The notes beneath the pieces were generated by a model. It ran no database searches and was not told the DNA's origin. It worked only from the letters and a program-made list of their open reading frames with translations. Shown piece after piece: positions 1 through 45,485 of a stretch of DNA of 45,485 bases (its first letter is position 1; every line of letters begins with the position of its first letter). Made by a program: the position numbers and the translations under genes. This DNA comes from an uncultured Bacteroidia bacterium (GTDB lineage: Bacteria > Bacteroidota > Bacteroidia > Bacteroidales > Prolixibacteraceae), in contig CAIXCY010000274.1 in assembly GCA_903918045.1 (NCBI GenBank), positions 1 through 45,485 of the forward strand, in the 5' to 3' direction.

Positions 1-537
1 AACTCACACGACAGTTTTGTGCGCAACTTGTCACACGAACGGGTTCACCGGAGGGACACCAACAACCTGTTCAAGCTGCCACTTAACAAACTTTAATGCA
101 TCGACAAATCCAAATCATACCCTTGCCAAGTTCTCGACCGACTGCAAGACCTGTCATACAACAACTGCCTGGGTACCATCGTCATTTAATCACAATACCG
201 CTACCACCTTCCCGCTGGCAAACAGTCACATCGTGGTGAGCTGCATCAGCTGTCATGCCGCCGGATATGCCGGGATACCAACAACCTGTGTCAGCTGTCA
301 CCTCGATAAATACAATGCCACAACGATGCCGTCGCATACTCTGGCGAAATATCCAACGGATTGCTCTATTTGTCATACCGTGACGGTTTGGACAACTTCA
401 ACGTTTGACCATAATACGACTGCCTTTCCATTGACCGGAACTCACACGACAGTTTTGTGCGCAACTTGTCACACGAACGGGTTCACCGGAGGGACACCAA
501 CAACCTGTTCAAGCTGCCACTTAACAAACTTTAATGC
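1..537 (+). repeat. Near-identical direct repeat, offset 438 bp (two units)
   Basis: Bases 1-99 are identical to bases 439-537, and over the first 200 bases I count only seven differences. The offset of 438 bp is exactly two 73-codon units. The left limit of the identity cannot be seen because the window begins inside it. This indicates recent duplication or gene conversion inside the array. Confidence 0.85.
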
Positions 538-2158
538 GTCTACAAATCCAAATCATACCCTTGCCAAGTTCTCGACCGATTGCAAAACCTGTCATACAAC
601 AACTGCCTGGGCGCCATCGTCATTTAATCACAACACCGCAACCACATTTTCATTAACAGGCAGTCATATCGGTTTAACATGTATAAGTTGCCACACAGCT
701 GGATATGCTGGTATATCAACAGATTGTGTAAGTTGTCATTTAAGTGATTTTAATTCAACCAATAATCCGGGGCATGTGGCTGCCAAGTTTCCAACAGACT
801 GTACACTATGTCATTCAACAACGTCATGGACAACATCAACTTTTAATCATAATACAACCACCTCTTTCCCTTTAACCGGAGCACACATTGGGGTAGACTG
901 TGCCAGTTGTCACACGGCAGGATATGTTGGAATTTCTATTGAGTGCACAAGTTGTCATTTAGCCAATTATAACGCAACAACTATTCCAAATCATACAAGT
1001 GCGCAATTTTCAACAGATTGTAAAACATGTCACACCACATTGGCCTGGGTTCCGTCAACATACAATCATAATGTTGCAACAACTTTCCCCTTGACAGGTG
1101 CTCATATCGGCGTAAGTTGTGTCAGTTGTCATTCCAAAGGTTATGCCGGAATATCCACCGACTGTGTAAGCTGTCACTTAACAAATTTCAATGCAACGAC
1201 GACACCAGCACATGCGACAGCAAAATACCCAACAGATTGCACGTTATGTCATACAACATCAGCATGGGTTCCGTCATCTTTTAATCACAATACAACAACG
1301 GTCTTTCAATTAACAGGTGCCCACACAACTGTCGACTGTGTTATCTGTCATACCAACGGGTTTACGGGTGGCACACCCACTGATTGTGCAAGTTGCCATA
1401 TTGCAAGCTACAACGCATCAGTGAATCCGAATCATATCGCAGCGAAATTTCCAACAGACTGTAAAATATGTCACTCAACGACGGCATGGATTCCAAATTC
1501 TTTTAATCATAATACTGCCACAACCTTTCCTTTAACAGGAAGTCACATTGGCGTTGCCTGCATCAATTGTCACTCAACAGGATACATAGGAATTTCAACG
1601 GCTTGTGTAAGTTGTCATCAAAATGATTACAATGCAACCACAAGTCCGGCACATTTGGTGGCCAAATTTCCTACGGACTGCAAAATATGCCATACCACAA
1701 CACTTTGGGTACCATCAACCTTTAATCATACAACGGGAACAACCTTCCCATTAACCGGGTCCCATATAGGTGTTAGTTGTATTAGTTGCCACACGGCAGG
1801 TTATGCAGGCATATCAACGCTTTGCGTAAGCTGCCATTTAAATGAGTTCAACACGACCAACAATCCGGCACATGCGGTGGCAAAATTTCCAACCAATTGT
1901 GAATTCTGCCATACAGTAACGGTATGGACAACAACAACCTATAATCATGATGCCCAATATTTTCCAATCTATTCCGGAAATCACCAGGGAGCATGGACAT
2001 TATGCACACAATGTCATACTACTGCAACCAATTTTGGTATTTTTAATTGTCTTGTTTGCCATCCTCAGACAACGATGGCTTCGGCTCATAAAGCGTTAAA
2101 GACCTATCTTTATAACAGCACTAATTGTTATGCATGCCATCCGAAAGGAACTTCATAA
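1..2158 (+). CDS. Giant repeat-built multiheme c-type cytochrome, 5' end missing
   Basis: The reading frame is open from the left edge (codons in frame with position 2) to the TAA at 2156-2158, so the true start and any signal peptide lie outside the window. The visible part of about 718 residues contains 30 CXXCH heme-binding motifs in ten successive units of about 73 residues, three per unit. Each unit also carries three further conserved His: one in FNHN, one in TG(S/A)H just before the first CXXCH, and one in NP(N/A)H before the third. This matches a bis-His ligand for every heme. The last unit is divergent and ends in CYACHPKGTS. The protein is Thr/Ser/Asn-rich between hemes. Proteins of this kind carry electrons in the periplasm or at the cell surface; the partner and location are not visible here. 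It converges on the next gene with a 20-base gap. Family call is firm, specific role unknown. Confidence 0.93.
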   Translation, partial: THTTVLCATCHTNGFTGGTPTTCSSCHLTNFNASTNPNHTLAKFSTDCKTCHTTTAWVPSSFNHNTATTFPLANSHIVVSCISCHAAGYAGIPTTCVSCHLDKYNATTMPSHTLAKYPTDCSICHTVTVWTTSTFDHNTTAFPLTGTHTTVLCATCHTNGFTGGTPTTCSSCHLTNFNASTNPNHTLAKFSTDCKTCHTTTAWAPSSFNHNTATTFSLTGSHIGLTCISCHTAGYAGISTDCVSCHLSDFNSTNNPGHVAAKFPTDCTLCHSTTSWTTSTFNHNTTTSFPLTGAHIGVDCASCHTAGYVGISIECTSCHLANYNATTIPNHTSAQFSTDCKTCHTTLAWVPSTYNHNVATTFPLTGAHIGVSCVSCHSKGYAGISTDCVSCHLTNFNATTTPAHATAKYPTDCTLCHTTSAWVPSSFNHNTTTVFQLTGAHTTVDCVICHTNGFTGGTPTDCASCHIASYNASVNPNHIAAKFPTDCKICHSTTAWIPNSFNHNTATTFPLTGSHIGVACINCHSTGYIGISTACVSCHQNDYNATTSPAHLVAKFPTDCKICHTTTLWVPSTFNHTTGTTFPLTGSHIGVSCISCHTAGYAGISTLCVSCHLNEFNTTNNPAHAVAKFPTNCEFCHTVTVWTTTTYNHDAQYFPIYSGNHQGAWTLCTQCHTTATNFGIFNCLVCHPQTTMASAHKALKTYLYNSTNCYACHPKGTS
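1..2158 (+). repeat. Tandem ~219-bp coding repeats of the cytochrome
   Basis: About ten in-frame repeats of about 219 bp (73 codons) make up the whole visible gene. Most copies are diverged at DNA level and conserved mainly as protein. The first about 660 bases use more G/C-ending codons than the copies after about 700, which are A/T-richer. These are protein-coding repeats with no spacer-repeat alternation, so this is not a CRISPR array. Confidence 0.85.
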
Positions 2159-2178
2159 TTCATTCAACGTACGCCTGT

Positions 2179-5100
2179 CTAATGGCTTCCTGTTCTATTT
2201 AATTGTTCATAAACCAATTGCAGAATATTGGTTCTTACATTCAAGTCGCTAAGTTTATTGTTTTCGCGAGTGGGATATACGCGGTTCGACAGAAAAATAT
2301 AGATCAATCCATTGGTTGGATCAGCCCAGAAAAATGTTCCAGTGAAGCCTGAATGACCGAAGCTTTGGGGTGAAACAGCCGGACAAGGGTAGGAATTAGC
2401 CATATCAAATTTCTGATTGTCAATTAAAGGCTTATCGAAACCCAAACCCCTGCGATTGTTGTTTTGAGGGAACTGAACCCTGTTAAATTCTTCGATAGTC
2501 GACCGTTTGAGGTATTCCTTTCCACCGTAAGTTCCAAACTGGACATACATCTGTACAATCTTTGCCAAATCATTCGCCGAGGCAAATAACCCGGCATTAC
2601 CGGAAATCCCTCCAAGGACAGCAGATGCCTCGTCATGCACAGTACTGTGGACTAACCTTTTACGAAATATTGCATCGTATTCGGTGGGAACAATCTGATC
2701 ATCAGAAAATTTCCGGGATGGTCGGTAAGTCATCGTTGTAGCTCCTAACGGGCGATAGAAGTTCTGATCCAGGAAATCGGTATATTTCATTTTTGTCAAT
2801 CTTGAAATCACTTCAGGAACTATAATAAATGAGAGACAACTATACACATATTTCCCGCGAGTTTCAAGAGGCGATTCGCGAATTGCCTTATATACATGTT
2901 TTTTGAATCCCGATTTAAGATACATTCCCGGAGTCACTTCCAGATTGAATTCGCCATTTTGATCAGCCCTGTACCAGCTATTTGAAAGGTTACTCCCCTT
3001 AACTGATTCCTTCCAGAAGGGAAGATAAGGTGCCAATCCGGCTTGATGTGCCAGCAATTCCCTCACTGTAACATCACTCTTGTTGGAAGGATGCAAAAAC
3101 CCCTTTCGCCAATCCTTCCAATAGGTAGAAAATTTCTCGTCGAGAATATATTTCCCATCTTCGTTAAGTTTCATGATTGCAGGAAGCGCTCCGGCAACCT
3201 TAGTTATAGATGCCAGATCATAAATATCATCCATTTGGGAAGGAACACGAGCTTCAAAGGTATGGTAACCATAAGCTTTTTGAAAAATAATTTTTCCATC
3301 CTTGGCAACTAAAACATTACACCCTGGGAAAGCCTTATTTTCCAATGCATTATTTATTATTGAATCGATAGCCTCCTTAAACCTGGTTGAATTTAATCCA
3401 ACCTCTTCAGGGATGGTATATTTTAAACGGATTGGATGATCAATATTCAAACCGGAACCCGTCGGATAAAGAGTATTTATTGGAACAGGTAACTTCCCGC
3501 CACAGGCAATTCCCCCGAATAAAAGCTGGGCTGCCAGTTCTTCATTAATCAAAGTATTCTGATAAGCAATCAATAATCCGCCGGGATGCCCAATCTCATT
3601 TAGCTCCCCAACAGCGTATGGATTTGCAAAAAATACCAGAATGGAATTGTGGATGGATGATATTCGCGATATCAGCTTCCTTAGGTCGTCAGTTACTCCG
3701 TAAGGAGGTGTTTGCTTTACATGTATTGGAGAATTGAACTTAAATGTGGGACGATTCTTACACTCAAAAAGTGAATGAATACCAGTAATTACAAGATTAT
3801 AGTTTCCTAATTTCTTAATCATTTCATTTGCCTCAGACTCGGTAAAATCCTCTGAGAGATTAAAGTAATCAACCTGTGTATAATTGCCCAGCATTTTTTG
3901 AAAAGGGGTTATGACAGCTGACCCAATCGATAATGCAGCGATATGTAAAGTATCAAGACGCAGCAATGGGATAAGATTGTTTTTGTTTTCAAGTAAGGTC
4001 AATGATGACTCAACAGCCAATCTATTAGCATATTGCGCCTCTGTTGAATTAAGCTTATTTAAAAGGCCTGCAACAATTAATGGTTGACGATGACTTAATC
4101 CAGCCATAAATTTAGCAGCCAGCACCCTGCGACATTTAAGATTAATCTGATCCTCCAAAAGTTCCTTATTTTGGATGGCCTCCTTTACTGCCTTAAGCGT
4201 TAACTCGGCATCAACCGGAAACTCAATCACATCATTACCTGCTTTCAGCGCCTGCACATCGTTCCTCCCAGGTTCTCCATAACCGGTTACTCCTCCCATA
4301 TTCATCGCATCTGTGATGATCAACCCCTGGTAGTTCCATTCTTTCCGGATCACCCCTTCTACAGCAGTGTAGGAGAGACTTGCAGGTGAATCACCCATCG
4401 TATTAAGCGAAGGAACCATCAGATGAGCAGTCATAATTCCACCAATTCCCTCTGCGGCCAGCTTCTTAAAAGGAAAAAGCTCAAGACTATCAAGTCGTTG
4501 TCGCGATGCAGGAACGAGGGGTAATGTAAAATGGGAATCAGTTTTCGTATCTCCGTGTCCGGGAAAGTGCTTCGCAACTGCAATTATACCGTTCTCCTGC
4601 AATCCTTTCATAAAAGCGATACTTTTTCGGGCAACCTCATACCGTGAGGCGCCAAACGAACGAATGCCAATAATCGGATTGAGCGGCTCTGAATTAATGT
4701 CAGCAACAGGACCTAAACTCACCTGAACACCAAGTATTTTCAATTGTTTCGCTATTTCAGAAGCGCAACTTTTGATCGTTTGATCGTCAGAGGCCGCTCC
4801 AACTGTGAGATTATAGGGAAATGGCTGAACATCATCCAGGCGCATGCCAGCTCCACACTCAGCATCCATCGCTACAATTAATGGTGTTTTGGATATCGAC
4901 TGATAGTAATTGATAAGTTCTACCTGTCTAACCGCTGTTCCGGAAAAGAAAATCAAACCTCCGAAATTATGTTTTTGAACCATTTCAGCAACGTGAAATT
5001 GTTTCTGCAAGTCTTCACCGGAAGTAACATCGATCCAGATTAGTTGTGCAATTCGTTCATCCGGGGAGAGGGCATTAAACACCGAGTCGACCCATGGATG

Positions 5101-5196
5101 GTTCATATATTTTTTCAGGTCAACCTGCGAATGAGCCTGAGCTGAGAAGAGCAATGCCTGAATTAATAAAAAAATAATTAACTTATATTTTAGCAT
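2179..5196 (-). CDS. NagZ-type beta-N-acetylhexosaminidase (GH3) fused to a serine hydrolase (beta-lactamase fold)
   Basis: A 1005-residue exported protein with a signal peptide (residues 1 to about 22, ending AQAHSQ). The GH3 part has the NagZ signature KHFPGHGD at 209-216, the DSH triad element at 220-222 (His is the acid/base in NagZ enzymes) and the nucleophile Asp296 in TDAMNM. A GH3 C-terminal-like region follows (about 400-575). From about 595 there is a beta-lactamase/esterase-type domain with SITK at 663-666 and HSG at 948-950. The second motif reads YSC (785-787) where relatives usually have YxN or YSD. Expected role: removal of GlcNAc from GlcNAc-MurNAc fragments in the periplasm; the substrate of the serine hydrolase half is unknown. 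It is the last gene of the cell-wall operon, 30 bases after the NagX-like gene. The fusion is, from memory, common in Bacteroidota. Confidence 0.88.
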   Translation of the reverse strand: MLKYKLIIFLLIQALLFSAQAHSQVDLKKYMNHPWVDSVFNALSPDERIAQLIWIDVTSGEDLQKQFHVAEMVQKHNFGGLIFFSGTAVRQVELINYYQSISKTPLIVAMDAECGAGMRLDDVQPFPYNLTVGAASDDQTIKSCASEIAKQLKILGVQVSLGPVADINSEPLNPIIGIRSFGASRYEVARKSIAFMKGLQENGIIAVAKHFPGHGDTKTDSHFTLPLVPASRQRLDSLELFPFKKLAAEGIGGIMTAHLMVPSLNTMGDSPASLSYTAVEGVIRKEWNYQGLIITDAMNMGGVTGYGEPGRNDVQALKAGNDVIEFPVDAELTLKAVKEAIQNKELLEDQINLKCRRVLAAKFMAGLSHRQPLIVAGLLNKLNSTEAQYANRLAVESSLTLLENKNNLIPLLRLDTLHIAALSIGSAVITPFQKMLGNYTQVDYFNLSEDFTESEANEMIKKLGNYNLVITGIHSLFECKNRPTFKFNSPIHVKQTPPYGVTDDLRKLISRISSIHNSILVFFANPYAVGELNEIGHPGGLLIAYQNTLINEELAAQLLFGGIACGGKLPVPINTLYPTGSGLNIDHPIRLKYTIPEEVGLNSTRFKEAIDSIINNALENKAFPGCNVLVAKDGKIIFQKAYGYHTFEARVPSQMDDIYDLASITKVAGALPAIMKLNEDGKYILDEKFSTYWKDWRKGFLHPSNKSDVTVRELLAHQAGLAPYLPFWKESVKGSNLSNSWYRADQNGEFNLEVTPGMYLKSGFKKHVYKAIRESPLETRGKYVYSCLSFIIVPEVISRLTKMKYTDFLDQNFYRPLGATTMTYRPSRKFSDDQIVPTEYDAIFRKRLVHSTVHDEASAVLGGISGNAGLFASANDLAKIVQMYVQFGTYGGKEYLKRSTIEEFNRVQFPQNNNRRGLGFDKPLIDNQKFDMANSYPCPAVSPQSFGHSGFTGTFFWADPTNGLIYIFLSNRVYPTRENNKLSDLNVRTNILQLVYEQLNRTGSH

Positions 5197-5226
5197 CTTT
5201 TTAAATATTAAACAACAAACAGTTAC

Positions 5227-6339
5227 TTACACTTTAATGAAGATCTTCTTTTTATAGAGTACCAGTCCTACAAACCAAAAAAATACGATGTGAAAGAGTG
5301 CAAAGAGCAGTGAAGTGATTTTCTGATCGGTGCACAAAGGAGAAAAAAGGTGCTGAAAAATCCAGGTATACCCATTTACCACGGTACCATTGGCCTCTGT
5401 AATGTGAACAAGGTAAAGAATTGCTTTCACATAAATCCCGGAGAACGCAAAGATAGCCAAAGGGTTCATCCCAAATATCACAAAAAAGGAGGTCCAGCCA
5501 GACCAACCCTTAAGATCGATAATCCAGATCAGCAATGCCAATGAAAGCATTGCCCAACCGGCTGCATATAGAACGTAAGAACTGGTCCAAAGTGGTTTAT
5601 TTATTGGAAACAGAAGACCCCACAAAAATCCGGCGAGTGTACTAGCAACCCCCAATATTACAAGTATTTTCGGAACCTTAATTTTTTCGGTTTCCCGGAT
5701 AATGCCCCCTGCAAGGTAACCTATAATAACAGTGACCACTGCCGGAATAGTACTTAGCAGACCCTCTGGTTCAAATGGGATTCCAAACCCTTTATACATG
5801 TGGTTTACTCCAAGAATGGTCAAATCAAATGGAATAACTGCATTTCCAGAGAGCGAATAAGGGTCACCATTCCCGAACCAGAACAAAATAGCCCAGTACA
5901 CCAACAGAATTACTCCACCTGCAACTGGAAGCAATTTTCGTGGCACAGCGAGAACAAGTAAAGCGCCGATTCCATAGGCAATAGCAATACGCTGAAGAAC
6001 ACCCATAACCCGAAGCTTCGAAAAATCGGTCAATGCTTGCGGAAAAGCATTCAAAAATAATCCAACTGCGAAAATTAACAAGGTTCGTTTTCCAATTCTA
6101 AGCAACGAATCTTTACTCAATGTGTTATTATACTTTGAAAACGAGAAAAACATTGAAACTCCCACTACAAACAAAAAGAATGGGAAAATCAGATCTGTCG
6201 GGGTGCACCCATGCCATTTCGAATGTTCCAGAGGAGCATAAATATATTCCCAGCTTCCCGGATTGTTTACCGTAATCATTGCTGCTATTGTTATTCCACG
6301 CAGCACATCAAGAGCCAGATAGCGTTGACTGGTTTTCAT
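5227..6339 (-). CDS. NagX/DUF5009-family polytopic membrane protein (HGSNAT-like acyltransferase or MurNAc transporter)
   Basis: 370 residues with about ten hydrophobic segments. The N-terminus (LDVLRGITIAAMITVNNPG, then HSKWHGCTPTDLIFPFF) is typical of the heparan-alpha-glucosaminide N-acetyltransferase-like family, often called NagX or DUF5009/DUF1624. Members are proposed to acetylate amino sugars across the membrane. From memory, a protein of Tannerella forsythia encoded in a similar MurNAc locus (MurT) was reported as an inner-membrane MurNAc transporter and may belong to this family; I cannot confirm orthology. It lies between the GHL10-like hydrolase and NagZ, which fits handling of free amino sugars in the periplasm or their import. 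Family call firm, activity uncertain. Confidence 0.8.
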   Translation of the reverse strand: MKTSQRYLALDVLRGITIAAMITVNNPGSWEYIYAPLEHSKWHGCTPTDLIFPFFLFVVGVSMFFSFSKYNNTLSKDSLLRIGKRTLLIFAVGLFLNAFPQALTDFSKLRVMGVLQRIAIAYGIGALLVLAVPRKLLPVAGGVILLVYWAILFWFGNGDPYSLSGNAVIPFDLTILGVNHMYKGFGIPFEPEGLLSTIPAVVTVIIGYLAGGIIRETEKIKVPKILVILGVASTLAGFLWGLLFPINKPLWTSSYVLYAAGWAMLSLALLIWIIDLKGWSGWTSFFVIFGMNPLAIFAFSGIYVKAILYLVHITEANGTVVNGYTWIFQHLFSPLCTDQKITSLLFALFHIVFFWFVGLVLYKKKIFIKV

Positions 6340-6433
6340 AGGATTCAGGATATATGAGGTAATTAATTTATTGATAAATTTCTCAATTTACATAAGCAAA
6401 ATTCCAACCACTTAATTCAATGTTTCAAATCAG

Positions 6434-7939
6434 TTATTTGTTCATTTTAAACCTGACGGGTGAACTTTCTGTATTTGATTTGCTCAGTGCAGTCACTACA
6501 TACCTGAAATGCTTTGGATCAGTTGTATGATTAAGAGTATAGGTTATTGAATTATTTGCTGTAGTCAGAAAAATTCTTGCCGGGTTCCGGGTATTTTTTC
6601 GCTGCCAGCGTGTGAACTGATAAAGTACAAATGATTTGGTATTCGCCCCCCCTTCCCAGCTAAGATGAAGCTGTCCGTTGGAGAGGTTCATTTGTGCATT
6701 GAGTGGCTCCTGCGGAGTTATCTCGCCGACTCGTCCATTTAAAGGGGGAAGTGCAGGATAACGATAGAGCCGATCCTGCACTTTCTGGTGAAGGTCGAGG
6801 GGATTCTTCCGCAGGAATTTTGCACTGTAGAATACACTTCCGGCTATCGTTTTGAGTTTGCGGTTTAGTTTGATCTGGTTAACTATTTCATCAGCGCTCT
6901 GCCATGATTTCTCTTTAGACTCAGGGTCTAATTTGTAAAGTCCATGTCCGATAAAAAGTTGGGCACCGTAAGCGTGATGACTCCACCAATCGGCAATGAT
7001 TTTATAATCAGCAATTTCCTTTCCAATTTCCCAGTAGACCTGTGGCGCTACGTAATCAATCCATTGGTTATATTCCCATTTCAAAATATCGGCATAGAGA
7101 TCATCGAAATTAGTTTGTCCGGCCTTGGTCTTCGAACCTAAGGGATCCTTTTCAGCATTTCGCCATACCCCAAAAGGTGAAATTCCGAATTCAACCCATG
7201 GCTTTATCGACTTAATCGTGTCATGCAATTGCTTCACTATTAAATCGACATTATTCCTCCTCCAATCCTCTTTTTCATTGGCATGAAAGCCCCCGGGATA
7301 TTCCTGAAACGTTTTTTCATCCGGAAATTCGACCCCCGAAATGCGATAAGGGTAAAAATAATCATCCATATGGATCGCGTCAATATCATAACGTCGAACA
7401 ATATCACCAACAATTTTTGCAACATAATTTCGCGTCTGTGGTAATCCCGGATCAAATATTCTGGTCTTCCCATAGGTCACAAACCACTCAGGATGGGTAT
7501 TGGAGATGTGTTCAGAGGAACTTTTGTTCACACTTACATCCGAAACCGCCCTGTAAGGATTTAGCCAAACATGCAGATCGATCCCCCTTTTATGGCATTC
7601 CAAGGAAGCAAATTCAAGTGGATCATAAAAGGGATCGGGCTTTTTACCCTGTTTACCTGTCAGCCACTGCGACCATGGTTCAAATTCAGAGGCATAAAAC
7701 GCATCAGAGGCCGGTCTAATTTGAAAGATAACCGTATTCATATTGTACTGTTTGACTAAATCGAGCAATTCGATGAATTCCTTTTGCTGCTGAGCGGTCG
7801 TGAGGTTAGACGCTGAAGGCCAGTCAATATTGGCAATTGTGGCAATCCAGACTGCTCTCATCTCACGCTTGGGATATTTCGATGCAATTAAATTTGAGGT
7901 GAAAAACAATAAAATACTTATGACAATAAGTTTCTTCAT
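6434..7939 (-). CDS. GHL10/DUF187 family glycoside hydrolase (DigH/YngK-like)
   Basis: 501 residues with an N-terminal signal peptide (MKKLIVISILLFFTSNLIAS). The catalytic domain begins RAVWIATIANIDWPS and contains the family features NTVIFQIRPASDA, GIDLHVWLNPYRA and DAIHMDDYFYPY. This is the glycosyl-hydrolase-like 10 family. E. coli DigH (YddW) of this family cuts peptidoglycan glycan strands that have lost their stem peptides. A fibronectin type III-like domain occupies roughly the last 100 residues (QLHLSWEGG, FVLYQF). Within an operon that also encodes an amidase, this suggests hydrolysis of denuded peptidoglycan. The gap to AmpG upstream is 82 bases and to NagX downstream 94 bases. The substrate is inferred from context. 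Confidence 0.85.
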   Translation of the reverse strand: MKKLIVISILLFFTSNLIASKYPKREMRAVWIATIANIDWPSASNLTTAQQQKEFIELLDLVKQYNMNTVIFQIRPASDAFYASEFEPWSQWLTGKQGKKPDPFYDPLEFASLECHKRGIDLHVWLNPYRAVSDVSVNKSSSEHISNTHPEWFVTYGKTRIFDPGLPQTRNYVAKIVGDIVRRYDIDAIHMDDYFYPYRISGVEFPDEKTFQEYPGGFHANEKEDWRRNNVDLIVKQLHDTIKSIKPWVEFGISPFGVWRNAEKDPLGSKTKAGQTNFDDLYADILKWEYNQWIDYVAPQVYWEIGKEIADYKIIADWWSHHAYGAQLFIGHGLYKLDPESKEKSWQSADEIVNQIKLNRKLKTIAGSVFYSAKFLRKNPLDLHQKVQDRLYRYPALPPLNGRVGEITPQEPLNAQMNLSNGQLHLSWEGGANTKSFVLYQFTRWQRKNTRNPARIFLTTANNSITYTLNHTTDPKHFRYVVTALSKSNTESSPVRFKMNK

Positions 7940-8021
7940 CTTAATAAATTTTCAATTTAATATTTACTCTGTGTCAATCCAGTTTCAGGCCTGGGGAATT
8001 CGCCTTTGCTCCCCTTCTCCC

Positions 8022-9899
8022 TTAACTCAACCTGCTCTTAATTCCATACTCCTTATCAATTTTAAGAAAAGGAATAAGAGCCAATGTGGGTATTGCGCAG
8101 ATTAAAACCCAAATAAAGAAGTGGTTATAACCCAGTAGGTCCTGTAACCAGCCGGCAATCATACCTGGAAGCATCATTCCCAATGCCATAAACCCGGTAC
8201 AAATCGCGTAATGTGCTGTTTTGTGCGCTCCGTCGGCAAAGTAGATCATATAAAGCATAAAAGCAGTAAAACCAAACCCGTAACCAAATAGTTCAATGGC
8301 AACAGCAATATTAATAATTATCAAACTCTCAGGTGTAAACCATGATAAATAGAGGTATGAAAGATGTGGTAACGTAATACACAAGGCCATAGGCCAGATC
8401 CAATATTTTAGCCCCTTACGTGAGGCTGCAATTCCCCCGATAATCCCCCCTAAGGTGAGTGAAATCACACCTACCGTACCATATACCAATCCAACCTGTC
8501 CGGTAGTCAGGCCTAATCCGCCCACTTCACGTGCATCAAGAAGGAAAGGAGGTGACATTTTAACAAGCATTGCTTCGCCTAACCGATAGAGTAACAAAAA
8601 TGCAATCGCCAATCCTGCCCTTTTTTTTTGAAAGAAAGATGCGAAGGTATTTCCAAATTCCCTGAAAATATCGGTTGCCGAATGCGTTTCTGTCGCGTGA
8701 TCCGAAAAGGGACGAGGCAGTACAAATCGATGATAAATAAAAATCAACAGGAAAAACCCGGCCAGAATAAAAAAGGTGATGCTCCAGGCGAGTCTTAAAT
8801 TTCCTGAAATTCCACGAAATTCAGAAAGAACCTTGTCACGGAGCTTATAGTCGAGCTGAACGACAAGATACGCCGGCTTTTGCCAGTTTTGATGGGTAAA
8901 AACCAACCGTTCACCATAAATGATTGATATACTCTTGTCGCCGTCACTAAGCCGTGAGTTAAGTACCACTGTCTCGCCTAGGCGTGGTTGTCTTGTAAGC
9001 CTGACAGCAACAATTCCGGCATTCCCAACACTTCCATATAAGCCTGCCGAATCAGTTTTGTGTTTTCCAAAATTGTCTTTTATGAAAGTCCCAAGCGGCA
9101 AAGAAATATATTTTGTCCACCATGAAACTTTTTTCTTGCCCTCCTCAAGAATTGACGTCTCTTCGCTGGTAGAAAACCCATTTTTTCGGTTTTCATCCGA
9201 TGCGAAATATTTAATTCGGTTAAGTGAATCGGCCTTTATATTTGCGACATCAAGTATCATCCTGGCAGGAAAGGCCACAAAGGTCATTTTACCAGTTTGA
9301 GGTATCAATGTATTGCTGGTTTGTAATTTAACCTCCTTATGTGCTTCGACAGAAGTCTGTACTGTAAATTCCAATGGCTCCAACCCGGTAAAACTTTCAA
9401 GAGAACCGGCAATAATAATTAAAAGTCCTTGTCCGGTAATCATAGCCAGGCGGTAAAATGTGCTGCGAATACCTACAAAGAAGGACTGTTGCGAGCTATC
9501 CAAAGCCAGCATATAAAACCCGTCTGCTGCAATATCATGAGTCGCCGAGCTGAAAGCAATCAGCCAAAGGATCGTCAGGGTCGCCTGAAAGAAAAATGGA
9601 ACCGGGATAAGAAATGCCACACCTGCCAGTCCCGCTCCAATAAGAAGCTGCATGGTAATGATCCACCACCGTTTAGTTCTAAGCATATCGACAAACGGAC
9701 TCCAGAAGGGCTTAATAACCCATGGTAAATAAAGCCAGCTAGTATAAAGTGTAATATCGGTATTTGATATACCAAGCCGCTTGTACATAATAACAACCAC
9801 CGTCATTGCAACTACGTATGGCAGACCCTGTGCAAAATATAGCGAAGGAATCCAAGCCCAGGGTGAGGTGATCTTTCCTTGCCGGTAATTTTGGTTCAT
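8022..9899 (-). CDS. AmpG-like muropeptide permease (MFS) with a large inserted beta-sandwich domain
   Basis: 625 residues, against about 400-500 for usual AmpG proteins. The N-terminal half has the AmpG-like start (WAWIPSLYFAQGLPYVV), LPWVIKPFWSPFVD and HDIAADGFYML. After about five membrane segments there is a hydrophilic insertion, roughly residues 170-365, before the next membrane helix at about 370-390. Its second part (VRLTRQP ... LVFTHQNWQKPAYLVVQLD) resembles Calx-beta-like sandwich repeats with an FT..NW..P signature. The C-terminal half is again a standard MFS bundle. AmpG imports GlcNAc-anhydroMurNAc (peptides) into the cytoplasm. If topology follows the family, the insertion faces the periplasm. 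The genes on both sides are cell-wall enzymes, supporting the assignment. Confidence 0.82.
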   Translation of the reverse strand: MNQNYRQGKITSPWAWIPSLYFAQGLPYVVAMTVVVIMYKRLGISNTDITLYTSWLYLPWVIKPFWSPFVDMLRTKRWWIITMQLLIGAGLAGVAFLIPVPFFFQATLTILWLIAFSSATHDIAADGFYMLALDSSQQSFFVGIRSTFYRLAMITGQGLLIIIAGSLESFTGLEPLEFTVQTSVEAHKEVKLQTSNTLIPQTGKMTFVAFPARMILDVANIKADSLNRIKYFASDENRKNGFSTSEETSILEEGKKKVSWWTKYISLPLGTFIKDNFGKHKTDSAGLYGSVGNAGIVAVRLTRQPRLGETVVLNSRLSDGDKSISIIYGERLVFTHQNWQKPAYLVVQLDYKLRDKVLSEFRGISGNLRLAWSITFFILAGFFLLIFIYHRFVLPRPFSDHATETHSATDIFREFGNTFASFFQKKRAGLAIAFLLLYRLGEAMLVKMSPPFLLDAREVGGLGLTTGQVGLVYGTVGVISLTLGGIIGGIAASRKGLKYWIWPMALCITLPHLSYLYLSWFTPESLIIINIAVAIELFGYGFGFTAFMLYMIYFADGAHKTAHYAICTGFMALGMMLPGMIAGWLQDLLGYNHFFIWVLICAIPTLALIPFLKIDKEYGIKSRLS

Positions 9900-9988
9900 A
9901 ATTGGTCTGTTAGTGTGTAACTTATTTCACTTTCCGGGTAAGACATCCCACCTTAAACTTAGCAAATCAAACAATATAATTCCATCCT

Positions 9989-12472
9989 TTAAGGCAACCG
10001 TTCAAAAGAATACCCTTTTTGTTTAAGCGTCTTAATAATTTGATCAAATGTGCTGTAAAATTTATCGGTTCGGTCGGGATGAGTACCTAAATGAATCAAA
10101 ATAATTGCACCATTAAGATGGTCCGGATTAATCTTTTCGAATTCAAATAAGTGCTCTGCCAGAATCTTCGAAGATTTATAATTCAGCATCTGTGGCGTTG
10201 TATAATCACCATTCGTACCAACTCCCGGCGTGAAATTAATCAATTGCATCGTACGATCACCACTCCAACGGCTGATTTTGGTATTGTACCACTCATAGGG
10301 TGGAAGAAAATATTTCACCGTTGAAGCTTGAATCCCGAATTTCAGAAGTTCGTTAAGGTTACCGGTCATATCGGAATCAAATTGATAACGGGTGATTAAC
10401 ATCGAATCTTGCTTCTCCCACGGTGCGTAAAGCAAATGCCGGTCTGAATGGGGACCGATAAAATGTTTGTCATGTAGCATACGTTCAATAACTTTCTTAA
10501 AACGGGGATTCCTCAAAAAATTACCCGTAAGGAAAAAAGAACCTTTAATTTTCGCATTGGCAAGGCTTGATAATATATGATCAGCTCCTTCACCATATTC
10601 GTCAGCTGAAAAGATCAGATAAACAGTTTTTTTCTTTTTATCAAGCCTTACAACTGCACCATTGGCATCAACCTCCAAATTTTCCAGCTTAAGCTGGTGA
10701 ATTCCCTCCTTTTCAACTGTAGAGAGGTAGTAACTCAAACTTGCAGTGCCATCCATTGTAGGCTCATTTGAAGTATAATCACCCATATCATCGTGATAAA
10801 CTGCAAGGCCATGTTGAAACGAGGGGAAATCATCCGGCCTGTATAATTTAACTTCAATATGATTATTGAAAATATCACGGTATACCGGACCATCCACAAG
10901 GCCGCCAAAAGTAGGTTCTTTGGTCAGCCACGTGATCGAGGAGTGTGGCCAGTGCGGATACACTCCGCCGGCAGGTAAACCACAAATCATACTTGTACCC
11001 CACGGGTTACATCCAAATAACCAATCCCGCAACGCACCCTCCATCTCCGTATAGGTTGAATCGGAAGTCGCTTCAAAATAGAGTCTGGCCTGTGTTATTG
11101 CAGCAACAGTCAGATTATTGGAGCACCAGATATATGGGATTCCATTAAGAAACGGATCATTCTTCCCTCGTTCATAGATTACCTTTAAACCGCGATTCAT
11201 AAATTCGCTGTAGGTTTTTGAATCTTCGTTACTCAGGATTGCCTGATTGGCATGTCCCATATTTACAAAAGGGTAATACTGATAATGCCGTGCAGTTCCC
11301 CGCTCCATCCATGGTGTAATTGGTTCAAGCTGTCCCCAGTAATTTGATTGTTTCCGATAATATTCTGATCCAGTTAGCCTGTAAAGTTCAGTTGCTGCAA
11401 GTTCAAGGTCATCCACGTAGTTTTCTTCTTCATAAAAGTAAGGAGAGACAGTGCATGCCGTTTGAGTGACACCCAGATCAGAGAGGCCAAAGGCATAAGC
11501 CTGACGAGCTTTTTGGGCAAGCATTTTACTGAAAACGGGATCAATTTTCGAAAATATTCCAGCACCCAGGGCAAAAGCTGCACTAAACTTCCCCGCTACG
11601 GATGAAACGCCGGTAGTCCGGTTCTTGTATTTTGATAATCCCTGAACTTTTCCGGTCACAAAATAAACAGGCCGGAATAACCCGTTTCCATACGAAGCAG
11701 TATCCTTATTGGGGAGTCTGAACCCTCTATGGTCACGGTCGTCTGCAACCTGATTATACATCTCTACACTATCCGGATTCATCTTTACAAGCCACTCCAA
11801 ACCCCAGCGAATTTCGTTAAGAATATCAGGAATACCATCTGCTCCCGGTAAACCGGAGGCCTTATATTGGTCACCAAATACTTCCGGATTTTTCAAAAAG
11901 GCAAACTGCATTTGATAAACTGCATTTGCCGAAGTAGTTACATATTGAAGGTAATCTGTTGCATCATGCCACCCCCCTATCACATCGATAATCTGGCCAC
12001 TTTTTGTGGGATGGTCGACTATAAACCCATCATGGGTATGGCACGAATCCTTCAGAAAGGGATTATAACCACATCGCTGCTGACGCATGTAGTTGAGTGT
12101 ATAGTCAGCTGTCCCTTTGTAGACCTCAGTAGAAATTGGAAATTCAGCGGATTTGGTATCTCCCGACCTAAGAAAATATCGGCCTGGTGTTGAAAAAATT
12201 GAAAAATTGAGGCGTGCCGCACCTTTCATACCCCATTTCGAGCCGTTATAATTCAGTGGAACATTTTTAAACACTATTATCCCTGTCTCTGCATCAACCA
12301 ACTCAAAATTATGTAGTTCTACATTTTCATCGGATAAAAATACGGCTACCTTAACAGACCCTGGAAGGTAACCCAACTGATTAATCCGAATCCACGATGA
12401 ACCGTAAGTCAACGATGATCCAAACAAAATAATAACTATAAATACAATTCGATTGATCATATTAATTATCAT
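9989..12472 (-). CDS. Glycoside hydrolase family 9 fused to a polysaccharide deacetylase (NodB) domain
   Basis: 827 residues. There is an N-terminal signal or anchor (about 1-24), then a cellulase N-terminal Ig-like domain (WIRINQLGYLP, 27-37), and a GH9 (alpha/alpha)6 domain with the paired Asp motif GGWHDATDY (166-174) and the acid Glu570 in TSNEPTMDGTA. Residues about 605-827 form a NodB-like domain with HSDRH (675-679), FLPPYEWYN and LIHLGTHPDRTDKF. Its first motif is FSADEYGEG rather than the usual TFDDG, as I recall for a Bacteroidota subfamily. GH9 includes endoglucanases and also exo-glucosaminidases, and deacetylases act on GlcNAc or MurNAc polymers. Between SpoIID and AmpG genes, an amino-sugar polymer such as bare glycan strands is a more likely substrate than cellulose; this is inference. 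An alternative ATG is at residue 5. Confidence 0.85.
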   Translation of the reverse strand: MIINMINRIVFIVIILFGSSLTYGSSWIRINQLGYLPGSVKVAVFLSDENVELHNFELVDAETGIIVFKNVPLNYNGSKWGMKGAARLNFSIFSTPGRYFLRSGDTKSAEFPISTEVYKGTADYTLNYMRQQRCGYNPFLKDSCHTHDGFIVDHPTKSGQIIDVIGGWHDATDYLQYVTTSANAVYQMQFAFLKNPEVFGDQYKASGLPGADGIPDILNEIRWGLEWLVKMNPDSVEMYNQVADDRDHRGFRLPNKDTASYGNGLFRPVYFVTGKVQGLSKYKNRTTGVSSVAGKFSAAFALGAGIFSKIDPVFSKMLAQKARQAYAFGLSDLGVTQTACTVSPYFYEEENYVDDLELAATELYRLTGSEYYRKQSNYWGQLEPITPWMERGTARHYQYYPFVNMGHANQAILSNEDSKTYSEFMNRGLKVIYERGKNDPFLNGIPYIWCSNNLTVAAITQARLYFEATSDSTYTEMEGALRDWLFGCNPWGTSMICGLPAGGVYPHWPHSSITWLTKEPTFGGLVDGPVYRDIFNNHIEVKLYRPDDFPSFQHGLAVYHDDMGDYTSNEPTMDGTASLSYYLSTVEKEGIHQLKLENLEVDANGAVVRLDKKKKTVYLIFSADEYGEGADHILSSLANAKIKGSFFLTGNFLRNPRFKKVIERMLHDKHFIGPHSDRHLLYAPWEKQDSMLITRYQFDSDMTGNLNELLKFGIQASTVKYFLPPYEWYNTKISRWSGDRTMQLINFTPGVGTNGDYTTPQMLNYKSSKILAEHLFEFEKINPDHLNGAIILIHLGTHPDRTDKFYSTFDQIIKTLKQKGYSFERLP

Positions 12473-12514
12473 TAGATGAGATTAATTCAATTTGGAAACG
12501 GGTACAGAGGAGTT

Positions 12515-13876
12515 TCAAACCCCGATTCCTATAAAACCCTCCCCATACTTTTCTTTAAGTTCAGCTCCCCTGAAATAATGAGCTAAGATTTCAGAATAAC
12601 GATATCCCTGATCACCCATTACTGCAGCTCCGATCTGACATAATCCAACACCATGACCCCAGCCGGAACCATATAAGATAAAATTGACATCCTCACCATT
12701 TACAAGCTTTTCAACTATAAATGCTGAACTTAAAAGATGGGACTGAGATAATATTTTCCTAATTTGAAGCTCCTTACCTACGATGAGAGTTCGAAGGGAA
12801 CCAACAATTTTTAATTTGATAATCCTTCCGGATCCACCTCGTTCAACGGGAATCATATTTTCAATAATCCCGAAATCGATTCCTGAACGACTTTTAACCA
12901 GTTCGCTCAATTCAGATTGGGAATAAACGAGCTTCCAGCGAAAAAAATTGTTCGTTTCCTGATCATAGTCATTTAAGACCTGCCTAAGAATTTTTTTATC
13001 GGATGTGTTACAAAAAACATCCGAATTACCAAGTATCCATGCTGCGGCTTCGGCTTCGCCCGTAAGATCAGGCACTAAATTAGTGGTTTGCAACCGATTG
13101 TCGAAAATCGTCTGCAAATAGGGATGGTTAACAGGTTCCCACACATTTTCAAACAGTTCGGTGATTCCTCCGCAACATTTTGAGAAACGGGCGTCACAGA
13201 TAAATCCATCAAATAAAAGCACCTCTCCGGAAGTCTGCAATACAGCCTGTTCAACACGAGGGTCTGCTGATCGTGTAATTCCCTGATAGCGCTGACAATG
13301 GTCATCAGCACAGACGTCAAAATTAAGGTGATCCTCTCTGTCATACCAGCGGATCAACTCATCTGCCGAACCAAAAGTCGTTTGGTATTCTTGACCATCA
13401 TACTTCAACCTCTTATTTTTCTGAATTTGAGCCAAAAGCCAGCTTCTGGAAATGACCGCATGAGCTTTAAGAAATTCCAAAGAGGCGGTTGCAGACATTT
13501 CTGAGGAGATTACACTAACCAAATATTCCTCGATACTGATTTCATTAATAACCTGAATCGTATCCTGGTAACGCATAAAACCCAATGACCCCTTGAACAC
13601 CTGATCCTCTTTGCGTTCCCAGTGAAAATCGATCCCTATGGTTACCTTTGGAAGGATAAAGCTTGAAGTTAGTGGTTCTAGCGGACGAAAATTTATCCGG
13701 TCAGGACACATCCAACTTTGATCCCCTGAGACAAGGCAAATTCCCGATCCAAGGACTTTAACCTTTAAGATTCCGCTGAAAATAATGGCTAAATGTTCGA
13801 TCAGATAATCACCTTTCAGCGTACAGGAGACCTCCAAATCTGTCATTATTCCAACTTTGATTACGGGAATATCCAT
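12515..13876 (-). CDS. SpoIID/LytB-domain protein, putative lytic transglycosylase for denuded peptidoglycan, no visible signal peptide
   Basis: 453 residues. The SpoIID core is clear: EEYLVSVISSEMSATASLEF with the presumed catalytic Glu126, followed by KAHAVISRSWLL, and near the C-terminus GSGWGHGVGLCQIGA. SpoIID of Bacillus is a lytic transglycosylase acting on glycans from which an amidase has removed the peptides. This protein is longer than the minimal domain, with extra segments that include the cysteines of VCADDHC and SKCCGG. The N-terminus MDIPVIKVGIMTDLEVSC is not a signal peptide, and only 36 bases separate it from the DUF4922 gene, so an unseen leader is unlikely. Localisation is therefore puzzling. 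It could be cytoplasmic, or exported by another route. Confidence 0.85.
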   Translation of the reverse strand: MDIPVIKVGIMTDLEVSCTLKGDYLIEHLAIIFSGILKVKVLGSGICLVSGDQSWMCPDRINFRPLEPLTSSFILPKVTIGIDFHWERKEDQVFKGSLGFMRYQDTIQVINEISIEEYLVSVISSEMSATASLEFLKAHAVISRSWLLAQIQKNKRLKYDGQEYQTTFGSADELIRWYDREDHLNFDVCADDHCQRYQGITRSADPRVEQAVLQTSGEVLLFDGFICDARFSKCCGGITELFENVWEPVNHPYLQTIFDNRLQTTNLVPDLTGEAEAAAWILGNSDVFCNTSDKKILRQVLNDYDQETNNFFRWKLVYSQSELSELVKSRSGIDFGIIENMIPVERGGSGRIIKLKIVGSLRTLIVGKELQIRKILSQSHLLSSAFIVEKLVNGEDVNFILYGSGWGHGVGLCQIGAAVMGDQGYRYSEILAHYFRGAELKEKYGEGFIGIGV

Positions 13877-13912
13877 AAGTAATCAATAGGATTAAAATCC
13901 TGTGGGCATGAA

Positions 13913-14845
13913 TTACAACTTATTAATAAGTGTCAGAACAGATTGAGTATCAAAACAAACCTGTTCAAAAATATCGATTACATCTTCTTCTGTAATTTTA
14001 AGGAAATCCTCCTCACGAGGTGTAACAAGTAACCCCCCCATATCTACCGAAGCGGGACTCAATAAAATCTGACTATCTCCGGTATTGTAAAATTGGCGTG
14101 GACGGTGCTCTGTTCGGGGGAAAATATGGATTGTCCAGGTTTTGCGGTCAAAAGAAGCTATTATATTTAGCATTGGTTCCGGATCATCATGCCTTGCTAT
14201 CTCCAGCTGATTATAAATTTTATTAAATACAGCAATCAGATTAGCTTTGTTATTGCTGGTTAAAGTTATAATACCTCTTTGATATTCAGGCCAGTGAGAA
14301 ACTTTTACGCCATCAATGGTACGAACTTCACGGCAACAAATTTCACTGGAGAGATCATTTTCCACAGGTATAAAACCTTTAATTCCTGCCTGAAAATGAA
14401 GGTGATCCGGGGCTGAAGCACCGCATTTGGGACCATTATAATAAATGACAAATTTGCTTAAATGGGCCGCCAGTTCAACCATCGTTTCAAAATTCTGCAA
14501 AATTCGCTGATCCACATGATTAATATTCGCGATAGTCAGATGCTCGGGGAATATTGGAAAGGGATTTACTAATATAATATAATCGATACCATAAGGGATC
14601 CAACGCTGAAGTTTCGGTAAATTATCCTTGCACAAAAAACAGGATCGTTCAAGAATAGACTGCTCATCGACTTTGGCAACAGAAGAGACAATTCGCTCAG
14701 GGTTATACTGAACGTCAATATTAAAATCCCCAAAATCAAAAGTCTTAACTTTTACATTCTTTAATCCTTCATAATTCCGACCAACCAGATCCCAATCTAA
14801 GATCTGTTCCTGGACTAGTGCTCTTGCTTTTTCTGAAAAATCCAT
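13913..14845 (-). CDS. DUF4922 protein, HIT/GalT-superfamily nucleotidyltransferase-like
   Basis: 310 residues, no signal peptide, expected cytoplasmic. The histidine-triad-like motif DHLHFQ (147-152) follows GPKCGASAP, and NPFPIFPEHLTI (94-105) matches the GalT/GDP-hexose-phosphorylase-like fold. CFLC (69-72) could bind a metal. Enzymes of this superfamily transfer or phosphorolyse nucleotidyl groups, for example GDP-galactose phosphorylase, Ap4A phosphorylase and galactose-1-phosphate uridylyltransferase. The DUF4922 substrate is, to my knowledge, not established. It sits between a GT2 gene and the SpoIID gene in the cell-wall operon with gaps of 49 and 36 bases, suggesting a link to nucleotide sugars or phosphorylated amino sugars. 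Confidence 0.8.
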   Translation of the reverse strand: MDFSEKARALVQEQILDWDLVGRNYEGLKNVKVKTFDFGDFNIDVQYNPERIVSSVAKVDEQSILERSCFLCKDNLPKLQRWIPYGIDYIILVNPFPIFPEHLTIANINHVDQRILQNFETMVELAAHLSKFVIYYNGPKCGASAPDHLHFQAGIKGFIPVENDLSSEICCREVRTIDGVKVSHWPEYQRGIITLTSNNKANLIAVFNKIYNQLEIARHDDPEPMLNIIASFDRKTWTIHIFPRTEHRPRQFYNTGDSQILLSPASVDMGGLLVTPREEDFLKITEEDVIDIFEQVCFDTQSVLTLINKL

Positions 14846-14894
14846 CTTAACGTTTATCTACTTACTATATTAAAAAATAAATTCTGAATAATAA

Positions 14895-16379
14895 TTACTG
14901 TTGATCTTTCACCAATTTCTGGCGACTCCATAATTCAAGAGTTCGTACTTTATCTTTATAAAAATTATGAGCGTTCATCGTTGCTATGTCAAGTGACGAA
15001 TCGGAATTTTCATCCCAGCGGCGACAAAGGTACAAAGGATTATATATCCTTCCAATCCTAAAATGACGACTTATAGCCAGTCCAACTGCATAATCTTCAC
15101 CATAACTAACATTTGGCACCTGAATTTCTCTTAAAACCGGAGTATAAAAAGCACGCGGCGCTCCTAACCCATTTATTCTCAATGCATTATTTCTTCCATT
15201 GTCAGGAGTCCACTCCTTATGATCAATTAAACCGGGAGGAATTGATTCCAGATTAAAATTAACCATTTGGTAAGACCCAATTACCATGGCACACCTTTGT
15301 TCGTAAAAAGTGTCGACGATACGCTTAATAACCGTATTATCGATGTATAAATCGTCACTATCGAGCTGAATAGCGAACTTGCCACAACTGGCATGATTGA
15401 CAGCTTCATTCCAGCAGCCCCCAATTCCAAGGTCGTTTCGTTTTGGAATTACATGAATAATGCGGTCATCCGACTCTGCAAAAGTACGGATAAGTTCAGT
15501 TGTACCATCGGTGGAGTGGTTATCAACAATAATAAGATTGAAATCAAATTCAGTTTCCTGACTTAATACTGAATTGATTGCATCACTTATGGTTTTGGCC
15601 CTGTTTCTGACCGGGATTATTACTGAAGCTTCCAATTCAAAATCGTCATCCGAAAAAAAGAGTTCACGAAATATGGGAGGGAGCCAGGCTCCTACTGCTT
15701 TGAGGTGTAAAGTACAGGCCTGCTCCATTTCAATTTGTTTAAAACGGTTACGGGTATCAACATAATCGAAGAGTTTCTCACCCGATTTGCGTGTATCCAA
15801 TTCAAGCTCGGTATATAAAATTTCAGGCAAATGAATCAGTTTATGTTGCTGTGAAACCTTCAATCGCAAATCATACAATCCGGCAAGCTCAAAGAGTTGA
15901 TCCATTTTTTCAACTGCCGCTACCATTATATCAGTACGATACAACATCAGTGAGCCAAAGTCAAAATCGTCGCGCAGACTACCATCCAAATATTCGATTA
16001 CCGGATGAGGCTTTACAATCTCATGTATTTGTTCAAAAAAATCGGAATAGACCATTCCTGCAGATGTAGCTTCTGAGACCTGCATCATCCGGGAAAGGGC
16101 ATTTTGTCCGAGGTCAAACGGTAAGCTCTTTGTACAAATTAACGTATAACGTGTGTTGATTTTTTGTGTAAACTCCCTTATTGTTTGAGTTGAAAATAAA
16201 TTTCCATTGGATATTCCAACAACATCCAACGCATCAGGAATCACCGCTGGATCTCCGATCAGGATAATCCGGGCTACAACGCCGGATGACCTTAAGGCTT
16301 TAAGCGTTTTTTTAATTTCCGCATTTCGATCAACAGGAAGGACACAAGTGATCAAATCAGGAATTGTCGGATTTTTCAT
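14895..16379 (-). CDS. Tandem glycosyltransferase family 2 protein, N-terminal copy degenerate
   Basis: 494 residues, no membrane segments seen. The C-terminal half is a good GT2 domain: SVIIPVRNRAKTI (252-264), LIIVDNHSTDGT (282-293), the DSDD metal motif at 340-343 and GEDYAVGLAISRHF later. The N-terminal half (about 8-200) resembles a second GT-A fold: LITCVLPVDRNAEI, MVYSDFFE where the acidic motif would be, and FDFGSLMLYRTDIM. It lacks a clear nucleotide-sugar DxD and is probably inactive or regulatory. The acceptor and donor are unknown. It starts two bases after the amidase stop, so it is certainly cotranscribed with it. A glycosyltransferase in a catabolic operon is unexpected. Confidence 0.8.
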   Translation of the reverse strand: MKNPTIPDLITCVLPVDRNAEIKKTLKALRSSGVVARIILIGDPAVIPDALDVVGISNGNLFSTQTIREFTQKINTRYTLICTKSLPFDLGQNALSRMMQVSEATSAGMVYSDFFEQIHEIVKPHPVIEYLDGSLRDDFDFGSLMLYRTDIMVAAVEKMDQLFELAGLYDLRLKVSQQHKLIHLPEILYTELELDTRKSGEKLFDYVDTRNRFKQIEMEQACTLHLKAVGAWLPPIFRELFFSDDDFELEASVIIPVRNRAKTISDAINSVLSQETEFDFNLIIVDNHSTDGTTELIRTFAESDDRIIHVIPKRNDLGIGGCWNEAVNHASCGKFAIQLDSDDLYIDNTVIKRIVDTFYEQRCAMVIGSYQMVNFNLESIPPGLIDHKEWTPDNGRNNALRINGLGAPRAFYTPVLREIQVPNVSYGEDYAVGLAISRHFRIGRIYNPLYLCRRWDENSDSSLDIATMNAHNFYKDKVRTLELWSRQKLVKDQQ

Positions 16380-16381
16380 AG

Positions 16382-19381
16382 TTATTTTAATTCAAAAAAA
16401 CGGATAATCTGTTGCATGAGTTTAGTCCGGTCAGAAGTATCCAATATTGTTTCAAAGGGAATACCCATCGCAACAACCCGGTACTTTCCCTTGTAAATAA
16501 TTCCGGCACTAATATTATTCTCGCCATATCTGAAGGCTGTATAGGCATTCTGACCGGCAGGCTCTATCCCATCCGGTGCATCTACACAATAGATTTCAGC
16601 ATTATTTATTGCGTTAAAATTCCATATGCCTTTAAACAAATTCCGAACATAGTCGGTGGAATAAAAGGCTCCCCCTTTCGAAGCATGACCAGTGCGCCAG
16701 GAAAAATGAAGTATGTTTTTAGCGAAATCACCCGCAATTGAATCCTTGCTTTCCCCAAATTCAGACCCGATATAGGAGCCGGACAGAAATACATTTCCCC
16801 CTTTTTTACACAATTGGGATATTTTTGACTTAAATTCGGGTGTGTAAATTTTGAACTCATTCAATCCACTCTCCTTTAAATCGGGAGTTGCGCGCTCCTG
16901 ACCAAGAATAATATCGGTTGCAAAATAAGTTGAAAGATCAAAACTATCCTGAATAAATACGGCATCGCTGGCGGAGACAAAAGAATAACCGGCTGTCATT
17001 ATCGCTTTACCATGACTAAATGGGTAATCAAAACTATTTCCCGCGATTACTTTTCCCTCCATATTGCCATAACTTGCACCCCAGCCCGGACTATCATCAT
17101 CAAGCCATTTTGATTTCCGGTCAAAATCATACTGATCCCCAACAAAACTAATATCCTGATGATCTGCAACACCCTGATCTTTCCATCTGGCCACACCTGC
17201 CATTTCGGAGTTATTCAGGATGGCCGGCCCGCAAATTCGATTAAATGCGTTAACAACCAAAATATTGCCTTTGCTATTACTTTTTATTCCTACGGAAAGA
17301 ATTTCGCCAGGGAAGCTCTCCCCTCCCTGATTAATAGCTGAAACCTTAAAACTATAAATCGTGTCCCGATGATCCAGTTTCATTACAAGGGTTGTATCTT
17401 CTACTACAACCCCGTCATTAAAACCTGCTCCGTCAATCCGTTGATAAACTCTAAATCTATCCGGTTTGGCAGTTGATTCTAGCGGATCAACAACACCTTT
17501 CCAACTCAATCGAATTGAATCTGTATTTATCCGCGTGATAACAAAGTTCGCCACAGGTAGCGGATGAACAATAAAAGGACGGTTTTCCTGAAATGACTGA
17601 AATTTGAGCACACCCTTATAAATAGCTCTGCTTACTGAAAACCGAAACCGGGGATCCAAACCAAGCCGCATATCTGCAATATTCTGATGTGAAAGCAACT
17701 CAAGTAACATCACTGGAACATTGGGACGCCATGCTTCGGAATATTGCTTATCCCAGAGTCCACGCCTTGTCCATCTGGGGTTGAAGAGCTTACGGATATC
17801 CTCCACAACCTGAGTCTGAATAATGTCTGCCAGATCGCGACTCGCCAGACGCGATTTCCCGTTTGGAAAAACACCGTTATCTGATTTGGTACTATAGATT
17901 CCAAGAGTTCCAATAATCGAATCACCTGGGGCCACGCCGGCATCGGTATGAAATGCAAGCCCAAGGTCAACCGGAATCTTAAGTCCCGGTATATTCCGAT
18001 ATTTATCCGGGCCATTTGGCCTTCCAGTCAAATAATTAATCCACTCTCCACGTGACTGATAATCATCGTTATAATCATTTTTATCCCCATTCAGATTATA
18101 GGTTAGGGTATCGGGAAAACCGGCGCTCTGTAGATAATATCTGGCAGCTTCAAGATACCTTGGTTTTCCACTTAGTTTGTATTCCGATTTACCCCCGGGA
18201 TAGGAATCCTCAAAGGATCTGCGTGCTACATTTCCCATTCCCCCACCAAATTTAACTGCATCCACAGAAAAAGTTCCGTTTTGGTTTCCATCAGTGTCTA
18301 TAGTAACACTGCCACATTCAGGATTTTTACCGGCCTTGAAATCAAATGTACCAAGATAAATCCATGTACCCCCACCAATTTTTTGATTTACATTAAATCG
18401 TGTTTGGCCGCCGGAATGATAAACAGTATAGCTAACCGCCGACAAAGAAGTACTATCGCTGTGATAGGTAACCGAAACAGAATACCGACCTTTCAGTTTA
18501 AAGTCAGGGATAAATTCAATTTCATGGCGACCCGGAGGATTTTGAAAACGTAATGAAGAACCCATTAAAAAAGGGTTATCGCCGGATATTAACGTGTCTT
18601 TGAGCAAAAATCCGGACAGCTGAGTCGCTTTTGGCAGCTCGTGAGGAATTACCAATTCTGAGCCCGCTGAGCAAGAGTCGTTATCAACCAATACCTCCGC
18701 TGACTGCCAATCGCGTTCTCTTGGAATAAAAACAGAGGCGCCACTTTTTTCAAGCATAGGAATTAGGTATGGTAAAATAAAACTCATCGGAGAGATGTCC
18801 TCAACCGTACCAAACAATCTGGCTCGCTGCCATTTCCAACGATCAGATTTCAGATCAAAATACCACCCATGGCTATCCCATAAGGCAATATTGGTGTTGT
18901 AAAGTCCGGAGAGAGGTTTTTCACGATCAGGTTGAATAACAACCGGTATCCGTTGTTCAACTTTGGTTGGTATCCTGCTTGGGTCAACGAGAATTGGACT
19001 CCTGAACAAATTAGGGACCAGCTCTTTAAACATATGGTGATCAGTATAAAGGGAAACCGAATAATTCCGAAACTTACGTCCAAGCCCCTTTTTTACCGTT
19101 TGTTCTAACGCGTTAACTACAGACTCTCTGACAGGTATATAAGAAAGAGGAGTGCTAAAATAAATGTTGATAAGGGATTGATCCTTAAGAAGCGACAGGG
19201 AATCAATCTCAATCTGACCCACATGATTCCACCCTGGAACTACATTTACAAGTTTCCGGAGGCGATTTTCAGCTTTATTACCCAACCTGGATTGGTTTAA
19301 AGACCGCGAAATGCCCAAAAATGGTGCAATCAAAAAAATAAAAAGGATGAAACAGAATGAAATCCGAACAAATCTACTCAT
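16382..19381 (-). CDS. Secreted N-acetylmuramoyl-L-alanine amidase with golvesin-like insertion, Fn3 and C-terminal domain
   Basis: About 999 residues from the preferred ATG at 19381, which gives a proper signal sequence (MSRFVRISFCFILFIFLIAP). A longer start at 19444 is possible but would put 21 polar residues in front. The amidase_3-like catalytic domain is split: ALWDSHGWYF (His171) and VFIPRERDW come first, then a golvesin C-terminal-like beta domain (about 290-380: GGGTWIYLGTF, VDAVKFGGG), then LAFHTDAGV (His478) and MLLELLSHQN (Glu561). An Fn3-like domain follows (about 615-690), and then about 300 residues without a confident family. The expected reaction is release of stem peptides from MurNAc, producing denuded glycan for the SpoIID- and DigH-like enzymes of the same operon. 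It is the first gene of the operon. Confidence 0.85.
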   Translation of the reverse strand: MSRFVRISFCFILFIFLIAPFLGISRSLNQSRLGNKAENRLRKLVNVVPGWNHVGQIEIDSLSLLKDQSLINIYFSTPLSYIPVRESVVNALEQTVKKGLGRKFRNYSVSLYTDHHMFKELVPNLFRSPILVDPSRIPTKVEQRIPVVIQPDREKPLSGLYNTNIALWDSHGWYFDLKSDRWKWQRARLFGTVEDISPMSFILPYLIPMLEKSGASVFIPRERDWQSAEVLVDNDSCSAGSELVIPHELPKATQLSGFLLKDTLISGDNPFLMGSSLRFQNPPGRHEIEFIPDFKLKGRYSVSVTYHSDSTSLSAVSYTVYHSGGQTRFNVNQKIGGGTWIYLGTFDFKAGKNPECGSVTIDTDGNQNGTFSVDAVKFGGGMGNVARRSFEDSYPGGKSEYKLSGKPRYLEAARYYLQSAGFPDTLTYNLNGDKNDYNDDYQSRGEWINYLTGRPNGPDKYRNIPGLKIPVDLGLAFHTDAGVAPGDSIIGTLGIYSTKSDNGVFPNGKSRLASRDLADIIQTQVVEDIRKLFNPRWTRRGLWDKQYSEAWRPNVPVMLLELLSHQNIADMRLGLDPRFRFSVSRAIYKGVLKFQSFQENRPFIVHPLPVANFVITRINTDSIRLSWKGVVDPLESTAKPDRFRVYQRIDGAGFNDGVVVEDTTLVMKLDHRDTIYSFKVSAINQGGESFPGEILSVGIKSNSKGNILVVNAFNRICGPAILNNSEMAGVARWKDQGVADHQDISFVGDQYDFDRKSKWLDDDSPGWGASYGNMEGKVIAGNSFDYPFSHGKAIMTAGYSFVSASDAVFIQDSFDLSTYFATDIILGQERATPDLKESGLNEFKIYTPEFKSKISQLCKKGGNVFLSGSYIGSEFGESKDSIAGDFAKNILHFSWRTGHASKGGAFYSTDYVRNLFKGIWNFNAINNAEIYCVDAPDGIEPAGQNAYTAFRYGENNISAGIIYKGKYRVVAMGIPFETILDTSDRTKLMQQIIRFFELK

Positions 19382-19598
19382 CAATAACTGATTATAAGGG
19401 CGGCCAAAATTAGAATTAATTTTATAATAATTATACTTTTGCAACAGATGTTTTCCTTAAAATAGGATGGAGTTAGTACAAACCTGTTTAAGCTTGTTTG
19501 AATCAATTTGCCTCTTGTTTAAGGGCATCATAAAATTCAGATCAAACAGAGTAAAAGTACCAATTTTCGGAAGCAATTCAAAATAACTTAGAGAGATT
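19382..19598. promoter_or_regulatory. Divergent intergenic region between amidase operon and murK-murQ
   Basis: 217 bases separate the two divergently read halves of the cell-wall locus, so both promoters must lie here. I see the candidate minus-strand element at 19405-19412 but no convincing plus-strand TAnnTTTG. No clear operator palindrome or riboswitch fold was recognised. Confidence 0.5.
19405..19412 (-). promoter_or_regulatory. Candidate Bacteroidota -7 element for the cell-wall operon
   Basis: On the minus strand the bases read TAATTTTG, matching TAnnTTTG. No good -33 TTG is found at the usual 19-21 base spacing. If used, transcription would start near 19398, which would leave a very short leader before the ATG at 19381 and exclude the 19444 start. 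Confidence 0.35.
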
Positions 19599-20444
19599 AT
19601 GATCCTAATTTCAGACAGTGGCAGTACCAAGGCAGAATGGGTAATTCTATCTGATACGGGTGTCCGGGAGAGACTGTTTACGGCAGGTATTAACCCCTTT
19701 TATCAGGATTCAGACGATATAATACATCTTTTAAAACACGAATTCTCATCCAGCCACTCTAAATTTGATGCGATCTATTTCTATGGTGCCGGCTGCACGA
19801 ATCAGGAAAAAGGGGAAATTGTAAAATCGGCTCTACTGCAATGTTTTGATGCCAATAAAATCGATATCGGCAGCGACCTGTTGGCTGCTGCTCATTCGTT
19901 ATGTATTGACAAACAAGGAATTGCTTGTATTCTAGGGACTGGTTCAAATTCCTGTTTTTACGACGGGCAGAAGATTACAGAGCAAATTTCACCTTTAGGC
20001 TTTATCCTGGGTGATGAAGGGAGCGGCGCCGTTCTTGGGAAAAAACTTATTGGTGATATCCTGAAAAAACAATTGCCATTATGCCTGATCGAAGATTTTT
20101 TTAAAACCTATCCGGTAACCACAGCCGAGATACTTGAAAATGTTTATAAAAAACCCTTCCCCAGCCGATACCTTGCAGGATTCACGCTATTTCTCTCAAA
20201 AAACATTCATTTTCCTGAAATAGCAGCAATTGTAATTGATGGATTCAGGGAGTTTGTAACAAGAAATTTATTGCAATATAAAGCTATAAAGCAGTCCCCG
20301 GTTAACTTTACCGGCAGTATTGGATTTCACTTCGAAACTCAACTCCGAAAAGTTATGGGGGAAGCAGATCTTATGGTCGGAAAAATAGAACAGGCTCCGA
20401 TGAACGGATTAATAGCCTATCATCAAATGAAATTAAAAAAATAA
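19599..20444 (+). CDS. murK: BadF/BadG-type amino sugar kinase, MurK-like (MurNAc/GlcNAc kinase)
   Basis: 281 residues of the ASKHA sugar kinase fold. The phosphate-1 loop is ISDSGSTKAEW (4-14), with further nucleotide-binding motifs GTGSNSCFYDG and LGDEGSGAVLGK. MurK of Clostridium acetobutylicum and its Tannerella counterpart belong to this BadF/BadG/BcrA-like group and phosphorylate MurNAc (and GlcNAc) at O6 in the cytoplasm. The gene lies eight bases ahead of murQ, whose substrate would be the product MurNAc-6-phosphate, and this is the main support for MurK over a general GlcNAc kinase. The gene symbol is by context. Start ATG at 19599 gives the conserved N-terminus directly. Confidence 0.8.
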   Translation: MILISDSGSTKAEWVILSDTGVRERLFTAGINPFYQDSDDIIHLLKHEFSSSHSKFDAIYFYGAGCTNQEKGEIVKSALLQCFDANKIDIGSDLLAAAHSLCIDKQGIACILGTGSNSCFYDGQKITEQISPLGFILGDEGSGAVLGKKLIGDILKKQLPLCLIEDFFKTYPVTTAEILENVYKKPFPSRYLAGFTLFLSKNIHFPEIAAIVIDGFREFVTRNLLQYKAIKQSPVNFTGSIGFHFETQLRKVMGEADLMVGKIEQAPMNGLIAYHQMKLKK

Positions 20445-20451
20445 AAGTTCC

Positions 20452-21279
20452 ATGAAGTCAAAGTCACCCGCTAAAATCAGTATTACAGAGTCCTCCTCAA
20501 ATTTCGATAATCTGGATAATATGAGTATTGAGGAGCTGCTCAGACACATCAATGAAGAAGACTCAAAAGTTCATTTAGCCGTCAGGGAGGCATTGCCACA
20601 GATCAAAGATTTTGTTGAGCAGATTGAAATCAGGATGAAAAATGGGGGGCGGATATTTTATCTGGGTGCCGGAACAAGCGGCCGCCTTGGAGTTCTGGAT
20701 GCCTCTGAGGTTCCACCGACGTTTGGTGTTTCCGAGGGGATTGTGGTTGGGCTAATCGCTGGTGGAGATACTGCTTTGCGTAAATCAGTAGAAGCTGCAG
20801 AAGATGATCCTGACAAAGCATGGGCATCACTTGAAAGTTTCAGAATTTCGAAAAACGATGTCGTTATTGGAATTGCAGCCTCAGGAACAACACCTTACGT
20901 AATAGGTGGAATAAAGCACGCCCGGGAAAATGGAATTCTCACAGGATGCATAACCTGTAATCCAGGAAGTGAAATTGCCAATGTGAGTGAATATCCGATT
21001 GAGGCAATAGTTGGTCCTGAATTTGTTACCGGAAGCACACGTTTAAAGGCAGGAACTGCTCAGAAGATGATCCTGAACATGATCACAACCACCATTATGA
21101 TTAAAATGGGACGGGTCAAAGGGAACAAGATGGTAAATATGCAACTGACCAATGTGAAATTGATTGAACGTGGAACACGAATGATTGTCGAGGAGTTAAA
21201 TTTACTGCCAGAGGAAGCACGCAGGTTGCTACTACTCCAGGGATCCGTAAAAAAGGTGATTGAAAATTATCACAAATAA
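20452..21279 (+). CDS. murQ: N-acetylmuramic acid 6-phosphate etherase
   Basis: 275 residues, a little shorter than the usual 300. MurQ removes the D-lactyl ether from MurNAc-6-phosphate, giving GlcNAc-6-phosphate and D-lactate. The SIS-domain motifs are all present: YLGAGTSGRLGVLDASEVPPT with the catalytic Glu of SEVPP, GGDTALRKSVEAAEDD, IGIAASGTTPYV and GSTRLKAGTAQKMILNM. It forms a two-gene unit with the kinase before it. Its last 10 bases overlap the end of the convergent YjbH-like gene. NagA and NagB, needed for the next steps, are not in this window. Confidence 0.96.
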   Translation: MKSKSPAKISITESSSNFDNLDNMSIEELLRHINEEDSKVHLAVREALPQIKDFVEQIEIRMKNGGRIFYLGAGTSGRLGVLDASEVPPTFGVSEGIVVGLIAGGDTALRKSVEAAEDDPDKAWASLESFRISKNDVVIGIAASGTTPYVIGGIKHARENGILTGCITCNPGSEIANVSEYPIEAIVGPEFVTGSTRLKAGTAQKMILNMITTTIMIKMGRVKGNKMVNMQLTNVKLIERGTRMIVEELNLLPEEARRLLLLQGSVKKVIENYHK

Positions 21280-21965
21280 ATTCGGTAAGCGATTCCCCCG
21301 GCAAAATACCTGAGCCTCTGGGCCATCGAAAACAGGTAGAGGTGCTTAAAAAGGAGGAGACTTCCCCCCATATTTACCCCCTTACAATCATACTCACCCA
21401 GGAATTTCAACGGCTTACAGAATCCCGGAGAAACAGATAATCCACCGAATAAACCGACAAAAGTGCTTTTTTTCAATATTATATTGGTGCCATAACCGGT
21501 GGTTATCCCTAAATCGGTGCTGGTTAACTTAAAATGTTTGGTCATTACCACATAGTTGGCTTCGAAAAACTGATTGCCACCACTGCCTGAAGTGGTATGA
21601 AAATCATGCACACCAACAGTTAACCCAGGGAGAAAACTTTTTTCCTTTAATAATTGTAACCGAAAACTGGCACTTCGATCCTGGTTGACACTTTCTGATG
21701 TTTTAATAAGTGTAAGTTTGTAAGCCACCTCAAGAAAAGGCAAAAAAGTAAGGTTGAAATAATAGTTCTCGGTGTTGTAGTAACCGATTGAAGAAGGGAG
21801 GTTTATCTTAGGGAGGTAATTTACCCCCATAATAAACGTCCCGTCAGCCTGCATGTCGGCTGACGGGATATTTAACAAGCCACTCATCCCAGTGAGTGTT
21901 TGTCCGTTGACAAATAGCGGTAAAAACGCCAATAAAAGCAAGTATCTTCTCCGCATTTTCATCAA
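21270..21965 (-). CDS. YjbH-like outer-membrane beta-barrel, N-terminal-type half
   Basis: 231 residues with a signal peptide (MMKMRRRYLLLLAFLPLFVNGQ). The mature start TLTGMSGLLNIPSADMQADGTF is typical of YjbH-family exopolysaccharide proteins, and the rest is alternating beta strand ending in an aromatic-rich YFAGGIAYRIYL, as for an outer-membrane barrel. YjbH of enterobacteria is about 700 residues, so this is much shorter. A second YjbH-like protein is encoded at 24029-25240, and the two may correspond to separate halves. It reads with the three genes upstream (gaps or overlaps of at most about 60 bases). Role inferred: exopolysaccharide secretion or modification at the outer membrane. 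Confidence 0.72.
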   Translation of the reverse strand: MMKMRRRYLLLLAFLPLFVNGQTLTGMSGLLNIPSADMQADGTFIMGVNYLPKINLPSSIGYYNTENYYFNLTFLPFLEVAYKLTLIKTSESVNQDRSASFRLQLLKEKSFLPGLTVGVHDFHTTSGSGGNQFFEANYVVMTKHFKLTSTDLGITTGYGTNIILKKSTFVGLFGGLSVSPGFCKPLKFLGEYDCKGVNMGGSLLLFKHLYLFSMAQRLRYFAGGIAYRIYL

Positions 21966-21990
21966 AAGTAACAGGTCAGGAATAAAATAA

Positions 21991-22671
21991 TTAAAATTTA
22001 TACCCTACCGAAAAAAGTATTTTTGAACCCTCCACTGAAATTTTATGATTTTGCAAAGCAGAATTTAATTGAAAATCCTGGCCATAGGTACCTAAAACAT
22101 AACCATATTCGAGCCCTATAACAATTTTTCCGGCTATGTCATATTTTACTCCGGCAAAGGGGGTCCAGGTTATGTCATTTCCTGTTTTTTTAATCACAGT
22201 CGCATTGGCATCATATTGATTCTGAACACTCAATTGACCGCAGTCAATACCCGCGTATGGTTTCACCCCCATAAAGCCCTTATTGTAGGTGTAAAACAGG
22301 CCAAGAGATACTGTTGTAAGACTAACTTTTAATGTGTTAAAGGTAACCCCATGTCCGGAAACACTTTTATCCCAATAGGATGCACTGACACGTGCACCAA
22401 GATTTACGGGCAAATCAAATGAAACATTTGCTCCATATTGTACTCCGCCATTGAAGCGATCATTAGTCTGACCAAATCCGGTTAGAAAATCTGTATTAAA
22501 ATAGCTCATCGAAGGAGAATAATAACCGGCTGATAGCGAGACGCTATTGAGTTTAAACCAGCCCTTGCCATTATCGCCTGACATTTTCATCACCGTTGAA
22601 TCCTGCTGAGCGGCTGCATTAAAACCGAATATGGCAAGAAAAATTATTAATAATATATATTTATTTCTCAT
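21991..22671 (-). CDS. Small outer-membrane beta-barrel protein (OmpW/OmpA-barrel-like)
   Basis: 226 residues from the ATG at 22671, which begins a clean signal peptide (MRNKYILLIIFLAIFGFNAAAQ). An in-frame ATG at 22731 overlapping the previous stop would add 20 non-hydrophobic residues and is less likely. The mature protein consists of amphipathic strands with aromatic girdles (VSLSAGYYSPSMSYFNTDF, VSLGLFYTYNKGFMGVKPYAG) and ends in a Phe-terminated strand (KILFSVGYKF), the usual barrel-assembly signal. No enzymatic residues are recognised. Placement between YjbH-like genes suggests a role in the same envelope complex. Confidence 0.72.
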   Translation of the reverse strand: MRNKYILLIIFLAIFGFNAAAQQDSTVMKMSGDNGKGWFKLNSVSLSAGYYSPSMSYFNTDFLTGFGQTNDRFNGGVQYGANVSFDLPVNLGARVSASYWDKSVSGHGVTFNTLKVSLTTVSLGLFYTYNKGFMGVKPYAGIDCGQLSVQNQYDANATVIKKTGNDITWTPFAGVKYDIAGKIVIGLEYGYVLGTYGQDFQLNSALQNHKISVEGSKILFSVGYKF

Positions 22672-22727
22672 TTTATTTAAAATTTGTTTTAAAACACTGC
22701 TTGAAACCAATTTGTCAGAAGGCAGAA

Positions 22728-24032
22728 TCAACTACCACTTCCGCCTGAATGTTGCGTTCCTAAAACGATTTGCGAAACTGCATTGGCACTGGTATGAATG
22801 ACTCCTGGATTCGTCGGGACGGCATAAGTATCATTGGGTCTCCAGAGCCAGACGTATGCTGGCATATTATAATTACAATTCACATTTTTAGTTACATATT
22901 TATCCGTTGGGATATCATAGACCTGATAGCTGAATGTTCCCCTTTCACGATACAGATATTGGATAAACTCCCAGGGTTTGGAAGGCAAACTCCCAAAACC
23001 TTGAGGGTTAGTCAACGGTTCTGTTCCAACCGGAGCAGGATTATATGCCAGAGCCCAAAGCATGGTCGGGATACCTGAAACAGTATAGGTCTGAAAGAAC
23101 AGCCCTGTAGTTGCCTGAGCGATACCGACGAAGAATATCGGATCTATATCGGCAGAAAGATCATTTGCGAATTCAAGCTGAAATAAGTTGGCTTGGCCCT
23201 CCATATAAGGGAAATTAACCTGAGGCGTAGTAGGCGCAAGATCAGTTTGGGTAAAAGTTATACCGACGTCGGCACTCCATATAGAAAAGTGGTAAATCAG
23301 CAGACTGGCCGTTTTCCCATCAGCGCTTACAATTGCATTTGGATAACTGTCCCAAACCTTCGTTGTTTCATTATAAGATGATACTTTCACTGCAGAACCC
23401 GGCTTTTGGATAAAGGGAAGCACAAAAGTCAGTGTAATTCCGTTAGGGAAAGTAATGGTAGGATCTGAACAATCAACCTGTACGATGACACCGGGAACTG
23501 TACCAGGATGTAAAGCTACAGGAACTGGTGGAGCTTCAATGGCTTGCAGCACAGTCACAGAAATCGTAACCGGGGCAGCCAAAGTGCCTGTAGGAATAGT
23601 GATTGCAGCCGAAGGGACTCCAGCCTGGGTCGTTCCTGTAACCGTTCCACCGGAAACGCTCACTGCGACAGCAGGTGCCAGCTTTTTTAATAAAATAACC
23701 CCTACAGCACCACCAACATCGGTAACTTTAAGGGTGAAACTCCCTATGGTATAGCCACTCTTTTTGGCCTCAATAATGTAAGTTCCGGTCAGCAATTTGG
23801 AGATTGTGAATTTACCGGCTGCATCGGTTGTTGCAACCGATTTTCCATCCTGGAATATCTCAACTCCGCCTAGTACACCGGCTTCAGATTCAGAAACATA
23901 CCCCGAAATATCATAGCGCATGATACTGGTAATTACACCCACATTTTTTTTACATCCCGAAAACAGATAAATGCCTGCCAAAAAAGCAGCCATTAAAAAT
24001 GAGATTTTAAATAAGAAGAATGATTTTTTCAT
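22728..24032 (-). CDS. Lipoprotein with carboxypeptidase-like regulatory domain
   Basis: 434 residues. A lipobox LFSGC puts the lipidated Cys at position 27, so it is probably anchored in the outer membrane. Residues about 40-117 form a carboxypeptidase regulatory-like beta-sandwich (YDISGYVSESEAGVLGGVEI, TDAAGKFTISKLLTGTY). The middle (ITIPTGTLAAPVTISVTVLQ to about 250) looks like a second beta-sandwich of ZU5/Ig type. The rest is unassigned and ends in a Gly/Ser tail (HSGGSGS). It overlaps the YjbH-like gene upstream by four bases, indicating translational coupling. The function is unknown; a ligand-binding or scaffold part of the barrel cluster is plausible. Confidence 0.7.
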   Translation of the reverse strand: MKKSFFLFKISFLMAAFLAGIYLFSGCKKNVGVITSIMRYDISGYVSESEAGVLGGVEIFQDGKSVATTDAAGKFTISKLLTGTYIIEAKKSGYTIGSFTLKVTDVGGAVGVILLKKLAPAVAVSVSGGTVTGTTQAGVPSAAITIPTGTLAAPVTISVTVLQAIEAPPVPVALHPGTVPGVIVQVDCSDPTITFPNGITLTFVLPFIQKPGSAVKVSSYNETTKVWDSYPNAIVSADGKTASLLIYHFSIWSADVGITFTQTDLAPTTPQVNFPYMEGQANLFQLEFANDLSADIDPIFFVGIAQATTGLFFQTYTVSGIPTMLWALAYNPAPVGTEPLTNPQGFGSLPSKPWEFIQYLYRERGTFSYQVYDIPTDKYVTKNVNCNYNMPAYVWLWRPNDTYAVPTNPGVIHTSANAVSQIVLGTQHSGGSGS

Positions 24033-25240
24033 TTTAAAAGATTTTTGATTATAAAATTAGGATTATAAAATTGTTCAACCCGGTTTTCATCCGGCCTGGT
24101 TTTATATATTTGACCATAATAGAAATCAGTGCCTGCATTATATTCCCAGGCAAAATAAGAGGGCGCCCGCATTTGGAAGGTACGGTTCTTTTTAAACTTC
24201 CGGTTACCTATAGGAATCGTAAAATGAAACCCACCATTTAAGGTGCCACTCCCAAGCATCGCAAAAAAACCCACTGCCGTCTCCCCAAAGTAGCGGGTAC
24301 AATCTCCACGCAATCCATAATCCCCATTTAAATAACGTCCTGCAGATCCATCAAGCTGGACATTTAAGGGAGTATAATAATAACCCGCCTTCAAAAAGCC
24401 GGTTAATGTCTTGAGGTCATTGCGAAACCATTGCCCATTCCGATATTCATTGGTCCCGGTATAACCACCGTTTATCTTAACATAAGCCCGCCCTTTCAAC
24501 AGGTAATGCGTAAGTGATAAATCAGCTCCATACCTGTCACTGTTAAACTTACCAAATACAGCACGCCCAAGAATAGTTCCCGGCAACCGGAATTCCTGAG
24601 CAAGTGAAATAATGCCACTCCGAATCAGGTTCCCCTCATCGCCAAAGACAAAATGATTAGCGATAGGAAAAATGACCTGCCCTGTAAATTTCATCCCGCG
24701 CCAAAGCGAAACTTCAAGTGCAGGGGCAATATTGAACTGAACTTCATAGATTTGGGAAAGCAAAACGTTCATTACAGAAATCTGCGGATAAAATACCAAA
24801 TCAAACTTATTCACATGGGAATTTACCGGCTTTACGGTACGCAGTATTCTCCAGGTATTATCCGTTTTATAGGAGGCAACCATACGACTGGTTGCTTCAA
24901 CTGCACTAAGTCTGCCTTTTTTAAATTGTTGAAAGTCTTCAGATCCAATGGTGGCAACAACAATCGGCAGATCATTGTATAACATCACGACTCTCAAAGT
25001 GTCATAACCTGAAACAGAGAGGTTATCCAATACCTTAGACAAACCCAGTGATTTATTTCGATATAGATTATTTTCGTAACTAATATTCAAGGTTTTTCCT
25101 GTCACCGAAACCCGCATATTTTCAAAGCCAGCCATAACATTTCGATTGATAATTTTCTCAACCGAATCCTGAGCGGAAAGTCTATGACAATTAATACCAA
25201 GCATTATAAATATTATAAAAAAGCGGGTAAAATATCTCAC
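24029..25240 (-). CDS. YjbH-like outer-membrane protein, C-terminal-type half
   Basis: 403 residues with a signal peptide (MRYFTRFFIIFIMLGINCHRLSAQ). Residues about 25-140 form a periplasmic-looking alpha/beta domain (MRVSVTGKTLNISYENNLYRN, YDTLRVVMLYNDLPIVV). From about 145 there is a beta-barrel with motifs resembling the distal part of YjbH proteins (GRAYVKINGGYTG, GDYGLRGDCTRYFGET, NGGFHFTIPIGNRK). Together with the 231-residue protein at 21270-21965 it would cover the two parts of a classical YjbH. It is the first gene of a four-gene minus-strand unit. Family call moderately sure, split-protein idea inferred. Confidence 0.68.
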   Translation of the reverse strand: MRYFTRFFIIFIMLGINCHRLSAQDSVEKIINRNVMAGFENMRVSVTGKTLNISYENNLYRNKSLGLSKVLDNLSVSGYDTLRVVMLYNDLPIVVATIGSEDFQQFKKGRLSAVEATSRMVASYKTDNTWRILRTVKPVNSHVNKFDLVFYPQISVMNVLLSQIYEVQFNIAPALEVSLWRGMKFTGQVIFPIANHFVFGDEGNLIRSGIISLAQEFRLPGTILGRAVFGKFNSDRYGADLSLTHYLLKGRAYVKINGGYTGTNEYRNGQWFRNDLKTLTGFLKAGYYYTPLNVQLDGSAGRYLNGDYGLRGDCTRYFGETAVGFFAMLGSGTLNGGFHFTIPIGNRKFKKNRTFQMRAPSYFAWEYNAGTDFYYGQIYKTRPDENRVEQFYNPNFIIKNLLK

Positions 25241-25375
25241 AATCTGATGTTTCGAAAAGATATAAATAATCCGTTCAGTGATGATTCTTATACTTCAATC
25301 CATTAACCACTCGTGATCCGATCCTGAAAAACCCAATTCCGGATGAACAAATAAAATCACAAGAAACAGATCTTT

Positions 25376-25383
25376 CAAAGGTA
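25376..25383 (-). promoter_or_regulatory. Candidate -7 element for the YjbH-like unit
   Basis: The minus strand reads TACCTTTG, a perfect TAnnTTTG. A TTG lies at 25410-25408 but at 24 bases, longer than usual. The predicted leader to the ATG at 25240 is about 130 bases. Confidence 0.45.
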
Positions 25384-25525
25384 AAAGATCAATCTATTCG
25401 CCCTTTACAATCGGATGGTTAAGACTAATAGAAACATACAAATATAACAATAATTAATATATTTTAAAAATATTTCAACAAACTAACCGATTATTTTACA
25501 TTCTAATTTAATCCGATAACAAATT

Positions 25526-25559
25526 TAAAAAGGCTTAAAAATTAAGTCTAAACTTAAGC
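25526..25559 (-). terminator. Weak candidate terminator after the Wzi-like gene
   Basis: On the minus strand GCTTAA (25559-25554) can pair with TTAAGC (25538-25533), or CTTAA with TTAAG inside it, followed by CTTTTT. Stems are short and A+T-rich, so confidence is low. Confidence 0.3.
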
Positions 25560-27542
25560 TTACATCTCTACGATTATTCCAAGATTTCCGGTAAATAAAA
25601 TTTGATTTTGTGGAACTGAAACCCCACTCTGGTTACACTTCCACCAGGTTTTGGAATAACCTAAATCACCCACCAGACGAATATAATTCGCCAAACCTGC
25701 ATGGCGGATTTTCCAGTCAAATTTAAATTCGGAAATTACTGTCCAGTCATAAATACCGTCTTTCGTGAAATTCATAAGCGGATATTTTGAAACATCACTT
25801 AGGAGGTATTTGTTCACATCACCATAAATAAGATATGCATTCGAACTTGCCAAATCATTGGTTCCGTGAATGATAAGACGATTATTCAAAGTCAGGATCA
25901 GATCAGGAATAGCGACATTTACAAGTTTCCAGTTTAATTCGGCAGAATTGGGAGGAAGATAAAAGCCAAGATTGAATCCGTCGTGCGTATAACTCAAATC
26001 ATTGGGTCGACCTCCGGATGTATTAAAAACGCTGTCCGGATAATGAGTATAGGTAAAGGGAGTAACCCGGGTATATTTAAGGATAGAGGTAGTCGCAGGA
26101 ATAACAGAGGATAACAGTGTCGTTTTCCATCCCACCTGCCAGGCATAACGGTTTTCAGGCGTTTTCAGCAAGGGTGCCGAACTCCGGAAATTAAATTCGT
26201 CGACAAAGAAACTAACCCAGGTTTTACCAAAACGTGGAATCTGAGTCGCAAATTCAAGGTTTACAGAGGTATTATCGTGGTCTCCGACATCAATTTGAGT
26301 GAAATGCGGTAAAACAAATGGGATCATGTAGGCCATTTCGAGCCTTTTCGACCAGATATTCCCCCCCCCGGCAGAAATTTGCAGCCAACGATTGGGAATA
26401 AACTCCAGGAGGTGATAGGTGAAATTCTTCTGCACCTGACCAATATCATATCCATAGATCTCCTTTTTGTAATCCGCGGACTGACTAAAGTAGGAAAATA
26501 ACGAACCTGTGAGAAACGAATACCGAATCCAGGGTGCAGGATGTATTTTCAGTTCCATTCCGGGGAACCTCCGGGCGGTTGAGGATAAAACAAGGTTTTC
26601 CTGGTCGAACCCCCAGGCTCTTTGTTGATTGTTAATACTAAACTGAAGCGCATCGGCAAACCATGAGCCATTCAATTCGGTCCGGTATATCATTCCGGCA
26701 GTTGGAGAATCCTTCACGGGTAATCCTTCCCGTTGATTACCTGAGGTTAAAACATGCGCCGACATTGTATTGAAATTAAACTGGTAGGGTAAATAGGAGT
26801 AACCCTCTGCCTGATATGGAAAAACAACCTGCTTGTCTCGCGTATAGGATTGAAAAAACAGATCAGGACTCAACCGCTCAAATGCCAGTCCCATACTTCC
26901 CATATAAGTTAGATGATCGCCCAGATCTCCGGAAAGATAAGGTTCTCCGACAACAGAACCAGACCAGGTACCATGACCTCCCATCCCAGTCCGCGCAGAT
27001 GCCTCCGCATTAAGACCTGCCTGGACAAATGTTTTTCCGGTTGTTTGCCTGTAGAAAGCCAATCCGTTGGAATCCTGAATCAGATCCGTGAGATATCGCT
27101 GAACGATGTTCCGCTCCCGCTCTGACAAATCTTTTACCTGACTCAGTTTTATAAAAAGACCGACGATATATCCTTTGGTATACGGCTTAGCTTCGGGCAT
27201 AAAGCCCAACCATCCTTTTGCCTCAAAGTATTCAATAACCGAATAAACAGAATTGTCTAACGGAATAATCCTATTTCGCAAATGAAGTTTATTTGGATCA
27301 TAATTTAGTGTTCGCGAAAGCTTACCAGGTTTTAAAGGATCATAATTATGCTGAATAGAATCGCCCCCCACAGCTTTTTTTTGCAAATAAGCCAAGTCCG
27401 TTGGGCTAAATCCAGATAATCCGGAAGAACGAATATCTGCACCTCCTTTATACCCTTGTTTACCTATATCCTGAGCCGATAAAGTATTTAATGCCACCAG
27501 ATAATAAAATAACAAAACAGTAGTGATCCATCTCAAATTCAT
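25560..27542 (-). CDS. Capsule assembly Wzi-like outer-membrane protein
   Basis: 660 residues with a signal peptide (MNLRWITTVLLFYYLVALNTLSAQ). The N-terminal about 170 residues include a helical part (VIEYFEAKGWLGFMPEAKPYTKG ... LSERERNIVQRYLTDLI). The rest is a large barrel rich in aromatic strands with Wzi-type features (LEFIPNRWLQISAG, KYTRVTPFTYTHYPD, LGFYLPPNSAELNW). Wzi proteins hold capsular polysaccharide at the outer membrane. The C-terminus is LGIIVEM. The gene is a single unit, separated by 319 bases from the YjbH-like genes, and together they suggest surface polysaccharide handling. No capsule synthesis genes are in the window. Confidence 0.68.
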   Translation of the reverse strand: MNLRWITTVLLFYYLVALNTLSAQDIGKQGYKGGADIRSSGLSGFSPTDLAYLQKKAVGGDSIQHNYDPLKPGKLSRTLNYDPNKLHLRNRIIPLDNSVYSVIEYFEAKGWLGFMPEAKPYTKGYIVGLFIKLSQVKDLSERERNIVQRYLTDLIQDSNGLAFYRQTTGKTFVQAGLNAEASARTGMGGHGTWSGSVVGEPYLSGDLGDHLTYMGSMGLAFERLSPDLFFQSYTRDKQVVFPYQAEGYSYLPYQFNFNTMSAHVLTSGNQREGLPVKDSPTAGMIYRTELNGSWFADALQFSINNQQRAWGFDQENLVLSSTARRFPGMELKIHPAPWIRYSFLTGSLFSYFSQSADYKKEIYGYDIGQVQKNFTYHLLEFIPNRWLQISAGGGNIWSKRLEMAYMIPFVLPHFTQIDVGDHDNTSVNLEFATQIPRFGKTWVSFFVDEFNFRSSAPLLKTPENRYAWQVGWKTTLLSSVIPATTSILKYTRVTPFTYTHYPDSVFNTSGGRPNDLSYTHDGFNLGFYLPPNSAELNWKLVNVAIPDLILTLNNRLIIHGTNDLASSNAYLIYGDVNKYLLSDVSKYPLMNFTKDGIYDWTVISEFKFDWKIRHAGLANYIRLVGDLGYSKTWWKCNQSGVSVPQNQILFTGNLGIIVEM

Positions 27543-27733
27543 AGGTGTATTTTCAATTGTTCAATTAATTATGATAACGATAATGTAAATAAAATTAAGT
27601 ATACAAATTGACAAAATATATTTGATTAACAGCTGAGAAATACCAAAGTTTAATCTTAAATCTCAATCTGTAAATTTATGCTCATCCAATTAAAACAAAA
27701 GTATGAATGAAGCTTAAAAACTAAATCATTCCT

Positions 27734-27741
27734 TATCTTTG
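27734..27741 (+). promoter_or_regulatory. Candidate -7 element for ovoA
   Basis: TATCTTTG matches TAnnTTTG exactly. No clear -33 TTG at the standard spacing. The start site would be near 27748, giving a leader of about 55 bases to the ATG at 27803. Confidence 0.45.
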
Positions 27742-27802
27742 AAAGTTAATTCGAACTCCTTTAAAGACCAAATCAGCTTTAAAGAATTTTAATCTTTCAA
27801 GA

Positions 27803-29914
27803 ATGATTTCAAATCCGCTTTTTCAGACAAAAACACCCCTACTAAACGAGGGTAGACCGGAACAAAAAAGAGAAGAACTGTTAGATTATTTCAATAAAAC
27901 ATTTGATATTGACGAACAACTTTTTGAAGCTTTTTTTAATCTGGAAGCTGTCTATCACAAGGCAGATCCTTTGCGACATCCGCTGATTTTTTATTTTGGC
28001 CACACCGCTACGTTTTATATTAACAAGCTAATTATTAGTAAAATAATAAACGAAAGGGTTGACGCCAGAATGGAATCAATGTTCGCTATTGGCGTTGACG
28101 AGATGTCGTGGGACGACCTTGACACGAGTCACTACGAATGGCCTACATTTGATGAGGTACTAAACTATCGGAATAAAGTAAGAAACATTGTTAGCAAACT
28201 GATCCAAACACTACCGTTAGAACTTCCTATCGGTTGGGAAAATCCCTTCTGGATTATTTTAATGGGTATCGAACATCAAAGGATTCACATCGAGACTTCA
28301 TCTGTATTAATCCGGCAGGTTTCAATCCAATACCTAAAAGCTATTCCAACCTGGAAAATCTGTACAGAATCATCAACAGCCCCTGAGAATTCATTTGTTT
28401 ATGCAGAAGGTCAGCGACTAAGGCTAGGAAAATCGTTCAATGATCCGATTTATGGATGGGACAATGAATACGGAACATATCTTTGTGATATTAAGTCATT
28501 TAAAGCCTCAAAATACCTGTGTTCAAATGGCGAATTTTTACAATTTATTGAAGCAGGCGGTTACCAGGATTCCAGTTACTGGACAGAAGAGGGATGGAAC
28601 TGGAAAATCTATAAGGATGCTAAAAATCCATTTTTCTGGATTAATTCGGAAAACGGGTGGAAATTAAGATTGGTTTTCACTGAAATAGCGATGCCATGGA
28701 ACTGGCCTGTAGAGGTCAACTACCTCGAAGCCAAAGCCTTTTGCAACTGGAAAGGGGAACAATCAGGCCTGCCGGTCAGACTTCCTTCAGAGGAGGAATG
28801 GACCCTTTTATATCAACAGGCAAACATACCGGATCAACCTTTCTGGGCTTCAGCACCTGGGAATATCAATATGGAACATTATCAGAGTCCCTGTCCTGTA
28901 AATCAGTTTAAATTTGGGGAATTTTATGACCTGATCGGGAATGTATGGCAATGGACAGAAACTCCAATTACCGGATATGAAGGATTTAAAGTTCATCCAA
29001 GCTATGATGATTTTTCGGCCCCCACATTTGATACAAAGCACAATCTGATTAAGGGTGGATCATGGATCTCAACAGGAAACGAAGCTACTGGTAAAGCCAG
29101 GTATGCCTTTCGTCGGCACTTTCACCAACATGCCGGCTTTCGCTATGTTGAATCAGCCATCCCAGTAACAGTTCCAAATCAAAAATATGAAACTGATCTG
29201 CAAATAGTGAGGTATTGCGAAGCTCAATTTGGGGGTGATTTTTTGGGAATCAAAAACTATTACAGTCAAATTGCTGAAATCGCTGTTCAATATGCCGGGG
29301 ATTCAAAAAGGAATGCCCTGGATGTTGGTTGTCGTACCGGACGAACTACCCTGGAACTGGCAAAAGGATTTGACCATGTTACAGGTCTCGACTTCACCGC
29401 ACGTAACATTAGAGTGGCAGTCCAATTGCGGGAGACCGGAACGTTCAACTATCTCTTTCCCGAAGAGGGGGAACTTCAGTCATACCAGACCATTAATCTT
29501 AAAGATCTGGGATTGGCAGATCTCACCCAAAAGGTTGAGTTTCTTCAATCGGATGCCTCCAATATGAAATCAATCTTTGTAGGGTATGACCTGGTTTTGA
29601 TCAATGACATCCTTGATCAGATGTACAACCCTCGTCACTTCCTGAAAGGGGTTCATAAACGGATCAACCCGGGTGGCAGGCTTATTGTTGCAACCGGGTT
29701 TGACTGGAGTGAAGAGTGTACAATAAAGGAGAACTGGGTGGGTGGTCACCGAAAAGCAGGAGAACAAATCTGGGGGGAAGATGATTTAAAATCACTCCTT
29801 AAGGAGACATTTGTAAAAATTGATGGTACTATAAAAATCCCCTCTGTAACGCGAATCAATAAGAGAAAATTTTCATACAATACGATCGAAGTTACTGTCT
29901 GGGAAAAGAAATAA
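27803..29914 (+). CDS. ovoA: 5-histidylcysteine sulfoxide synthase with methyltransferase domain (ovothiol biosynthesis)
   Basis: 703 residues, the usual size of full OvoA. The N-terminal DinB-like domain has the iron ligands His67 (FGHTATFY) and the HxxxHxE motif EHQRIHIE (His158, His162, Glu164). The formylglycine-generating-enzyme-like sulfoxide synthase domain (about 200-455) includes WNWPVEVNYLEAKAFCNWKG, VRLPSEEEW, GNVWQWTETP and HAGFRYVE. The C-terminal SAM methyltransferase (about 465-703) has ALDVGCRTGRTTLELA. OvoA joins cysteine and histidine at imidazole C5 using O2 and also N-methylates the pi nitrogen in ovothiol A synthesis. The PLP lyase OvoB is not adjacent. It is monocistronic, with a good -7 element upstream. 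EgtB is excluded by the fused methyltransferase and the motifs. Confidence 0.93.
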   Translation: MISNPLFQTKTPLLNEGRPEQKREELLDYFNKTFDIDEQLFEAFFNLEAVYHKADPLRHPLIFYFGHTATFYINKLIISKIINERVDARMESMFAIGVDEMSWDDLDTSHYEWPTFDEVLNYRNKVRNIVSKLIQTLPLELPIGWENPFWIILMGIEHQRIHIETSSVLIRQVSIQYLKAIPTWKICTESSTAPENSFVYAEGQRLRLGKSFNDPIYGWDNEYGTYLCDIKSFKASKYLCSNGEFLQFIEAGGYQDSSYWTEEGWNWKIYKDAKNPFFWINSENGWKLRLVFTEIAMPWNWPVEVNYLEAKAFCNWKGEQSGLPVRLPSEEEWTLLYQQANIPDQPFWASAPGNINMEHYQSPCPVNQFKFGEFYDLIGNVWQWTETPITGYEGFKVHPSYDDFSAPTFDTKHNLIKGGSWISTGNEATGKARYAFRRHFHQHAGFRYVESAIPVTVPNQKYETDLQIVRYCEAQFGGDFLGIKNYYSQIAEIAVQYAGDSKRNALDVGCRTGRTTLELAKGFDHVTGLDFTARNIRVAVQLRETGTFNYLFPEEGELQSYQTINLKDLGLADLTQKVEFLQSDASNMKSIFVGYDLVLINDILDQMYNPRHFLKGVHKRINPGGRLIVATGFDWSEECTIKENWVGGHRKAGEQIWGEDDLKSLLKETFVKIDGTIKIPSVTRINKRKFSYNTIEVTVWEKK

Positions 29915-30034
29915 AAATACTATTCAGCAAACCAGTTGTCAGATACAAATTTCGAAATTACAACATAATCATCTTTATTTCAATTTAATAACTGAAATGC
30001 AGATGCATTTTTAAATACAGGAAATCGGGAAGTA

Positions 30035-30685
30035 TTAATGTTTCAGCAATCGGAATGCATGACTCCATCTGTTTTCGCGAAAGCCTCGAATACACCACAA
30101 CATACAGAGGGATTCTATTGCCCCGGATGCTTCCACTGATCCCAAATCTTCAGGTTCAAAACCAAAGAGACCAACGATTTCAGCCACTTCATTTTTTGAT
30201 GGCTGATCATTTCCACAGATAAACAATGTTGGTTTAAAATCGCCGAAATCAGGATTGACCATCTGACTACTTCCCACACTGTTAAAGGCTTTGACCAGCA
30301 AGGCCTCAGGAAAGGCTTGCTGCAGTTTCTCCATAAGGGAATAATTCATTTCAGAAAAAAAACGGAGAACCCCGTTTACGGGTGGCAAATCTGCAATAGG
30401 ATTCGTCGTGTCAATGACAATTTTTCCTGAAAAATTACCCTTGCCGGCCATTTCAAGAGCCTGAACTGCTGCACTACCTTTGACTGCCAATATAAGAATT
30501 TCACCAAAACTTGCAGCCTCTTCAAAAGATCCAATATGTCCATTCTCCGATGACTTTGATTTCCATTCAGCCAATTTGGATAAATCACGACTTCCAATCA
30601 TTACTTCAAAGCCAAATTTTAAAAACCCGGTTGCAAGAGTCTGTCCCACAGATCCGGAACCAATAATTCCAATTTTCTTTTTCAT
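30035..30685 (-). CDS. NADP-dependent F420-reductase-like oxidoreductase
   Basis: 216 residues from the ATG at 30685, which places the Rossmann motif IGIIGSGSVGQTLATGF directly at the N-terminus; a start seven codons upstream is possible. Further family features are VMIGSRDLSKL (NADP-type loop), ILAVKGSAAVQAL, KIVIDTTNPIADLPP and VKAFNSVGSSQMVNPDFG. This is the F420H2:NADP oxidoreductase-like (Npx/FNO) group, which in F420-lacking bacteria has undefined substrates. It is convergent with ovoA, with a 120-base gap. Function beyond NAD(P) binding is not assigned. Confidence 0.8.
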   Translation of the reverse strand: MKKKIGIIGSGSVGQTLATGFLKFGFEVMIGSRDLSKLAEWKSKSSENGHIGSFEEAASFGEILILAVKGSAAVQALEMAGKGNFSGKIVIDTTNPIADLPPVNGVLRFFSEMNYSLMEKLQQAFPEALLVKAFNSVGSSQMVNPDFGDFKPTLFICGNDQPSKNEVAEIVGLFGFEPEDLGSVEASGAIESLCMLWCIRGFRENRWSHAFRLLKH

Positions 30686-30778
30686 AACTGAATAAATTAT
30701 AAACAATCAATGAAACGGAGAAAGCATGAAAAAAGTTTAGGAGATTTTATAAAAAATGAACAATCTGCGGTCCTGACT

Positions 30779-31642
30779 CTAATGTGCCAGTATCCCAATC
30801 ACATTAGGGATTTTCCAGAAATGATCATTTTTGTCATTGGCATACGTTTTTGAAACATAACTTCCAAATTTGGAAATAACAGTATCAGCTGTTTGAATAT
30901 ATAAGCTTGCCTCAGGTCCACCTTCAAGGTAAACAGTGGTTCGTATTTGCGGAATCAATTGGAATAAGAAACCGATCATTTGCTGATGCGTAAACGGAGA
31001 TCGGGAAAAAACAAAATAAATATTACCGTTGAGGTCAGTTGCCCCAACTACCATACTGCACATTTGTCCGGGTCTTTTGTCCCATACCATGGGATTTCCA
31101 GTTCCGTCAATCATCCTCATTCCTTGACAGAGGATCCGGTATTTTAGGCGTAAAACATTCCAATCCAGGCATGTCATATCGGCAATTACCATTGAAGAAT
31201 CAGTTTCTTTTATAGGGTCCATGGCCATCATAACATTATAATTACCATTTAAACGGCCATTATTATAGTGAGTAGAAATCTTCAGGTATCCTTTGCTTGT
31301 TCGGTGGTTTACCATGTTAAACATCCCTGCGTTTACAACCACATTAAAATTATAATCCTTAGCCCAGACATCAGCTGGCCGATCATGACCCCTATTTTCA
31401 CTGGCGCTAAGGATCTTAAAGCGACATTGCAGAGGATCAGCTTTAAGGATAAATATCCGTGAATCACCCAGAATTGAACGTTGAGAAGCATTTATTTCGA
31501 AATATGACAACCCTTTTTTAAGCTGATGCCACCGGGGAATAGAATCGGGGGTTAAATCCCTTCCAAAACAGAAATTTCCAAACCCACAGGCTAAACAAGA
31601 AAGAAATGTAATGAAAATATTTAAAGCGACGCCATTAAACAT
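30779..31642 (-). CDS. Phosphodiester glycosidase family protein (NAGPA/DUF2233)
   Basis: 287 residues from the ATG at 31642, which gives a hydrophobic leader (MFNGVALNIFITFLSCLACG). Longer frames run into the previous gene and begin with unlikely sequence. The NAGPA fold is recognised from FKILSASENRG, NFNVVVNAGMFN, KGYLKISTHYNNG, MCSMVVGATDLNGNIYFVF and VYLEGGPEASLYI. The eukaryotic relative uncovers mannose-6-phosphate by cutting GlcNAc-phosphodiesters, and bacterial members act on phosphodiester-linked sugars in envelope polymers. The ATG overlaps the stop of the preceding gene by eight bases (ATGTTTAA), so the two are translationally coupled. Confidence 0.82.
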   Translation of the reverse strand: MFNGVALNIFITFLSCLACGFGNFCFGRDLTPDSIPRWHQLKKGLSYFEINASQRSILGDSRIFILKADPLQCRFKILSASENRGHDRPADVWAKDYNFNVVVNAGMFNMVNHRTSKGYLKISTHYNNGRLNGNYNVMMAMDPIKETDSSMVIADMTCLDWNVLRLKYRILCQGMRMIDGTGNPMVWDKRPGQMCSMVVGATDLNGNIYFVFSRSPFTHQQMIGFLFQLIPQIRTTVYLEGGPEASLYIQTADTVISKFGSYVSKTYANDKNDHFWKIPNVIGILAH

Positions 31643-32768
31643 TTTCCCAATCAAATTTGGCCCGTTTAAACGGAAATAGGTCAAATAATTCACCGGAATA
31701 GTAATATTCATAGGCGATAGCGCCAAACGAGTAGGGCCTTTGACGGATCATTATTGTTGACCCACCTACAACCGGATTAGCTTTGGGTACTGAAACTTCA
31801 AAGCCCACATTATACAAGGTGGCCAGAATCTCAGGACGATCAGAGATTGGAAATCCAGCCCTCTCCCACTGCACTTTAATCTGCTTTATATTCAAAGCGG
31901 CATAGAGATAGGAGTAAAAATGATTTTTAAAATCAGTAAGCCTTCTGAATCGTTCCTCGTCAGAATTAACTGTTTGAAAATCAAGTAATTGTTCATATCT
32001 CTCACCAAGATAAAAAACCGAATACTTATCTTTCAGATTCCGTTCAATCGTTTGAGCTGTGGAAACCTTAATCCCGGTAACACCCAATGAGAATATTGAT
32101 TCAACAGAAAGTACTTTTAACGGTCCAATCCACCTTTTGTAGGCTTCGCGATCTGAATTAAAAAGTCTGATCTGTTCTCCAACAAGTACCGCAACAATCA
32201 GTCGTGGTTCAACATTCGTAAGATTTGCTACTGAATCGATAAGTCTTTTATCTTTTGCAACAGCCAGTTTAAAATCTGCCCATTCGGCAATATTCATCCA
32301 CCCAAAAACACTTCCGCTGTTTCGTTGAGTACCATCAATTAAACTTCTGTTTTCAAATTCCTGCAGTTCAGCAATATAATTTTTATTATCCTGCATATGC
32401 AAATTGACAGCTCCAATCATCCGTTCTGCTTCATCTAAATTGTGACTCTTGAGATATGCATTCAGAATAAATTGTGAATTTTCAGGATAATATTTATTTA
32501 ATACCAAAACTTTGTGAAAAAAAATGGCCTCCCTATTATTCACTTTTGTGCTGTCATTGATCGTCGACTTCCCATATTTATCCTTGATCTCCTGGAAATA
32601 ACGGTCATTATAATCTACAGCCCCACGATCATCGGTGACATGCAATTTTATGGCAAAAAACGCGGATGTGAGAAAAAATCCTATCAAAGCAAAAACAATA
32701 ATAAGACCACCACCCAAATATTTTAACCAATTCTGAAAAGCAACCTGTTTAAAATCTATTTTCATCAA
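31635..32768 (-). CDS. Membrane-anchored protein of unknown function, DUF1402-like (possible lysozyme-like fold)
   Basis: 377 residues with one N-terminal transmembrane segment (LGGGLIIVFALIGFFLTSAFF), the rest presumably periplasmic. A conserved-looking central block (PRLIVAVLVGEQIRLF, WIGPLKVLSVESIFSLGVTGIK, TAQTIERNLKD) and a C-terminal block (ATLYNVGFEVSVPKANPVVGG, SFGAIAYEYYYSGELFDLFPF) recall DUF1402 proteins, which have been related to lysozyme-like folds. The catalytic residue is not established; Glu in VGEQ is a candidate. Coupled by overlap to the phosphodiester glycosidase downstream, suggesting a shared envelope polymer as substrate. Family assignment tentative. Confidence 0.55.
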   Translation of the reverse strand: MMKIDFKQVAFQNWLKYLGGGLIIVFALIGFFLTSAFFAIKLHVTDDRGAVDYNDRYFQEIKDKYGKSTINDSTKVNNREAIFFHKVLVLNKYYPENSQFILNAYLKSHNLDEAERMIGAVNLHMQDNKNYIAELQEFENRSLIDGTQRNSGSVFGWMNIAEWADFKLAVAKDKRLIDSVANLTNVEPRLIVAVLVGEQIRLFNSDREAYKRWIGPLKVLSVESIFSLGVTGIKVSTAQTIERNLKDKYSVFYLGERYEQLLDFQTVNSDEERFRRLTDFKNHFYSYLYAALNIKQIKVQWERAGFPISDRPEILATLYNVGFEVSVPKANPVVGGSTIMIRQRPYSFGAIAYEYYYSGELFDLFPFKRAKFDWENV

Positions 32769-32901
32769 AAACTAAAATCTTACTTTAAAAGAAATGCAAT
32801 ATTAGTTTAAAGTGTTCATCTTTATTCATTTTAGCCCTAATTTATTTTGGAAGGTTAAAATAATTCCCAAAGTTCACAAATTATGTTCAAGGATAGTTGC
32901 C

Positions 32902-33351
32902 TTAATCCCAGACGAAACGCCACTCTCCATTACGCTGACGCTTCCAGACTGTATGAAAAACACCTTTGCTTTGTACCGAATGTCCAAGACTATCAGTCGA
33001 AGTATAGGAATATTTTCCATAGGTATAACCTAATTCTCCAGAAACAGATACATCTTCAAAATCGGGTTCCCATTCAAGCTTAATCCCTGTTTTAGGCAAA
33101 GATTCATAAAATGTTTTAATCGCAAGCTTCCCTTTGACCAACCGATTACCTCTTAAAATTACAGCCGAATCAGCAGCAAAATAATAAAAAGCGTTTGGAA
33201 TTCCTTCGGACTGAGCCCGTTCGCAAAAATCCTTCTCCACCTTAATTAGCTCTAAATGAAAGTTTTCAGAGGATGTTATAGTTGGGGAATTGTGGCATTG
33301 TGTAAAAAGAAAAACCAGGAATAAAAAGCTAAATAATTGTTTTATCAGCAT
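32902..33351 (-). CDS. NTF2/SnoaL-like (DUF4440-type) lipoprotein
   Basis: 149 residues. A hydrophobic leader followed by FTQC suggests lipidation at Cys19. The remainder is a cone-like NTF2 fold: LIKVEKDFCERAQSEGIPNAFYYFAADSAVILRG, KGKLAIKTFYESLPKTGIKLEWEP, LGYTYGKYSYT, and the typical ending VFHTVWKRQRNGEWRFVWD. These domains are used as small-molecule binders or isomerases; no catalytic residue can be named. It stands alone between the DUF1402-like and peptidase genes. Confidence 0.8.
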   Translation of the reverse strand: MLIKQLFSFLFLVFLFTQCHNSPTITSSENFHLELIKVEKDFCERAQSEGIPNAFYYFAADSAVILRGNRLVKGKLAIKTFYESLPKTGIKLEWEPDFEDVSVSGELGYTYGKYSYTSTDSLGHSVQSKGVFHTVWKRQRNGEWRFVWD

Positions 33352-33437
33352 ATCGCAAAATCATTATGTTTATAATCCCCTAAAAAAATCTGATATTATG
33401 ATATCCTTTATTTCCAGGCAGAAATATTCAGAGAAAT

Positions 33438-34739
33438 TTAAACTTCACTAACCATCCACTTTTTCAATATCCGAATCGCTTTTTTTCGTTGGCCTAAAGG
33501 TAGTGTTCCGATCCTTGTACGGTGACTTCCTCCGGGCTGAATAATTGTAATGACCTTGTGATTTCCTGAAGTACTTGTTGCCGAGGCGGTCCAGGGATCA
33601 CTTCCTCCATAAATAAGCAAAATCTTTTGGGCATCCTTCGCCATGAAGTTTTTTACAAGAAGACTCATTGTGGGGTCATATTCAAATTTACTACCTGGAG
33701 GCATGAATAATTTCGATATATAATCTTTGGTATCCTTTAATTCCATTACCCCCAGAAATGGCTCGGGATTATATCCATAATAGCCTAGCTGCTTCAGTGC
33801 CTGAACAAAAAAAGGAAAAGTTGATTTTCCACTTTCGATATCAAAATAATCAGGAGGACAAACTTTGACAAGATATTTAAAGAATTCCTGATCGGTAGCA
33901 ATATCTTTAGGGATATCATTCACGGAGCGCCCCCATTGCCAGAACGAGAAGGCATATTCCAAAATACAATAATCAAAAATCACACTTGGTTCAGCCCTAA
34001 AGTGAAATTTTTTATCCAAACATAATTGGGTAAAAAGTGGCATCAGATTCTTTTTCCGCTTTAGCATTTCCATTTGGCATCGGGTAACTTTTTTGCGCTG
34101 CGAAGCTGTTCCTGCAGAATGCCGAATGAAATAATCATGCCTTTTCTCTTCTGTGGAAAAATTAAGGGGAGCCACATAGGGGACCGAAATATCCACATCG
34201 TTTGGATAAAGTGCACGATGATAAAGTACCGTTTCACCCCCCTTACTGATTCCGGTACTTATCCATTTCTTTCCGTAAATAGACTTGAAAAGTTCAACGA
34301 TATGGTGGTGATCAGCCGCCGCATTCTCAACTGTAAGAAATTTCCAGTCAATAGAATCCGGAACTGATTTTCCGAAAAATCGGTGCTCCACAAATACCTG
34401 ATTTGCATCTAACAAAGGACATAATTCATTAAGATACTTCGTGTTCGCTCCATAATCTCCGCCATAACCTTCGGTAATAAAAACAACAGGCTTATCCACG
34501 CCAAGATTGGAGAGTACGACCCGTTGTGCAAAGCTTCCATACTCCGGATGAAGGTGATCCAAAGGTTGTTTAACCATGATAATCAGCGCCTCCGTAAAAA
34601 ATGGATTTTGTTCCATTTTCTCTACCGAGATAATTCCTGGAAGCGCTTTAATCCGGTCTGCCAAAATCTGAGCCAAGGAAATCTGCCACGCAATTACAAA
34701 TAACAGGCTCAGAAACGAAGCTCTAAAATATTTATTCAT
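33438..34739 (-). CDS. Secreted S37-type (PS-10-like) aminopeptidase
   Basis: 433 residues with a signal peptide (MNKYFRASFLSLLFVIAWQISLAQ). The alpha/beta-hydrolase nucleophile Ser165 lies in STGISKGGET. Family features include PVVFITEGYGGDYG, NQVFVEHRFFGKS and FLTVENAAADHHHIVELF. The likely acid and base residues are in LLIYGGSDPWTAS and PGGSHRTRI. PS-10 and related tripeptidyl aminopeptidases of family S37 remove short peptides from protein N-termini; S28 is the nearest alternative. In Bacteroidota such enzymes take part in peptide use. No linked genes are in the same operon. Confidence 0.83.
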   Translation of the reverse strand: MNKYFRASFLSLLFVIAWQISLAQILADRIKALPGIISVEKMEQNPFFTEALIIMVKQPLDHLHPEYGSFAQRVVLSNLGVDKPVVFITEGYGGDYGANTKYLNELCPLLDANQVFVEHRFFGKSVPDSIDWKFLTVENAAADHHHIVELFKSIYGKKWISTGISKGGETVLYHRALYPNDVDISVPYVAPLNFSTEEKRHDYFIRHSAGTASQRKKVTRCQMEMLKRKKNLMPLFTQLCLDKKFHFRAEPSVIFDYCILEYAFSFWQWGRSVNDIPKDIATDQEFFKYLVKVCPPDYFDIESGKSTFPFFVQALKQLGYYGYNPEPFLGVMELKDTKDYISKLFMPPGSKFEYDPTMSLLVKNFMAKDAQKILLIYGGSDPWTASATSTSGNHKVITIIQPGGSHRTRIGTLPLGQRKKAIRILKKWMVSEV

Positions 34740-34879
34740 ATTAGATACTAATGTAAGTTTGAATTAGACTTTAGTTTGTGTGAAGCAAAAGAACAACAAT
34801 ATTTTACCGAATTAGCGCTCTATGGTTCAATTTAGAATCAATCAAAAATATCAGAGACCCAGGAAATCCAAAATAAAAC

Positions 34880-36139
34880 CTAAGCGACATTCGAAATTAC
34901 TGCCTTGTTGTTTCTAATCAGATAGAGAGGTGCACTGACAAGAACCAGCAATGAAACTGAGGCTATTGCGATCCCTAATCCAAAATGGTCGGCAATTACA
35001 CCTAACATTGCGGAGAATAGGGCTGAAAACAAAGTCTCAAACTGGGAAGCCGTTGAAAGGACCGTAGCCATGATGTCTGTTTCAAGCTGGTTGGCTGTTT
35101 CGCTGATTGCGATTGGTTTACGAAGGTTTTCTAAAAGATAAATTATGATGTAAAAAGCAACTGCCAAAGCCGGATAACCGGCGTAATAGGCTAAACCACT
35201 GATGATTCCAGCCAGAAGTCCTGCACCAAGAGAAAGTGCGAGCGCTTGCTGGAGATTTTGGGTCTTTTTCGAAAATGCAGAGGCTTTACGCGATGCATAA
35301 CTTGTTGCCTGATAAACCAGAAAATAGACGACACCTACAACCAGGGCGCTACGTTGTTCGTCAGAATAGCTAGTCATTACCGGAATTGTAAGTGCCAGTG
35401 CAGCCAGAATTGGCTGTAGAAAATCTTTAACCCCTTTGTAATATCCCGAGAAAATTGAGTTGTTAATTGTCGTTTTTAGAAGGACCGGCTTTTTAAAGGA
35501 GTAGAAAAATTCATGCATATTCCGGTTATAATTCAAGCGGATTTCGGAGGGATGAAATCCGGATTTTGATCCGTCCAGGAATTTCGGATAGCTGGAAATT
35601 AAAATAAAATCGAGCAGATAAGGTATCACAGAGAGGAGAAATATCATTCTGTAATTGTGGGTGACTATAACAAACCAGGCTGCTAGCAAGGCAGATACTG
35701 CCGAGCCCCTTTGAGACCAGGCTCTTGTTATACCGTAATAAGCGACCTTTTCATTGTGCCAGCCATGTATTTTTAAATAGTCAAAAATCATCGCTTTATG
35801 GGTCCCTGTCCTCAGGGCTTCACCCAATGCAAATAAAAACATAGCCGCCGTAAACCCAAAAATACTATAACTCAAAAAGAAAAAAACAAAGGCGGCAATA
35901 TAAAACAGTAAAGAGGCCATTAAGGTGCGGCGACGACCCATGGAATCCGCCAAAATTCCTGCAGGTATTTCCAGAATATTTTGGGTAATCATCTGAAAAC
36001 CGATGAGCAAGCCAATTTCTGTGTAATTCAGTTTGGCATCCAATAGAAAAAGGATCAGAAACGGTTCGAAAAAAATGAGATTCTTAAAAAACCCATAAGC
36101 ACAAAATTTCCGAAATTGCGTGTCTCTGGCAAAAGTCAT
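34880..36139 (-). CDS. MFS transporter
   Basis: 419 residues from ATG at 36139, which follows the GH97 stop by 13 bases; an upstream ATG at 36196 overlaps the GH97 gene and is less likely. Twelve hydrophobic segments are visible, with the MFS loop 2-3 motif ADSMGRRRTLMASLLF and FLFALGEALRTGTHKAMIFDYL. The substrate cannot be inferred from sequence. Placement after an alpha-glycosidase suggests uptake of a sugar, but the family resembles Bacteroidota MFS proteins of unknown specificity. Confidence 0.85.
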   Translation of the reverse strand: MTFARDTQFRKFCAYGFFKNLIFFEPFLILFLLDAKLNYTEIGLLIGFQMITQNILEIPAGILADSMGRRRTLMASLLFYIAAFVFFFLSYSIFGFTAAMFLFALGEALRTGTHKAMIFDYLKIHGWHNEKVAYYGITRAWSQRGSAVSALLAAWFVIVTHNYRMIFLLSVIPYLLDFILISSYPKFLDGSKSGFHPSEIRLNYNRNMHEFFYSFKKPVLLKTTINNSIFSGYYKGVKDFLQPILAALALTIPVMTSYSDEQRSALVVGVVYFLVYQATSYASRKASAFSKKTQNLQQALALSLGAGLLAGIISGLAYYAGYPALAVAFYIIIYLLENLRKPIAISETANQLETDIMATVLSTASQFETLFSALFSAMLGVIADHFGLGIAIASVSLLVLVSAPLYLIRNNKAVISNVA

Positions 36140-36152
36140 CGAAAGTACAATA

Positions 36153-38129
36153 TTAATTTCCCTTAATCCTGGCAACCCACCCGCCATTATTGGCAAGTTT
36201 AATTCTTAACAAATCTCCCTGCGAAACAGACTGTCTCGAAATATTTAGATTCTTAGGCGAAACATTGGCATCCGCCGCATCCGACCAAATTTCGATCACC
36301 GATGAACCAGGTGGGATAAAATCGAGTTTAATCACCACTTCTTTCTCTTTACTGTTATTCATTACTCCAATAAACCAGTCACTTCCCGATTTTTTAGCAA
36401 GCGCCACAAAATCACCCGGATAACCGTCAATAAAATGGATATCATCCCAGGTTGTGGGAATGATTTTCAGAAATTCAGCTCCCGGTTGATTGAGAATATG
36501 GTCAGGGTGATCACAAACAACGGTCAGCGGGCTTTCATAAATCACAAACTTTGACAGTTCGGCTGCCCGGGTATTCCAGACCAGAGCAGGAGATTGATTT
36601 TTATATTGTGCCTTGGTTACATTCTGAAAACCTCCGGGTGTGTAGTCCATTTGTCCGGCAAGCATCCGGGTAAAGGCTAACTTAACATTGTGCTCAGGAC
36701 TCATTTTATCCGAAAATTTATAATATTCATTTCCCATAACCCCTTCGCGGGTAATCATATTGGGATAAGTACGGATAATTCCATCTGGTTTGTAGGCTCC
36801 GTGAAAATCTACCAGCAGGTGATTTTCTGCTGCACATTTAATGATATCGTGATACCAATTTACCATATCCTGATCATCGCGATCCATGAAATCAATCTTT
36901 ATACCCGCAATACCCCAGGCCTCATATAGGGGAAATGCTTTTTTATAAGCTGAATTACGGTTTACATCACTGTTGTAGAGCCAAAGAATAATTTTTACAT
37001 TTTTTGATTTTGCATACCGGATAATTTCAGGCATGTCGATTTGAGGAGCTGATTTTGTGATGTCAGCCTCTGGAACGGCATATTTACCATACCATTGCCA
37101 ATCAACAAGCATATAGGGCCAACCCATTTGGGAAGCAAAGTCTATATATTGTTTAATTACAGGCATCTCCATCTTGACATCACCACTCCACCAATGATCC
37201 CAGGCACTTATGCCTGGTTTGACCCAGGATGGATCGGGAATTGCACATGGTTCATTGAGATTTTGAACGATTTCAGATTCAATTAGTTTACCCGGGTTTT
37301 CACCAATCATTATAACTCTCCAGGGTGTACATACTTCATCATCGAAACGGGCTTTCACTCCACTGACCGCTTCGCCTGGAAGCGGCGCCAGTTTGGTGGT
37401 AAGAATATTATTTTTGCCGTTAGTACCGATATAAAAAGCCGGGTAATTAGCAATCTCAGCTTCAGTAATTGCCACCCAGCAATGATTTCCGTAATTCATA
37501 AGCATAGGTAATCCTGCAATGGTTTTATCTGTTATATAGTTTAAAGGACGTTCAAAAAATTCAGACTCCTGAGAAGTGGAATATTTGCCATACTCTACAA
37601 CCCATGCCTTTGGATTTCCGGGAATGTTAAAGGTTGTCAGCTCCTTGGTAATCTGTCGGTGACCATTCTTCCCACTCCGGTAAAGTCTTGTTCGAAAGGC
37701 CACTCCATCGTCGTATACCCTGAAGGTGAGCTCCATCTGACGCATCCATCCCGATTTTTCACGGAATAAAAGTCTAAGCTCATTAAAATTATTTCTAATT
37801 ACGGAATGCTTTGATTTAACAACAGGTTTCCAGGTTTCATTCAAAGTTTGTTCATGCGTATCCATCACTACAAATTGCTGGAACATAGCAGGTTCATTTT
37901 TAAATTCAAATCCAAGGGTCGATTCAGAAATGACCTCTTTCCCATTAAAAGTAATGGCATAACTAATTTTCTCGCCATTGTTAATCCTGACACCTATTTT
38001 TTTATCGGGTGAAGACACCTGATAATTCTGTGAATGACAAAATGGGGAAATAAACAGGAACAGAAAGAAAACTTTAAAATTCATGCGCTTCATAAGTTTA
38101 GTCATTAAAAAGAAAGATGAAATATTCAT
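36153..38129 (-). CDS. Glycoside hydrolase family 97 alpha-glycosidase, retaining-type residues
   Basis: 658 residues with a signal peptide (around 16-33, MNFKVFFLFLFISPFCHSQ). An N-terminal beta-supersandwich (34-290) is followed by a TIM barrel with AWDHWWSGD, YMLVDWQWYG, KIILWLYNSD and GIKIDFMDRDDQDMV. Asp413 in IKIDF and Glu468 in GNEYYK are 55 residues apart, as I recall for the nucleophile and acid/base of the retaining B. thetaiotaomicron GH97b alpha-galactosidase, rather than the inverting SusB type. A C-terminal beta domain ends the protein. Likely a periplasmic alpha-galactosidase or related enzyme. It follows hydG by 11 bases and precedes the MFS gene by 13. Confidence 0.9.
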   Translation of the reverse strand: MNISSFFLMTKLMKRMNFKVFFLFLFISPFCHSQNYQVSSPDKKIGVRINNGEKISYAITFNGKEVISESTLGFEFKNEPAMFQQFVVMDTHEQTLNETWKPVVKSKHSVIRNNFNELRLLFREKSGWMRQMELTFRVYDDGVAFRTRLYRSGKNGHRQITKELTTFNIPGNPKAWVVEYGKYSTSQESEFFERPLNYITDKTIAGLPMLMNYGNHCWVAITEAEIANYPAFYIGTNGKNNILTTKLAPLPGEAVSGVKARFDDEVCTPWRVIMIGENPGKLIESEIVQNLNEPCAIPDPSWVKPGISAWDHWWSGDVKMEMPVIKQYIDFASQMGWPYMLVDWQWYGKYAVPEADITKSAPQIDMPEIIRYAKSKNVKIILWLYNSDVNRNSAYKKAFPLYEAWGIAGIKIDFMDRDDQDMVNWYHDIIKCAAENHLLVDFHGAYKPDGIIRTYPNMITREGVMGNEYYKFSDKMSPEHNVKLAFTRMLAGQMDYTPGGFQNVTKAQYKNQSPALVWNTRAAELSKFVIYESPLTVVCDHPDHILNQPGAEFLKIIPTTWDDIHFIDGYPGDFVALAKKSGSDWFIGVMNNSKEKEVVIKLDFIPPGSSVIEIWSDAADANVSPKNLNISRQSVSQGDLLRIKLANNGGWVARIKGN

Positions 38130-38140
38130 CTCCGAAAATA

Positions 38141-39652
38141 TTATAAATACAAATCCCTTTTACCTCCCAAAATCTCGGAATATTCACTTCGGAATTTATT
38201 CAACAGATGTGGTTTTTTCTTAAAATAATCCATGGATTCAATTTCGCCTATCTCTTTCATTATTAACGATTCTCCAAGCTGCCGTGTCGCATCGGAGGCA
38301 TAATCGCTCAGGTATTCCCTAAAAGTTAGTACGGCATTAAGTTTGCAAAATTTTCCTTCATCACAATGACTTAGCATACCCATTATGGTGTCCCCAGTTC
38401 GCCCGCACCGATAACCTGCAGTGCAAAAGGAGGCAATAAATCCCATCCTGGCCACCTCCTGTATAACCTCATCCAGATCACGCGGATCACCGATTGTGAA
38501 CTGTTTAGTATCTAAATCATTATCTTTTTTCAGTTCACTGTAGGCCCCGATTCCGATCCGTGTTGATGCATCGGTTTGAGTACAACCCAGCTTCAAGACT
38601 GTTCTTTTTATTTCAGCTTTTTCGCGTGCCGTTACAATCATCCCGGCTGTTGGTACCGAAAGTCTTAAGACAGCCACAAGCTTCTTAAAATCATCATCCG
38701 AAACATTCCAGCGTGAATCTGAAGACAAGCTCGAGCCTGAAGCAGGTGTCATCCGCGGAAATGAGATGGTATGGGGACCCACTCCAAAATGCCGTTCAAG
38801 ATCTAACGTATGATAAAGCAAACCCATAACTTCAAATCGCCAGTCGTATAATCCAAACAATGCGCCGATAGCCACATCATCAATGCCAGCATCCATTGCC
38901 CGGTGAAGGGCATAAAGCCTCCACTGATAGTTGCCCTTAACCGTATTTTCAGGGTGAACAGTTTGATAAGTTTCCGGATGATAAGTCTCCTGGAAAACCT
39001 GATAGGTTCCGATGCCAGCACCCTTTAGGATTTGTAACTTAGAAATCTCCATTGGAGCAGCATTAATATTTACACGCCGGATTGAGGACGCTCTTCCCGA
39101 TTGAAGGGCAATCTCTTCGACACTGTATACTGCTTTCACCGCTGCCGACATATAATCGACATCCGAACGATAGTGCTCCCCAAAAACCAGGATTAGTCGC
39201 TTATGTCCCTCTTTTAAAACAGAGGCTGTTTCACGTTTTATTTCATCCATGGAAAGAATCCGTCTTACCTCCCTGTTATTGGCCTCCCGAAACCCACAAT
39301 AGGCACAATTATTCACACATAAATTGGAACAATAAAGGGGTGCAAAAAATACAATCCGATTATCATAAACCTTTTTCTTCACCTCAAGTGCTGTATGAAA
39401 AATCTCCTCCCACAAGTCAGGTGAAGTCACATTCAGTAATGCAGCTGTTTCGTCTGGTGAGAGAGTTTTAACAGAAAGTGATTTCTGAAGAATATCCCTG
39501 ATCTTCTCCTGGGAGGGACTACTATTTTTTGCAAGTTTAGAAAAAATCTCCTGGGAGTTGATAAAATTCTTCCCTTTAACAAGGTATTTATCAATTTCTT
39601 CCTGAACAATGATATGATTGACCCAATTACTTGCAGTAGGTTCTCTTTCCAT
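38141..39652 (-). CDS. hydG: HydG-type radical SAM protein ([FeFe]-hydrogenase H-cluster maturase), variant C-terminal cysteines
   Basis: 503 residues. The radical SAM CX3CX2C motif is CVNNCAYC (Cys112, 116, 119) within LYCSNLCVNNCAYCGF. Other HydG-like blocks are VFGEHYRSDVDYM, INAAPMEI, GTYQVFQETYHPETY and VGPHTISFPRMTPASGS. HydG cleaves tyrosine to make the CO and CN ligands of the hydrogenase cofactor, using a second FeS cluster held by CX2CX22C. Here that region reads CTAGYRC, so Cys410 and Cys436 keep their places but the middle Cys is Gly413, with a Cys at 416 instead; Cys430 is additional. Length and C-terminus favour HydG over ThiH. No hydA, hydE or hydF is in the window. First gene of an operon with GH97 and MFS. 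Confidence 0.85.
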   Translation of the reverse strand: MEREPTASNWVNHIIVQEEIDKYLVKGKNFINSQEIFSKLAKNSSPSQEKIRDILQKSLSVKTLSPDETAALLNVTSPDLWEEIFHTALEVKKKVYDNRIVFFAPLYCSNLCVNNCAYCGFREANNREVRRILSMDEIKRETASVLKEGHKRLILVFGEHYRSDVDYMSAAVKAVYSVEEIALQSGRASSIRRVNINAAPMEISKLQILKGAGIGTYQVFQETYHPETYQTVHPENTVKGNYQWRLYALHRAMDAGIDDVAIGALFGLYDWRFEVMGLLYHTLDLERHFGVGPHTISFPRMTPASGSSLSSDSRWNVSDDDFKKLVAVLRLSVPTAGMIVTAREKAEIKRTVLKLGCTQTDASTRIGIGAYSELKKDNDLDTKQFTIGDPRDLDEVIQEVARMGFIASFCTAGYRCGRTGDTIMGMLSHCDEGKFCKLNAVLTFREYLSDYASDATRQLGESLIMKEIGEIESMDYFKKKPHLLNKFRSEYSEILGGKRDLYL

Positions 39653-39671
39653 CTCAGTTATTATTATGATA

Positions 39672-39679
39672 CAAATATA
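39672..39679 (-). promoter_or_regulatory. Candidate -7 element for hydG operon
   Basis: The minus strand reads TATATTTG, matching TAnnTTTG, about 20 bases ahead of the ATG at 39652. The nearest upstream TTG is only 14 bases away, so the -33 part is poor. Confidence 0.4.
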
Positions 39680-39857
39680 ACCAAACCCAAAAGCAATTAT
39701 CCTAAACAGACATTAATAACCGATTGTTTTTAAGACAATAAAACTTCATCCACCTTTTTGTATCTTGAACCCGTTTTTAAATCCTTGTCCCGCTAATCAA
39801 CATGTGGTTTGAAATCCCAAATACCAAATGATTATCAAATAATAAAACAGAACAATT

Positions 39858-40508
39858 GTGGATAAAATTAACCTGATCAGTAAAACGGAGATCTTTGTAA
39901 AGTCTGTCTTAGACGGTGATGGATCCGGGCACGATTGGTGGCATATTGAACGCGTAAGAAAAACAGCACTTTTAATTGCCAAAAGTGAAGGTGCAGATCT
40001 TTTTATTGTTGAACTTTCCGCTTTGCTGCACGACATCGACGACTGGAAACTAGTGGGGCTTAAAATCAAGCCAAATAAAGCTAAACAGTGGCTTATAAAT
40101 TGTAATGTTGATCCCCAGATCACAGAAAGAGTTTGTACAGTAATCGATGGAATCAGTTTTAAAGGAGCAATGGTTAATACGGACACGAACGATCCCGAAT
40201 GTAAAGTAGTACAGGATGCTGACAGGCTCGATGCAATTGGTGCTATCGGAATAGCACGAACCTTTGCTTATGGCGGTAGCCGGGGACGCGGCATCTATGA
40301 TCCCAATATTCCACCTTTAATGCATGCAGATTTCGGTGAGTATCAAAAAAGTGATGCACCAACAATCAACCACTTCTATGAAAAACTATTGTTACTAAAA
40401 GATCAGATGCAGACACCGTTGGGGAAGGTTTATGCGGAGCAAAGGCATCAATTTATGCTCAAATACCTGGATCAGTTTTACGCTGAATGGTACGGTAATG
40501 ATTTATAA
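39858..40508 (+). CDS. HD-domain phosphohydrolase (YedJ/YpgQ-like)
   Basis: 216 residues. The start is a GTG at 39858: an in-frame ATG at 39828 meets a stop after four codons. Metal-binding HD motifs are SGHDWWHIERV, ALLHDIDDWK and DADRLDAIGAIGIARTFAYGG, the signature of the YedJ/YpgQ group, which hydrolyses nucleotides or phosphate esters. The C-terminal helix region (HFYEKLLLLKDQMQT, GKVYAEQRHQFMLKYLDQF) is also typical. Cytoplasmic. Not linked in operon to the next gene, which has its own promoter. Confidence 0.88.
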   Translation: MDKINLISKTEIFVKSVLDGDGSGHDWWHIERVRKTALLIAKSEGADLFIVELSALLHDIDDWKLVGLKIKPNKAKQWLINCNVDPQITERVCTVIDGISFKGAMVNTDTNDPECKVVQDADRLDAIGAIGIARTFAYGGSRGRGIYDPNIPPLMHADFGEYQKSDAPTINHFYEKLLLLKDQMQTPLGKVYAEQRHQFMLKYLDQFYAEWYGNDL

Positions 40509-40528
40509 AAGATTTATCCCTGAAATTA

Positions 40529-40558
40529 TTGATTTATGCAAAATGTTATGTAACTTTG
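40529..40558 (+). promoter_or_regulatory. Bacteroidota-type promoter of the XylF-like gene
   Basis: A TTG at 40529-40531 is followed after 19 bases by TAACTTTG at 40551-40558, matching the -33 TTG / -7 TAnnTTTG pattern with the right spacing. The start site would be near 40565, giving a leader of about 105 bases. Confidence 0.6.
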
Positions 40559-40669
40559 GTATGCTACTTAGCTCCAAAATTCCTAATTCAGAACTGCTTC
40601 CTGCTGTCAGAGCATACAAATTATTCTATTTTTTTGCTTTAATTCATAATCTAAAAAATCTGATTTCTT

Positions 40670-41641
40670 ATGAAAACTACGATTTTTTCGTTTTTGCTTC
40701 TGGCAGGAATAGTTCTTGCCGGATGCGCTCCGAGGCACCCCAAAATCGGCCTTCTTGTTCATAGCTTTGATGCCCCGCGCTGGCAAAACGATCAGCGATA
40801 TTTTGTTGAGGCTGTTAACCAGCTCGATGGAATTCCAATGGTTCGGGTTGCAGACAATGATGCCAGAAGGCAGTTGGCCCAAGCCAAAGAGCTGATCAGT
40901 AAAGGGGCAATGGTTCTTGTGGTAATTCCGGTGGACCAGGCAACAGCTTCTCAGATCGTCAATCTGGCTCATAAAAAAGAGATTCGGGTAATCGCTTATG
41001 ACCGGTTAATCAACAATTGCAGGCTTGATTATTACGTTTCAACAGACAATGTAAGGGTTGGTGAGATCCAGGCACAATACCTCACCAAAATAAAGCCAAA
41101 AGGAAATTATGCACTTCTGGGCGGTCCTCCAAATGACAATAACAGCCGCATGCTTTATATCGGTCAGATGAATATCCTTCAACCTTTTGTCGAGCGTGAA
41201 GAGATAAAAATCGGATTCCGGCAATTTGCAAACGCTTGGACTCCCGAGGAGGGATACAGATTGGCTAATGCTAGCCTTGACAGTTCGGCCAACAAACTAG
41301 ATGCCATCATCTGCGCCAACGATGCAATGGCACTTGGAGCAATAAAAGCCCTAAAAGAAAGAGGCTTGCTAAAACAAGTTGCTGTAGCGGGTCAGGATGC
41401 CGATATGGCAAATATTAAGGAGATCCAGTTGGGTAACCAGGCAGTGACTGTTTTTAAGCGAATAAAAACAATGGCTTCAACTGCTGCAGAAATTGCGATG
41501 CACCTGGCAAAGGGAGAAACAATCGACCCTTATCTCTCTACAATTAGTAACGGAGAACGGCTGGTTCCGTCATACCTGGTAGATGCCGTTGCTGTGAACG
41601 AAAGCAATGTTGAAATGACCGTAATTGCTGAAGGAAATTAG
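40670..41641 (+). CDS. XylF-like sugar-binding lipoprotein (periplasmic binding protein family)
   Basis: 323 residues. Lipobox LAGC with the lipidated Cys at 19. The type I periplasmic-binding-protein fold is seen in KIGLLVHSFDAPRWQNDQRYF, LVVIPVDQATASQIVNLA, VIAYDRLINNCRLDYYVSTDNVRVGEIQA, GNYALLGGPPNDNNS, LDAIICANDAMALGAIKAL and VAGQDADMANIKEIQLG, all as in D-xylose-binding XylF. No ABC ATPase or permease gene is next to it, so it may supply sugar to a sensor or to a transporter elsewhere. It has its own promoter and converges on the DUF3109 gene. Confidence 0.87.
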   Translation: MKTTIFSFLLLAGIVLAGCAPRHPKIGLLVHSFDAPRWQNDQRYFVEAVNQLDGIPMVRVADNDARRQLAQAKELISKGAMVLVVIPVDQATASQIVNLAHKKEIRVIAYDRLINNCRLDYYVSTDNVRVGEIQAQYLTKIKPKGNYALLGGPPNDNNSRMLYIGQMNILQPFVEREEIKIGFRQFANAWTPEEGYRLANASLDSSANKLDAIICANDAMALGAIKALKERGLLKQVAVAGQDADMANIKEIQLGNQAVTVFKRIKTMASTAAEIAMHLAKGETIDPYLSTISNGERLVPSYLVDAVAVNESNVEMTVIAEGN

Positions 41642-41722
41642 GAACTAAATTTAGTTGCCTTTGTTTCTGTTACCAAAATATCGTAAGAGATAACACTTTT
41701 GTTTTAAATATTTATCTCCAAT

Positions 41723-42298
41723 TTATTTTTCCAAAGGCAGGTTTTCTGCGGCAAAAGTGAGTTCTTCATACCATTGGGGGCCATATGTGCGAACAAGTGG
41801 CTCCTTTAGGTATTTCCACAACGGCATACTCTGACTTTTACCACATATCCTGCCAGGTTTACAAATATCCAATTCCTGGTAGTTGACTGCGTCAAACCTT
41901 TTGTAAGCCGTTATCCGGATTGGGAAAAGATGGCAAGAAACCGGCTTACGAAATGAGGTCTTCTTGTCGAAATAGGCCCGTTCTATGGCGCACTTGGTAA
42001 TACCTCGTTCATCGACAAAGGTGAAAGCACACTCACTATTATTTACTAGTGGTGTCACAAGATCACCATCCGAATCGGTAAGCGAAAATCCTTGCTTTTT
42101 GATCTCTTCTTTACTTTGTTCTGAAAGATATTCCTCAAAATCGGGATATAACGATTCAATGGTCCGGGCTTCTTCAGGAGTCACCGGTGCGCCGCTGTCT
42201 CCAGCGACGCAACAGGCACCTTTACATTTTTCAATATCGCAACAAAACTCCTTTTGGATCACATCCAAACTGATAATGGCTTTACCTATTTGTAACAT
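41723..42298 (-). CDS. DUF3109 cysteine-rich protein (probable metal- or FeS-binding)
   Basis: 191 residues from the ATG at 42298, one base after the gpmI stop; a start at 42310 would overlap gpmI. Cysteines occur in FCCDIEKCKGACCVAGDSG, NNSECAF, TKCAIE, VSCHLFPIR, LDICKPGRICG. This resembles the YkgJ-type zinc/iron-chelating arrangement of the DUF3109 family, whose biochemical role is unknown. The tight coupling to gpmI shows a shared transcript. Cytoplasmic, no membrane segment. Confidence 0.85.
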   Translation of the reverse strand: MLQIGKAIISLDVIQKEFCCDIEKCKGACCVAGDSGAPVTPEEARTIESLYPDFEEYLSEQSKEEIKKQGFSLTDSDGDLVTPLVNNSECAFTFVDERGITKCAIERAYFDKKTSFRKPVSCHLFPIRITAYKRFDAVNYQELDICKPGRICGKSQSMPLWKYLKEPLVRTYGPQWYEELTFAAENLPLEK

Positions 42299-42299
42299 A

Positions 42300-43832
42300 C
42301 TACTTCTCAATCAACACTTTACCAGTCATGTCCGAAGGAATTGCAACACCCATAATTGTGAGTAAAGTTGGAGCGACATCAGCCAGTATTCCATCAGTAA
42401 CTTTGGCATTTTTTTGATCAGTAACCCATATAAACGGAACCGGATTAAGTGAATGAGCCGTATTTTCACTTCCATCAGCATTTAAAGCAAAGTCAGCATT
42501 TCCATGATCTGCAATGATCACAACATCGTAATTATTTGCTCTGGCAGCAGTAACAACTTCATTTACACACTGATCAATAGACATTACAGCTTTCTGAATT
42601 GCACTGTAAACACCTGTATGTCCGACCATATCCCCATTGGCAAAGTTAAGACAAATAAAATCAGCGCTTTTGGCATTAATCTCAGCGATAATTGTCTCTT
42701 TTACAAGCGGTGCTGACATCTCAGGCTGAAGGTCATAAGTAGCCACCTTGGGCGAAGGGATCAGCAGTCGTTTTTCACCCGGAAATTCAGTTTCACGACC
42801 ACCGGAGAAAAAGAATGTAACATGAGCATATTTCTCAGTTTCTGCAATTCGTATCTGATTCAGCCCTGCCTTTGAAACAGTTTCACCCATCGTGTTCTGA
42901 ACGTTATCTTTATTGAAAATAATGTTGATTCCCTTGAACGATGATTTATAATTAGTCATTGTATACCATTGAAGAGGTATTGTACTCATCCCCTGTTCGT
43001 GATGATTCTCCTGGGTAAAAACAATCGTTAGTTCGCGCAAGCGATCTGTGCGATAGTTAAAACAAATAACGACATCCCCCTCCTTAATCATAGCAAGTGG
43101 CTGATCATTATCGTCGGTAAACACAACCGGATTAATAAATTCATCGGTAATTCCCTCATCATAAGACTCCTGAATTGAGGCAAGTACATCTTTTCGCTTT
43201 TTACCTTCACCCTTCGTAAGTAAATCATAAGCCAACTTAATACGATTCCAGTTCGTATCACGATCCATCCCGTAATAACGACCAATTAAAGAGGCAAACT
43301 TAGCATTTGTATTTTCAAGCGCTTTAAGATCTGTTTTTACAAAATCATAAGCTGATCGCGGATCGGTGTCACGTCCATCGGTAAGTCCGTGAACAAATAC
43401 TTTTTCAAGTCCCAGCTCAGTTGCGATCTGCGCAAGGGCAACCATATGTAAACTAAGTGCATGAACTCCGCCGGGTCCGATCAAACCAATAAGGTGAACC
43501 TGCTTGTTATTCTCCTTAGCATAGTTATAAGCCCTGAGAATTTGGGGATTACTCCATAATGTTTTCTCTCTTACAGCTTTGTTAATCTTTACAAGATCCT
43601 GGTAAAGAACACGTCCCGCACCAATATTTAAGTGACCTACTTCAGAGTTTCCCATTTGTCCATCAGGCAAACCCACATTCTCACCGCTTGTAAGCAATTG
43701 GCTATGAGGATATTTCTCATATAACGAATCGATGAAAGGTGTTGGAGTAGAGTAGATTACATCTGAAGCTGTTTTGTCGCCAATTCCCCATCCATCCAGG
43801 ATCATCAGCATTGTTCTTTGAATATCTGCCAT
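42300..43832 (-). CDS. gpmI: 2,3-bisphosphoglycerate-independent phosphoglycerate mutase
   Basis: 510 residues, the normal length. Interconverts 3- and 2-phosphoglycerate in glycolysis using two Mn ions. Alkaline-phosphatase-like metal sites appear in [11 protein letters not shown], the phosphoserine in [17 protein letters not shown], and further signatures in [54 protein letters not shown] and IADHGNAD. Start ATG at 43832. A TAnnTTTG element is about 40 bases upstream. The DUF3109 gene follows directly. Confidence 0.97.
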
Positions 43833-43868
43833 ATTTATGTTGTTTGAATTAACTGGTTAAATTTTGCG

Positions 43869-43876
43869 CAAAAGTA
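43869..43876 (-). promoter_or_regulatory. Candidate -7 element for gpmI
   Basis: The minus strand reads TACTTTTG, matching TAnnTTTG. The -33 part is not convincing. The predicted leader to the ATG at 43832 is about 30 bases. Confidence 0.45.
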
Positions 43877-43998
43877 GCCATTTTCGTTTCAATGAAAAAA
43901 TGTTTAAATCATCCGGATTCAAATTTAACGTTTTGATATTGACAAGCAAAAAAATCCGGCAGTTGAACTACACTTTATTAATTCCTATTTTTTAGTTC

Positions 43999-44038
43999 AA
44001 AAAAAAAGTGAAACCTCTCTTAAAGATTTCACTTTTTT
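43999..44038 (-). terminator. Intrinsic terminator after the DUF1573 gene
   Basis: A perfect 12-base inverted repeat (AAAAAAGTGAAA at 44002-44013 with TTTCACTTTTTT at 44027-44038) can extend inward by TCT/AGA past a two-base bulge. On the minus strand it ends in a run of T. It begins 18 bases after the DUF1573 stop. Confidence 0.75.
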
Positions 44039-44055
44039 ACAAAAAATAGTCAGAA

Positions 44056-44544
44056 CTATTTTTTTACCGCCGGAGCGGCAGGTGCAGCTGCAGGTGCTGC
44101 CACAGGCGCTGGAGGATTTGGGTTTGGCAATACAGTCCCTTTGATCTGCAAAACTACAGGATTTGGATCTGCGTTGGTGTTAACAGTTACAGTTTTCGTA
44201 AAGACACCTGGAGATGCAGCATTGTAAGTAGCAGAAACAGTGGCACTCTTGCCCGGAAGTATTGGTTCCTGCGAGTATTTCAGGTTAGTACATCCACATG
44301 AGGCTCTTGCAGAACTGATAATCAGAGGCTCTTTCCCATCATTGGTCAAGGTGAACTCCGCAGTTTTTGGTACGCCAAAAGCAATACTGCCAAAATCATT
44401 AATCATTTTATCCCATTTGGCAACAGGCGCATTGGGATTAACCGCAACTTTCGCCTGAACGGCAGGTGCCGTCTGGCTGGTTTGAGCATTCATTTGTATG
44501 GCTGCAAACAACGGTAGAATTAACAACAGAAATAATTTTTTCAT
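44056..44544 (-). CDS. DUF1573 secreted protein
   Basis: 162 residues with a signal peptide (MKKLFLLLILPLFAAIQMNAQ). The ASH/Ig-like DUF1573 domain is recognised by WDKMINDFGSIAFGVPKTAEFTLTNDGKEPLIIS, the conserved SCGCT of ARASCGCTNLKYS, and PILPGKSATVSATYNA. The C-terminal tail is Pro/Ala-rich (PVAAPAAAPAAPAVKK). These small envelope proteins are abundant in Bacteroidota; function unknown. Single gene with its own terminator. Confidence 0.88.
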   Translation of the reverse strand: MKKLFLLLILPLFAAIQMNAQTSQTAPAVQAKVAVNPNAPVAKWDKMINDFGSIAFGVPKTAEFTLTNDGKEPLIISSARASCGCTNLKYSQEPILPGKSATVSATYNAASPGVFTKTVTVNTNADPNPVVLQIKGTVLPNPNPPAPVAAPAAAPAAPAVKK

Positions 44545-44750
44545 CTTTTTACAATATTGATTATTTTAAGATGCAAATATGTAATATTTTTCATTCATTC
44601 TGCAATACAAAATCATAAAACAAAACAGTTCAATTGTGAAAAAATCTAAAAATGTTGAATGTTTGTGTTTTTCAACCACTTTTGATACTTTTATCCCTTT
44701 GAAAACAAGCTTTGGTAAACAATAAGTTTCACAAACAGATCTGATAAATC

Positions 44751-45485
44751 ATGACTTTATTTGGTAGAATTGGACTTTTTATTCTGGTGTTATTCACTTT
44801 TGCCTTTTCAAAAGAGAAGAAATCTTCCCCGGAAGCAACCGCAAAAAAGTTGAGACAACATGTTAGTTTCCTGGCCTCAGAGGCGCTTAAAGGGAGGCTT
44901 ACCGGAAGTGAGGAGGATAGTCTTGCTGCAGATTACATTTTAAAGCAATTAATAAAGAGCGGATTAACCCCATTATTTGATCAGGGCTTCCAGCGATACC
45001 GTGTAACTGACAAAATCATTGAGGGGCCTGACAATAGTTTAACAATTAATGGAGTAAAATTAAAAACAGAAATTGATTTTGCCCCATTTGCCTTTTCAGG
45101 CAATGGAATATTCCACGGAGAGGTTGTCTTTGCTGGTTATGGGTTTGAGATCAATGAAGATTCTCTAAAATGGAATGATTATGCAGGTATCGATATTAAG
45201 GGGAAAATTGCATTAATCATGCGGGGTGATCCTGAAATTGAAAAAACGACCAGCCCATTTGTCAGATATAGCAAAGATCGGGATAAAGTCCTGGAAGCAA
45301 AAGATATGGGAGCTCTGGCAGTATTTTTAGTTTCGGGCAAATCCTACGATTCTGAAGATAAATTTGAACCACTTGTGAAGGGAGATCTATCGGTTGGAAT
45401 ACCCGCTTTCCATATAACCCGGAAGGTTGCCAATCAGATACTTGAATCCACAAAACAGACAATTGAAGATCTGGAGAAGAAACTT
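44751..45485 (+). CDS. M28-type metallopeptidase with PA domain, 3' end missing
   Basis: The frame opens at ATG 44751 and is still open at the right edge (245 codons). A signal peptide (MTLFGRIGLFILVLFTFAFS) is followed by VSFLASEALKGRLTGSEEDSLAADYILKQLIKSGLTP, the usual start of Bacteroidota M28 aminopeptidases, and a PA domain (FAGYGFEINEDSLKWNDYAGIDIKG, ALIMRGDPEIEK, MGALAVFLVSGK). The zinc-binding catalytic domain lies beyond the window, so activity cannot be checked here. Confidence 0.8.
   Translation, partial: MTLFGRIGLFILVLFTFAFSKEKKSSPEATAKKLRQHVSFLASEALKGRLTGSEEDSLAADYILKQLIKSGLTPLFDQGFQRYRVTDKIIEGPDNSLTINGVKLKTEIDFAPFAFSGNGIFHGEVVFAGYGFEINEDSLKWNDYAGIDIKGKIALIMRGDPEIEKTTSPFVRYSKDRDKVLEAKDMGALAVFLVSGKSYDSEDKFEPLVKGDLSVGIPAFHITRKVANQILESTKQTIEDLEKKL

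Follow-up and report, generated by a model that had tools for sequence, protein, structure and literature searches.

We analysed a window of 45,485 nucleotides, which starts at base 1 of contig C274 (CAIXCY010000274.1) in the assembly GCA_903918045.1 of an uncultured Bacteroidia bacterium (family Prolixibacteraceae). The genome comprises 5.36 Mb in 281 contigs, with 98.8% completeness and 4.0% contamination. The window opens inside the reading frame of a giant multiheme c-type cytochrome that lacks its 5' end, because window base 1 is also base 1 of the contig. The features at this edge are:

2–2158, forward strand: open reading frame for the C-terminal part of the cytochrome (wire2), 718 amino acids (aa), stop codon included, with 30 CXXCH motifs
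2–184, forward strand: three-heme unit truncated by the contig start, from a pattern search
185–1939, forward strand: eight complete three-heme units of 73–74 aa, starting at about 185, 404, 623, 842, 1061, 1280, 1502 and 1721, from the pattern search, unit lengths and alignment
1940–2155, forward strand: C-terminal cap with three hemes; the 37-heme cytochrome on contig C14 ends in a homologous cap
1–855, forward strand: tandem DNA repeat with a period of 438 bp, equal to two units
2179–5196, reverse strand: convergent neighbouring gene with GH3 and beta-lactamase domains, outside the system and useful as a synteny anchor

When the residues of this piece were shuffled 2000 times, CXXCH motifs averaged 0.4 and never exceeded 4, against 30 in the real sequence; 29 histidines and no cysteines lie outside the motifs. 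A sequence-only reading of the window had already counted 30 heme motifs and described a unit of about 73 residues holding three CXXCH and three further conserved histidines, one spare histidine per heme. These points were borne out: the units keep their ligand positions invariant in alignment, and across 82 relatives spare histidines track hemes with a slope of 1.03 (r 0.996). The alignment comprised 32 four-unit stretches from the window and its relatives, picked for correct register at an identity of at least about 49%; in each of the four units, six cysteines, three CXXCH histidines and three spare histidines (FNH, TGxH, NPxH) never vary. A wider alignment of 60 rows was dropped after it swelled to 448 columns, which we attribute to alternating six-heme rows slipping register. 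The regular array described earlier extends over the eight full units and stops there, since the last ~80 aa form a distinct three-heme cap and not a repeat unit. A C-terminal query of 117 aa is 66% identical to C14:119961-120305 over its residues 2–114. Window bases 1–99 recur as an exact copy starting at base 439, and this recurrence within the 438-bp repeat is a likely cause of the assembly break at the contig start.

Profile searches place the piece among c7-like cytochromes. It matches Pfam Cytochrome_C7 (PF14522) in ten stretches with an E-value of 1.3e-33 and 115 bits, against a gathering cut-off of 24.8. It falls below the cut-off of NCBIfam nanowire_3heme (TIGR04257), at 33 bits versus 40, as does the first wire on C14 (wire1, 32.9 bits); a relative at locus L191 scores 48.3. 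The window piece had no match in the PDB, and a profile of the unit gave three weak PDB matches (E 0.09–0.37), none of them a filament cytochrome such as OmcS, OmcE or OmcZ. AlphaFold2 modelling of four window units from the 32 aligned stretches returned a mean pLDDT of 44 and a pTM of 0.18, too low for a usable model.

Within the genome, only C14 and C274 match the window protein. C14 carries a gene cluster in the following order:

gene 1, 261 aa: di-heme-b-type inner-membrane protein
gene 2, 443 aa: [4Fe-4S]/FAD oxidoreductase, with Pfam Pyr_redox and Fer4 matches
gene 3, 535 aa: 20-heme cytochrome
gene 4, 918 aa: 37-heme wire (wire1)
gene 5, 565 aa: outer-membrane beta-barrel, followed by the second, giant wire (probably wire2)

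We examined 116 loci and removed 23 whose barrel was identical to another. The five-gene order is complete in 64 of the resulting 93 distinct loci; 24 are cut off upstream and five differ (the first wire is missing from L056, one gene is split in each of L060 and L196, and L140 and L191 are without parts within reach). A ccsA gene lies upstream on the same strand in four of the 64 full-order loci. Two WX3HX13H motifs flanking an SGXXG occur in every one of the 65 distinct inner-membrane proteins of at least 230 aa, and a crude hydropathy scan of the one from our genome, the sole protein scanned, found four hydrophobic segments. The genome's one match to PF01578 is a c-heme assembly protein.

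The barrel, modelled from 77 sequences, has about 22 strands and a small N-terminal beta domain (pLDDT 84, pTM 0.66). Foldseek gave 295 PDB matches at E <= 0.001, and the best 50 are all outer-membrane barrels with modest TM-scores, porins and usher barrels included; no MtrB-type barrel is among these 50. Of 75 distinct complete partner cytochromes, 71 carry 20 hemes, one 19 and three 23; the partner profile matches GSU1996 (3OV0) with an E-value of 1.6e-6. Neither wire1 (42.8 bits) nor the 20-heme partner (38.3 bits) nor L191 (84.3 bits) reaches the 192.2-bit cut-off of the MtrA/DmsE decaheme family TIGR03508. A hydrophobic N-terminal segment is present in 81 of 82 wires and 73 of 75 partners. 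A lipobox pattern occurs in just two of the 82 wires, and Pfam scans of the three wire pieces of our genome found no secretion-tail family, so sorting signals lend no support to a surface location.

A search of the family's 140 genomes found the barrel in 59; the other 81, some of them incomplete, gave no match. Across the phylum it was detected in 37 of 395 sampled genomes, several matches being weak or partial. A scan of genome contigs yielded 387 pattern stretches, of which 296 encode a relative; the best 80 of these 296 were kept and include Draconibacterium, Maribellus, Mariniphaga, Prolixibacter, Mangrovibacterium, Saprospiraceae and Melioribacteraceae. We set aside iron corrosion by Prolixibacter as a function of the system, since nitrite is named as the cause in the title of PMC8368055.

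Heme numbers of the wires mostly follow a simple rule. In 75 of 84 distinct complete wires the count equals 1 mod 3, that is 10+3n, running from 13 to 85; seven of the nine exceptions equal 0 mod 3 and two equal 2 mod 3, and the full range is 12 to 85 motifs. Truncated frames and those lacking an HG motif close to their start were left out of the 84, which do not form an independent sample because the genes share ancestry. Under a slightly stricter filter that leaves 82 wires, the first 190 aa hold seven hemes in 76 of them and the last 80 aa hold three in 77. The rule therefore reads as a seven-heme N-cap, 3n hemes and a three-heme C-cap, with n from 1 to 25. Residues per heme average 25.6 over the 82 wires. 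The longest intact wires, each on a single contig, are those of L191 (2146 aa, 85 hemes) and L193 (2071 aa, 82 hemes).

We examined higher-order repetition in nine wires, of which L191 and L193 were unmeasurable since the unit pattern missed their units. The single three-heme repeat of the sequence-only reading suits the window itself, where alternation is weak (identity 0.63 at a lag of two units versus 0.59 at one), as it is across the three pieces of our genome (0.63–0.68 versus 0.59–0.64). It does not carry over to several relatives, which truly repeat six-heme pairs: L106, L058, L153 and L167 show identities of 0.66–0.89 at lag 2 versus 0.36–0.41 at lag 1, with L106 the clearest (0.89 versus 0.37). 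Units of the window differ at most silent sites and few others (pS 0.79, pN 0.23), and silent sites among units of the genome's own genes are near saturation. Restricting the comparison to unsaturated unit pairs gave unit-to-unit dN/dS values of 0.06–0.13 in five genes: 0.11 in the window (7 of 28 pairs usable), 0.13 (24 of 91) and 0.12 (11 of 36) in the two C14 genes, 0.07 in L106 (25 of 45) and 0.06 in L058 (10 of 28). With silent sites near saturation, little difference in protein and low dN/dS, most units are old copies maintained by selection.

By gene content and inner-membrane motif, the Bacteroidota system matches the PCC3 class, with proteobacterial PCC3 compared by description. PCC3 was published in 2017 (He et al., PMC5566968), mostly from Proteobacteria; the portion of that paper available gives two WX3HX13H motifs with SGXXG as the PCC3/PCC4 signature and compares them with a di-heme-b ferric reductase domain. 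Both systems combine an outer-membrane barrel, a very large and variable cytochrome, a cytochrome of about 20 hemes and an inner-membrane protein of about 300 aa with these motifs, and both show sequence repeats, a low residue-per-heme ratio and single proteins with as many as 85 hemes. They differ in several respects. The PCC3 periplasmic cytochrome has about 21 hemes versus mostly 20 in the partner here, where the wires mostly follow 10+3n. The Bacteroidota system has an extra membrane-tethered [4Fe-4S]/FAD oxidoreductase, and some members of the window's genus also carry a second giant wire downstream of the barrel. The four hydrophobic segments of our crude scan may or may not depart from the five transmembrane helices of the PCC3 inner-membrane protein. 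In the Gallionellaceae PCC3 described in 2023 (PMC10734462, available text), extracellular subunits carry 10–35 hemes and the small cytochrome 21, 24 or 27, so that the large cytochrome's heme number varies and the small one's varies less, as here; one cluster there has 10–16 and 18 hemes, unlike the 10+3n series. A 2025 paper, in its available part, regards PCC3 as functionally unverified (PMC12442390).

Other large cytochromes offer narrower parallels. Like the GSU1996-type triheme nanowire (3OV0; TIGR04257), the wire is a single chain with c7-like three-heme domains in a row. GSU1996 has 12 hemes at edge-to-edge distances of 3–5 Å, a crystal structure and one His-Met heme per domain (PMC10138318, partial text), whereas here spare histidines equal hemes in number, a prediction of ligands from sequence. 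A Burkholderiales porin cluster with 24- and 49-heme cytochromes likewise places two large cytochromes before a barrel, and its larger cytochrome also varies through gain and loss of CXXCH domains; it differs in belonging to Proteobacteria and in having an OmbB-like porin, and the likeness is drawn from the description in the available sections of PMC7399161. The 113-heme cytochrome of 'Ca. Methanoperedens manganireducens', given in 2020 as the record for a single protein, shares the trait of more than 80 hemes in one chain but is an archaeal S-layer fusion protein (PMC7082337, in the part available). Closer to home, the Bacteroidetes_1 seven-gene cluster (PMC8258643) and the PCC candidates from Trout Bog Bacteroidetes (PMC6344600) combine multiheme cytochromes with a barrel. 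These 2021 and 2019 candidates may represent the same system, although a module rule or a giant Bacteroidetes chain is absent from the descriptions in the available portions of the two papers. The view of the window gene as a one-chain heme wire, distinct from polymerised small cytochromes, is a fair one, and a single-chain wire is the best reading of the giant cytochrome; its implied novelty must be trimmed, as one-chain triheme wires have precedents in GSU1996 and the PCC3 cytochromes.

As the sequence-only reading had proposed, the window gene continues leftward. No start or stop precedes the frame, and a near-identical contig of another genome (G087:C245, 99.6% identical to window positions 5-11808 over 11.8 kb) extends 192 bases further left. 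The front probably sits on C14. A homologous frame of 1339 aa with 54 CXXCH runs off the end of this contig without a stop, and its signal-peptide-like start would meet the concern that the full gene might prove to be without a Sec signal. One unit of this frame has shrunk to 52 aa and carries two motifs. Gene order in related genomes supports the reading of C14 and C274 as one gene: genome G081, which is without the second cytochrome gene here, has on one contig the barrel gene and homologues of the three genes that follow the window cytochrome (71, 74 and 72% identity), so the end of C14 and the start of C274 adjoin in gene order. C-terminal pieces beside a GH3-type gene also occur in G087, G094, G086 and G089, and front pieces downstream of the barrel in G000, G094, G086 and G091; within the window's genus, every second-wire piece seen at this site is cut at a contig end, which serves as a warning that such giant cytochrome genes break assemblies. 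The attempt to recover the full gene thus brought to light a porin–cytochrome neighbourhood and a probable front, with the C14–C274 junction found in no assembly seen.

The two pieces sum to 84 motifs (54 + 30), probably a minimum if they form one gene. The leftward extension of C245 is 72% identical to the tail of C14 over 159 columns in equal phase, and C245 counts 32 motifs at this end versus 30 in the window, so further units probably lie between C14 and C274. Support for such extra units is moderate, because the first 300 bases of the window/C245 overlap are just 90% identical versus 99.6% overall; the edge of the array thus differs between the two assemblies. A direct junction across a gap of about 30 bases was abandoned, as C245 carries other sequence left of the window start. 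The pieces could also belong to two neighbouring genes, a 54-heme chain on C14 and a 30-heme chain in the window. The two are joined on no contig, wire genes stand in adjacent pairs in some relatives, and ten loci show at least two cytochrome frames before the barrel, although these are partly frameshift splits or cut-off 20-heme genes. Two genes would require an additional C-terminus and an additional N-terminus, however, and the genome, 98.8% complete, has just one unpaired piece of each kind; intact genes of 82–85 hemes exist. We consider two genes rather improbable, and the window gene probably ranks among the larger cytochrome genes known.

Our preferred reading, to which we assign a probability of roughly 0.7, is that a secreted, single-chain, all-bis-His cytochrome forms the long conductor of a PCC3-like porin–cytochrome conduit. 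The giant wire would consist of a seven-heme N-cap, about 25 three-heme units and a three-heme C-cap, for 84 hemes or more in total provided that C14 and C274 carry a single gene. Electrons would pass between NAD(P)H or ferredoxin and the membrane-tethered oxidoreductase, and between the oxidoreductase and the di-heme-b inner-membrane protein, the quinone pool or both. The 20-heme cytochrome would then link the inner membrane across the periplasm, a span that would explain its fixed size, to the wire. The wire, seated in or on the beta-barrel and reaching outward with its length free, would exchange electrons with an acceptor or donor outside the cell. The wire would lengthen through tandem duplication of modules of three, often six, hemes and shorten through their loss, as the partner stays constant. 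Heme occupancy, stacking, wire location, flow direction and outer partner are all predictions of this scheme; we infer surface location and extracellular electron transfer from the conserved gene neighbours and the PCC3 model. More tentatively, and with less than even confidence, the system may be a length-tunable wire used across Bacteroidota, with a fixed periplasmic part and a surface cable whose reach is selected module by module. The window species would then deploy two cables, one of 37 hemes and one of at least 84 if the two contigs hold one gene. The longer would perhaps extend some 80–90 nm by a rough 10 Å per heme, the spacing given for MtrA (about 100 Å for 10 hemes) in the available text of PMC5566968.

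The chain might instead act chiefly as a periplasmic or surface-located capacitor, for which conduction is a secondary role. Such a role is stated for GSU1996 in the available text of PMC10138318 and named as an option for cytochromes of this kind in that of PMC7399161, heme variation by whole modules fits capacity as well as length, and the lipobox and secretion-tail scans found no surface-sorting mark. What makes a reservoir unlikely is the company the chain keeps: barrel and 20-heme partner regularly co-occur with it, in full order at 64 of 93 loci, and a pure store needs no barrel in a fixed order. Alternatively the wire, rather than the 20-heme protein, could span or fill the periplasm. 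A Sec-type start without further targeting marks (lipobox in 2 of 82, no secretion tail found) suits this arrangement, and wires of 13 hemes are short enough for it. Yet it is the partner whose heme number is nearly fixed, as the wire's varies from 12 to 85, and a chain of 80 hemes at about 10 Å each would far exceed the width of a periplasm; we regard a periplasmic bridge as very doubtful.

As far as our searches show, the new elements beside the conductor of a PCC3-like conduit are a coherent Bacteroidota operon with a flavoprotein, the pairing of a fixed 20-heme partner with a 10+3n wire, the six-heme super-repeat and the second giant wire in the window's genus. We recognised no description of the operon as such in the open-access literature, supplements aside, which is weak evidence of absence; among the open-access matches listed, none treats PCC3 together with Bacteroidota or Bacteroidetes. 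The available portions of the PCC3 accounts (PMC5566968, PMC10734462, PMC12442390) deal mostly or only with Proteobacteria. A large, coherent set that includes cultured species also makes PCC3 function testable, and its natural length series, from 13 to 85 hemes on one architecture, would allow reach, conductance and electron flow to be compared with heme number.

Queries with the partner proteins matched 35 records for the 20-heme protein and 26 for the flavoprotein. We looked for proteobacterial PCC3 on plasmids: the two non-Bacteroidota records examined among the 20-heme matches listed each proved to hold a small cytochrome c3 cluster that includes a 2Fe-2S protein, in one case next to a hydrogenase. 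Cultured carriers of the Bacteroidota system belong to Draconibacterium, Maribellus, Mariniphaga, Prolixibacter, Mangrovibacterium and Emticicia. In Emticicia oligotrophica DSM 17448, plasmid pEMTOL02 carries the whole operon beside ccsA, with cytochromes of 23 and 40 hemes.

At the left edge of the window, compared over positions 1-440, the corresponding locus of a near-identical genome (L101) carries an additional, similar two-unit block. The two sequences are 90% identical in the first 300 overlapping bases and 99.6% identical overall, and the difference between them is one of copy number or of assembly at the edge. In the probable front of the giant wire (L008:12207-16223) on C14, another contig of the window's genome, one unit spans only 52 aa and holds two CXXCH motifs instead of three. 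The total of 84 motifs, counted over this front and the window piece, then fits a 1 mod 3 value less one.

Some species (loci L143, L148, L154 and L180) encode a long wire adjacent to a 12-16-heme form, both before the outer-membrane barrel gene, as if both lengths were in use.

Beside the cytochrome, domain assignments in the window revealed a run of genes:

2179-19444, minus strand: cell-wall and sugar genes

The run includes a GH3 plus beta-lactamase protein, a 370-aa protein with no assignment, GHL10, an MFS/BT1 protein that we take to be AmpG-like, GH9 plus deacetylase, SpoIID, DUF4922, glycosyltransferase 2 and Golvesin_C. It looks like a set for the turnover of peptidoglycan or of polysaccharides and seems to have no connection with the cytochrome.

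The 100-kb plasmid pEMTOL02 of the cultured strain Emticicia oligotrophica (L200) bears the conduit together with ccsA, suggesting that the conduit can move between species. In small clusters on plasmids of Alteromonas macleodii (L202) and Spirosoma (L203), a hypothetical protein and a cytochrome c3-like protein accompany a 2Fe-2S or FAD-binding protein. These clusters may be related to the inner-membrane module, in a simpler form. The Alteromonas cluster adjoins a hydrogenase.
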